This document shows positions 1 through 47,680 of a DNA stretch of 47,680 nucleotides, in pieces. The stretch is taken from contig VGXV01000027.1 of the NCBI GenBank assembly GCA_016873165.1, positions 1 to 47,680 on the forward strand, given 5' to 3'. The notes below the pieces were generated by a model, which had not been told where the DNA came from, searched no databases, and saw only the letters and a list, made by a program, of their open reading frames with translations. The DNA comes from Planctomycetota bacterium. Its GTDB lineage: Bacteria; Planctomycetota; Brocadiia; Brocadiales; Brocadiaceae. A program made the translations under genes and the position numbers. Each line of letters begins with the position of its first letter. Position 1 is the first letter of the stretch.

Positions 1-74
1 TGCTTGCCCTTGGAAGTAAGTCTGCCAAGAGCTTCGCGTTCGTCTTTGGCAAGCGTCACGATGTATTTCTTCAT
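1..74 (-). CDS. IS630-family transposase, N-terminal 24 codons (partial)
   Basis: The reverse strand reads ATG at 74 and then MKKYIVTLAKDEREALGRL, continuing off the left edge. This N-terminus is typical of the helix-turn-helix region of IS630-family transposases, which cut and rejoin DNA at TA targets. A GGGGGA ribosome-binding site lies about seven bases upstream of the ATG. Only the start is visible, so it cannot be judged whether the enzyme is intact. It lies in a different frame from the beta-helix reading frame that it interrupts. Confidence 0.7.
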   Translation of the reverse strand, partial: MKKYIVTLAKDEREALGRLTSKGK

Positions 75-155
75 ATTCAATCCCCCAATGGTTGTGGTTG
101 AAATGAAGATAATATATCACACTATTTGCGACATTGCAAGGTTGACGTGACACTA
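1..155 (-). mobile_element. IS630-family insertion sequence, 5' end only
   Basis: This is the left end of an insertion sequence that runs off the window edge. It carries the first codons of an IS630-type transposase. Homology of the interrupted beta-helix gene stops near 155, next to a TA dinucleotide at 154-155, and IS630 elements insert at TA. The terminal inverted repeat cannot be confirmed because the other end lies outside the window, so the boundary is inferred. Confidence 0.6.
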
Positions 156-1890
156 GCTGTATAATCTGTTTTGCTTTCCAATATCCTTTTTTGCTCGCAG
201 TGATTTTATACGTATCAGTCGTCAAATTATCAAATTCAAAAAATCCGTTTCCGTCAGTAATAGTTGTCTCTTTTATCCCGCTCTTTTTCCCTTTGATTTT
301 TACTTTTACTGATTCAACAGGTTCATTGTTTTCATCTGTTACATTGCCATAAATGCGGCCCGTTTCGCCATGTCCCGTACCGTTATTTTCCGAAACACTG
401 TATTCATCCGCACCTATATCAATTGTATTATTTTGTATTCTGTCTTCTCCATCTATATCATAGTCCCCCACTCCTGATATTTCCTCACCCGCATTGATTG
501 CAGGAGAAGTTGACGATATATGGAGATCAGGCTCATCAAGATTCACAAATACAGGGTCTTTAAAGAGTGAATTCAGGTCATTTCCCGTCTTTTCTTTATA
601 CTCCGTAAATCCCGTATATACCTCATCTTTCCATTGCCACTCGCTGCCACCTTTTCCTGCCGGAGCATAATAGAGGTTGCTGTCAACCTCATTACCCGTA
701 TTTTGAGCATACTCGTTGCTGATAAAAAGGCTTTGTTCATTCGAATAAAAAATATTATTTTTAATTACGTTATCCTTTGTATCGTATGACAATGCAATCT
801 CACCGTTTCCGTCCTGCAACGTATCGTTATTGTACAAGGTATTATTGACTATGGCACAGTCTTCCGTGCTGCCGCGTTTTTCATCGTATCCCCCCATCGC
901 AACACCTGCCATTCTGTTTTTGTAAATAAAATTATTGCGTATGGTAACATTGCTGGCAGACCTATTTTTATGTTCACTGGCTATTTCTACCCCTATATCA
1001 CACAAATAAACGGTATTCATTTCTATAACAATATCTCTGCCGCCATCAACATATACTCCCCCGGCGCTGTAATCTTTTCCATACGCAGGATTATCATAGG
1101 ACGATACATTATAGACGGTATTTTTGCTGACCACCCCATTCCGCGTCTGGTCATACCTGCTATCAAGAGAATCATTCTCAAAACCGATAAAGTCAAGGGC
1201 GATGTTATCGACATCATGAATTATATTGCCGGTTACGGTAAAATCTTCAACATTTCCATTGAATACCAGAGCTTCGCTTGATCCTAATTTCAGGTCGTAG
1301 AGTTCATTCCCTTCAATAATAACATTGCTGAGAGAGGCGGTATCTGATGTGCCATAGACTGCAATTCCATGGGCATCAGCGCCCAATAAGTCGTCATCGA
1401 CCCCGGCATTCGTTTCTATGCCATGTATTTGATTATTTTTAATCTGATAATGGTTTCCCGCTCCTCTTATATGAATACCAACAGGAACAACATCGGTTTC
1501 CGATGAAGTATAATTCCTGATCTCAAAACCCTGTATACAAAGGTAACTCTGATCTTCAATAAAAAACAAACCATTATTCCCTTTTGGAACGACAATGCCG
1601 GTTCCCTCTACCACAGGCGTTTCATCTTCATAATTCCGGAATGTAATATATCCATCCTCCGAAGAACCTGAAACGTTGATAGTCACTGCCTCATTATAAA
1701 TACCGCCCATTACAAACACAGTGCTTCCTGCTTCTGCCGTGTCGGCAGCTTTTTGGATAGTTCTCCATGGTTGAGAAGAAGAACCGGGATAATTGTCATT
1801 ACCATTTGTCGAAACGTAATAATCCTTGCTGAAAGCCGGAATACAGCAGAAGAATATCATTAAAAATGCTCTAATAATATATTCAGGCAT
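1..1890 (-). CDS. Secreted parallel beta-helix protein, 3' end cut by an IS
   Basis: The frame is open from ATG at 1890 to the left edge; genuine homology ends near 155 (about 578 codons), where the IS630 element begins. The N-terminus is a signal peptide (MPEYIIRAFLMIFFCCIPAFS) followed by YYVSTNGNDNYPGSSSQPW and a TIQKAADTA segment, the usual opening of right-handed beta-helix (NosD/DUF1565-like) proteins. The middle contains repeated N-x-I/V turns such as VTIRNNFIYKNRM. Near 370-200 lies a carboxypeptidase-regulatory-like beta-sandwich (GRIYGNVTDENNEPVESVKV). Family members are exported surface proteins, often polysaccharide-binding or lyases. The start codon overlaps the stop of the upstream diguanylate cyclase by 8 bases, so translation is probably coupled. 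The native C-terminus is lost or displaced. Confidence 0.75.
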   Translation of the reverse strand, partial: MPEYIIRAFLMIFFCCIPAFSKDYYVSTNGNDNYPGSSSQPWRTIQKAADTAEAGSTVFVMGGIYNEAVTINVSGSSEDGYITFRNYEDETPVVEGTGIVVPKGNNGLFFIEDQSYLCIQGFEIRNYTSSETDVVPVGIHIRGAGNHYQIKNNQIHGIETNAGVDDDLLGADAHGIAVYGTSDTASLSNVIIEGNELYDLKLGSSEALVFNGNVEDFTVTGNIIHDVDNIALDFIGFENDSLDSRYDQTRNGVVSKNTVYNVSSYDNPAYGKDYSAGGVYVDGGRDIVIEMNTVYLCDIGVEIASEHKNRSASNVTIRNNFIYKNRMAGVAMGGYDEKRGSTEDCAIVNNTLYNNDTLQDGNGEIALSYDTKDNVIKNNIFYSNEQSLFISNEYAQNTGNEVDSNLYYAPAGKGGSEWQWKDEVYTGFTEYKEKTGNDLNSLFKDPVFVNLDEPDLHISSTSPAINAGEEISGVGDYDIDGEDRIQNNTIDIGADEYSVSENNGTGHGETGRIYGNVTDENNEPVESVKVKIKGKKSGIKETTITDGNGFFEFDNLTTDTYKITASKKGYWKAKQIIQLVSRQPCNVANSVIYYLHFNHNHWGIEYEEIHRDACQRRTRSSWQTYFQGQA

Positions 1891-2965
1891 TTTTACCTTT
1901 TTTTTTCTTTTCTTCGTACATCCTCTTATCCGCCTCTGCAATCACTTCATCTATTGAACGCGAATTCAGATAATCACAGCATGCAAACCCCACGCTCACT
2001 GACAACTCATAGGGATTGTTACTCCGGTCATTATACAAATTTATATTATTTTTCAACCTATCGACAATGCCTTCTGCATTTTGATAATTATTTCCTAAAG
2101 AAAAAACAGCGTATTCATCGCCTCCCATTCTCGCAATAATATCCGATTCGCGGAATGTATTCTTCAGGATGTTTGCTGTTTCTATCAGTACAAAATCTCC
2201 TTCTTTATGTCCGTAATTATCATTTATTTTTTTAAAATTGTTTAAATCGATGATAAACAAAAACATCATTTCTTTATTTTTTTTAGCAATTTCCATTTGT
2301 TTTTCCAGAAGAATAAAAAACCCTCTTCTGTTGTATATTTTTGTAAGTTCGTCGGTAATTGACATTCTGTATAATTCCTGGGTTTTTTTTGTCAATTCTT
2401 CTTTTGTTTCTTCCAATTCCTTATTTATATTTTTCAACTCCGCATTTTTTTGAATCGCATTTTCATACGTCGAAATCAAAAGGTCTATTATCTGTATTCG
2501 TTCGGAAGTAACAAAATGTTTCTTCCCTGCAAAAAATATTTCAATGCCAAATTGCGCATTCATATTTCTTCGAATTGTTTGATTTGCCAGAACATAATGT
2601 ATTCTGGACACAAGGAAGCTTTCCTTGTACGGTTTCACAATAAAACTATCAGCTCCGCACGAAAGCCCCTCTACTATATCTTTCGGGTCGGAAAGGGAAG
2701 AACATAAAATAAACGGAATATCTTTGAAATTATCATTCTCCCGAACCTTTCGGCATAATTCATACCCATTCATCTCAGGCATAACGATATCGCTGATAAT
2801 CATCGAGGGTTTTCGTATTTCCATTAAAGCAACCGCCTCGGAGCCGCTCCCCGCAACTGATGCAATATAATTGTTTTTTTCAACAATGTATTTCAGTTGA
2901 GCCGCCTGCGTCGGGCTGTCTTCGACAATGAGTATTTCAATGATTTTATTGTTTTCCTGGCTCAT
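1883..2965 (-). CDS. REC-GGDEF diguanylate cyclase with intact I-site (WspR-like)
   Basis: This 360-residue response regulator makes cyclic di-GMP. The receiver domain spans about 10-125, with phospho-acceptor Asp59 (IISDIVMPEMNG) and the conserved Lys in FIVKPY. A helical linker (about 138-200) follows, then the GGDEF domain (about 201-360). The active-site motif is GGDEY (281-285), a conservative variant of GGDEF, and an RxxD inhibitory site (RESD, 272-275) sits exactly five residues upstream. The start MSQENNK at 2965 is preferred over a longer upstream frame because the receiver begins here and GGAAG precedes it; it overlaps the previous gene by 20 bases. As the operon-terminal regulator it is the likely output of the CheA-REC kinase. 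Paralogue of the next gene upstream. Confidence 0.88.
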   Translation of the reverse strand: MSQENNKIIEILIVEDSPTQAAQLKYIVEKNNYIASVAGSGSEAVALMEIRKPSMIISDIVMPEMNGYELCRKVRENDNFKDIPFILCSSLSDPKDIVEGLSCGADSFIVKPYKESFLVSRIHYVLANQTIRRNMNAQFGIEIFFAGKKHFVTSERIQIIDLLISTYENAIQKNAELKNINKELEETKEELTKKTQELYRMSITDELTKIYNRRGFFILLEKQMEIAKKNKEMMFLFIIDLNNFKKINDNYGHKEGDFVLIETANILKNTFRESDIIARMGGDEYAVFSLGNNYQNAEGIVDRLKNNINLYNDRSNNPYELSVSVGFACCDYLNSRSIDEVIAEADKRMYEEKKKKGKNA

Positions 2966-4022
2966 TCTTCTTCCGTTTCTTTTCATACATAATTTTATCA
3001 GCATTATCCAGAAGCTCATCGATAGTGATGCTTTCTGTAACTTTGCAAAATACCTTACCAATGCTTGCCATAAGCTGAAAAGGGTATTTTGACCGGATAT
3101 TGAAATCATCAATATTATTTTTTAACCGCAGCTCAAGTTCATTTGCGTTTGTTTCATCATGCCCGACTGCAAATACTATAAATTCATCCCCTCCCATGCG
3201 CGCGACAACATAAGAATCCTGATATGTATTCTTAATAATATTTGCCAGATCCTTCAACATCAAATCACCATCGTTGTGGCCATAGGTGTCATTGATACAT
3301 TTCAATCCGTCAACATCAATCATAATAAGCAGCGCCGATTGTTTCTTTCGTTTTGCAATTTTCAACTGTGGTTCCACGATAAAGAAAAACCCGCGCCGAT
3401 TGTACAACGCCGTAAGCTCATCGTATAAACTGATTTTGTGGAGTTCCGCAACCTGTTTTGCAAGCAAGACCTTGGTTTCTTCCAATTGCCTGTTTGTCTC
3501 TTCAAGTTCAATATTTTTCTGAACAACACTTTCATATACAGAAAAAAGCAAATCAATTATCTGTAATTTTTCAGAAGTGAGAAAATACTTTTTCCCTGAC
3601 AAATACAGTTCTATGCCGAATTGCGGAACAGATTGTCTTCTTAAGGCTTCATTTGCAAGAATGTAGCCGATACGGGAAATAAGAAATGCCTCATCGAACG
3701 GTTTTTGTATAAAATGGCTGGCGCCGCATTCTAACCCCTTAAAGATATCCTCCGGTTCGGAAAGTGAGGTAACGAGAATTACCGGGATATTTTTTATTTT
3801 TAATTTTCTGCATAACTCATAACCATCCATTTCAGGCATAACGACATCACTGATAACCAAATTCGGCTGTACGGTATCTACCATGTCTATTGCTTGCTTG
3901 CCGTCACGGGCGACATAAACCCTATAGCTTTGTTTTTCAAGAATATACTTTATGCGTTCAGCCTGTGTCAGGCTGTCTTCGGCAACAAGTATTCTGATCT
4001 CTGCATTATTATCAACTTCCAT
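2946..4022 (-). CDS. REC-GGDEF diguanylate cyclase lacking the I-site (WspR-like paralogue)
   Basis: This 358-residue REC-GGDEF protein is closely similar to its downstream neighbour along its whole length. The receiver has Asp59 (VISDVVMPEMDG) and Lys in FIQKPF. The catalytic loop is canonical GGDEF (277-281). The positions that would form the RxxD product-inhibition site are QDSY (268-271), so feedback inhibition by cyclic di-GMP is probably lost. It ends 20 bases inside the next gene and starts 7 bases after cheB, which points to co-translation. The pair probably arose by tandem duplication. Role inferred from context: a phosphorylation-controlled cyclic di-GMP source in a Wsp-like pathway. 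Confidence 0.88.
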   Translation of the reverse strand: MEVDNNAEIRILVAEDSLTQAERIKYILEKQSYRVYVARDGKQAIDMVDTVQPNLVISDVVMPEMDGYELCRKLKIKNIPVILVTSLSEPEDIFKGLECGASHFIQKPFDEAFLISRIGYILANEALRRQSVPQFGIELYLSGKKYFLTSEKLQIIDLLFSVYESVVQKNIELEETNRQLEETKVLLAKQVAELHKISLYDELTALYNRRGFFFIVEPQLKIAKRKKQSALLIMIDVDGLKCINDTYGHNDGDLMLKDLANIIKNTYQDSYVVARMGGDEFIVFAVGHDETNANELELRLKNNIDDFNIRSKYPFQLMASIGKVFCKVTESITIDELLDNADKIMYEKKRKKNEPGKQ

Positions 4023-4029
4023 AGTAACC

Positions 4030-5106
4030 TCATTTATTCAGTTGCGATGCACATCTGTTTAACGTTAATTTTTCAAGAATGACAGGAATATCATGAATAG
4101 GAAGTATATGGGTTGCAGCCTCAATTTTTTTTGCTTCCGCAGGCATGCCATAAACAATGGAAGTATTTTTATCCTGCGCAATAGTTATCGCGCCTCGTTC
4201 CCTCATCATCTTTAACTCCTGCGCTCCATCTTTGCCCATGCCTGTCAAAAGAACGCCTATAGCCTTTTCACGGATATTTTCTGCCACAGAACGAAACAGA
4301 AATGATGCAGATGGGCACACGCCATTTTCCGGCACACTGTTGTTTTCAAGAAATATAGTTAAATTGCTTTTCACTCCCATATGATGTCCATCGGGGGCAA
4401 AATATACATGCCCCGGCAAAGCGTTTTCTTTGTCGTGTGCCACATGTATAGCAAATGATGTAGTTTTCGCAAGCCATTCAACCATTCCGTTGACAAATCC
4501 CGGAGCAATGTGCTGAACAATTAAGACAGGAACAGGTATTTTCTTATTAAGATTCTTAAGCAGCATTTGAATTGTCTGAGGCCCTCCCGTAGAGGCGCCA
4601 ATTGCTATAAGCTTTAACTTCCCCGCAGCCTCTCTATCTTTCTCTAGTATCACCTCATTTTTGATGCATGTAGCCTGTATTGCTTTATCCGCTTTTGGCC
4701 GCAGAAATTCAGAATTGGACAACAATTTCACCATGTTTGTCAGATGCCGTGAAGTTGTCTCATGGTTTTGATGCTGCACTCCTCCGGGTTTTTCGATAAA
4801 AGCCACTGCACCGGCATCCAGAGCAATAAATGTTTTCTCTTTCTCCTTCGGATTCCAGAAAGAACTCACCATTATAATGGGCAACGGATTTGTTTCCATT
4901 ATCCTGCGGGTGGCCTCAATGCCATCCATTTCCGGCATCTGTATGTCCATAACAACAATATCAGGCCTTTTGGATTGTAAAAATGTCAACGCTTCTTTTC
5001 CATTATTTGCCCTGCCAATCACCGTGATTTTAGGATCATTCTGAAGAATATACACGAGGAGTTCCTGCGCAACAGGGGAATCATCAACCACTAATACCTT
5101 TATCAT
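4030..5106 (-). CDS. cheB: Chemotaxis-type protein-glutamate methylesterase CheB
   Basis: CheB removes methyl groups from receptor glutamates and resets receptor sensitivity; it corresponds to WspF in Wsp systems. The receiver domain (1-120) has Asp54 in VVMDIQMPEMDG. The catalytic domain (about 165-350) shows all three triad residues: Ser172 in IGASTGGP, His199 in VQHIAPGF and Asp293 in GMGKDGA. Its 358-residue length is normal. It lies 7 bases upstream of the first REC-GGDEF gene and 170 bases downstream of cheA, separated from cheA by a small palindromic element. Confidence 0.95.
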   Translation of the reverse strand: MIKVLVVDDSPVAQELLVYILQNDPKITVIGRANNGKEALTFLQSKRPDIVVMDIQMPEMDGIEATRRIMETNPLPIIMVSSFWNPKEKEKTFIALDAGAVAFIEKPGGVQHQNHETTSRHLTNMVKLLSNSEFLRPKADKAIQATCIKNEVILEKDREAAGKLKLIAIGASTGGPQTIQMLLKNLNKKIPVPVLIVQHIAPGFVNGMVEWLAKTTSFAIHVAHDKENALPGHVYFAPDGHHMGVKSNLTIFLENNSVPENGVCPSASFLFRSVAENIREKAIGVLLTGMGKDGAQELKMMRERGAITIAQDKNTSIVYGMPAEAKKIEAATHILPIHDIPVILEKLTLNRCASQLNK

Positions 5107-5149
5107 CGTTACTCCCGTATTGTTGAATAATTATTGACATTTATTTGGC

Positions 5150-5264
5150 TGCAGACTAATGTCATTAAGTTAAGCAACCCTGACAGTATATTATTGGTGG
5201 ATTCGGCGTAAAAAACAACGCCTTAATCCACCCTTTCTTAACTTAATGACATTGGGTTGCAGAC
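5150..5264 (-). repeat. Small MITE-like palindrome between cheA and cheB
   Basis: Terminal inverted repeats AATGTCATTAAGTTAAG (ending at 5174) and its complement (starting at 5237) enclose an inner palindrome GGTGGATT/AATCCACC. The block is flanked by direct copies of TGCAGAC (5150-5156 and 5258-5264), which look like a 7-bp target duplication. The whole forms a long hairpin in the transcript between cheA and cheB. The inner stem resembles the GTAG-GGTGGAT hairpin found at 29521. Confidence 0.7.
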
Positions 5265-5277
5265 AGACACAGAATTG

Positions 5278-7665
5278 CTATATGAATCGTTTTACTGTTT
5301 CCAGGAGATTGCTCTGATCAAAGCTGCTCTTAACAATATAGGCGTTTGCTCCCGCATCTATTCCTCTTTCACGATCTTCACGCGAACCTAATGAAGTTAC
5401 CAGAATTACCGGTATTTCAGATAATTTTTTATCTCCGCGAATCTTAGCGGTAAGAGCAAAACCATTCATACGCGGCATATCCACATCCGAGACTACCAGA
5501 TCATACTCTTCCGTTTTTAATTTTGAAAGACCGTCAATGCCGTCAACGGCCGTTTTCACAGTATAGCCGCCTGATTCAAGAATATTTTTCAACAACATTC
5601 TGGAGGTGATAGAATCTTCCACTATTAGTATTGTTTTCCTTCTTTTCTCACTTGTTTCCTGCTGAATGTCCTTTGCAACGGAAGATGATGAAATATTTAT
5701 TGCGGATTGTATCAGATCATACACATTTACTACCGGCACAACCTCTCCTGAACCGAGGATTGTCGCACCTGCAATATTTCGCACACGCACTAATTGTTTG
5801 CCAAGGCTTTTGACTAATACTTCCTGTTCATCCACTATCTCATCCACACAAAAAGCAATGCGTTTATGAGAAACATTAATAATTAACGTAGCGAGATACT
5901 CAGAATTTCCTCTGTCCCCCGATATGTGTTTTTTCCCATTGGAGATACGCAACACATCCTGCAATTTTATTAAAGGAACAGAATTTCCATCAAAAAATAT
6001 AGTATCTTTGCCCTCGATCTGTTTTATATCATTTGTATTAACGCGCATTGCCTGTTCCACGCTTATTGTCGGTATTGCAAATTTTTGACCTGCAACCCTT
6101 GCTATTATTCCCCGAAATGTAGCAAGTGTTAACGGGAGAACTATTCTGAATGTCGTGCCAACATTTATTTTCGTTTCTACGTGCGCCTGTCCCCCGAGCT
6201 TTTCCGTTTTCTCACGGACTATCGCAAGCCCAAGTCCTCTGCCTGAAATATCTGTAACTATCGGACTTGTAGAAATATCCGATTGAAATACCAGTGATAA
6301 TGCCTCTTTATCATCCATAGAGTTGATATGATCTTCTTTCGCAAAACCGGATTTTATCGCTGATTTTTTTACTTTTTCAATATTGATTCCGGCTCCATCG
6401 TCCGAGATGCGTATTTCCACCTGATTACTATTTGTCTGATGTATTGAGAGAGAAATGGTTCCTTGTGGTTTTTTGTTTCTTCGCAACCGTTCTTCAGTTT
6501 TTTCAATTCCATGATCTATACAATTTCTTACAATATGCATTAAAGGATCTTTTATTTCTTCCAAAATACGTTTGTCAATTTCCACCTCGCCGCCTTTAAT
6601 TAATAAATTTACATTTTTTGACTGATTTCGGGAAATATCACGCACAACTTTCGGAAATCCTTCCAAAACAGAAGAAAACGGCATCATAAGTATCTTCTTG
6701 ACATCTTCAAGAAGTTCGTCTACCATTCCCGCGATCATTCTATGATCACGTTTTGAATTACCTGCTAAACCATTTATTCCCTCTTCCAGCGCTTTAATAC
6801 GGTTATGATTCCATTCCAGGAATTCCATCAGTGAATCACTGTATGCAGGATTCCGTTCCATTCCTTCTTTCCGAGTCTCAGACTTTTCCTGTAATAAAAA
6901 TGTCTTTCGCGCCGAAGAATATACATCCGACCATTTACTGTCCCAATCGCTCATGATGTTTGATATTCTTGATAATTCATTCGCACGCAGCAGTGATATT
7001 TGTTTTAAAGAAAGCATTTCCTCTACTTTAAAAAAAATGGCATCCAGTTTTGCCGCAGCAACTCTCAGCATTTTTGCATGCGATGTTTCTCTTTCGACAC
7101 TATCATTTTTTTGTCCGGCAGCATTTGCCTCCCTTTTTTTCTCAATAAGGTCGTCTTCCTCCATCGAATCTGCAACTCTCTCTTCGGGCAATTCTTTTTC
7201 AGCATTCGTCCCCATGCTTTCATCGACGTACTTTTGAGGATATTCTTCAGAACGAACCGTATCAGATCCATCATCTGATATAAGCCCTTCTATTCGTTGT
7301 AGAAGTTCGGAAATTTCCCGGTTTTCTTCGGGAGAAACAAGTATTTTACTCATACAGTCGACTGCATTGTGCAGGACATCATATTTCCCCACGGACAGTT
7401 TTCGCCCCTCATGTTTCATGGAGGAAAACACCGTTTCGAGCGATTGGCATATTTTCTCAATGCCGGGAAGATTTACTGCCCTCGCTGCGCCTTTCAAACT
7501 ATGAGCTTCACGAAATATCTTTTCGATAATTTTAATCTGCTCATGATGAGGAGGATTTTCCTCCATCTTCAGCAAATCCGCAGACATTTCTTTTATATGT
7601 TCTTCCGCTTCTATTTTAAAGGTAGCCAGCAGTCGTTTTTGAAATTCAATTTCTCTTTCGTTCAT
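5278..7665 (-). CDS. cheA: Hybrid chemotaxis histidine kinase CheA-REC (WspE-like)
   Basis: This 795-residue kinase receives the receptor signal, autophosphorylates and passes phosphate to CheB and the REC-GGDEF proteins. Domains in order: HPt (about 1-110) with His55 in REAHSLKGAARA; an acidic linker (about 140-200); a dimerisation and HATPase region with N-box (VRNCIDHG), G1 (SDDGAGI) and G2 (GRGLGLAIV); a CheW-like regulatory domain (about 530-660); and a C-terminal receiver (677-795) with Asp727 in VVSDVDMPRMNG. The receiver's conserved Lys is followed by Ser (YIVKSS) rather than Pro. The fused receiver is the hallmark of WspE/FrzE-type kinases used for functions other than swimming. It begins 5 bases after the HD-GYP gene. 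Confidence 0.95.
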   Translation of the reverse strand: MNEREIEFQKRLLATFKIEAEEHIKEMSADLLKMEENPPHHEQIKIIEKIFREAHSLKGAARAVNLPGIEKICQSLETVFSSMKHEGRKLSVGKYDVLHNAVDCMSKILVSPEENREISELLQRIEGLISDDGSDTVRSEEYPQKYVDESMGTNAEKELPEERVADSMEEDDLIEKKREANAAGQKNDSVERETSHAKMLRVAAAKLDAIFFKVEEMLSLKQISLLRANELSRISNIMSDWDSKWSDVYSSARKTFLLQEKSETRKEGMERNPAYSDSLMEFLEWNHNRIKALEEGINGLAGNSKRDHRMIAGMVDELLEDVKKILMMPFSSVLEGFPKVVRDISRNQSKNVNLLIKGGEVEIDKRILEEIKDPLMHIVRNCIDHGIEKTEERLRRNKKPQGTISLSIHQTNSNQVEIRISDDGAGINIEKVKKSAIKSGFAKEDHINSMDDKEALSLVFQSDISTSPIVTDISGRGLGLAIVREKTEKLGGQAHVETKINVGTTFRIVLPLTLATFRGIIARVAGQKFAIPTISVEQAMRVNTNDIKQIEGKDTIFFDGNSVPLIKLQDVLRISNGKKHISGDRGNSEYLATLIINVSHKRIAFCVDEIVDEQEVLVKSLGKQLVRVRNIAGATILGSGEVVPVVNVYDLIQSAINISSSSVAKDIQQETSEKRRKTILIVEDSITSRMLLKNILESGGYTVKTAVDGIDGLSKLKTEEYDLVVSDVDMPRMNGFALTAKIRGDKKLSEIPVILVTSLGSREDRERGIDAGANAYIVKSSFDQSNLLETVKRFI

Positions 7666-7670
7666 TGGCG

Positions 7671-8627
7671 CTAACCCCTGCTGCCGAGAAAGGCAACAAA
7701 ACTCCTGAAATACGTTTCGTCAAAATGTTCACCCATGAACTCTTTCATAATTTGCAACGCAGGAAACGGTTTTCTCGCATCCGAATACGGCCTTTTGGTA
7801 GTTAACGCATCATAAACATCTATTATCGCTGCAATTTTCCCGTAATCATGAATCTCATTCCCTTTCAAACCTTTCGGATAACCTTTTCCATTAATTTTTT
7901 CGTGATGATGCAAAACAGGATAGAATGAATCTTCACTAAGACCTCCCAATCCCTTCAATATTTCATGTCCGCATTCCACGTGTTTTTTGATCTCCGCATA
8001 TTCCGATTCATTAAGCTTTCCATTTTTATTCAATGTATTAATGCTGATCTCTGTTTTGCCAATATCGTGAAGCAATAATCCGGCGCCAAAATTATGCATA
8101 TCCCTCCCGCCTATTCTCAAGTATTTTGCGAATAAAAGACCCAATACGGAGACGTCTACGCAATGAGTATAGGTATAATAATCATACGATACCATGTTTA
8201 ACATAGTTGAGGTGGCGTCTTTGTTATTCAGCACATATTCAACGGTATTTGATACCCAATTTTTTGATCTTTCAACATTATCGCCGGCACGCGGGTCGTT
8301 AAATATGTCAATCATAATGGACTTTGCCACATTATATACCATCTTTGATTTTACATTTGTGTCTATGGCCGGGTCGTGAATTACCAGTTTCAACTGAGAC
8401 TCCATATACCGCAAATATAATTTTTCTTCACTTTGTCTGATAAAAAGAAATTTTATCTGATTGTATATAAGTTCCTTTATTTTATCGTCTTTAAGAGCAT
8501 TCGCCCCGTTGCAGTATAAAACATAACGTATATCTACGTCTGCCCTGGTTTTTATGTAAAGGTTACATCCGGTGCAGGTATTGGGTTGTATTGTGTTTAG
8601 GGCTATGGGTATATATTCATCTATCAT
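7671..8627 (-). CDS. HD-GYP cyclic di-GMP phosphodiesterase
   Basis: This 318-residue protein has an N-terminal regulatory region (1-130) of unknown fold and a C-terminal HD-GYP domain. The metal-binding HD pair is His187-Asp188 (LLHDIGK), followed by HHHEKINGKGYPKGL with GYP at 249-251 and the DVYDALTTKRPY segment, all typical of active HD-GYP enzymes that hydrolyse cyclic di-GMP. The N-terminus contains CTGC (18-21), whose role is unknown. It has no membrane segment and no receiver of its own, so it may be controlled through its N-terminal region or through the signalling complex. An HD-GYP gene is not part of the canonical Wsp set; here it sits between cheW and cheA. Confidence 0.9.
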   Translation of the reverse strand: MIDEYIPIALNTIQPNTCTGCNLYIKTRADVDIRYVLYCNGANALKDDKIKELIYNQIKFLFIRQSEEKLYLRYMESQLKLVIHDPAIDTNVKSKMVYNVAKSIMIDIFNDPRAGDNVERSKNWVSNTVEYVLNNKDATSTMLNMVSYDYYTYTHCVDVSVLGLLFAKYLRIGGRDMHNFGAGLLLHDIGKTEISINTLNKNGKLNESEYAEIKKHVECGHEILKGLGGLSEDSFYPVLHHHEKINGKGYPKGLKGNEIHDYGKIAAIIDVYDALTTKRPYSDARKPFPALQIMKEFMGEHFDETYFRSFVAFLGSRG

Positions 8628-8656
8628 AATATATCGTATGAATTCTTATTCCTTTA

Positions 8657-9190
8657 TCACACTTCCTCACATACAATAATCGATTTGTCTGTTAACATAT
8701 GCTCGGCATCCAATATAACCAACTGATCTTCAGTTACGCCTTTTATGTACTTTCTGGCATGTTCTGGCATCGTCAGCGGTGTCGATACAATTTTGTCGGA
8801 AAGAACAGATTTTACTCCTGCTATCGAATCGGCAATAATGCCGTATTCCATATGTTCATTCCGGATAATTATCACCCTGTTCAGGTTTGATATTCCCTTC
8901 CCTCTGGGAATATGAAAGAACATTTTTATATCGATAACGGAAAATATCTGCCCTCGCACATTCACAATTCCCATAACATAGTCCGGCACTCCCGGAATTT
9001 TCGTAATGTCTTTTATTAAAAACACTTCACGGACAAAATCTGTCGGAATGCCATATTTGTCATTATCAACAATAAATTCAACTATGTTTACATACTGTAA
9101 GCCTTCTTTCCGAACTGCCGGTTCTTGCGCGAGTATTTTGGCCCTCTCTTTTAGAATTCTTTTTCGATCTTTTATTTCCGATTCGGACAT
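8657..9190 (-). CDS. cheW: CheW-like scaffold protein (second copy)
   Basis: This 177-residue protein is a single CheW domain with a charged N-terminal helix of about 30 residues. Typical features are IVEFIVDNDKYGIPTDFVREV, the segment IPGVPDYVMGIVNVRGQ and VIDIKMFF. CheW bridges the receptor tip and the CheA regulatory domain. Wsp operons also carry two CheW proteins on either side of the receptor/CheR genes, as here. It lies between the receptor gene and the HD-GYP gene, 66 bases from the receptor, separated from it by a GTAG hairpin. Confidence 0.93.
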   Translation of the reverse strand: MSESEIKDRKRILKERAKILAQEPAVRKEGLQYVNIVEFIVDNDKYGIPTDFVREVFLIKDITKIPGVPDYVMGIVNVRGQIFSVIDIKMFFHIPRGKGISNLNRVIIIRNEHMEYGIIADSIAGVKSVLSDKIVSTPLTMPEHARKYIKGVTEDQLVILDAEHMLTDKSIIVCEEV

Positions 9191-9211
9191 CGGGCGTTCC
9201 CTTCAAAAACA

Positions 9212-9238
9212 GAGACAGGTTTGAAACCTGTCTCTACT
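9212..9238 (-). repeat. GTAG-type REP hairpin (AGACAGGTTT family)
   Basis: On the minus strand GTAG is followed by the palindrome AGACAGGTTTCAAACCTGTCT, lying between the receptor and cheW genes. An almost identical unit occurs at 30093-30121. It could act as an intra-operon terminator or stabiliser of mRNA ends. The GTAG plus hairpin layout matches REP elements. Confidence 0.75.
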
Positions 9239-9256
9239 ATATTCGCAGATGTGGTT

Positions 9257-11248
9257 TTATATTTTGTATTTCTGAATCAACTTTTTAAGTCTTTGTCCCA
9301 GATTATTCAAATTGTGTGCTTCTTCTTCCAGTTGTTTGGAACTTTCCACATTTTGTGACGTTGCCGTTTTTATATTTTCCATTGCCGTGACTACCTGTGT
9401 TATGCCCGACATTTGTTCGCCACTCGATGCGGCAATCTGCGTTGCCGCCTGAGACGCAAGTGAAATGCTATTGCGAAGTTTGTGAATGGATTTTCCCGCC
9501 TCACTGGTAAGTTTTACTCCATTGTCAACAACTTTGCCGCCCTGCTCGGTTTTCAACACCGCCTCATTTGTCGCTTTCTGGATATCGTTCAATATTTTTC
9601 TTATTTGCATGGTTGCCTGCTTGGATTCTTCTGCAAGATTCCTTACTTCCTGCGCAACCACGGCAAACCCTTTCCCCTGCTCGCCTGCCTTTGCAGCCTC
9701 AATGGCGGCATTTACCGCCAGCAGATTTGACTGTTCCGCAATATCGTCGACCGTGGCAATGATAATGCCGATTGCATGGCTTTGTTCACTAAGCTTGATA
9801 ATACTTTCCGCAATGGAGGACATCTGTTCTTTTATACTATTCATACCTTCTATTGTCTCATTCACCGCTTTTTCCCCGCCCTCGGAAATCTCTGCGGCGC
9901 CCTGAGCGCTGACGGAAACCTGTTTTGTTTTTTCGGTGGAAAAGTGTGTTGTCTGCCGGAATTCCTCAATTGTCGCAGTCGTCTCTGTCACGGCTGTCGC
10001 TGTTTCTGTTGAAGTTGTTGCCAGTTCGGTTGTTGCTGCAAGTATTTCACTCGTCGAAGAAGCAAGGACGTTCACCCCTTCTGCAATCTCCATAGTTTGT
10101 TCGCGTAAGTTTTCAACCATATTTTTCATAGCAGTAAATAACTGACCTACCTCGTCACTGCCGCTGATCTCTATTTTTATTGTTGTATCACCTTCTGAGA
10201 TATGTCCCGCATAACGAACTGCCATGCTCAAAGGTCGTGTGATTCCGATGGAAATTATATACGCAAATAGTACGGAAGCAAACACGGCGACAGTTGTCAA
10301 AATTATAAAGAAAATAAACGTTGTTTTTGAAGCATCCCATATTTTCCGGGAATTAAGCACCAGATCTTCCGATAATTTGTCTTCAACCCCCTTTAAAAGA
10401 TTTATTTTGCCCGTTTGCATCTTGAACCATTCCGATGGTTCTACCCCAAACATGCCTTCGGCATGCTTTTCAACCGCAATATTTCTCATCCTTAACGCTT
10501 CGTCCACATACTTATTATTTAAACTGGCGCTGAAATATTCATTTTGTTCCGCAGTCGCCAGGCCTTTGAATATATTCAAATAAATTTCCTGCCTTGTGAT
10601 ATTATCCCTGAATTTACTATACATTCCATTTTCAAATCTGTTTGCTGCAAACACACTGCAAAGGTATGCCCTTTCCAGACCTGCCAGTTCCTTTGTCATC
10701 AAAAAATTTACGTATGCGGAAATCTGTTTAAATAATTCCGTATTGGTGCATAACGTGGACAATATCGCTATCACATCTAAAAATTCGGCATTGAGACGTG
10801 TATAGTATTCGATTCCCTCTTCTGTGGTAACAGCCAGAGAATCGATCTCCCCCCTTTTATCCTTCATAATCGAGACAAGATGAAGCGCCCTCTCCAGTGT
10901 AATGCCGATTTTCGTTCCATACCGATCTAGCTGGATTCTGTTCATTATGTTTTTCAATTCAACCACCTTCTGATCGGCAGCCTGTCTCTGATCTCTGAGC
11001 TCATTGGAAAATTCTTTTCCGCCGCTTCCGATATATAAAGCGGAAGCTCCCCTCTCCTTTTGTGTTTCGTGAACGAGTTTACTGATATAAACGGCAAATT
11101 CTGATAATGATTCCAGATTTGCCATCTCGTTTGACACCGAGTGTTTTTCCAGAGTGCCGATAACCGAAAAGTACAACATGACGCATATTGGCACTATCAA
11201 CAGTATTGCAAGTTTATATTTCATCCTTACATTATTAAGTATTTTCAT
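9257..11248 (-). CDS. NIT-domain methyl-accepting chemoreceptor (WspA position)
   Basis: This 663-residue receptor has TM1 at about 13-31, a periplasmic sensor (about 40-305), TM2 at about 310-333, a HAMP domain (to about 390) and a cytoplasmic signalling domain. The sensor carries both conserved blocks of the nitrate/nitrite-sensing NIT family: [17 protein letters not shown] (59-75) and [18 protein letters not shown] (188-205). The signalling hairpin [20 protein letters not shown] is fully conserved. No C-terminal CheR-docking pentapeptide is visible; the protein ends QKYKI. NIT domains are known to bind nitrate or nitrite, so the receptor probably reports these ions to the CheA-REC kinase. 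It is flanked by cheR and cheW in the same operon. Confidence 0.92.
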
Positions 11249-11264
11249 AATTTGTTCCCATATC

Positions 11265-12821
11265 TCATGATTTTAAATGGATAATGTCCTGCAATAACAC
11301 CGAATTTCTGCTGCTTATCATATGAATTATTTCTTTTAACCTTCCGGCGGTTATTCCCTCTGATTCGGGCAGCACTTCTTCCGGTTTATAATTTTTCAAA
11401 AGCAAAAGGGTATTCTCATAATACCTGAAAGACTCTTCCGGTTTTTGCTGTTCCAGCGTAAAATTTCCTAAAGCAAAATGAGCAAGTATAAAATTCGGAT
11501 CAAGATACAAAACCTGTTTTAATGATGCTATGGCGCCATCCGTGTTTTTCTGTTCGTGAAGAATTGTCGCCCGCAAATAATAATAATTGGGTTGCAGTTT
11601 ATCAGCCTTTATTGCGTTATTGCACCATTCAAGGGCATCTTCTATTTTTCCCTGATTCGCATATGATTTTGCGAGAAGATACATAATGACGTCACGCTTT
11701 ATTTGTAATTCGTTTTTATTATCGGGCATGGAAGAATAAAGTTTCATGAGAATATCCGTTGCTTCTCCGTATAAACCCTTTTCAAATGATTTTAATGCTT
11801 CTTTATATAATAATTCTTCCTCCGGCTCTTGTCTCAATTCCCGAAGAATTTTATTGCCGGCCAAACTGTCCAACTGTGCAGTTTCACCGGATATTTTTTC
11901 AAATTCGTATCTCTTTTTTACCGGATAAGCACCTTCATCAGCAAATATTTTTTTCTGACTAATACATTTTGCAATTATTTCTTTTTTATAGAATGTTTCG
12001 CCAAGATAATTAACCGGACGGAAATCGTGTTCGCGGCATTGCAGACCTTCGACCGGGCTCACCACCAGCCACCCGTTTTCAACAAGCGAGCGATAGAATT
12101 TATGCAATATCTCTTTTATCAACTCATTGCTAAAATAAATAAATACGTTACGGCAAAAAATTATATCCATCGCGTTTGTATTATTCAGGATAGAAGGATA
12201 AACATCTTCCTTCAGATTGAGGGGAGAAAAAACAACCATTTCTTTTATATGGGGCAAAATAGCATATTTGTTTCCCTGAGTTAATGTAAAATAATTGTTT
12301 ATAATCCATTCGGGAGTTTCCCGAAATGACCATTTTCTGTATAATCCGTCAGAAGCTTTTTTGAGAAAATTCTGATTAATATCGGTGGCCAGAATCGTTA
12401 TGTCCCAATCTCTGATATCCCGGATCAATTTATCAATTACTATTGCCACAGAATAGGGTTCTTCGCCGGTAGCACAACCTGCAACCCAAATCCTCAGTCT
12501 TTGATCTCTCCCTCTTCTGGATGCAATCAAGTCGTGTAAAATATTTTTTTCAAGAACCTCAAAACTGTTTTTATGACGAAAAAAATATGTTTCGCCCACC
12601 GTTAAATGATTTGCAAGCAGTGAAACATCCTTTTGCGTTAATGGCTCAGAAAGCAACCACTGCAGAAACAATTCAACATCATCATACCCAAAATCATCCG
12701 CAGCCAACCCGATATGGCGTATCAAATGATGCCAACGGTCTTTTTCATAACGCAATCCCAGTTTCTCAGAGATTAAATCACAAAATCGATTGAGTAACTG
12801 TTCCGGTATTTTTTGTTTCAT
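11265..12821 (-). CDS. cheR: Chemoreceptor methyltransferase CheR with TPR repeats (WspC-like)
   Basis: This 518-residue SAM-dependent methyltransferase methylates receptor glutamates. The N-terminal CheR helical domain includes [11 protein letters not shown] (72-82), the SAM-binding motif is [12 protein letters not shown] (113-124), and [11 protein letters not shown] marks the catalytic core. Residues from about 335 to the C-terminus form tetratricopeptide repeats (for example [20 protein letters not shown] and [19 protein letters not shown]). The TPR extension is characteristic of WspC-type CheR proteins in alternative-function chemosensory operons. It lies between the first cheW and the receptor gene, with short gaps on either side. 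Confidence 0.94.
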
Positions 12822-12854
12822 TGTGTATCTTTCGAATATTCCTCAATCAGCGTA

Positions 12855-13334
12855 TCATTTTATTGAAATTTCTGCCCTTTCCAATGCCTCTTCCTCTGCT
12901 ATTGACAAAAATTTCTCAATATCACAAATAAACGTCAAACCATCATTGGCCCTGAATATTCCCTGAACAACATCGGCATTCTTTGCGATATCTTCTGCAC
13001 AAATAATTTCTTCTCCCTTTATTACCCCCACAATTGTATCTGCGGTGATAATGACCGTGCGTTTCCTGGTATTCAGGACGATCAATTTGTCATCAATATC
13101 CACTTCCCTATCTTTTATATGTAATCTTTTTCTCATATTTATCACCGGAAGCACCCTTCCCTGTACATTAATTACCCCTAAAATAATATCAGGAGCAGCG
13201 GGAAACGGAGTAACTTCCACTGCGCGAACGATTCTTTCCACCGCAGTGTGCATCACCGCAAATCTTTGACTTTCAATCGTAAAAACAACAAGATATTCAT
13301 TATCCATTTTTATATCGTAACCATTTAACTGCAT
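12855..13334 (-). CDS. cheW: CheW-like scaffold protein (first gene of the chemosensory operon)
   Basis: This 159-residue single CheW domain (FTIESQRFAVMHTAVERIVRAVEV, then DIILGVINVQGRVLPVINMRK) couples the receptor to CheA. It is the promoter-proximal gene of the operon. Start choice is uncertain: ATG at 13334 has GGGGAG some 13-19 bases upstream, and a second ATG nine codons in (MDNEYLVVF) matches the domain start better. A C-terminal Glu-rich tail follows the domain. It is divergent from the gene at 13635. Confidence 0.9.
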   Translation of the reverse strand: MQLNGYDIKMDNEYLVVFTIESQRFAVMHTAVERIVRAVEVTPFPAAPDIILGVINVQGRVLPVINMRKRLHIKDREVDIDDKLIVLNTRKRTVIITADTIVGVIKGEEIICAEDIAKNADVVQGIFRANDGLTFICDIEKFLSIAEEEALERAEISIK

Positions 13335-13634
13335 AATAGAGGATTATCTCCCCGCCCAAAAGCAGGTATTGACAAGGGTGCCGTAATTATAATCATTTTT
13401 TTTAAAATAACAAAATGTAAAATATTATAAATATATTAGTTATGTGCTTTTTGTTACTTTCTTTCGCATAGTAGCCTTATCAATTAAAAAATAGTGCATG
13501 AATTATAATTTGGATAAAATAAAGAAATAATGTATATTTTGTAGAGATTATGTTGTGGATATTTTATAAGTTTTTTTGCCACAATATGCCTCTGAAACTG
13601 TAAGAGAACGTGAAATTCCATTGGTAATATCAAA
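13335..13634. promoter_or_regulatory. Divergent intergenic region, presumed promoters
   Basis: This AT-rich 300-base stretch separates the chemosensory operon (minus) from the plus-strand gene at 13635 and has no coding content. It must hold the operon promoter. I see A/T-rich -10-like boxes but no convincing -35/-10 pair at proper spacing and no sigma-54 type site, so no specific start is assigned. Confidence 0.4.
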
Positions 13635-15692
13635 ATGAAATCAAATAAACCAAACCACCTAATCAATGAAAAAAGCCCTTACCTGCAGCAGCATGCGTAT
13701 AATCCTGTAGATTGGTATCCATGGGGTGAGGAAGCATTTAATAAAGCAAAATCAGAAAATAAGGTTATTTTTCTTTCCATCGGATATTCCACCTGCCATT
13801 GGTGCCATGTAATGGAGGCGGAATCCTTTGAAGATGAAGAAGTTGCAAAGATAGTAAACGAATTCTACGTTGCCATAAAGGTAGACAGAGAGGAACGTCC
13901 CGACATTGACAATGTTTATATGAACGTCTGCCAGGCAATGACCGGCAGCGGCGGCTGGCCTCTCACTCTCTTTCTGACGCCAGAAGGAAAGCCTTTTTAC
14001 GCGGGCACTTATTTCCCGAAAACAGAACGTTTCGGCAATCCCGGTTTGATTGCTATTTTAAACCAAATTAAAAATCTATGGAATACAAATAAGGAAAGTG
14101 TTTTCGCTTCCAGTGAGCAGGTAACAAAGCTCTTACATTCAGAAGTATCTTTCGAAATCGGAGAAACATTAGATATCCGGGCGCTGAAAACGGCCTATGA
14201 ACAATTGCGAGATCGTTTTGATTCTCTTTACGGAGGTTTTGGAACATCACCAAAATTCCCCACACCGCACAACTTTACTTTTCTCCTGAGATGGTGGAAA
14301 CGCAACAACACACCATTTGCTCTGGAAATGGTTGAGAAATCCCTTGAAATGATGGCACGAGGCGGCATCTATGACCATTTAGGCGGCGGATTTCACCGAT
14401 ATTCCACCGATGAATACTGGCTGGTTCCTCATTTTGAAAAAATGCTGTACGACCAAGCATTGCTCGCCATTGCATATATAGAAACCTACCAAGCAACCAA
14501 AAAAGAACTTTATGCAACGGTGGCAAAAAATATTTTTGATTATGTATTGCGAGACATGACATCACCCGAAGGCGGATTTTACTCCGCTGAAGACGCCGAC
14601 AGCGAAGGTGCTGAGGGAAAATATTATGTATGGACACCGGAAGAAATAAAAGAAGTCCTCGGAGAAAAGGACGGAAACATTTTTTGTGACGTATACGACG
14701 TTTCAGGCATGGGCAATTTTGAAGAAAAAAATATATTACACATAGATAAACCTTTGTCTGTTGTCGCAAGAATGGAAGGCTTACAGCCTGAAGTCCTTGA
14801 AAAACTCATCGCTGACGGTCGCAAAAAACTCCTTTCCGTTCGCGAAAAACGCATTAAGCCTCATAAAGACATGAAAATTCTCACCTCATGGAACGGCCTT
14901 ATGATTTCCGCATTATCTAAAGGCACGCAGGCTATGAATGAGCCGAAATACGAAAAAGCAGCAACGCGTGCTGCCGACTTTATACTGAAAACGCTCTACC
15001 AGGAAAACGGAATATTATTACGGCGTTATTGTCAGGGAGAAGCGATAATTCCCGGATTTCTTGATGATTACACGTTTTTCGTAAACGGATTGATCGATCT
15101 CTATGAAACAACCTTTCAGGAGAAATATCTTAAGATGGCCATGGAGATTCACGAGCAAACCATTCATAACTTTCTTGACGAGAAGAACGGAGGATTTTTC
15201 TTTAGTGGCAAAGCAAATGAAAAACTCATCACACAAACAAAGGAAATTTATGATGGCGCGACGCCCTCCGGCAATTCCATCGCATTGCTCAATTTGTTAC
15301 GGTTGGGGCGTATTGCCGGAAACCCATCGTATGAAACCATGGCAAATAATCTTATAAAGACATTTTCCGCTGCTATCACCCAGTATCCTTCAGGATACAC
15401 CCAATCCCTGTGCGCCTTGGATTTTGTCCTTGGCCCTTCGAAAGAAATTATTATTGCGGGAGAACGCGAGGATAAGGACACAAAAGATATTCTTAGAGAA
15501 ATTTATATACGTTTCTTACCAAACAAAGTGCTGCTTTTACACCCTTCAAACGGCACATTTATTGAAAAAATAGCTGCATATACAAAAGATCAAAAACCCA
15601 TTGAAGGCAAAACAACCGTCTACGTGTGCGAGAATTATACCTGTAAAAAACCTTCAAATGAGAGAAACACCATCATACAACTTCTTGAATAG
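13635..15692 (+). CDS. YyaL/SSP411-family thioredoxin-domain protein (DUF255)
   Basis: This 685-residue protein belongs to the widespread YyaL / spermatogenesis-associated protein 20 family. The N-terminal thioredoxin-like domain (about 1-165) begins [19 protein letters not shown] and has a CxxC-type active site, Cys54-His-Trp-Cys57. The rest resembles an (alpha/alpha)6 barrel, with [17 protein letters not shown] and [13 protein letters not shown] as typical stretches. The length matches the family. The biochemical role is not established; a redox or sugar-epimerase-like function has been proposed from the fold. No signal peptide is seen. The next gene starts within 16 bases, so the two are probably co-transcribed. 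Confidence 0.92.
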
Positions 15693-15707
15693 CCCCCTTT
15701 ATTGATT

Positions 15708-16853
15708 ATGATTATCCTGCTCCTGAATCCTGCCTGCCTCCTCTCCTTATTCATATGGGTTCTTTTAGTACTTTTTCCTTCACGCTGGAGGATGTCAACA
15801 CGATGGGAGGCCCTCAATGATAATGATTCTTCAAACATGCAACTGCCTTTTTTATCAGTTATCATCCCGGCGCGCAATGAAAGCACATCGCTGCCAATGA
15901 CACTTCCCTCATGGTTGCAACAGGATTACCCAAATTCTGAAATTATTATTGTCGATGACGAATCAAATGACGACACCGTTGCATGCGCGAAAAAGATCGC
16001 CGGTCAATCAAACCGTTCTGTTAAGATTATACACGGCACGCCAAAGCCGGAATCATGGACAGGTAAATTATGGGCGCTCGAACAAGGGGTAAGAATTGCT
16101 TCCGGCGAATGGTTTCTGTTTACCGATGCGGATATTTACCATAATCAGAACGTATGGAAACACCTGGTACAGACGGCGCTAAAAGAAAAAAAGGATATGG
16201 TTTCGCTTATGGCCCTTTTGGATACGCAGGGAAAATGGGCTGAACTTTTAATTCCGGCGTTCATCTACTTTTTTCACCAGCTTTATCCATTTCCTGATGC
16301 ATGCAATAACAAATCCCGAACCGCCGCGGCAGCAGGCGGATGCATACTGGTTTCACGCCGTTCTTTGGAAAAAATAGGAGGACTGGCCGGACATAGCAAC
16401 GCGTGGATTGACGATATTGCCCTTGCAAAACGTCTGAAAAAAGCAGGATTCCCGATTGCGCTCTACTTCACACAATCCGTAATAAGCATACGTCCCTATT
16501 TGCTTTTGCGGGACATCTGGCACATGGTCGCACGCAATGCATTCACGCAGTTGAATTATTCGTGGTTTGCCCTTATGGGAACTTTCTTTGGCATGTCCGT
16601 TATGTATGTTGCGCCGGTAGCCGGAGTATTTACCTTCATGCGCAACCCAATTATTTCACTCATTTCATTAGTAACGCTATTCCTCATGGCGCTCACCTAT
16701 TATCCCACTATCCGCTTTTACAAACAACGCTCATGGAGATCGCTTACATTGCCAATTGCAGGAGCGCTGTATCTGGCAATGACCCTTACCTCGGCAATTA
16801 ATCACCTGAAAGGCCACCGCCATTGGAGAGGCACAAGGAATAATAATGTATAG
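15708..16853 (+). CDS. hpnB: Hopanoid-associated glycosyltransferase HpnB-like
   Basis: This membrane-bound family 2 glycosyltransferase has about 381 residues. An N-terminal membrane helix is followed by the GT-A domain with VIIPARNES, VDDESNDDT and the metal-binding TDADIY. The segment PESWTGKLWALEQG and the C-terminal HLKGHRHWRG are characteristic of HpnB proteins. Three or four membrane helices lie near the C-terminus. ATG at 15708 is preferred; an in-frame TTG at 15702 is also possible. HpnB is usually found with hopanoid genes, but none is visible nearby, so a general glycolipid role remains open. Confidence 0.82.
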   Translation: MIILLLNPACLLSLFIWVLLVLFPSRWRMSTRWEALNDNDSSNMQLPFLSVIIPARNESTSLPMTLPSWLQQDYPNSEIIIVDDESNDDTVACAKKIAGQSNRSVKIIHGTPKPESWTGKLWALEQGVRIASGEWFLFTDADIYHNQNVWKHLVQTALKEKKDMVSLMALLDTQGKWAELLIPAFIYFFHQLYPFPDACNNKSRTAAAAGGCILVSRRSLEKIGGLAGHSNAWIDDIALAKRLKKAGFPIALYFTQSVISIRPYLLLRDIWHMVARNAFTQLNYSWFALMGTFFGMSVMYVAPVAGVFTFMRNPIISLISLVTLFLMALTYYPTIRFYKQRSWRSLTLPIAGALYLAMTLTSAINHLKGHRHWRGTRNNNV

Positions 16854-16956
16854 TTTCGGTTGTTATTGGCAATCCAACGAATACGATTCATTTTATCTCT
16901 GTGTCTCAGCGCATCCGTGGTTTAATTTGTATTACGTATTCCACAACACGATAAAA

Positions 16957-17230
16957 TTACGATAACACTAAAATCTCGATATATTGCCCTTTTTCATCAT
17001 ATCTGGCCAGTGTCTTAAATTCAGCGCAGAGTTTTTGCATTTTTCCCTGATATTTCTTTTGCTTCACTTTGTGGTGCTCGCCTTGCCTGAAAATCGTTAA
17101 TAATGGTAGGATAGAGCCGTAACCTGTAAATTTGGGAATCGCGAGTTTCTACGGTAAAGATGAAAGACTGGTCGTTGCGCTCTACCTCGTCGACATTCTT
17201 TAGCCTCGGATGGGCGGCCTGTTTGCAGCA
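16957..17230 (-). pseudogene. Decayed coding fragment, unknown family
   Basis: The minus strand holds two protein-like stretches in different frames: DEVERNDQSFIFTVETRDSQ and RLRLYPTIINDFQ in one, and EHHKVKQKKYQGKMQKLCAE with TLARYDEKGQYIEILVLS ending at a TAA (16957-16959) in another. Together they look like one gene broken by a frameshift near 17080. There is no start codon or ribosome-binding site, and I do not recognise the family. It borders a MITE on the right. Confidence 0.35.
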
Positions 17231-17239
17231 TAAAATGTT

Positions 17240-17488
17240 TGTAACACCTTAGTTCTTTGAAAAATCCAAGGAAAAAAGGAGAACCCCAAAGGGGTAATAT
17301 GATTATAGAAAAACACGGTAAAACCACGCCCAATCCAGAAGGGATGACATAATCACCACAATCCTGCGTTTTATGAAAAATAAAATTATATCACCCCTTC
17401 GGGGTTAATTATGGGTTTTTCGTATAATTCTATAATCATTTCATCCCTTCGGGATTATTGGGATTTTTCAAAGAACTAAAGTGTTACA
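17240..17488. repeat. MITE family A, copy 1 (249 bp, 6-bp target duplication)
   Basis: Terminal inverted repeats begin TGTAACAC and match at 27 of 28 positions (17240-17267 against 17461-17488). The element is flanked by exact direct repeats AATGTT at 17234-17239 and 17489-17494. Inside are several short palindromes (CCCCAAAGGGG, CCCCTTCGGGG, ATCCCTTCGGGAT) and no reading frame. A second copy with different internal sequence lies at 29961-30263. Confidence 0.85.
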
Positions 17489-17508
17489 AATGTTTCAACG
17501 AATAGGGG

Positions 17509-18221
17509 ATAGGGGTAGGAAAGGCTTTCGCCTCCCCTCCCTCCGAACCGTACAGGCGGGTCTCCAGTCAGTGGTTACCCCTTCGGGATTGACCGATGAG
17601 AATATAAATTGTGGATACATGAACAATTCATACCTCATAGTGATGACATCGATTCTCATCATTCGCCCTCTGTAGACCGTCAACAGGTAATCCGCTATAA
17701 GTCAGGTTCAATTCTATTCTGTACTCCGAATTGTTCCAGTTTGTTTAGGCATAATTGCCACTCACCTTGGTTTGTCTTCCCAACTTATCCGCTTCATACC
17801 TCCACCTTCCTACCTCCCTTTGCTCCACATCCGTTACAATGTTTCCTCGCTCTTATGGAGGCTCTGACTCCTGACAAAGTCACTCCCTTTATCAGGTATC
17901 CCTGATTCATGCACCTTGTCTTCCAGCCATTCCGTCTCCAACCACCCGTTGCTCCCTATCATCGCTTTATCACGCTACCCCTCAGCTTGATAGACTTCCT
18001 TCTTTTTTTTCTCTCTCGAAGGTCTGGGCTTCGCCATTCCCTAGCAGGCTCACCGTTACAACAGGCCGAATCGAGTTCGTCATTCTACGGACTAGCTTTT
18101 CACCTCCCGTTGCTCCCCACCCCATCTCACGATGACGCAGTTACGGTCGGTTACAGGTATGGAAAGCGTTTTACCTGAAGGGGACTTCCACCCCTCTGAC
18201 ATTGCGCACTCTCAGGCGCAC
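17509..18221 (-). ncRNA. ORF-less group II intron remnant
   Basis: On the minus strand the 5' end reads GTGCGCCTGAGAGTGCGC followed shortly by AGGGGTGGAAGTCCCC, matching the 5' end and first helices of bacterial group II introns. Near the 3' end, 17545-17564 reads GAGACCCGCCTGTACGGTTC: both flanks of domain V are present, but the upper stem and GAAA loop are missing. Next comes a domain VI-like hairpin (AGGCGAAAGCCT) and CTACCCCTAT, where the A would be the branch point 8 bases from the 3' end. About 713 bases hold no reverse transcriptase gene. The 5' exon ends CCCGCGCTA, which places the intron inside the CTAC end of a REP hairpin. The domain V deletion suggests it is inactive. Confidence 0.6.
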
Positions 18222-18285
18222 TAGCGCGGGTGGTTTATCCCCCGCATAATACCTCCACATTTTACAAAAAATTGGGAATGCTCCC
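18222..18285 (-). repeat. MITE family C fragment with REP hairpin
   Basis: Read on the minus strand this begins GGGAGCATTCCCAATTTTTT and continues into the palindrome GCGGGGGATAAACCACCCGC, nearly the same as the inner element at 33387-33527. The distal half of the element is replaced by the group II intron. The junction at 18285 falls inside the DUF4160 reading frame, so this insertion truncated that gene. Confidence 0.7.
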
Positions 18286-18380
18286 CCATAATTTGCATGT
18301 ATGTGTGGACGATGATGCTTTTTATCATCAAAGAAAAACATGTAAATTATAATACCGTAAAACATTGATATTGTTGGCAT
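18286..18380 (-). pseudogene. Truncated DUF4160-family gene (5' fragment)
   Basis: From ATG at 18380 the frame encodes MPTISMFYGIIIYMFFFDD then KKHHRPHIHANYGG, the conserved N-terminal third of DUF4160 proteins, which often sit beside DUF2442 genes and are of unknown function. After about 32 codons the frame enters MITE sequence and runs to a stop at 18171 with unrelated residues. The 3' two-thirds are not found on the far side of the repeat island, so the gene is lost rather than merely interrupted. Confidence 0.7.
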
Positions 18381-18541
18381 ACAATACTCCGTTAAGTTTG
18401 ATTTCTTTGCATAACGTTGGCAGTAATTAAAAATTTAAAGCATAGCAAATTACAAACGATATAGACAATAATCAATATTCTCTAACCTCGTTATATTATT
18501 GTATACTATTGAAAAATACTCCTTTCCCTTTAGCATAAGAT

Positions 18542-21220
18542 TTATTCTATAATTATGACTAAATGTTCATCCTTCTGAAATACTTTTTGCACTAGCTGCT
18601 CCACTTCTTGCGAGGTGACTTTTTTTAGTTTTTCAGGATAGAGATCATCCTCTTCCGGCAGGTTACCGTCAAATATCTCCAGACTGATATAATACGCCTG
18701 ATTTACCCTGTCCAGCCTGCGCATGCCGCGGCGGCCTAATATCGCATTAATGGCTTTTTGCACTTCTTCCTTTTCGAATTTTTTCATGCGGATATCATTG
18801 ATTTCTTTTTTTATACCACTTATTGCACGGTCGATATTCTCAGGGCGGGTTCCCAAAGTGATCCGATACCAATGTGCATTGTTATATTCGGAGAAACCGG
18901 CGCCAATGCTGTAGGCAAGGCCTTGCTTTTCCCGCAAATTAAAGGCTAAACTATTCGAAAATAAATACTGCAGGATATCAAGGGCTGGCATTTCGTTTTT
19001 TTGTATTTCGCAGGTATTTCCCATAGAAATATAGGACTGTGCCTTTCCCATTTTTTTACGTATTGTTTTTCCGATATTTTCCTGAAGCGCAATATTTTTA
19101 ACCGGAACATTCCAGCCCACATTTCCCCATTCACCCTCAAAATTCTGCTTTATGATATTCATCGCCTTATCCACGGAAACGTTTCCGGAGACTACCAGAA
19201 TCAAATTTGCGGGATTATACATTTTCTGGTACAGAGCCTTTACATCCTCTAATGATGTTTTTTCCAGTTGATCAGGGAAACCAATCTCGCAGCCAAAACC
19301 GGTATCCTCAGCAAACAGGTTTTCGTAGAACAATCTTCGTACTTTATCCTGTATATCTGATTCTGACCTTGCGGCAAGGGAGATCACTTCTTTTTTTGCT
19401 TCCGCAAAAGGTTCCTGCGCTAACAGAGGCCGAATGACGGTTTCCGCCAGCAGTTTCATCCCCTTTTCAAAATAAAAATCGACCACTTTCAGGCGAACAT
19501 ACGCGAAGCGCGGGGAATTGTAGTAATCATCAAAATCTATATGTGGATTGTCATAGAGCTTAATCTCCGCCCCTATTTCTTCGTACGCCTTATTCAAGCC
19601 CTCCTTCGGGTAATTGCGTGTACCGCCCTCCAAAATCATCCTCTGTAATATTTCCGTTATGCCGTGTTTTCCTTTACCTTCTGCCATGCTTCGTTCTTTT
19701 GCCAGCAAGTGTATCCCTACTACCCTGCTGTCCTGATTATCCTTTATGACGACAGTCATTCCGTTCGGCAAGACTTCCTTATGGTAACTACTCTGCGAAC
19801 GTTGTGTTGTTTCCTCGCTCGCCGCAACGGGAGGCAACATTGCCGTTATAACGGGAATTTGGTCTTTCAGGTATTTCTGACACGCTTTTTGAATGGACTG
19901 CGGGGTTACGCTCATTATCCCCTCCATATACTCCTTATAAAACGCATACCCTCCCACTGCCAGATATCCGGATTTCATCATCGCGTAATAATGCAATTTT
20001 TCCTGCAAATATATTTCCTGTATCAAACGAGACGTCAACTGGGTATTTAATTCATCAGCAGGCACAGGTTGTGACGCCATATCTCTGATCGCTTGTATAA
20101 TTAAATCAATAACACGGTCAGTATCGACATTGGCAGAAAGTTCCGCCGAAATCTGCAGCGTTGAGAATTCACGATGAAAGCCCATGTCGGCGCTTATCGA
20201 ATAAAGCAAATCTTTATTTTCTTCTTTATGAAACAGTTCGTCCAAAACGGAATTATCCTTCCCGCCGAGAAACTCCGTCATCATTTGCAGTGCCTGAAAA
20301 TCTTCATCCGTTGGCGGTGGAAGCACATAACCCAGTGAGAGATACTGTCTTTCCTGAGAAAAATTCCCTACCGCATTTGCCCGAACAACCCTTAATTTTT
20401 TTGGAGAATCTATCTGAATGTTTTTTCTCTCCGGCAATTTTCCGGCAGGATATTTTCCATATTTTTCTTTCACCAATGCTATCATTTCCGAAGTGATAAA
20501 ATCACCGATGACCATCAACGTCATATTGTTAGGGACATACCATGTTTTATAATATTCAAGCACCGCATCACGTTTTAAATGCGAAATAGTGGAAACAGTT
20601 CCAAGCACGGGACGTTCGTACGGAGTATTTGCGAAAAAGGTACGCAAATAATGATTTTGCACCTGATGCGACATGTCATTTTCACTTTTTCCTATCTCTT
20701 CTATCACAATGCCCCGTTCCTTTTCGAACTTTTCTTCAGGCAATACAGAGTTAAATAACATGTCTGCCTGGATATCCATTCCCTGAGAAATGTATTCTTT
20801 CGGCATGAGGATCATAAAATTCGTGTAGTCGGTGGTTGTGTTCGCGTTGTTGTAGCCTCCGTAAAAATCCATTTCATCGTAGAGTTGTTTCTGTGTGCGT
20901 GATTTTGTGCCGTTAAAAAGAAGATGTTCGAGAAAATGAGCGCATCCGTTGGTAGAAGCATCCTCATTCCTGCTTCCTGTCTTTACAACAGTAAATGCGG
21001 TAATCATCGGGCTGGCATGGTTTTCAACCAGTATCACCTCCATGCCATTATCGAGGTAAAACACAAAAGCATTTTGTGTATCCTGAAACATTGCAGATAC
21101 TTCTTCATCAAAATCTTCAGAGTTACAATCATTTCCTCTTAATCCACACATTACTGTCAGAAGTGTAAGTATTGAGATTACAACCGTTCGAACTGTTTTT
21201 TTATATTTCATGGTATTCAT
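18542..21220 (-). CDS. M16-family zinc metalloprotease (two-domain, exported)
   Basis: This 892-residue pitrilysin-type protease has a hydrophobic N-terminal signal segment (about 8-26). The first half carries the inverted zinc motif HFLEH (His95, Glu98, His99) and a third ligand Glu175 in ERGIVIEEIGKSEND at the family's usual distance. The second half repeats the fold (from about 475, GMTVVIKDNQDSRV) but has HGITEIL where the motif would be, so it is the inactive partner, as in other fused M16 proteins. These enzymes degrade peptides in the periplasm or at the membrane. It is the last gene of the minus-strand cluster, 39 bases after the ACP gene; a functional link to the acetyl-CoA genes is not evident. 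Confidence 0.93.
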   Translation of the reverse strand: MNTMKYKKTVRTVVISILTLLTVMCGLRGNDCNSEDFDEEVSAMFQDTQNAFVFYLDNGMEVILVENHASPMITAFTVVKTGSRNEDASTNGCAHFLEHLLFNGTKSRTQKQLYDEMDFYGGYNNANTTTDYTNFMILMPKEYISQGMDIQADMLFNSVLPEEKFEKERGIVIEEIGKSENDMSHQVQNHYLRTFFANTPYERPVLGTVSTISHLKRDAVLEYYKTWYVPNNMTLMVIGDFITSEMIALVKEKYGKYPAGKLPERKNIQIDSPKKLRVVRANAVGNFSQERQYLSLGYVLPPPTDEDFQALQMMTEFLGGKDNSVLDELFHKEENKDLLYSISADMGFHREFSTLQISAELSANVDTDRVIDLIIQAIRDMASQPVPADELNTQLTSRLIQEIYLQEKLHYYAMMKSGYLAVGGYAFYKEYMEGIMSVTPQSIQKACQKYLKDQIPVITAMLPPVAASEETTQRSQSSYHKEVLPNGMTVVIKDNQDSRVVGIHLLAKERSMAEGKGKHGITEILQRMILEGGTRNYPKEGLNKAYEEIGAEIKLYDNPHIDFDDYYNSPRFAYVRLKVVDFYFEKGMKLLAETVIRPLLAQEPFAEAKKEVISLAARSESDIQDKVRRLFYENLFAEDTGFGCEIGFPDQLEKTSLEDVKALYQKMYNPANLILVVSGNVSVDKAMNIIKQNFEGEWGNVGWNVPVKNIALQENIGKTIRKKMGKAQSYISMGNTCEIQKNEMPALDILQYLFSNSLAFNLREKQGLAYSIGAGFSEYNNAHWYRITLGTRPENIDRAISGIKKEINDIRMKKFEKEEVQKAINAILGRRGMRRLDRVNQAYYISLEIFDGNLPEEDDLYPEKLKKVTSQEVEQLVQKVFQKDEHLVIIIE

Positions 21221-21259
21221 AATAATTATTGATTAGTTTCATAGAATCATACTGAGTAA

Positions 21260-21505
21260 TTAACCCATTCGCGCAGAGAGATATCTAATAATACCCTCAA
21301 TTGTGGAAAGTTTCCCGTAATCGGCCTCAGGAATTTCTATACCAATCTCCTCATTAATAGCGATCAGGAATTGAAGAAAGTCATAAGAGTCGATATCCAA
21401 TTCTTCACGAATATTTGCATTTTCCGGTAATTCTCCAAGATCAGCTTCGGGAGCAATTTTTGTTAAATGTTTATTGATAATTTCCCTGATATTTTTTTCC
21501 GTCAT
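21260..21505 (-). CDS. Acyl carrier protein, dehydrogenase-operon type
   Basis: This 81-residue four-helix acyl carrier protein has phosphopantetheine attachment at Ser40 in IDSYDFLQF, where most ACPs have DSL. It is acidic as expected. It overlaps the E2 gene by four bases, so it is made with the dehydrogenase rather than with fatty-acid genes. Inference: it may accept or carry the acyl product of the complex or of the adjacent AMP-forming ligase. It could also simply be an extra ACP for lipid or polyketide use. Confidence in family is high, in role low. Confidence 0.88.
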   Translation of the reverse strand: MTEKNIREIINKHLTKIAPEADLGELPENANIREELDIDSYDFLQFLIAINEEIGIEIPEADYGKLSTIEGIIRYLSARMG

Positions 21506-22734
21506 AGCATTGATACCTCCTGCAAATATCGTTTCATCGACCCTAAAAATTGCGCGCCGCGATTCCCGTCAGTCGCACGATGGTCAGCCGCCAGCGTTGC
21601 CGATAAAATTCTTCTGATTCCCAGCATCCCGTTCTCCGCCCAAGGCATTTCCGAAATCCTGCCAAAACCAACCAACGCCACCTGAGGCGGATAAATAACT
21701 CCATAGACGGTTTCCACCCCTAAATCGCCAAGACTTGTAACCGTAACCGTAGCATCTGTCATTTCCGAACTTCGAAGCCGCCCGGCACGGGTGCGTGCAA
21801 TAAGATCGCTCATTGCCGCCATTAATTCATCAATGCTTTTTTTATCGACATTGTGAATCGCAGGAACAACCAATCCGCCTTGCCGAAGCGATATGGCAAA
21901 TCCGATGTGTATTTCATCTTTCATCTGATGGCGCTCATCAATCCAATAACCATTCAACCCGGGAACGTCTTTAAGGGCACGTGCGACAGCTTTTAACAAA
22001 AGAACCGCAGGTAAAAGACGTTCCTTTATCGATCGTTTCTGATTTTCCGCTTCAAGCCATTGAAGCGCGCGGGTCATATCAATACGGGTTTCAAGATAAT
22101 AATGCGGAATATCCCTGTTAGACCGGGACATTGCCGCCGCTATCGCCCGACGCATACCGGCCTGATATTCAACCTCTTTCGGCATCTTCGCCTTTTCCGT
22201 CACAGGTATTTTCTTTTTCAACTCTCTTTCCTTTGCCGCTTTTTCCACATCAGCGCGATTTATTATCCCATCGGCACCAGACCCTTGTATCGTACTTACA
22301 TCAATGTTAAGCTCCTCAGCCAATTTCCGTGCCAATGGAGATACTTTAAAATGCTTTTTCCCTTCTAATACTTCAGGAAGTGGAGGAACAGGTTTTTCCT
22401 GAACAAGAACCTTCTCTGGTTCCAGTTTTAACGCTGTTTCTTTTTTCTCTATTACCTGTCCTTCTACAATCTTCTCCTCTTTAGTTTCCGAAGGTTCTTT
22501 CATGGAACTAATAATCGCCAGGACTGTGCCAACAGGAACATTTTTTCCCTCCGGCACAATGATCTTATCAACGACTCCTTCCTCAAATACTTCAATTTCA
22601 ATAATCCCCTTGTCTGCCTCTACCACGGCAATGATATCGCCCCGTTTAATGAAATCGCCCGGTTTCACTTTCCATTCAATGAGTGTAGCTGCCTTCATAT
22701 CAGCGCCCAGGCTCGGCATACAAAACTCAGCCAT
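21502..22734 (-). CDS. pdhC: 2-oxoacid dehydrogenase E2, dihydrolipoamide acyltransferase
   Basis: This 410-residue E2 core enzyme transfers acyl groups from lipoate to CoA. The single lipoyl domain (1-80) has Lys42 in EADKGIIE. A charged linker is followed by the peripheral subunit-binding domain (about 131-170, [13 protein letters not shown]). The catalytic domain ends with His385 and Asp389 in [10 protein letters not shown], the acyltransferase active site. E1alpha and E1beta overlap upstream and an ACP overlaps downstream. Substrate is most likely pyruvate given the neighbouring acetyl-CoA synthetase, but acetoin or a branched oxoacid cannot be excluded. Confidence 0.92.
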
Positions 22735-23731
22735 TTTTTCTTACCATCCTTTTCACGGTTGTTACAATTGTCTCCGTTTGCGGCAATGCGGCCTGTTCCA
22801 GATGACTTGCATAGGGCATTGGCACTTCGGCAGTGCAAATGCGCTCAACAGGACAATCCAACTCATAAAACACCCCTTCCATAATACGGGCGCTCACTTC
22901 GGCTGAAATACTCCCGCTGCGCCATCCCTCGTCTACGATAAGAGCCCGGTGTGTTTTGGCAACCGAAGAGAGATATGCCGCATCGTCCAGCGGACGCAAT
23001 GTACGAAGATCAATAACCTCCGCGCTAATGCCGCTTTTTTCCAGAATATCCGCGGCATCCAATACTTTATACAGACTCGCCCCATACGTAATAATCGTTA
23101 TATCATTTCCTTGTCGGCATATACGGGCATGGTCAATATCCACCGCGCCCGCGTCAACTGATAATTCTCCTTCCCTGTTATAGAGCGTGGAATTTTCAAA
23201 TATAAGAACAGGATCAGGGTCCGCAAGGGCAGTCCACAACATGCCACGCGCATCTTCGAGGGTAGCGGGAGTAAGCACTTTAATGCCGGGAATATGTGCA
23301 TACCACCCTTCCAGACTATGAGAATGCTGAGCTGCCAACTGTTTCCCTCCCCCTGTTGCCATGCGTATAACGAGAGGCACGTTGAATAAGCCACCGGACA
23401 TGTGTAAATACGTTGCCGCGGTGTTAAGTATCTGGTCTGCAGCAAGGAGACTGAAATTTACCGTCATAATTTCAACGATGGGACGCATACCGCCAAGCGC
23501 CGCCCCTATACCGGCTCCTACAAATGTTGATTCAGATAATGGCGTATCGCGTATCCGTTCAGGGCCGAATTCCTCAAGCAAGCCTTTGCTTACGGCAAAA
23601 CAACCTCCATACCGCCCAACATCTTCCCCCATCAAAAAAACCCTCTCGTCCCTGCGCATCGCTTCCCTGATAGCCTCCCTAATCGCATCTCTGTAAGTAG
23701 TTTTCACCGTTTCTCGTGTTTTCCCGTTCAT
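22727..23731 (-). CDS. pdhB: 2-oxoacid dehydrogenase E1 component, beta subunit
   Basis: This 334-residue E1beta pairs with E1alpha to decarboxylate a 2-oxoacid with thiamine diphosphate and reductively acylate E2. Family features include [20 protein letters not shown], the [20 protein letters not shown] loop and the C-terminal [13 protein letters not shown]. Length and sequence fit pyruvate or acetoin dehydrogenase E1beta. It overlaps E1alpha by 4 bases and E2 by 8 bases, so the three are translationally coupled. Confidence 0.93.
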
Positions 23732-24735
23732 GTTCTCTTTCTCTCCGAATAGACAAACCGGGTTAAATCTTCAACAGGTTCCCATGTTCCCGCTTCAGCG
23801 AACGCCACCGCATCGTTAACTTCCTTTTCCACTTTCATTTCCAATTCTTTTATGTTTTCATCATTTATCAGGCCCTGCTTTATTAAACGATGCGCAAATG
23901 TATCGATAGGATCGCGCTTTTTCCATTCTTCCACCTCTTCCTTTGTCCGGTAAAGCTGAGGATCAAACATCGAATGCGCGCGAAACCGGTACGTGCGAAA
24001 TTCCAGAAAATACGGTCCTTTACCACCTCTGACATATTCAACCGCTTCTTTTGCTGCGGACTCAACAGCCAGAATATCCATCCCGTCAACAGATGCAGAG
24101 GCAACAGCGTAACTTTCCGCTTTTTTTGACAAATCCGCCACAGAATGCGAATATCTCAATGCCGTGCCCATAGCATACAGATTATTTTCACAGAAAAACA
24201 AGACAGGGAGTTTCCAGAGCGCGGCAAGGTTTAATGATTCATGAAATTCCCCTTCCGCGACAGCCCCGTCTCCGAAGAGACAACACGTAACATTCTTTTT
24301 GCCCTGCATCTTGTCTGCAAGGGCCAAACCTACCGCCACAGGAAGCCCGCATCCGACAATGGCATTTCCTCCGTAAAAACGCGTTTTCGCGTCGAACAAG
24401 TGCATAGAACCGCCGCGGCCTCTGCTGCATCCCTCCTGTTTTCCATACATTTCCGCCATAATAGCGCCGGCGCTAATTCCACGCGCCAATGCCTGCCCGT
24501 GTTCGCGATAGGTTGCAACAATCGCATCTTCCGGTTTGAGCGACTGCATTACACCGACGGCCACCGCTTCCTCTCCATTGTATAAATGCAAAAAGCCTCT
24601 GATCTTCATTGCACTGTAAAGTTCCGCCGATTTATCTTCAAAACGGCGAATAAGCAACATCTGATACAACAAATGCAAAGCGTGTTCACGACTAATTTTA
24701 TCTGTTTCTTTTTGAGTTGTTTCCTGTTTATTCAT
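23728..24735 (-). CDS. pdhA: 2-oxoacid dehydrogenase E1 component, alpha subunit
   Basis: This 335-residue E1alpha carries the thiamine-diphosphate motif [19 protein letters not shown] followed by NN (about 155-187) and the conserved [16 protein letters not shown] phosphorylation-loop region. [11 protein letters not shown] is typical of PdhA/AcoA. It begins with ATGA overlapping the acetyl-CoA synthetase gene by 4 bases. It works with the next gene product as an alpha2beta2 heterotetramer in the cytoplasm. Confidence 0.93.
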
Positions 24736-26492
24736 GAATCAGACTCCAACGTTGAAATATCTCCCTCGGGAAGACCGAGTTCGCGTGCTTTGAGCAGTCG
24801 CCGCATAATCTTACCGCTGCGGGTCTTTGGCAGATTATTTACAAAATCAATTTGTTTCGGGGCAACGGCAGAGCCTAACTTTTTCCGCGCAAATCCCATA
24901 ATATCCGGACGCAACTTTTCATCCTGTGCTATACCCGGCTTTAAACAGACAAATGCCTTAACAATCTCGCCAATTAACGGATCAGGCACCCCTATAACAC
25001 CCGCTTCCGCTACTGCAGGATGTTCCATCAATACACTTTCCACCTCAAACGGCCCCACCATATGTCCTGAGGTCTTAATAATATCGTCCGCCCGTCCGAC
25101 AAACCAGAAGTAACCGTCTGCGTCTCTCTTCGCAAGATCACCCGTTATATACCATCCGTCTGCAAAACACTTTTTGTATCTTTCCTCATCATGCAGATAC
25201 CCTCTGAACATCGAAGGCCATCCTGTTTTGAGCGCAAGGTCGCCTTCAACTCCCGGTTTATCGGCAATTTTTACCGAATTTTTATTTGTACGTTTCACTA
25301 TTGCTGCTTCTATGCCGGGCAAAGGGCGTCCCATAGATCCTGGACGAATATCCATAGAGGCATAATTTGCAATCATAATTCCGCCTGTCTCCGTCTGCCA
25401 CCAGTTATCATGGATCGGCAATCCCAGTGTTTGCTGCCCCCATTTCACCACTTCCGGATTAAGGGGTTCTCCCACACTATGAATAATACGCAGGCTGCGT
25501 AAGTTATATTGCCTGAGTGGTTCTATCTCCATACGCATCAATCTCCGTAACGCTGTCGGTGCAGTGTACCATATATTTACCTTTTGTTCTTCCAGGATAC
25601 GGAACCATCGTTCAGCGTCAAAATCAGCCTCGTCAATTATGCTTGTTATTCCGTGGGTTAACGGGGCAATTATTCCATACGAAGTGCCCGTCACCCAGCC
25701 GGGATCAGCAGTGCACCAGAATATATCACCGGGATGAAAATCGAGGACATATTTCCCTGTCATGTAGTGGGTAAGCACCGCTTTGTGCACATGAATTGCG
25801 CCTTTTGGCATGCCGGTAGTGCCGCTGGTAAAATGCAAAAGCGCCATATCTTCAGGATCAGTTTGCGGAATGGCAAATCGATCTGATGCATTTGCCATTT
25901 GTTTTGGCAAAGACAAAACTCCCTCATCAGCATCCTCTCCTGCATCTGCAAGAAGGATATGTTTCAGTTCAGGAAGACTTTTCCTTACATCAGAAACCTT
26001 CTGAGTGTAAAGTTTCTGAGTAGTTACCAGAACCCTTGCATCACCCTTATTAAGACGCTGTCGTATCGGTTCCGGCCCAAACGCGGAAAATAAAGGACAA
26101 AATACGCTTGCATTTTTCAATGTGCCCAGCGCCGCAATATAAAGTTCCGGTATGCGCCCTGCCAGAACAAATACGCGGTCGCCTTTTGTAACATTTAATT
26201 TTCTCAATACGTTGGCAAACTGATTGCTTTGAGAATGAAGGTTTTGATATGAATAGTCCTGAATTGTGCCATTTTTGCCAAGCCACCTGATTGCCAGATG
26301 ATTGCCAAGCCGACCCACAGCATGACGCACCACTGCTTCATAGGCAATATTTATCCCTGTGTCATCAGGCAGTCCATCTATCTCATTAAGAATTGATTCC
26401 CATGAAAACGAAGCACAGGTTGTGTCATAGTCAGAAAGGTTTGGTCTGACATTCCATTGATCGAAAGATTTTTTGACTGGCTTCCCATCCAT
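24732..26492 (-). CDS. acsA: Acetyl-CoA synthetase, AMP-forming (AcsA-like)
   Basis: This 586-residue adenylate-forming ligase activates acetate or a short fatty acid with ATP and CoA. The P-loop is [14 protein letters not shown], followed by [13 protein letters not shown], the acyl-pocket and AMP motif [10 protein letters not shown], the hinge motif [20 protein letters not shown] and the catalytic lysine region TRSGKIMRR near the C-terminus, whose lysine is the usual acetylation target. The sequence resembles Bacillus AcsA. It heads the acetyl-CoA module (AcsA, E1alpha, E1beta, E2, ACP), with overlapping genes, so acetate activation and oxidative decarboxylation are co-expressed. Confidence 0.9.
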
Positions 26493-26538
26493 TGAATTTC
26501 TTTTAATATCAAATGTTTCTCTGTATTTTCTATTTTTA

Positions 26539-27099
26539 TCATGAAATAAATTTCATTTCTATAGGCATTTTACTTATTTTTTCATATAACTTCCCCATAT
26601 ACCGTATCGGCCACCAATCGTACAAAAATATCTGGATAGGACGCCACATAGCAACCCAACCGCTAATAAGGAATCCTTCGTTAATAATTTGCATCAGCAT
26701 CCCGTTCCCAAAACGATCAATAATTTCGCCTGTGCTGATACAAAAAAACAAAAACATAACACCGATTAACAAAGAAATGCGTCCCCTTTTAAGGACAAAA
26801 CGCAATTCCTTGTTAAAAGTATTGAAACGATAATTAAAATAATTATGAATTGCTTCCGGCAGGATATGTATCGCTTCATCTTTTGAACTTTCAGGCAAAT
26901 AAATTACCAATTTAAGCGCAGTATCAAGAGAAAATTCCCGAACGGATTCAACAATATACGCTTCGGCATCATCATCGATATCTTTTTCCCTGAAAGGGGC
27001 AGGATCAAATGTATTGAATAATTGCCTGACTTCTTTTAACTTTATTTCTATGAGAAATGAACCATTTTCACGTTTGTAGCGGGTTTCTATGTTTTTCAT
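26539..27099 (-). CDS. Conserved membrane protein of unknown function
   Basis: This 186-residue protein has a soluble N-terminal half with the motif [19 protein letters not shown] (31-49). Two membrane segments follow (about 106-125 and 138-160), and the C-terminal tail is basic. The [16 protein letters not shown] pattern recurs in a family of small bacterial membrane proteins without assigned function. It lies 13 bases downstream of the DJ-1 gene and 46 bases upstream of acsA, in the same direction, so it is probably in the same transcript. I assign no function. Confidence 0.75.
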
Positions 27100-27112
27100 A
27101 TATCAACTTATC

Positions 27113-27694
27113 CTAAGGTTCTATCCTGGTGCCAAGCATTTTCAAATATTTTTGAAGCCATTCCGGATGTGCAGGCCATGCCGGAGCAGTAACCATATTA
27201 CCTTCGGCATACGCATTTTCCATCCCGATTTTCACATACTTCCCTCCGGCTGTGACAATATCCGGCTCAACTGCCGGATATGCGGAACATGATCTTCCTT
27301 TCACAACACCTGCGGCTATTAACACCTGAATGCCATGACAAATCGCAGCAATCGGTTTGTTTTTATCTGCAAAATGTCTGACACAATCGATCACCTTTTC
27401 ATTCAGCCTGATATATTCAGGGGCTCGTCCTCCGGGTATGACTAACGCGTCATAGTCCTCCGCCTTTATCCGGTCAAAATTCGCATTGAGCACAAAATTA
27501 TGCCCCGGTTTCTCGCTATAGGTTTGATCCCCTTCGAAATCGTGAATTGCGGTACGCACAATATCCCCCTCCTTTTTCCCCGGACACACCGCATGAACAA
27601 TATGCCCTACCATCTTCAATGCCTGAAAAGGAACCATTGCTTCATAATCCTCGACAAAATCTCCAACGATCATTAATATTTTCTTCACACTCAT
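27113..27694 (-). CDS. DJ-1/PfpI family protein
   Basis: This 193-residue class I glutamine-amidotransferase-like fold has the nucleophile elbow Cys119-His120 in AAICHGIQVL, the YDALVIPGG segment and the Glu of GDFVEDYE near the N-terminus, as in PfpI/YhbO proteins. Family members act as glyoxalase III-like or protein/nucleotide deglycases or as chaperones. ATG at 27694 (MSVKKILMIVGDFVED) is preferred because the fold starts there and ACGGATC precedes it; an upstream extension to 27751 looks untranslated. Confidence 0.87.
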   Translation of the reverse strand: MSVKKILMIVGDFVEDYEAMVPFQALKMVGHIVHAVCPGKKEGDIVRTAIHDFEGDQTYSEKPGHNFVLNANFDRIKAEDYDALVIPGGRAPEYIRLNEKVIDCVRHFADKNKPIAAICHGIQVLIAAGVVKGRSCSAYPAVEPDIVTAGGKYVKIGMENAYAEGNMVTAPAWPAHPEWLQKYLKMLGTRIEP

Positions 27695-27756
27695 TTTGAT
27701 CCGTTTCCCGATGTAATACATTAAATTATTTACTATCACATTTAAAGTCATTATTT

Positions 27757-28572
27757 TTATAAAAGAGCGGTATTTCTCGCAAATTCTACAAATAAATCTA
27801 TCGCCTTATGCTGTTTTTTGGCAAAGCCATTCCCTCCCCATCTCCAGGGCACATCGTTTTCAAGGTCATGTGTATCAGAAACAATAAGCATGCATATCGC
27901 AGGTATTTTATGATATCCGGCAACAGTCAGCAAAGCAGACGCCTCCATATCCACACCGATAATGCCCCTTTTTCTCCAGGAAAGTTCTTTTGTTTTTGTT
28001 TGTCTGAATACCGCGTCAGTGCTGACCGTCTTTCCAAAAACGACATTACTTATTCCCGTTTTGGAAAGATAGTCTTTCAATTCACACAGCAAATCATCAT
28101 GAGGATAAGCATTAATTTCAGATGTTGCATAATGATGGGAAGCGCCTTCTTCCCTGACAATTTCTGTCGGAATTACAATATCACCCACTTCCAATTCTTT
28201 TCCCACCCCCCCGCACAGTCCAAATACAAAAAGACACCTGCATCCCAATACCACCGCTATTTCAAGTGCGCATACGGCAGCAGGAGCGCCGAATCCTCCT
28301 TGTATAAAAGAAACAGCATTTTTGCCTTCAGCAGTATATATATCGGGTTTTGCAAAAAACCCCGGCAGCGTAAAAACACCTTTTTTAGCCTTAAATTTCT
28401 TCCTTACAAAAGGAATGCCTGCGTCCGTTTCAAACAATACCAATCGTTCCGCAATTTTCGCAGAGTTCCTCAGATCAACAGGCCAATTGCTCAAACAGTC
28501 AGCGGGTGAAATCACACAACGTGAATCATCGCTCTTGTCAAACCAATCTCCTGCAAAACTTTCTCCTGCCAT
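27757..28572 (-). CDS. Nucleoside phosphorylase (PNP/UDP family)
   Basis: This 271-residue member of the phosphorylase superfamily cleaves a purine or pyrimidine nucleoside with phosphate. Visible signatures are FGLCGGVGKELEVGDIVIP, HHYATSEINAYP and the ribose-binding GVDMEASALLTVA. SDTHD near the C-terminus supplies the catalytic Asp typical of purine-type members. Sequence alone does not fix the base preference; uridine or methylthioadenosine phosphorylase activity is possible. It lies 35 bases downstream of the START-domain gene and upstream of the DJ-1 gene. Confidence 0.85.
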   Translation of the reverse strand: MAGESFAGDWFDKSDDSRCVISPADCLSNWPVDLRNSAKIAERLVLFETDAGIPFVRKKFKAKKGVFTLPGFFAKPDIYTAEGKNAVSFIQGGFGAPAAVCALEIAVVLGCRCLFVFGLCGGVGKELEVGDIVIPTEIVREEGASHHYATSEINAYPHDDLLCELKDYLSKTGISNVVFGKTVSTDAVFRQTKTKELSWRKRGIIGVDMEASALLTVAGYHKIPAICMLIVSDTHDLENDVPWRWGGNGFAKKQHKAIDLFVEFARNTALL

Positions 28573-28607
28573 ATTTTTTCCGATAGAAAAGCATTGTAAA
28601 TAAGGCG

Positions 28608-29285
28608 TTATTCAAAAATACTTTTTACCAATGGGTCTATTTTAAAAAGAGGTCTTTTTAATTCTCTTCGAATGCCATTGATGGTATTCACCGGCCACTT
28701 TTTTTGAATGCTGTTTACCAGCCATTTGGGAATCAAGCCTTTCGGGTCTGCTAATATTTCAATCGTAAGATGTGTTTTCATATCATTTTCAACGGATTTC
28801 AGCACATATCTGCCATGCTTTAATTCTCCGCGAACAATTGTTTTTGTCCGTGGCACTTCCGAATCTCCGGCAGAACTAAGATTAATAATTACCGTTTTCT
28901 TATCATCCAACTGCACTGCTTCGGCAAGAAAGATAAATTCTCTCTGTGCCACAGGCCAGGGGGGAACCGTGCGGTGATATTCGATTCGCTTTTTGGGAGA
29001 ATATTCCTTTATTATCTTTGACTCCGCAAGGTAGTGCACCCATTCCGTTTTCCTCTCCATATCACAAAGAACCGTCATTACCTTGACAACCGGTGCATCG
29101 ATTACGGCAGTTCCCTTAAAAGCAACAACAGGATAATCCTTTATAATTCCTTTGTATACCTGAACTCCGTCTTTTTCTGAAAATATCTTCCATTCAATGC
29201 CTAAACCCTGAATATCCGCAGCAACTCCATTGATTAAGAGACCGAAAACAACAATGATTATAAAGATATTTATCCAGCGCTTCAT
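28608..29285 (-). CDS. Exported START-domain (lipid-binding) protein
   Basis: This 225-residue protein has a signal peptide (MKRWINIFIIIVVFGLLING, cleaved around VAA) followed by a START/StAR-like domain. Typical segments are VQVYKGIIKDYPVVAFKG, IDAPVVKVMTVLCDMERKTEW and the aromatic-rich VPPWPVAQREFIFLAEA. START domains bind a hydrophobic ligand in a deep cavity; a periplasmic sterol or hopanoid-like lipid is an inference only. It is the first gene of the ten-gene minus-strand cluster, and the sequence upstream is a repeat island. Confidence 0.85.
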   Translation of the reverse strand: MKRWINIFIIIVVFGLLINGVAADIQGLGIEWKIFSEKDGVQVYKGIIKDYPVVAFKGTAVIDAPVVKVMTVLCDMERKTEWVHYLAESKIIKEYSPKKRIEYHRTVPPWPVAQREFIFLAEAVQLDDKKTVIINLSSAGDSEVPRTKTIVRGELKHGRYVLKSVENDMKTHLTIEILADPKGLIPKWLVNSIQKKWPVNTINGIRRELKRPLFKIDPLVKSIFE

Positions 29286-29475
29286 AGCCAGGTCTTCCCA
29301 TAACTGTACAATACAAGCATCATCTTATTAGTAATATAATACATAATATTAAAAACATCCACCTTGTTTTCACCATGCCACTCTTTATATCGGAAGCATT
29401 CCCAGATTTTTGCAAATCCATCATTCTTGTTATGAGAAGCGAAGCTTCTCAAGCAATTACGTTCCAAAGCCGGAG

Positions 29476-29821
29476 GGGAGCATTCCCGATTTTTTGCAAC
29501 CGTTTATGGGATCGGTGTGGGTAGGGTGGATAAAGGCGCTGGTTTTTGCGCCGTATCCACCAGCGATTATCGCATGAATGGTGGATTCGCTCCGCTTAAT
29601 TCACCCTACAAGGCTCCGCTCAGCATGACATGCTTTTTTATAGATAACATTCACGGTCACCCTGAGCCCTTCGCTTATGTCATGCTGAGCGGAGTCGAAG
29701 CATCTTTTACCGCTCAGGATAAACTCCGTCGAAGGGCTGCGTTTTCCTGTAAATTGAAGATGTTTTCATATCCGGCATGATATACGGCAGTCGATTTTCA
29801 CAAAAAATCGGGAATGCTCCC
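29476..29821. repeat. MITE family C, inner copy (346 bp, 8-bp target duplication)
   Basis: The left end is GGGAGCATTCCCGATTTTTT and the right end is its inverted complement. The element is flanked exactly by AGCCGGAG at 29468-29475 and 29822-29829, which proves insertion into the older copy. It carries a pair of inverted GTAG hairpins (29521-29609) and a CTCAGCATGA/TCATGCTGAG stem (29618-29700). Confidence 0.85.
29521..29609. repeat. Inverted pair of GTAG hairpins (GGTGGAT family)
   Basis: GTAG at 29521 is followed by a stem GGTGGATA ... TATCCACC with inner GGCGC/GCGCC. A second unit on the minus strand ends with CTAC at 29606-29609. The two face each other, as in REPIN/BIME arrangements. 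Confidence 0.7.
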
Positions 29822-29960
29822 AGCCGGAGCTTTGGAACGAGCCGTGGTTTCTTTTTTTGCGCTGTCAGGAGTTTCCTCCCGACAGCAATCTACGCCGTAT
29901 CAAGGCGGCAGGAGGCAATTCCTTCCGCCGCTGTTCTCAATTTTCGAAAATCAGATTTGT

Positions 29961-30263
29961 TGTAACACTTTAGTTTTTTGAAAAATTGCCCATGTCTTAA
30001 CCCCATGCTTCAGCATGGGGTTAAGGGGAGAAATAATCATGGGCTTCAGCCCTGAGGTAAAGTCAGCCCAATATCTTTTACTGTACCAGGTTGTAGAGAC
30101 AGGTTTCAAACCTGTCTCTACCAAAGCCGGTGTATTTATTGTGGATATCTCCGCACTAAAGTGCGGAGTTAATGGAGGTAAAATTTGCTCCATGCTCCAA
30201 TATTAGAGGCGCCTTATAAAATAAGGGAAACCGATGTCTTTTTCAAAAAGCTAAAGTGTTACG
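29961..30263. repeat. MITE family A, copy 2 (303 bp, 6-bp target duplication)
   Basis: The ends match copy 1 at 17240 (TGTAACACTTTAGTTTTTTG at left, the inverted form at right; the terminal right base is G instead of A). Direct repeats ATTTGT flank it at 29955-29960 and 30264-30269. The insertion split a sequence that is uninterrupted at 33617-33642. Internal cargo differs from copy 1: a CCCCATGCTTCAGCATGGGG stem, a GTAG hairpin (30093-30121) and a GCACTAAAGTGC palindrome. Confidence 0.85.
30093..30121 (+). repeat. GTAG-type REP hairpin (AGACAGGTTT family, second copy)
   Basis: GTAG followed by AGACAGGTTTCAAACCTGTCT and then CTAC forms a perfect palindrome. It shares its stem with the unit at 9212-9238, but here it is carried inside MITE family A. 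Confidence 0.75.
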
Positions 30264-30377
30264 ATTTGTTTGACTATATCTTTCACAGAAAAGATTTATT
30301 ATAATTAGCATAAAGGAGAATATAGCATTATTGTTATTTTATTGTCACAGCGCCAATAATATCGAGGCAACGTTTAT

Positions 30378-32294
30378 ATGGGCAGACAAGAAGTCAATCC
30401 TCTGAAGGAAGCGGAACAACTCCGTTTATTTGAAAAATCATTGCTCAGGGATGTGCAGGCCATTGAGCATATGATTGCCAAAGGCATGTTTGAAAAAGAT
30501 GTTCGCAGAATCGGCGCAGAGCAGGAAATTTTTCTTGTCGACCGTTTTTGCAGACCAGTTCCGCTCGCTATTGAGTTTCTGGAACAAATAAACGATCCGC
30601 ACTTTACCACCGAATTGGCAAAATTCAACCTCGAAATCAATTTAGACCCGATTCCGTTTACAGGCAATTGCTTCAGTAAAATGGAAAACCAACTTTCGGA
30701 ATTGCTGAATAAGGCGCGTGGAATTGCGCATAAAAACAATGCAGATATCATCCTTATCGGAATTCTTCCCACCCTTCGAAAATCAGATCTTGAAATCGAC
30801 AACATGACTCCCAAACCACGCTATTACGCATTAAATGAGGCCACCTCAAAATTGCGCGGAGACGACTATGAAATATTTCTCGCGGGCACAGATGAACTTC
30901 ACATCAAACATGATTCTGTAATGCTGGAGGCATGCACCACGAGTTTTCAGGTACATTTCCAGGTTATTCCCGATGAATTTGCAAAGTTATACAATATTGC
31001 CCAATTCCTGACAGCGCCTGTTCTTGCAATTGCGACAAATTCACCCTTATTGTTCGGTAAACGTCTATGGCATGAAACGCGCATTGCCGTTTTCCAGCAA
31101 TCGATAGATACCCGTCATCCTGATTCTTACATAAGAGAAAGCATGCCCAGGGTTATTTTTGGCAACAAATGGGTAGAGCGCTCGGTAATGGAAATTATTC
31201 ACGAAGATATCGCCCGGTTTCGTGTCCTGGTAAGCACTGATATCGAAGATGACCCCTTTGAAGTTTTAAAACAGGGGCGGCCTCCTCACCTCAAAGCGTT
31301 GCAACTTCACAATGGCACAATATATCGCTGGAATCGTCCCTGTTACGGAATTACCAATGGAAAGGCACATCTTCGCATTGAAAACAGAGTCTTGCCATCA
31401 GGACCGACTATTATTGATGAAATAGCAAATGCCGCATTTTGGTTTGGGCTTATGAAGGGAGTTTCTGAGGAATTTAACGACATCACAAAAATAATAAAAT
31501 TTGATGATGTAAAAGGGAATTTCGAGGCCGCTTCGCGTCAGGGACTTAATGCGCAGTTTTCCTGGCTTAATGGAAAAACCATTTCCGCCCACGACCTTAT
31601 CAATCAACAATTGCTGCCTCTGGCACGTCAGGGATTAAAAGAAGGAAATATTGATGCCAATGATATTGACCGTTATCTTGATGTCATCGAATCACGTGTT
31701 CGCTCACGAAAAACCGGCTCTCAGTGGCTCCTTCATTCTTACAACGATATGAAAGAAAAAGGCACGATGGACGAATCTCTCAGCTCACTCACGGCAACAA
31801 CTGTCACAAAGCAGCAAAACGGTCAGCCCATTCATGAATGGGCATTCGCTCAGTTGGATAAATCAAACGGACTGAAAATACATAACTATCTCCGGGTGGA
31901 GCAATACATGACCACCGACGTGTACACAATACGCGAGGATGATGTCATCGATCTTGTAATGTGTTTAATGGAATGGCAGCACATACGTCACGTTCCCGTA
32001 GAAGATGAACACCACCGGCTGGTGGGAATGGTTTCCTTTCATTCACTCCTTCAACTGCTGAAAGAAAATCTTTCCGGCAAGGATATAACATCAATACCCG
32101 TAAGTTCGGTTATGGAAAAGGATGTGATTGCGGTTGAACCGGAAACACCCACAATTGACGCCATAAATCTCATGAGAGAAAAAGGAGTTTCCAGCCTTCC
32201 CGTTGTGAAAAACGGGCAAATTGTGGGAATCATCACCGAACGTGATTTTATTACTATCGCAAAACAATTGCTCGAAGAAAAATTACGAAAATAA
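30378..32294 (+). CDS. GCS2-like glutamate-cysteine ligase domain fused to CBS pair
   Basis: This 638-residue protein begins with a carboxylate-amine ligase domain of the GCS2 family (about 1-480), with the metal/ATP-binding stretch RRIGAEQEIFLVD and ELAKFNLEINLDP. GCS2-type enzymes join glutamate to cysteine or another amine using ATP. From about 508 it carries two CBS domains (VEQYMTTDVYTI ... and SSVMEKDVIAVEPETP ... ITERDFI), which usually bind adenylates and regulate activity. The start ATG at 30378 has GAGG about 14 bases upstream; a TATAAT box at 30300-30305 could be its -10, but no good -35 is seen. A Nit1-like amidase follows on the same strand. The exact substrate is unproven. Confidence 0.85.
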   Translation: MGRQEVNPLKEAEQLRLFEKSLLRDVQAIEHMIAKGMFEKDVRRIGAEQEIFLVDRFCRPVPLAIEFLEQINDPHFTTELAKFNLEINLDPIPFTGNCFSKMENQLSELLNKARGIAHKNNADIILIGILPTLRKSDLEIDNMTPKPRYYALNEATSKLRGDDYEIFLAGTDELHIKHDSVMLEACTTSFQVHFQVIPDEFAKLYNIAQFLTAPVLAIATNSPLLFGKRLWHETRIAVFQQSIDTRHPDSYIRESMPRVIFGNKWVERSVMEIIHEDIARFRVLVSTDIEDDPFEVLKQGRPPHLKALQLHNGTIYRWNRPCYGITNGKAHLRIENRVLPSGPTIIDEIANAAFWFGLMKGVSEEFNDITKIIKFDDVKGNFEAASRQGLNAQFSWLNGKTISAHDLINQQLLPLARQGLKEGNIDANDIDRYLDVIESRVRSRKTGSQWLLHSYNDMKEKGTMDESLSSLTATTVTKQQNGQPIHEWAFAQLDKSNGLKIHNYLRVEQYMTTDVYTIREDDVIDLVMCLMEWQHIRHVPVEDEHHRLVGMVSFHSLLQLLKENLSGKDITSIPVSSVMEKDVIAVEPETPTIDAINLMREKGVSSLPVVKNGQIVGIITERDFITIAKQLLEEKLRK

Positions 32295-32386
32295 ATATGT
32301 GTATAAAAACTAACGAATGAAGTAAAAATATTGCATTTGTTATCTATTCATTTGGTTTTTGTGCTTAACCGATTCACGACATACTT

Positions 32387-33220
32387 ATGGGAAAATTAAC
32401 CATTGCCGCAATTCAGATGTGCTCCGGTTACGATCGCAATAAGAACATGGACACAGCGCGTGTTCTTATGGAAAACGCCGTGCAAAAGGGAGCTCAGTTG
32501 ATCGCACTTCCTGAGAATTTTTCATTTATCGGACAGGAAAGAGACAATATAACCTTCGCGGAAGACAGAGAAACCGGAGAGATTGTCAAGTTTCTCAAAT
32601 CATTTTCTTCGAAACATGGGGTGGCGGTAGTCGGCGGAAGCATTCCATTAAAATCCGCAAACAAACTGAAGTGTACGAATACGTGTCTGGTATTTGATCA
32701 GTCCGGACATATAGCAGGGAGCTATGATAAAATCCATCTGTTTGATTTTCATCCCGATGACAAAACCATATACAGTGAGTCACATTACGCCGAACCTGGC
32801 AGGCGAATTGCAACCGTAAAACTTTTTGGACACACCCTGGGATTAAACATTTGCTATGATTTACGATTCCCGGAACTCTCCCGCACACTGATGTTGCAGG
32901 GAATGGATATCTTGTTTGTTCCTGCTGCATTTACTATGGAAACAGGAAGGGACCATTGGGAAATTCTTCTGCGCGCACGAGCCATTGAAAATCAATGTTA
33001 TGTGGCAGCGCCCGCCCAATACGGACGGCATAACGAAGAACGTGTCAGTTACGGAAGAACGATGATTATTGATCCCTGGGGCCGGATCATGGCGCAATGT
33101 CAGGACAAGGAAGACGCAATTGTTTGTGATATTGATTTTGATTTTCTTGACAAAGTAAGAAAACGACTCCCCTCTTTACAGCATATCCGCAGGGAGTTAT
33201 TTTTTCCTGCCAACAGATGA
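32387..33220 (+). CDS. Nitrilase-superfamily amidohydrolase (Nit1-like)
   Basis: This 277-residue carbon-nitrogen hydrolase has the catalytic triad Glu43 (LPENFSF), Lys115 (YDKIHLFD) and Cys156 (NICYDLRFPEL). The DKIHLFD and CYDLRFPE contexts are those of the Nit1/Nit2 branch, whose characterised members remove the amide from deaminated glutathione or omega-amides. The gene lies 92 bases after the GCS2-CBS gene on the same strand. The pairing of a gamma-glutamyl ligase-like enzyme with a glutathione-repair amidase suggests thiol metabolism. Substrate assignment is inference. Confidence 0.88.
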   Translation: MGKLTIAAIQMCSGYDRNKNMDTARVLMENAVQKGAQLIALPENFSFIGQERDNITFAEDRETGEIVKFLKSFSSKHGVAVVGGSIPLKSANKLKCTNTCLVFDQSGHIAGSYDKIHLFDFHPDDKTIYSESHYAEPGRRIATVKLFGHTLGLNICYDLRFPELSRTLMLQGMDILFVPAAFTMETGRDHWEILLRARAIENQCYVAAPAQYGRHNEERVSYGRTMIIDPWGRIMAQCQDKEDAIVCDIDFDFLDKVRKRLPSLQHIRRELFFPANR

Positions 33221-33319
33221 TAACGGCGTTGGACAAATGTATCATCTAAAAAACTACCCGGCATAATGAGATATATTTCAGAATGATACCCTTTTTTGCA
33301 CCGTTAGATTGAAATACTA

Positions 33320-33642
33320 TATAGTCAAACAAATCTGGTTTTCGATTAGTCTTTTAATGCTCCGACTCCGCTCAGCATGACGAAACGGGAGCATTCCCGA
33401 TTTTTTGTAAATCAAAATAAAGCCGACCATAAAGGATCGGCGCTACCATGCAATATGTGTCGTAGCGCGGGTGGTATTCTCCCCCGCATAATACCTCCAC
33501 ATTTTACAAAAAATTGGGAATGCTCCCTGACGAAACTGTCATCCTGAGCACATTCGCACACTCAGTGTAAACTCCGTCGAAGGGTTGTGTTCCTAAGTAA
33601 AAACTTATTTGATATTTCGAAAATCAGATTTGTTTGACTATA
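33320..33642. repeat. MITE family B (323 bp) containing an inner family C element
   Basis: Left TATAGTCAAACAAATCTGG (33320) and the inverted right end finishing at 33642 match at 25 of 26 positions. The termini look like TA-target elements of the IS630/Tc1 type. The right end is the uninterrupted form of the sequence that hosts MITE A copy 2 at 29961. Its interior is split by a family C element at 33387-33527. Confidence 0.8.
33387..33527. repeat. MITE family C copy (141 bp, 9-bp target duplication)
   Basis: GGGAGCATTCCCGATTTTTT and its inverted complement form the ends. TGACGAAAC flanks it on both sides (33378-33386 and 33528-33536). Inside are two divergent REP hairpins, one ending CTAC at 33443-33446 (GCCGACC/GATCGGC stem) and one starting GTAG at 33462-33465 (GCGGG stem). 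Confidence 0.85.
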
Positions 33643-33892
33643 AATATGGGTTTATGATATCTGCCTGAAGCCCTTCGCTTGGGTCATTAATACAGAAAAA
33701 TTGCCAATTGCCGGTGGTATTCTGTTTATTAAGTTCCTGTTTCAACCAATCAATGCTTTCGCTTTTAATACGTTGAAAGCTAAAAACTTTTTTTTGTGTT
33801 TTGCTCACATAAAAATCTCTATCGTCTCTTATGAAATCATTCTTTTCCAAGAGTTTTTGTTTATTGGGATCCACCAAATCATACTCTATCAA
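33638..33892 (-). CDS. Small hypothetical protein (84 aa), TTG start
   Basis: This reading frame begins at TTG (33892) with a strong ribosome-binding site, AAAGGAG, about eight bases upstream, which decides the start. The product is polar and lacks a signal peptide or membrane segment (KQKLLEKNDFIRDDRDFY, WLKQELNKQNTTGNW). I do not recognise a family. The stop codon TAG lies inside the terminal repeat of the neighbouring MITE (TATAGTC), so the native C-terminus may have been trimmed or replaced by the insertion. It lies 105 bases upstream of the start of no other gene on its strand, so it is probably monocistronic. Confidence 0.6.
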   Translation of the reverse strand: MIEYDLVDPNKQKLLEKNDFIRDDRDFYVSKTQKKVFSFQRIKSESIDWLKQELNKQNTTGNWQFFCINDPSEGLQADIINPYL

Positions 33893-33996
33893 TAAAAAAT
33901 CTCCTTTTTAAATAACCTCATTCCTCATATTGCTGCTATATAATCACTTCATACCGAAATCTGTAGAAATAAAGGGACATTCTCTAACAGTATGCC

Positions 33997-34944
33997 TCAG
34001 ATATTGGTAAAATATTTTTGTATAAAGGAAATCCTTTCTTCCAAAGTATTCAGCTCTTTATAATGTTGCTCAACCAATTTCAGGCGCGGCAATAACCCCT
34101 TTTGATTAGCGATCTGGATGTTGAGTCCTGGACGCGCATTCAATTCCAAGAGCATCGGCCCCTTGTTTCTGTCAATAACAATATCAACGCCCTGATATCC
34201 CAACCCTGAAAGTTCATAGCACCGCGCGGCTAAATTCAGCAAGTTCTGCCAGTTTGGCAAACATATACCGGATATCTCCACTCCCGTATCGGGATGTTCC
34301 GTAATAACATCATTGAACCATACGCCATTCGTGGTTATACCTGTTGCTATATTGATGCCCACACCTATTGCTCCCTGATGCAGATTTGCTTTGCCATTAG
34401 ATAAATGTGTTGGCAGGCGCATCATTGACATAATGGGCACTCCGAGAAAAACAATAATGCGAATGTCAGGCATTCCCTGATAGGTAAGGTCCTTAAAAAA
34501 GGGGTCAAGCTGTACCGTGTATTCAACAAGCACCTTGTCCGGATGCCCTCCCAAACTGAATACGCCGCTGAGAATCTCTAAGATATGGTTTTCAAGGGCT
34601 TCTTCGCTTATTATCATCCTGCTGAGGGTTCTGTATCCCCTTTTCGAATGACCATTGATAATTAAAACTCCATTTCCGCCGGTACCCTGAGCAGGTTTAA
34701 CAACAAAGGTAGCATGTTTTTTCAGAATAGAATGAATATCCTGAGCCTGATGATTTATCGTAACAACAGTATATAATTCCGGCACATTAATGCCCGCTTT
34801 TATAGCAAGCATCTTGGTAAGATATTTATCGTCCACAAGAGGATATAAGTGGCGGGGATTATACTTCGATACGTAGTCAAGATTACGACGATTAATTCCG
34901 ACTATGCCTACTTTTCTGAATTGTCTTATAAGATGGGGAAACAT
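33997..34944 (-). CDS. RimK-related alpha-L-glutamate ligase-like ATP-grasp protein
   Basis: This 315-residue ATP-grasp enzyme has the nucleotide-binding Lys83 and glycine-rich loop VVKPAQGTGGNGV (81-93), GYQGVDIVIDRNKGP and the metal-ligand segment LLELNARPGLNIQ. It matches the RimK-related family that travels with a seven-helix inactive transglutaminase and a RimB-like protease. Such ligases form amide bonds, typically adding glutamate to a carboxylate. It overlaps the stop of the membrane protein gene by one base, so the three genes form one operon. The acceptor is unknown. Confidence 0.88.
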   Translation of the reverse strand: MFPHLIRQFRKVGIVGINRRNLDYVSKYNPRHLYPLVDDKYLTKMLAIKAGINVPELYTVVTINHQAQDIHSILKKHATFVVKPAQGTGGNGVLIINGHSKRGYRTLSRMIISEEALENHILEILSGVFSLGGHPDKVLVEYTVQLDPFFKDLTYQGMPDIRIIVFLGVPIMSMMRLPTHLSNGKANLHQGAIGVGINIATGITTNGVWFNDVITEHPDTGVEISGICLPNWQNLLNLAARCYELSGLGYQGVDIVIDRNKGPMLLELNARPGLNIQIANQKGLLPRLKLVEQHYKELNTLEERISFIQKYFTNI

Positions 34945-36470
34945 TATTGCATTTTACTCAACTCTTTAAAACGGAACAACTCAAAGAGTCTGTATCCTTT
35001 ATATCGGCCTAAAAGCATGGTAATTGCCAAGATCAGTAAAAGTAACTCGGGATATATGAATATCAGGTGTCTGCTATATTTATTAAACATGAAAAAGTAT
35101 ACAATAGACGCGGCAATGATGCTTCCGATGCATTGATGCAAGGCGGCTTTCGACCCGCGCTCCTCCAGGGTAATGGTCATTCGCTCTATGGTCATCGTTA
35201 AAATAACTATTGGGAATATGGATATTGAAAGTCCCACCTCGAGATTAAGTTTATAGAATATAATATTGAATATCCCGATAAATATAATAATGATAATAAG
35301 TAAAGATGCGAGACGGGATACCATTAAAAGTCTGAAATTCTCGAGATACAAACGCGCAGCCATTCCAAGGGCAACTAATATACTGAATAAGATAATTCCC
35401 AAAATTAAGTGTGTTTCCCTGAAAGACAGCGCGATAAGCACAGGCATAAAAGTGCCAAATGTTTCAAGGCCGATAACATTCCGCAAGATAACCAAAAATA
35501 AAACACCTATCGGAATAAGCAGCAATAAATGATACACTGCCTGAAAGGGAAGGGGCAGGCTGAATAAAGAAAAATCCAATAAACGGGGACTTATCGTCTC
35601 TGCCCTTTTCATAGCGGCATTTATTGCCTTTTCTTCCTGAAGACCCACTGAAATATTTGTTTTCAGGTTTTTCCCGCCGCTTAAATGCACCAGCGGTTCT
35701 GTGCCTCTCCACCATGCAAGGTAACTGCCTGAGATTGATGCTGTTCCCGAAAACGGATTATACACCAGCCACTTTCCATTAATATAAACTTCTATACATT
35801 TTTCTATCTGCGCATCATTTGTTCTTGTTTTAACCTTAATGCCGTTTACCACCCGCGCCGGAATATCTGCAAGGGCAAGCAATTGAACCGCCAATTCTAC
35901 TTTTTTATCGGCAGAGATTTCATTGTCCAGAAGAATCGCAACGTTTTCATCCGGCGGCTGGGCATTCAGGCGCTTGAATAATTTCATCACAAAAGAATCG
36001 ATATCAGCAGATTTTTCCCGTACTTCCGCAAGAAGCGTATTCGCCGCAGACCGGTAGGGTTCCAAAAATTCAGGAACCTCCAGTTCATAAGGCAGAACAC
36101 TATCCGGAGGGCTTTTTACCTTTACTTTATTCACCCGGAAACGATAAAGAAGAACCTGCCGTTTGCTCGCTTCGTTAATAGCCCATACAACGTTTCGATT
36201 AATGTTATCCGTCAAAGTTGTCACGCCATAGGACTTTGAAATAAAATTTTCGGAAGAAATAATGAAGTTTCTTGAATATCCGGGTAAAAATAACTTCACT
36301 TTTACCGGTTCATTTTGTGCGTCAAAAGAAATATGGACTTCGATATCCCAAACATTAACCTTTTCCTCCGGGGTCACGGGAAAACCCAATACAAGATATT
36401 TATAGGCGAACAAACCACAACTTATGATGCACAGGGCGAAGAGAAAAAAATAAAAATGTGTTCTATTCAT
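34944..36470 (-). CDS. Inactive transglutaminase-like protein with seven-helix membrane domain
   Basis: This 508-residue protein, from ATG at 36470 (MNRTHFYFF), has an N-terminal membrane anchor (about 4-24) and a periplasmic domain with a degenerate transglutaminase fold (about 30-290; LAVQLLALADIPARVVNGIKV retains the shape but no Cys-His-Asp triad is visible). A C-terminal bundle of about seven membrane helices (about 305-490) follows. ATGAATAG overlaps the stop of the protease gene, which supports this start over one 51 bases upstream. The family always co-occurs with the adjacent protease and ATP-grasp ligase; function unknown, presumably envelope-related peptide modification. Confidence 0.85.
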   Translation of the reverse strand: MNRTHFYFFLFALCIISCGLFAYKYLVLGFPVTPEEKVNVWDIEVHISFDAQNEPVKVKLFLPGYSRNFIISSENFISKSYGVTTLTDNINRNVVWAINEASKRQVLLYRFRVNKVKVKSPPDSVLPYELEVPEFLEPYRSAANTLLAEVREKSADIDSFVMKLFKRLNAQPPDENVAILLDNEISADKKVELAVQLLALADIPARVVNGIKVKTRTNDAQIEKCIEVYINGKWLVYNPFSGTASISGSYLAWWRGTEPLVHLSGGKNLKTNISVGLQEEKAINAAMKRAETISPRLLDFSLFSLPLPFQAVYHLLLLIPIGVLFLVILRNVIGLETFGTFMPVLIALSFRETHLILGIILFSILVALGMAARLYLENFRLLMVSRLASLLIIIIIFIGIFNIIFYKLNLEVGLSISIFPIVILTMTIERMTITLEERGSKAALHQCIGSIIAASIVYFFMFNKYSRHLIFIYPELLLLILAITMLLGRYKGYRLFELFRFKELSKMQ

Positions 36471-37008
36471 CTGCCGAAACACTCTCGCATTTTGGTTCTG
36501 TAAAATAGTTGAGAGACACATCTATTAAAAAATCATCTAACAAAAAATTTCTCCCTATAAGCATCTGATATAATAAGTCGGTACGGTTTGAAAGATTTAC
36601 CTCCACTTCCTTATAAATATCTCCCATGCATATGCCAAGTTTAATAACGGGACGTTTTTCAGAAGGCATGCCAACACGTTTTAGTGTTGCAGTGCGTATG
36701 ACCCGTTCCTCAATACTTAACTTTTCCTCTTTATCATTAACCAAATCAAATTTTACCCACTTTTCACCATCACGATCAAATAACTTATAATTAGGGGCAT
36801 TAATGGAACAGGTTTTTGCGCCGGTATCAATCTTTGTTTTTAAGAAAAAGTTCCCGGGAAAAATACGAACCTTCTCTATTCTCCCTATAATCTCTTTACT
36901 TTTTGCCTCTGCTGTCGAATTATATAAAAAAATCAAAAACAAACTGAAGAGTACAAAAATAGTCTTAGTTTGAAAGAATAGTGTGTGTAAATAAAATCTC
37001 TGTAACAT
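36463..37008 (-). CDS. RimB-like retropepsin-fold protease (DUF785/PF05618), exported
   Basis: The protein has a cleavable signal (TIFVLFSLFLIFLYNSTAEA) and a small aspartic-protease-like domain with the active-site motif KIDTGAKTCSI and later MLIGRNFLLDDFLIDVS. The family is annotated as ATP-dependent zinc protease, although its fold is retropepsin-like. I place the start at ATG 37008 because the signal peptide then has normal length; an in-frame ATG at 37098 would add 30 residues. It is the first gene of the triad with the transglutaminase-like protein and the ATP-grasp ligase. Confidence 0.8.
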   Translation of the reverse strand: MLQRFYLHTLFFQTKTIFVLFSLFLIFLYNSTAEAKSKEIIGRIEKVRIFPGNFFLKTKIDTGAKTCSINAPNYKLFDRDGEKWVKFDLVNDKEEKLSIEERVIRTATLKRVGMPSEKRPVIKLGICMGDIYKEVEVNLSNRTDLLYQMLIGRNFLLDDFLIDVSLNYFTEPKCESVSADE

Positions 37009-37098
37009 TCTGGTATCATATACCTTACAAAAACATACAGCCGGAAACAGGGATTTTCCCATAGAAACAATGCCTCCCAAGCAAATAAATATAAACAT

Positions 37099-37330
37099 AA
37101 AAAAATGACATGTCTAAGAACATTATACCATAAAGAGATACACCGAAAATTATCCCTCAAAGTACCTTAAATTACAACAATAATCATTGTAACACAAAAT
37201 TATTCAATTTTTTGGAAATTCATTATTTTTCATAGAGCACAAACATAGTTATAATGCAAAAATATCTTCTCTCCATAGCGACATACGTTTAACATACATG
37301 TAATAAGAATACACCTTTATCAAATACTTT
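37099..37330. promoter_or_regulatory. AT-rich intergenic region upstream of the protease triad
   Basis: These 232 bases hold no gene. They must include the promoter of the minus-strand triad and the end of the epimerase transcript. The sequence is strongly A/T-rich with several -10-like boxes; I see no clear -35, operator or terminator hairpin. Confidence 0.35.
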
Positions 37331-38098
37331 TTATCCCCGTGCAACATCATCAACCGGCCGGTAACCGATCATTTTCTTTGTATACCCAATATCCCAGCGC
37401 ATTCCTGCATTGGCAGACATGCCGTTAAGCACTGTAAAATTATCAGATATTTCCGCCTCGATACAGCAATCCATAAGCTGACAAAAATCACGGTTTGAAA
37501 GCCACATAAGACGAAACCATTCTTCGCATCCTTCAAAAATATCCTCTGGACGATTTTCTCCCTGCAACATCCACCCGATGCGCAGGGCAATCACCGTCAT
37601 GTCATATATTTCCGCATAACATTTTCCCAATCGCTCAATCATGAGTTTGGCAGAACCGTAGGGTGTGCTGTCATGATTTTTACCCTGCATAGTATAGTGT
37701 GTGCCGGGAAGAGGCGGCATGTCTGTGGTGATTAATGCCGGCATCTTCATATCCTTATAACCACCCATTACATGGTTTGAGCTTGCAAATATTATCCTTT
37801 TGACTTTTTTCATACAGGAGGCATGAAATACATTGATAGCAGCATCTATATTCGGGCGCGCCAATTCATCCCAACTTTTGTTCGGATCGGGATCGGCCGC
37901 AAAGTGTACTACGACATCTGCTCCCTGGAACAATCTTACCCATTCTTCATCCCACACACTCAGATCTGCCGTCATAATCTCCCTGTCTTTTCGGTGGTTA
38001 ATGTCAATTAATCGCAATGAGTAACGACCCTGCAAATGTTTTCTGAGTTTTGCCCCCAGATTCCCGCTTGCTCCGGTAATGAGTATTGTTCTTACCAT
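37331..38098 (-). CDS. NAD-dependent epimerase/dehydratase (extended SDR)
   Basis: This 255-residue Rossmann-fold enzyme has the dinucleotide-binding motif TGASGNLG (8-15), Asp32 at the end of beta-2 (favouring NAD), VVHFAADPDP, and the catalytic Tyr147-x-x-x-Lys151 (YGSAK). Its short length and the IFASSNHVMGGY segment resemble uronate dehydrogenases and related sugar-acid oxidoreductases. No nucleotide-sugar genes are adjacent, so the substrate is open. It is a single minus-strand gene with a 310-base gap to the ATPase operon. Confidence 0.85.
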   Translation of the reverse strand: MVRTILITGASGNLGAKLRKHLQGRYSLRLIDINHRKDREIMTADLSVWDEEWVRLFQGADVVVHFAADPDPNKSWDELARPNIDAAINVFHASCMKKVKRIIFASSNHVMGGYKDMKMPALITTDMPPLPGTHYTMQGKNHDSTPYGSAKLMIERLGKCYAEIYDMTVIALRIGWMLQGENRPEDIFEGCEEWFRLMWLSNRDFCQLMDCCIEAEISDNFTVLNGMSANAGMRWDIGYTKKMIGYRPVDDVARG

Positions 38099-38408
38099 AA
38101 TAATAAAACGACACTTTCTGCTTTTCTATGAAATATGTAAGAGGGAAAAGGTTATGCACGTGGGAAAAATGAAATGATATCGGGAAGATCGCTTGTACGC
38201 ATGTATACTATTGTCCATGAAACAATACTATCTGCATTTCTCTATCCATAGTATTTTATTTACTGATATTCATCAAAATCCGAACGAGTCGGAAGAAACA
38301 CGAAAAGAAAGCAAAAAATTATAAGGCAAACCTGCCTGCTGTCAGGCAGGGCTTCAGCCTTCCGAAAACAAACCTTGGGGTTCACCCCTTTATGCCGCCG
38401 GTCAAATA
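38099..38408. terminator. Intergenic region with hairpins downstream of the ATPase operon
   Basis: These 310 non-coding bases lie after atpK. Two stems are visible: GGGGTTCACCCC (about 38379-38390) and CCTGCCTGCTGTCAGGCAGG (about 38330-38349), the latter followed on the minus strand by TTTGCC and later T-rich sequence. Together they are the likely end of the ATPase transcript, although a canonical U-run is not immediately adjacent. The epimerase promoter must also lie here. Confidence 0.45.
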
Positions 38409-38867
38409 TCAGGAAAGTGTTTTGCCGATAAATACCAGGACAAATAAAGCAACCGTTTCAATAACGCCAAGAGCCATAAGATAGTTACCGAATCCCTGTC
38501 CTGTTTCCGCCAGCGCATCAGATGCTCCTGCACCTGCACGACCCTGCATCCAGGCAGAAAGTCCTAATGCAAAACCACCCATGAATCCGGCGCCCAGCAA
38601 TGCGGGAAAAGAAACGCCTGATACAGCGGCCTTCATTATATTTCCCATTAAAATCATTCCGTAAATAGTTTGAGATAATGGCGCCCCGACAAATGCAACC
38701 AGCATAAACGGAGCAGACTTGTTCTGAGCATAACACTTTTTCCATCCGCCGATAGCCGCTGACGCCGCCGCTCCTGTGCCAAGACAGGAACCCATTGCCG
38801 ACATTACCAGCGCAGCCACGGCCCCCAATTTACCAATAGAAATAATCGTTTTCGGATCTACTGCCAT
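38409..38867 (-). CDS. atpK: V/A-type ATP synthase subunit K (proteolipid ring)
   Basis: This 152-residue protein has two fused helical hairpins (four membrane helices), as in NtpK. ATG at 38867 with AAAGGAG six bases upstream is preferred over GTG six bases further out. The first hairpin has Gln66 in PLSQTIYGM where a carboxylate would sit; the second has Glu137 in GVIETVALF, so each subunit carries one ion-binding carboxylate. Gln108 in WMQGRAGAG is also conserved. The Ser-Gln/Gln/Glu set resembles sodium-binding K subunits, but ion preference cannot be decided from sequence alone. Last gene of the operon. Confidence 0.92.
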   Translation of the reverse strand: MAVDPKTIISIGKLGAVAALVMSAMGSCLGTGAAASAAIGGWKKCYAQNKSAPFMLVAFVGAPLSQTIYGMILMGNIMKAAVSGVSFPALLGAGFMGGFALGLSAWMQGRAGAGASDALAETGQGFGNYLMALGVIETVALFVLVFIGKTLS

Positions 38868-38908
38868 ACGCACTCCTTTCTTGTCTGTTTATTCAAAACT
38901 TCCGTATT

Positions 38909-40663
38909 TTATTTTTTTTGTTTTTTTGAAAACGGATTAAAGGGAATGCCTTTCCATTGCACCCCTACGTGACCGGAAAATTCCAATGTATTCAATCGCA
39001 CGCCATGCACAAGAATACCCAACGCCATAAGCGCTATATTCAAACCATGTCCCAGAAAAAGTATCAATGCCGCAATTAATCCGGCAAAGATACTATTAAT
39101 TCCCTTTTCCAGCGCCATTTCGTTAAAACTCATCGCCACGGCAAGTGAAGCGCTGCCAACGGCAAAAAGACGTATGTAAGAAACAACATCAACAAAATTG
39201 CTGATTACGTTCAGGGGAAACATCATAAGATCCGGCCAGTCATTCTTTATCTGCCTGGGAGTGGTCATGAATAAAACAACGCAACCCAATGCCACAAACA
39301 ATAGATAATACCCCCACGCGGGAAACGTTGCGTCAAGGATCATTGCACGCGCGGTAATATACATCATCCACGTCATGCATATCCAGCCGAATTGCGCGAT
39401 AGCCTTCAGGCTGTTCATCATTCGTATCGCATTCCATGCGTGAGCAACCGTCAGGTGAATTGAACCGATCAGGAAACAAAGATGCATTATGTTCTTTTCA
39501 TTATTAAGCCAATCCACGCGCAATGCCTTGAACGGCGCAGGAATATTGCTTAAACCGAAATAAACTCCCGTTAATACTCCCCACACTATCGTACATACGC
39601 TGAGGATGCCAAGTAAGATAAAAGGCGCTGCCGGCGCTTTTGAAAATATCTTTCTTGATATTATTGTTATTAACAAAAAGAAGGCGCCGTATCCCGCATC
39701 TCCGATCAATATCGCGGAAAATACACTGAAAAAAATCAGAAAAACACCACTGATATCCTTTTCTGTATAACCGGGAAGGATATTGATCATGTCGAATATC
39801 GATTTGATAGGCTCCACCCACTTTGGATTGCGTATAAGGGTAGGCACTTCATCTTCCCCGGACGGATCGGCAACCACTACCCCGCATCCTTTCAGTGAGG
39901 AGACATTCAGAATTTTATCCACTGCATCCGCAGGACAAAATCCCTTAAGATAAAGAATATTTTCAGCGCTCCCCATGCCGGCTTTCACTTCCAGGAACCT
40001 GATCCTTTCTTTTGTTCTCAAAAGAGCTTCGTTTATCACATCCTTTTCGCCGCTTAAAAGGTCGAATTCCCCGGAGACCGATTTCATCTCTTTTTCAGCA
40101 TTAACAATACCTGTTTCTATTTCCGCCAGTGATTGCCCCGGAATCTGAAACTCTTCATAATCATCACATTGAAAGTCTTTACGGCCTATAAATGCAAAAT
40201 AATTATAACTCTTGTCAGTATTAATCATGAACAGCATGCAGCCATCAGGAGCCGTAACAGGTTGATGCAAAGGAGAACGGTAAAGCCGGACGGTTATCCC
40301 ATTTTTTGCCAGTAATAAAAATTGTTCCGGATCAAAGTTTCCATAAGGCTGTATCCGCTGTTTTTCATAGGTCAACTTTTCACATACCTCTTCCAGTTCC
40401 TTCCTGCGCTGGGCAAGTTTCTCCATTTTTCCCAATGTAACATCTGCCGCGTCACCAGAAGTCTTTCCCGCCGGACTAATCGGCAATGCATCATATGCTT
40501 TCTGCAATCTATCGTAATATTCCTTTTCCTTTTCCAGTTCATCGCAGATTGGCGGCTTGCTATGAGTAACATGCAATACTCCCATCTCATGCAATGCCTG
40601 AAGCACATCTTCCTGGCCCTCTTTCAGGCACAAGAGAATAATTTTCTTCATTGGTATTATCAT
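38909..40663 (-). CDS. atpI: V/A-type ATP synthase subunit I
   Basis: This 584-residue stator subunit has a cytoplasmic N-terminal half (about 1-290, starting MIIPMKKIILLCLKEGQEDV) with alpha-helical hairpin segments. The C-terminal half has about seven membrane helices that form the ion half-channels next to the K ring, including the FVDVVSYIRLFAVG helix, whose Arg is the essential channel arginine. Its start overlaps the end of atpD by 4 bases. Confidence 0.93.
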   Translation of the reverse strand: MIIPMKKIILLCLKEGQEDVLQALHEMGVLHVTHSKPPICDELEKEKEYYDRLQKAYDALPISPAGKTSGDAADVTLGKMEKLAQRRKELEEVCEKLTYEKQRIQPYGNFDPEQFLLLAKNGITVRLYRSPLHQPVTAPDGCMLFMINTDKSYNYFAFIGRKDFQCDDYEEFQIPGQSLAEIETGIVNAEKEMKSVSGEFDLLSGEKDVINEALLRTKERIRFLEVKAGMGSAENILYLKGFCPADAVDKILNVSSLKGCGVVVADPSGEDEVPTLIRNPKWVEPIKSIFDMINILPGYTEKDISGVFLIFFSVFSAILIGDAGYGAFFLLITIISRKIFSKAPAAPFILLGILSVCTIVWGVLTGVYFGLSNIPAPFKALRVDWLNNEKNIMHLCFLIGSIHLTVAHAWNAIRMMNSLKAIAQFGWICMTWMMYITARAMILDATFPAWGYYLLFVALGCVVLFMTTPRQIKNDWPDLMMFPLNVISNFVDVVSYIRLFAVGSASLAVAMSFNEMALEKGINSIFAGLIAALILFLGHGLNIALMALGILVHGVRLNTLEFSGHVGVQWKGIPFNPFSKKQKK

Positions 40664-41265
40664 GAGCCTGTCTTTACCTCCTGGAATTTCCCTTTGGCTA
40701 TTTTTGCCCTTACTACTGCCGCCGTTTGTTCGTCCGCAAGATATATTCTTATTTGCCTGATATTTTCAGCACACTCAGGAATTTTTACTTTTTCAAAAAG
40801 ATTAACACGCTGTGAAGTCACACGAAGCTCTTCTGACAGGAGTTCTCTCTGCCGTTCGTAGATAGTAAGTTCTATACGAATTTTCAGCAACCGTTCCATC
40901 ACCGCAATTCCATCGTCAACCCATGGAGGAGTGGCAAAATAATCTACAGGACTTCGCTCATATTCAACAGAGTCAAATACGGGAATGTTTACTCCTGCGA
41001 TGTTACCGATACTCCGCTTTACGTCTTTTACTTTTATATAAGAGCCGATGTCAACATCTTCAGAAAACAAACGTATCCACGCGTTCAGACCTTCCCATAT
41101 CTGATTCTCCTCTTTCTTTTTTTCCGATATAAGATGGTCAATCTTCCTCACCTCAATCTGAAGCTGCATTTTTTTCAGTTCCAGGGTAGGAAGATAACGT
41201 TTATAGCGGCGCAACGCATCTCGCTGTGCCTTTAGTTCGTTTTTTGTAAATTTTACCTTTGGCAT
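40660..41265 (-). CDS. atpD: V/A-type ATP synthase subunit D (central shaft)
   Basis: This 201-residue, mostly coiled-coil subunit begins KVKFTKNELKAQRDALRRY and ends with a long helix (QRVNLFEKVKIPECAENIR), the standard layout of the shaft subunit D that rotates inside the A3B3 head. Length is normal. It is separated from atpB by about 490 bp of repeats, the only large gap in the operon. Confidence 0.93.
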   Translation of the reverse strand: MPKVKFTKNELKAQRDALRRYKRYLPTLELKKMQLQIEVRKIDHLISEKKKEENQIWEGLNAWIRLFSEDVDIGSYIKVKDVKRSIGNIAGVNIPVFDSVEYERSPVDYFATPPWVDDGIAVMERLLKIRIELTIYERQRELLSEELRVTSQRVNLFEKVKIPECAENIRQIRIYLADEQTAAVVRAKIAKGKFQEVKTGS

Positions 41266-41276
41266 ATTAATTAAAA

Positions 41277-41305
41277 AAAGGTGTCGGGTAAGAAACCCGA
41301 CCTAC
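41277..41305 (-). repeat. GTAG hairpin (GTCGGGTTTC family)
   Basis: On the minus strand GTAG (41305-41302) is followed by GTCGGGTTTCTTACCCGAC, a clean stem-loop 12 bases upstream of atpD. Confidence 0.7.
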
Positions 41306-41309
41306 ATCT

Positions 41310-41427
41310 AAGTTTAGGAAATTCAAGGCGATACCGTAGCGCGGGGGTTTATCCCCCGCTGGGCGCGCATTCCCCGCAATTGCCGGCCATAAAGGCCGGC
41401 GCTACAAGTCGCAGAAGGCCTAATTAA
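41310..41427. repeat. Repeat family E, copy 1, carrying two REP hairpins
   Basis: It begins AAGTTTAGGAAATTCAA and ends GGCCTAATTAA. Inside, a GTAG hairpin with a GCGGGGG/CCCCCGC stem (from 41336) faces a GCCGGCC/GGCCGGC hairpin ending CTAC at 41402-41405. A nearly identical copy is at 47022-47142. Confidence 0.8.
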
Positions 41428-41437
41428 TAAAATTTCT

Positions 41438-41561
41438 AACGTTTAGGAATTTCAATCTTTGTAGGGTGGGCATCGCCCACCGTCTCACGCTGTTTACCTT
41501 ATATTTTGGTGGGCAATGCCCACCCTACTCTGTTAAAAGCAGCCGAATGCCTAATTAAATG
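41438..41561. repeat. Repeat family E, variant with different hairpin cargo
   Basis: The ends are the same as the neighbouring copy (ACGTTTAGGAATTTCAA at left, GCCTAATTAAATG at right). The interior is an inverted pair of GTAGGGTGGGCA hairpins (GTAG at 41461, CTAC at 41524-41527). The constant ends with exchanged cargo are the notable feature. Confidence 0.75.
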
Positions 41562-41644
41562 CCTAGGATTTTCATACTTTTATTAGTAAACACACCCCTC
41601 CCTGCCGGACAGGCAGGCCTGCCCCTCTCAAGAGGGGAATTATG

Positions 41645-41670
41645 AAAATCCCCTCCCGGGAGGGGATTTT
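41645..41670. terminator. Perfect 26-base palindrome, possible intra-operon terminator
   Basis: A stem with AAAATCCCCTCCC and its exact complement, GC-rich with terminal A/T runs on both sides, could act as a bidirectional intrinsic terminator or processing site between atpB and atpD. A GCAGGC-rich stem (CCTGCCGGACAGGCAGG) lies just before it. Confidence 0.5.
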
Positions 41671-41752
41671 GGCTTGCCCGCCTGTGGTGGGGGTGGGCAA
41701 ATAAAAGTCGTTGGGGTTTTAAAAGAAAAAACCCAGTCTAATTAAAGGTTTA

Positions 41753-43075
41753 TTATAAAGTACCATTGGATGCAGCAGCAGGCCAGAATTTTTCAATCAG
41801 TTTTGTCGGAATCCCCGTCTCCGCGGGCTGAAAACAATCGGCAAGTATTTGCCATCCTAAATTCAGCGCCTGTTCCAGCGGAATATTTACATTCAAATCC
41901 ATCATCTCACGTTCGAAACGTTCCCCGTATTTTAATAATTTGTTGTCCCATGCGCTCATCCGGAAGCCCATGGACTGTTTTTCAATGCTTTCCTTATACA
42001 AAGCATAAAGTTGTATCATCGAATCCATAATAGCGCGATGATCTTCACGTGTCCTGTTATTCACTTGTTGTTTAAGCCTGCTTAGCGAACCGAAAGGCTC
42101 AATCCTTCCGTTTCTCAGATAAAATTGACCTTCAGTAATGTAACCGGTATTGTCAGGTATCGGATGCGTAACGTCGTCACCGGGCATAGTTGTTACTGCA
42201 AGAACAGTAATTGACCCCGCGCCCTCGAAATCAACGGCCTTTTCATAACGTGATGCAAGCTGGCTGTAAAGATCACCGGGATAGCCCCTGTTTGACGGTA
42301 TCTGTTCCATTGTATTTGCGATTTCTTTAATTGAATCGGCAAAATTTGTCATGTCCGTCAGCAACACCAGGACGCGTTTTCCCTGCAATGCAAACTGTTC
42401 TGCAACCGCAAGACTCAAATCAGGCACAAGGATACATTCCACCGTAGGGTCTGCCGCAGTGTGAATAAAAAGTATCGATCGCGTAATAGCGCCATTTTTC
42501 TCAAGAATATTTCTAAAGAAAAGATAATCATCGTGCTTCAGGCCCATTCCGCCAAGAATAATGATGTCTACTTTTGCCTGCAGCGCAATCCTTGCAAGCA
42601 AAGCATTGTATGGCTCGCCGGCAATGGAAAATATCGGAAGTTTCTGAGACTCTACCAGGGTATTAAATACGTCAATCATGGGGATTCCCGTTTGTATCAT
42701 ATTTCTGGGAATCACACGTTTTACGGGATTTACCGAAGGCCCGCCAATATCTATCATATTTTCAGTAATTGACGGCCCGTTGTCACGAGGTTCGCCGCTG
42801 CCGGTAAAAATGCGCCCGAGCATTGATTTTGAAAACGGCGTTTTCATTGAATGCCCCAAAAAACGAATCTCGGCGTTTGTGGATATCCCCTTCGTTCCTG
42901 CCAGCACCTGCAGCGACACCCGATCTCCTTCAAGCCTGATAACCTGGGCAAGAGAACTGCCCTCCCTGGATGTTATTTTTGCCAGCTCCCCATAAGCAAC
43001 CTCATCGGCAATAACGGTAATGACATTTCCTGCGATTTGCTCGATTTTATTGTATATTCTGCGCACTCTCCGCAA
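41753..43075 (-). CDS. atpB: V/A-type ATP synthase subunit B
   Basis: This 440-residue regulatory nucleotide-binding subunit of the A3B3 head lacks a Walker A lysine, as expected for B. Typical segments are [54 protein letters not shown] and the [15 protein letters not shown] loop. It starts 29 bases inside the end of atpA. Confidence 0.95.
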
Positions 43076-44822
43076 CCTCCCCGATCATTTTGTCCAATTG
43101 TGCTTCTATCCCCTTAAACTCAAACGACCCCATATCAACATAATTCCAGTCTTTTGTCCTCTGTGTTAACGTTTGGAAAAAAGCCCTTGCCTTGTCTTTA
43201 CTATCAAACGTCATTTTCGTCTCAAGTATTTTAATAATTTTGTCAAATGTATATCTTTGTCTTTCCGCAGAAACAGAACTGTCAACAGAATGAAATGCGT
43301 TTTGCTGCATATAGGTCGAATCAAGATACTCGCCTTTCAGATACGTAATAAAATCATCGATCGACGTGCCTTCTTCGCCGACCACCTTCATCATCTGTGC
43401 GACGTCATTCCCGTCCCTGAGGGTTTTTTGCGCAAGTTGCAAATCTTCCGGTTTTACAATACTGCAATACTTGCTCCAGCTATCGAGAGGATGAATGGCG
43501 GGATATCTTCTTGCGTCCGAGCGTTCTCTTGATAATCCATGAAATGCTCCAACAACCTTGAGAGTCGCCTGGGTAACCGGTTCATCAAAGTTCCCTCCTG
43601 CGGGGCTTACCGTGCCGCCAATGGTAACTGATCCCATTGAACCGTCATACAGTTTCACAATTGCGGCACGTTCATAAAACGCCGCAATAACAGATTCGAG
43701 ATACGCGGGATACGCCTCATCACCGGGTATTTCCTCAAGGCGCCCCGATACCTCGCGAAGAGCCTGCGCCCATCGGGAAGTGGAATCCGCCAGCAGCAAC
43801 ACATGCAATCCCATTTGCCGGTAATATTCGGCAATTGTCACCGCGGTATAAACCGATGCCTCACGCGCTGCCACCGGCATGGAACTGGTATTGCAGATAA
43901 TCACTGTTCGTTCCATGAGACTTTTTCCCGTTCGCGGATCGGTAAGTTCAGGGAATTCACGGAGTGTTTCCACCACCTCACCCGCCCTTTCACCGCAAGC
44001 GGCAACAACAACAATATCAACATCTGCGTTCCTGCTGATAAGTTGCTGCAATACAGTCTTTCCTGCGCCGAAAGGACCGGGAACGCAAAATGTTCCTCCC
44101 TTTGCAACCGGGAAAAAAGTATCGAAAATTCTGATCTTTGTCATAAGAGTTTCAGATGGCATAAGCCGTTCACTGTAGCATTTCAGCGGTATTTTAACCG
44201 GCCATTTCTGGATCATGGAAACCTTGACAATGGAACCTTTTTTATCCTTGAGTTCCGCAATAACTTCATCCACCCTATATGAACCGGGTTTTGCAATCCG
44301 CTCAACGCTATATCTTCCCTTTAATGAAAAGGGAACCATAATACGATGGGTAAAAATTCCTTCAGGTACGGTGCCAATCGTGTCTCCAGACCTCAATGTA
44401 TCATCTTTTTTTGCAACAGGGGTAAATTCCCATTTTTTATCTCTCGGAAGGGCGTCAAGATACACACCGCGCTTTAAAAAGAAACCGCATTGTTTGGCAA
44501 GTTCGGGAAGAGGGTTTTGAAGTCCATCGAATATCTGTGTTAACAAACCTGGCCCCAGCTCCACCGCCAGCAGTTCACCGGTAAAATCAACATGCCCCCT
44601 CACTTTCAGCCATCTTGGTTCTTCCAGAATCTGCAAATCCGCATAGCGCCCCCGTATACGTATCACCTCCGCCTTCAGCCGTGCGTCTCCCAGAACTACA
44701 TAAGCCACCTCATTTTGTCTCACCGTTCCGTAAAATTCCACGGTCAACATATTGCCATTTATCCCAACAATTCTCCCGCAATGGCAATTTACGCTTTCAA
44801 TACTTCCGCATTTACATCCCAT
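43047..44822 (-). CDS. atpA: V/A-type ATP synthase catalytic subunit A with Cys-rich N-terminus
   Basis: This 591-residue catalytic subunit has Walker [10 protein letters not shown] (249-257), the A-subunit-specific non-homologous region (about 115-190), and [17 protein letters not shown] followed by [15 protein letters not shown]. It couples ATP hydrolysis or synthesis to ion flow. The N-terminus is odd: before the usual [15 protein letters not shown] start it reads [15 protein letters not shown], two CxC pairs. No other ATG is available between 44822 and codon 25, and AAGGA lies eight bases upstream, so the extension appears real. It overlaps DUF2764 by 11 bases. Confidence 0.95.
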
Positions 44823-45354
44823 AGCATATTTCCTTAGATTTTCTCTCGAAGAGTTTTTCTACTACGTCACGCCCCTTTTCATCATTAAGTGATTTCCACC
44901 TCATTATCAATTTCAGCTTCAGCACAAACGAAAAAATTGAGGACATGCCGAAAAAATCAGCGCTTGCCAATTCATCGAGAACTCTCCATCGATATTTGTC
45001 CAAAGCAAGCTCTTTTTCGAGGGGATTTTGTTTGCCAAGCGCCTCAGCAGCCACTTTTGCCTCGTTGATGCCGATCTCCGCATCATCTTTTAAGAACGGA
45101 CGCGCATCGATGTGAAATCGCGCAGTTCTTGCCGCAACAAGGGCATTTTTCAGATGAATTTCACTTTGACGCCACTTCCTGACAAACGGATGCCGGGCAA
45201 ACTCCGGCTGATCGTTTATTACATACTCCATATCCCGCCTGTCCTGAGAATCAAGCATATTTTTGCACGACTCAAAAAATTCACCGGGAGTAAACGAAAC
45301 ATCCCCCTCTAACGTAAGCGGTACAAGGCTTGCAACCAGATAATAGTAGGCCAT
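44812..45354 (-). CDS. DUF2764 family protein of the V-ATPase operon
   Basis: This 180-residue protein (MAYYYLVASLVPLTLEGDV ... FTPGEFFESCKNML) belongs to DUF2764, found between atpE and atpA in chlamydial, spirochaetal and Bacteroidetes V-ATPase operons. It is soluble and largely helical. Its position and size suggest that it replaces or assists the missing C/d-type connector subunit, but this is unproven. It starts directly after the stop of atpE and overlaps atpA. Confidence 0.87.
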   Translation of the reverse strand: MAYYYLVASLVPLTLEGDVSFTPGEFFESCKNMLDSQDRRDMEYVINDQPEFARHPFVRKWRQSEIHLKNALVAARTARFHIDARPFLKDDAEIGINEAKVAAEALGKQNPLEKELALDKYRWRVLDELASADFFGMSSIFSFVLKLKLIMRWKSLNDEKGRDVVEKLFERKSKEICYGM

Positions 45355-45987
45355 TCAGTCCTCCTTAACAAGGGTATTCGCAACACGGTGAATGATTGCA
45401 GCAAGGTATGGTTTTAAGAAATAACAAATAGAATCCGCAATTGCTTCCTGACTAAAATCGTGAAAAACGTTGTCAGATTTTATCGACACTCTAAATCCTT
45501 TGATTATTTTATCGTCCGCATGAATCTCTATCCCGCTTTGAAATTGTTCCCGGTATTTCTCCATAAACAATTTCACCACCTTCTTTTGGTCTTCCGGGCT
45601 AAGCAGCATATTGATCCTGCCCTCGGCAAAACCCTTATCGGCATACGCAGTGGCAATCTTTATCATCATTTGTATAAGTGTGTCGGGAGAAAGAGCCTCC
45701 CCGACGGAATGAAATGCTATTTCTTTTAAAAGATTATTAACACCGTTGCCAATTGTTATGAGGACGTCCCTCCCCGCGTGTTCCAGGGTTTTGACACTTT
45801 GCTCAGTAAATAACCGGGCATCCTGTTCCGCCTTTTCCAGTACTGCTTTTGCTTTTTCCTCCGACTGTTTAATTATCATCGACGCCTGTGCCCTGGCATC
45901 TTCAATAATTTTTGCAGCCTCCGATTCCGCCTTTTCAACGCCTTCTTTCCTGATACGATTCAATAAATTTTCAAGATTTTCAGCCAT
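45355..45987 (-). CDS. atpE: V/A-type ATP synthase subunit E (peripheral stalk)
   Basis: This 210-residue first gene of the operon has an Ala/Glu/Lys-rich coiled coil (about 1-90, for example KAESEAAKIIEDARAQA) followed by a globular C-terminal domain that contacts the head (for example INMLLSPEDQKKVVKLF). This is the normal layout of subunit E. The stalk partner G is not seen in the operon. The sequence upstream (45988-46155) has no gene and should hold the promoter. Confidence 0.9.
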   Translation of the reverse strand: MAENLENLLNRIRKEGVEKAESEAAKIIEDARAQASMIIKQSEEKAKAVLEKAEQDARLFTEQSVKTLEHAGRDVLITIGNGVNNLLKEIAFHSVGEALSPDTLIQMMIKIATAYADKGFAEGRINMLLSPEDQKKVVKLFMEKYREQFQSGIEIHADDKIIKGFRVSIKSDNVFHDFSQEAIADSICYFLKPYLAAIIHRVANTLVKED

Positions 45988-46155
45988 AATTTATAATCCC
46001 ATTACTGAATAACACTATTTCTTTACATGGAGCGCATTATATTATAAGCATCTGTTGTGATACAATTTAAAAATTATACCCCTTTTTTGGACGCGGATGA
46101 ATGCGGATCATTGCAGATAAAAACATACGCTCTATTTTTGAATCACGTATACTTG

Positions 46156-46291
46156 TTTTATACTCAAAATGCGCACTTTTCATTGATAACGGGGTGTCAC
46201 GGACTGTACAGACGCATAGCAATGCGTCTCTACGTTTGTCCGTGTTGAACGAATGCAACGTTTCACACATTGTGAGTTTCTGAGTATAAAA
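46156..46291. repeat. MITE family D, copy 1 (136 bp)
   Basis: The ends are TTTTATACTCAAAA and the inverted CTGAGTATAAAA. It carries a GTAG hairpin on the minus strand (GTAGAGACGCATTGCTATGC, 46233 down to 46209). A second, inverted copy lies at 46923-47193. 46292-46419 holds no recognisable feature. Confidence 0.75.
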
Positions 46292-46419
46292 TCGGTGTTT
46301 ATTCGTGTCTCATTTCATTATTAAAATATTATTTAAACACTTTGCCTGTGGCAATTCCATAAAAATGTTTGTAACCATTTTTCGGCAAAACTTTCATTGC
46401 GTGAGTAACTGTTCTTTAA

Positions 46420-46671
46420 GGGAGCATTCACAAATTTCTGCAAATCCATCATTCTTGTTCCCAAGTTCCTGCTTGAAAACACAATTGTGAAGGAAGCCCA
46501 TGCTTTCTGTTATGAGAAGCGAACCTGCCTGTCGGCTTGTCTGCTGCCAGGCATGGCAGACAAGGCTTCTAAAGCAATTATCTGCCTGCCGGACAGGCGG
46601 ACGTTCCAAAGCAGGATCTTTGGAACGAGCCATGGTCTATTTTGGAATTTTGCAAAAAATTGGAAATACCC
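46420..46671. repeat. MITE family C copy (252 bp), aged
   Basis: It starts GGGAGCATTCACAAATTTCT and ends TTGCAAAAAATTGGAAATAC plus CC. Imperfect flanking repeats TGTTCTTTA and TATTCTTTG (shared TTCTTT core) suggest an old 9-bp target duplication. The interior shares ATCCATCATTCTTGTT and the ACGTTCCAAAGC / CTTTGGAACGAGCC stem with the copy at 29392, plus CTGCCTG-type palindromes. Confidence 0.7.
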
Positions 46672-46816
46672 TATTCTTTGCGATGTGGGAAATGTCTGTA
46701 ATCATACCATAGGGGTGACTATGAATTCTGCTAACTTGACAGCAGTAAAAGGTCTTGAGATATTCGGTTCATTGATTTTCTCCTATTTGATTTAAAGCGC
46801 CTTACGAAAGGAGTGA

Positions 46817-46888
46817 ATGATGGACACTCAATTTATAGTAGATGAATCAGGTAATAGGACGGCTGTTAGTAGCACAGCTAATTCATAA
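46817..46888 (+). pseudogene. Truncated antitoxin-like fragment
   Basis: An AAAGGAG ribosome-binding site precedes ATG-ATG at 46817-46822. The frame reads MMDTQFIVDESGNRTAV, typical of the start of small antitoxin-like proteins, then diverges and stops after 23 codons. Downstream sequence to 46922 shows no continuation in the same frame. It is probably the remains of a RelB/Phd-type antitoxin gene. Confidence 0.45.
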
Positions 46889-46922
46889 TTAGATGTAATT
46901 AGGATGATATAGGAGATAAAAA

Positions 46923-47193
46923 CTATACTCAGGAAGCTCACAATGTGTGATTTATAAACAACCTTGCACAAGTTCAACACGGACAAACGTAGAGACGCAT
47001 TGCTATGCGTCTCTGCAGTCCAAGTTTAGGAAATTCAAAGCGATACCGTAGCGCGGGGGTTTATCCCACGCTGGGCGCGCATTCCCCGCCATTGCCGGCC
47101 ATAAAGGCCGGCGCTACAAGTCGCCGAAGGCCTAATTAAATGCCACCCCGTTATCAATGAAAAATTCATATTTTATGAGCATTTTGAGTATAT
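46923..47193. repeat. MITE family D, copy 2, inverted and split by a family E element
   Basis: Read in reverse it matches 46156-46291: CTCACAATGTG, AGTTCAACACGGACAAACG, the GTAGAGACGCATTGC hairpin (from 46989), then CACCCCGTTATCAATGA and TTTTGAGTATA. Between CAGTCC and CACCCCG sits the family E copy at 47022-47142. The right end abuts the ATG of the antitoxin pseudogene at 47192. Confidence 0.75.
47022..47142. repeat. Repeat family E, copy 2 (121 bp)
   Basis: It is nearly identical to 41310-41427, from AAGTTTAGGAAATTCAA to GGCCTAATTAAA, including both REP hairpins (GTAG at 47048, CTAC at 47114-47117). One stem base differs (TTTATCCCACGC instead of TTTATCCCCCGC). It interrupts MITE D copy 2. 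Confidence 0.8.
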
Positions 47194-47415
47194 GAAACAA
47201 ATAACAGCAACAGATGCCCTTGCATTATCAATATCTGAAAGAATTCAACTTGTATAGAGGACATCTGGGATACTATAGCAAATGAACCGGGAAAAATAGA
47301 ATTAACAGCGGAAGAAAAAAGGATAATAGATGAACGATTGGAGGCCTATCATAGAGATCCTGATTGGGGCTCTCCGTGGGAGGATGTGTATCAAAGAATT
47401 GTGAGTAAACGATGA
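47192..47415 (+). pseudogene. Frameshifted antitoxin, addiction-module component family
   Basis: MKQITATDALALSISERIQL is followed by LV and then, after an extra TA (CTTGTA-TA-GAGGAC near 47250), continues in the shifted frame as EDIWDTIANEPGKIELTAEE to DWGSPWEDVYQRIVSKR. This is the putative addiction-module component family (TIGR02574-like antitoxin). The 2-base insertion creates an early stop. Its 3' end overlaps the toxin ATG (ATGA), the normal layout for such pairs. Confidence 0.75.
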
Positions 47416-47528
47416 AATATAGGGTTATTGTAAGACCCGAAGCTGAAGAAGAAAAGATAATAGTTCTTGCGGTACTTCACGGTATGAGAAGACCGGGTTT
47501 ATTGAAAAAAAGAATAGACAATATCTAA
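47412..47528 (+). pseudogene. RelE/ParE toxin with internal deletion
   Basis: The 38-codon frame joins the N-terminus of a RelE/ParE toxin (MKYRVIVRPEAEEE) directly to its C-terminus (KIIVLAVLHGMRRPGLLKKR and IDNI). The usual toxin is about 95 residues, so the central 55-60 residues have been deleted in frame. With the frameshifted antitoxin it forms a dead pair. Confidence 0.75.
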
Positions 47529-47646
47529 CAAGTCAACACCATCTGACCGCTATCAGGGCTAAGTCAAATATAAATGTAAGCAAGGATAAACAAGAAAGAT
47601 AAAGAAAAAACTGACTTTTTCGGAATAAATTTTTTATACTGTTATT

Positions 47647-47680
47647 ATGAGCGATAAAGAGAGACGAAAAAGCACAGAAC
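47647..47680 (+). CDS. Start of an unidentified gene at the right edge (partial)
   Basis: ATG at 47647 opens MSDKERRKSTE and runs off the window. A possible promoter lies just before it: CTGACT, an 18-base spacer and TATACT (about 47610-47640), which would leave almost no leader. No ribosome-binding site is visible. Identity cannot be given. Confidence 0.3.
   Translation, partial: MSDKERRKSTE

Follow-up and report, generated by a model that had tools for sequence, protein, structure and literature searches.

The window (the whole stretch of DNA analyzed, 47,680 nucleotides) contains a minus-strand operon in which a chemoreceptor with a NIT sensor domain is encoded alongside a CheA kinase, two REC-GGDEF proteins and an HD-GYP protein. 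This raises the question of whether nitrate or nitrite is perceived by a chemosensory array and translated into a change in cyclic di-GMP, as a sequence-only reading of the same DNA had proposed after likening the operon to the Wsp system. Our literature search retrieved no paper on the operon, nor any that deals with NIT receptors and cyclic di-GMP together in an anammox bacterium.

Organization of the operon

The operon runs from 13334 to 1883 in the order CheW, CheR-TPR, NIT-HAMP-MCP, CheW, HD-GYP, CheA-REC, CheB and two REC-GGDEF genes. Ten adjacent genes had been counted between 1883 and 13334; we find nine, with a tenth open reading frame, encoding a beta-helix protein from 1890 downward, that runs into the contig end. 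The features are as follows.

12855..13334, minus strand: CheW 1, operon gene no. 1, 159 aa (Pfam CheW, E=5e-23; 72% identical to the copy in G030)
11265..12821, minus strand: CheR methyltransferase with C-terminal TPRs, 518 aa (Pfam CheR, E=3e-49, and TPRs)
9257..11248, minus strand: NIT-HAMP-MCP chemoreceptor, 663 aa (NIT aa 57-296, HAMP 336-383, MCP signal domain 447-628)
9212..9234, no strand: dispersed palindrome GAGACAGGTTTGAAACCTGTCTC, in the gap between the MCP gene and CheW 2
8657..9190, minus strand: CheW 2, 177 aa (Pfam CheW, E=1e-26)
7671..8627, minus strand: HD-GYP protein, 318 aa (Pfam HD_5, E=3e-22, and also HD)
5278..7665, minus strand: CheA-REC hybrid kinase, 795 aa (Pfam Hpt, HATPase_c, CheW and REC)
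4030..5106, minus strand: CheB, a REC-methylesterase, 358 aa (Pfam CheB, E=2e-57, and REC)
2946..4022, minus strand: REC-GGDEF 1, 358 aa (Pfam)
1883..2965, minus strand: REC-GGDEF 2, 360 aa counted from the ATG at 2965 (Pfam; 82% identical to the copy in G030)
1..1890, minus strand: possible tenth gene, a secreted right-handed beta-helix protein with a CarboxypepD_reg domain

Every operon domain scored far above its Pfam cut-off, so that the NIT, HD-GYP (HD_5 and HD) and GGDEF assignments of the sequence-only reading were all matched by profiles, and key catalytic residues are retained; in CheA-REC, the Hpt histidine H55, the ATP-site motifs and the REC aspartate D727 are invariant in a comparison with eight relatives. 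The nine genes share one direction and are overlapping or spaced by 5 to 66 bp, except for 171 bp between CheA and CheB, and no terminator-like site was found in any gap between operon genes. REC-GGDEF 2 most likely starts at the ATG at 2965 rather than at an upstream TTG at 3112. A promoter scan returned a site matching 10 of 12 positions, 52 bp upstream of the first gene, which we regard as weak, since the region has scarcely more such sites than shuffled sequence. In an Rfam scan of the window nothing reached the gathering threshold, and hence no known cyclic di-GMP riboswitch is present in it. The palindrome GAGACAGGTTTGAAACCTGTCTC occurs 23 times without mismatch in the host genome (reversed control, 0).

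One genus-mate (G030) carries all nine genes in the same order, with products 69 to 87% identical to those of the window, and dN/dS values of 0.07 to 0.20 between these two species point to purifying selection on the operon genes. The beta-helix reading frame begins 8 bp within the end of REC-GGDEF 2 and its 3' end enters foreign sequence at the contig end; at the same place, G030 has a C-terminal stump of a beta-helix gene (L058, 1056-1358).

Relationship to Wsp and to other chemosensory operons

The comparison with Pseudomonas Wsp (WspA-F and WspR) holds for the parts list, namely, a CheA-REC hybrid, two CheW proteins, CheR, CheB-REC and a terminal REC-GGDEF output, and for the presumed logic, in which a receptor array acts through CheA-REC and REC-GGDEF on cyclic di-GMP. 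It does not extend to gene order, phylogeny, sensor domain or host clade. Wsp operons read MCP-CheW-CheR-CheW-CheA-CheB-WspR (L184; PMC8552884), against CheW-CheR-MCP-CheW-HDGYP-CheA-CheB-R-R in the window, which thus lacks the receptor-first wspA-B-C-D-E-F synteny; the WspA sensor is of the 4HB type (PMC8846402), where the window has NIT instead of 4HB_MCP; and the host order, which holds hydrazine-synthase genomes, lies outside the stated Wsp range of beta- or gammaproteobacteria (PMC8552884). The second cyclase and the HD-GYP gene are further differences from Pseudomonas Wsp (PMC8552884, PMC8846402). In a FastTree phylogeny of concatenated CheA/CheB/CheR from 59 operons, the window operon belongs to a cross-phylum clade with a support of 0.99, within which its exact place has support of 0.26 to 0.86. 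Canonical Pseudomonas Wsp falls outside that clade, its CheA/CheB/CheR proteins being only 30% identical to those of the window, and the window core does not group with WspE/WspF/WspC; on this tree we rejected canonical Wsp membership. That a canonical Wsp system was transferred into the host lineage would account for the shared parts (two CheW, CheR-TPR, CheA-REC, CheB and REC-GGDEF), but we consider it highly improbable given the gene order, the position and low identity of the Pseudomonas core, and the window REC-GGDEF proteins themselves, which are 23 to 24% identical to the L184 WspR versus 41% (REC-GGDEF 1) to the counterpart in L134, a locus from a Coprothermobacterota metagenome-assembled genome. 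"Wsp" may therefore fit a possible mode of action, not membership. The idea that an operon of this gene order was inherited and had its sensor and outputs swapped was also rejected, there being no special affinity in the core tree to the operons of G033, G038-G041 and G025.

The window does contain the core gene set of operons of the "alternative cellular function" type (CheW-CheR-CheW-MCP-CheA/REC-CheB, all in one direction) and groups with such operons in the tree; with middling confidence, we assign it to this broad chemotaxis-type kind, as neither flagellar nor Wsp proper. A set of 80 relatives from other genomes yielded 21 GGDEF outputs, three HD-GYP genes lying no more than 9 kb away and no NIT receptor. 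Judged from these sequences, the core is that of a widespread family, and the NIT sensor and the added HD-GYP gene are its unusual features here. The presence of two REC-GGDEF cyclases, on the other hand, had also been called unusual, but the tandem pair is not unique: L134 shares with the window the core genes, CheA-REC, CheB and a tandem REC-GGDEF pair, at 36 to 42% identity over the full length, although it has a dCache receptor, no HD-GYP gene and an MCP gene after the second CheW. REC-GGDEF outputs of the same operon type also occur in L151, L152, L159, L162 and L166. The Che3 operon of Rhodospirillum centenum, whose role is nonchemotactic, likewise has two CheW, CheR, MCP, a CheA-REC hybrid and CheB (PMC3868531); its output, however, is the histidine kinase CheS3 with CheY3, without GGDEF or HD-GYP, and it lies outside our tree sample.

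The NIT receptor, its candidate ligand and the host

The NIT sensor proposed for the receptor was confirmed by a Pfam match covering model positions 1 to 238 of 239 (E=1.4e-53; 183 bits versus a cut-off of 24.9) and aligned with the NasR structure 4AKK (E=1.9e-16). Both arginine motifs of the NasR pocket are present (Q63-x-E-R66 and G190-x-E-R193), together with a third arginine, R255; a single-sequence AlphaFold model of the region (pLDDT, 38) gave no usable pocket geometry. In NasR, E175/R176 of helix 5 are predicted pocket residues (PMC7496416), and the QxxR/GxxR arrangement has been discussed elsewhere (PMC8199190). The NIT domain and both motifs are shared with NasR/NarX-type nitrate/nitrite sensors, although NasR is a soluble antiterminator and the NIT domain of the window drives a chemoreceptor. 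McpN of Pseudomonas aeruginosa is, in turn, a chemoreceptor with a GxxR-type nitrate site (PMC8199190), but one with a PilJ domain instead of NIT, and it steers nitrate chemotaxis rather than cyclic di-GMP.

It is possible, if doubtful, that the control of cyclic di-GMP is real and the stimulus is something other than nitrate or nitrite, be it another small anion or ligand or, as in Wsp, a response of the membrane part. To our knowledge, what is known of NIT function rests essentially on NasR, and related operons carry dCache or four-helix sensors on the same core. Moreover, WspA chimeras in which the outer domain was exchanged for foreign ligand-binding domains were still surface sensing (PMC8846402), so a NIT domain need not imply a response to nitrate. 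Set against this are the two arginine motifs, which are kept in both the window and the G030 receptors while the helix-1 arginine is gone from several f4-family NIT domains, and a dN/dS of 0.09 for the NIT region, indicating purifying selection.

The distribution of the domain also bears on the ligand. Only 18 of the 62 genomes of the order encode a NIT domain; the remaining 44, a genus-mate among them, do not, which is more easily accommodated by a non-nitrate stimulus. In addition, hydrazine synthase was not found in the 191-contig host assembly when the Pfam model or the complete HzsA-like protein of the second genus-mate (G031) served as query. These two results weaken the rationale that an anammox host would be sensing nitrite as its energy substrate. 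Hydrazine synthase is, however, present in both genus-mates and in six of seven other relatives checked, several of which have two copies, making an assembly gap likely, and the host is probably an anammox bacterium. That the operon encodes a nitrogen-oxyanion receptor array feeding directly into cyclic di-GMP synthesis in such a bacterium, with a phosphodiesterase for the same messenger in the operon, is a tentative proposal.

Cyclic di-GMP enzymes and a possible pathway

REC-GGDEF 1 has an intact GGDEF motif and has lost the inhibitory RxxD site (QDSY; RESD is retained in the G030 copy); REC-GGDEF 2, to which it is 51% identical, has GGDEY and an RESD inhibitory site. The association of NIT receptors with such enzymes recurs within the host, where two further NIT receptors are clustered with CheA-REC and PAS-GGDEF genes (C45) and with a REC-HD-GYP gene (C3), so that three of its four NIT receptors have cyclic di-GMP enzymes as neighbors, and in two genomes of the family (G038 and G042), where a NIT receptor gene directly adjoins a GGDEF gene.

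The HD-GYP protein has the HD, HHE and GYP motifs and the metal-ligand residues (H155, H187-D188, K191, H216, H241-H242, GYP at 249-251 and D273), and among PDB structures it matched PmGH (4MCW, E=1e-25) and Bd1817 (3TM8, E=2e-16, over aa 4-301), its N-terminal half resembling the latter. While the gene does lie inside the operon, the description of a "built-in" phosphodiesterase is unproven, because the gene is orthologous (53 to 58%) to a stand-alone gene that is widespread in the family and usually sits beside a gene for an HD-GYP protein of ~570 aa. In G031, furthermore, what is left of the operon is an N-terminal stump of CheW 1 (L080, 8809-9027), a decayed, frame-shifted CheW 2 (L080, 9087-9700) and an intact HD-GYP gene; CheR, MCP, CheA, CheB and both cyclases are lost. 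This persistence, the mostly separate existence of the gene in the family and the lack of a receiver domain (Pfam) raise a prospect only somewhat short of even that a general phosphodiesterase gene landed in the operon as a passenger, outside the NIT pathway, which would be compatible with the rest of our preferred explanation. Its slot between CheW 2 and CheA, however, is the same in both operon-bearing species, and a gap of merely 5 bp separates it from CheA. An adaptor role, in which the HD-GYP protein would bind the REC-GGDEF cyclases and hold them in check, seems unlikely; it has a precedent in Lysobacter, where a chemosensory diguanylate cyclase is tied to an HD-GYP protein, RpfG acting on unphosphorylated WspR (PMC9758175), and would suit the colocation with REC-GGDEF genes. 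RpfG, though, is a REC-HD-GYP protein of a separate DSF system, the N-terminal half of the window protein is a different domain, and the retention of HD-GYP without cyclases in G031 argues against a purely adaptor role.

We give about an even chance to the explanation as a whole, that of an operon in which a NIT receptor acts through CheA on REC-GGDEF proteins to control cyclic di-GMP and for which we infer the ligand, whether the response is positive or negative, the phosphotransfer steps, the activity of the enzymes and cyclic di-GMP as the output. The NIT domain, presumably outside the inner membrane, would bind nitrate or nitrite between R66 (helix 1) and R193 (helix 5), and binding would alter CheA kinase activity via HAMP and the MCP hairpin. 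CheA would hand phosphate on to its own REC domain, to CheB, which would oppose CheR and so provide adaptation, and to both REC-GGDEF proteins; these, once phosphorylated, would make cyclic di-GMP, one without and the other with a product-inhibition site. The HD-GYP protein would be expected to degrade it, in which case the operon would encode both synthesis and removal; lacking a receiver domain, it probably sets a background level rather than being switched by CheA.

Cyclic di-GMP governs aggregation in other bacteria. If the receptor binds nitrite, the energy substrate of anammox would be coupled to this messenger, with a bearing on granule formation in wastewater reactors; nitrate and nitrite are absent from the main text of a 2022 review of inputs to cyclic di-GMP networks (PMC8846402). 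More broadly, the comparison shows a single chemosensory core recurring in different phyla, its sensors and outputs being exchangeable. With the operon complete in one genus-mate and almost cleanly deleted in the other, a test is possible without genetic tools, G031 serving as a natural deletion strain.

Operon content and conservation

Nine co-directional minus-strand genes, running from 13334 to 1883 of the window in the order CheW, CheR-TPR, receptor, CheW, HD-GYP, CheA-REC, CheB, REC-GGDEF, REC-GGDEF, form an operon that is real, intact, unusual as a combination and ordinary in its core. A Pfam profile search bore out all of its domains, among them the NIT domain of the receptor (183 bits; cut-off, 24.9), and thus recovered the NIT receptor, the HD-GYP gene and both REC-GGDEF genes that the sequence-only reading had placed here. 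Its count of ten genes in this range was one too many; the tenth open reading frame, which starts at 1890, overlaps the final eight bases of the last cyclase gene, and that gene most likely starts at 2965. Except for 171 bp before CheB, neighboring genes overlap or lie 5 to 66 bp apart, and no terminator-like sites were found in the operon gaps. The tenth open reading frame and two other gene groups of the window are as follows.

1-1890, minus strand: secreted beta-helix protein with a CarboxypepD_reg domain, directly 3' of the last cyclase gene
21502-26492, minus strand: pyruvate-dehydrogenase-like E1 alpha, E1 beta and E2 genes adjoining an acyl-CoA synthetase-like gene, in one run (by eye, from translations)
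38409-45987: V/A-type ATPase operon (by eye, from translations)

At the contig end, the beta-helix gene gives way at its 3' end to other sequence, by appearance a transposase-like gene. In G030, a genus-mate with the whole operon, the beta-helix counterpart is decayed, with only a C-terminal stump at the matching place (L058 1056-1358).

Across all nine genes, dN/dS between host and G030 was 0.07-0.20, with values of 0.09 for the NIT region and 0.04 for the signalling part of the receptor. The CheA Hpt histidine (H55), ATP-site motifs and REC aspartate (D727) were kept in all eight aligned relatives. The two cyclases are paralogs, being 51% identical; the RxxD inhibitory site is absent from REC-GGDEF 1 and present in REC-GGDEF 2 and in the G030 copy of REC-GGDEF 1.

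A perfect palindrome, GAGACAGGTTTGAAACCTGTCTC, occurs at 9212-9234 and 30096-30118, as well as in G030 (L058 1323) and in a second genus-mate, G031 (L080 5503). The host genome contains it 23 times in exact form (reversed control, 0). It is dispersed through the genus and looks like a REP-type element. One copy lies between the MCP and CheW2 genes of the operon; G030 has half of the palindrome in the equivalent gap.

Relationship to Wsp and rarity of the combination

The Wsp layout originally proposed for the operon is contradicted by gene order, core phylogeny and sensor domain. The receptor gene comes first in the canonical Wsp operon of a Pseudomonas genome (L184) but not in the window operon, and a survey of Wsp systems demands receptor-first order (PMC8552884). 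In a tree of concatenated CheA, CheB and CheR from 59 operons, the window operon fell within a 0.99-support clade of operons from many phyla, with Wsp (30% identity) outside it. Moreover, the WspA sensor is a 4HB domain, whereas that of the window receptor is NIT. As a mechanistic analogy, Wsp is still the model studied in most depth.

A model built for this analysis detected no NIT receptor in any of 80 relatives chosen by CheA similarity, and in the ten of their thirteen large unassigned receptors that were run through Pfam, no NIT domain was found. Within 9 kb of the relatives' operons, HD-GYP (3/80), GGDEF (21/80) and histidine kinase (41/80) genes were present, counts that are lower bounds because some contigs are short. 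Of the features considered unusual, the NIT receptor (0/80) and the HD-GYP gene (at least 3/80) are indeed rare among these relatives; the paired REC-GGDEF is not unique, since a Coprothermobacterota genome (L134) has tandem REC-GGDEF outputs too (41% over full length). In the host's order, operons of matching type occur in G002, G033, G025 and G038-G041; the receptors checked among these carry dCache, one extra G033 receptor has a Tll0287-like domain, and outputs vary (hybrid kinases, REC-GAF, a GGDEF-PilZ protein, REC-HD-GYP). Contig C229 of G025 shows only CheW-CheR-CheW-NIT receptor because it ends there.

Loss in a genus-mate and the HD-GYP gene

The single-contig genome of G031 contains no NIT domain. 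At the syntenic place, identified by shared neighbor genes, the following remain.

L080 8809-9027: CheW1 stump
L080 9087-9700: CheW2, frame-shifted
L080 9721-10689: HD-GYP, intact, 80% identity

CheR, the receptor, CheA, CheB and both cyclases are missing, and part of the V/A-type ATPase operon also adjoins this locus. The simplest reading of these remnants is that the ancestor of the genus had the operon and that G031 then lost it.

The G031 HD-GYP gene is retained under constraint (dN/dS, 0.12), and the window copy keeps its metal ligands and GYP motif. Orthologs (53-58% identity) occur throughout the family, usually adjoining an HD-GYP gene of ~570 aa and away from chemotaxis genes. The phosphodiesterase described as built in does lie inside the operon, but its membership in the pathway is uncertain because the orthologs usually stand apart, the gene survives in G031 and it has no receiver domain. 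A chemosensory cyclase can cooperate with an HD-GYP protein, as the Lysobacter WspR-RpfG complex illustrates (PMC9758175), although by a different route.

Nitrate, nitrite and cyclic di-GMP

The NIT region of the receptor matches NasR (4AKK; E=1.9e-16), with Q63-K-E-R66 in helix 1, G190-L-E-R193 in helix 5 and R255 also retained. The nitrate site of NasR is predicted to involve E175/R176 of helix 5 (PMC7496416) and is described as a G-x-x-R motif, one glycine being replaced by glutamine in NasR (PMC8199190). Elsewhere, loci of family f4 (L196, L197, L200, L201) encode ~1300-aa proteins that begin with a NIT domain in which C, H or L replaces the helix-1 pocket arginine, a substitution suggesting that these domains may have stopped binding nitrate.

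The most likely chain would lead from nitrate or nitrite via NIT, CheA and REC-GGDEF to cyclic di-GMP, with adaptation by CheB/CheR and cyclic di-GMP removal by HD-GYP. In Escherichia coli, a repellent response corresponds to more active CheA. Both nitrate and nitrite are described as giving a repellent response through a NarX-Tar chimera (work cited in PMC8396549); by analogy, since such a response means more active CheA, ligand would raise cyclic di-GMP. Caution comes from WspA, which keeps surface sensing when its outer domains are swapped (PMC8846402).

Both genus-mates have hydrazine synthase, as do six of the seven other relatives tested, and the group is therefore anammox. The alpha subunit was not found in the host's own 191-contig assembly; as several relatives, including G031, have two copies, this is likely an assembly gap, probably a collapsed repeat. 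NIT was absent from 44 of the 62 genomes of the order, including 11/11 of genus g3 and 3/3 of g6, and NIT-based sensing is therefore no general anammox trait. The idea that an anammox host senses its nitrite is weakened by the minority distribution of NIT and by the lack of hydrazine synthase in the host assembly, although both genus-mates have the enzyme.

Across the phylum, 26 of 392 genomes have NIT receptors. L229, the one examined neighborhood outside the genus with a full CheA-REC core, contains no cyclic di-GMP enzyme. NIT receptor genes of G038 and G042, with no chemotaxis core, directly adjoin a GGDEF gene. At L236-L239 (G025, G042, G038), where a core is again lacking, large GGDEF genes of 1077-1312 aa are adjacent to NIT chemoreceptor genes or close by, which suggests a wider link from NIT to cyclic di-GMP in the family.

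The host has the highest NIT count (four) in the order, and cyclic di-GMP enzymes are encoded close to three of the four: in the window operon, on contig C45 and on contig C3 (REC-HD-GYP gene). C45 (L022 5314-15741) carries a second chemosensory operon, CheW-CheR-CheW-NIT MCP-CheA/REC-CheB, followed by genes for a stand-alone receiver and a PAS-GGDEF protein; neither genus-mate has a counterpart of the C45 NIT domain. On contig C5 (L027 5301-9079), a PilJ-domain chemoreceptor stands together with CheW and a REC-HD-GYP gene. The PilJ domain of McpN binds nitrate (PMC8199190), and the C5 receptor is possibly another link from nitrate to cyclic di-GMP.
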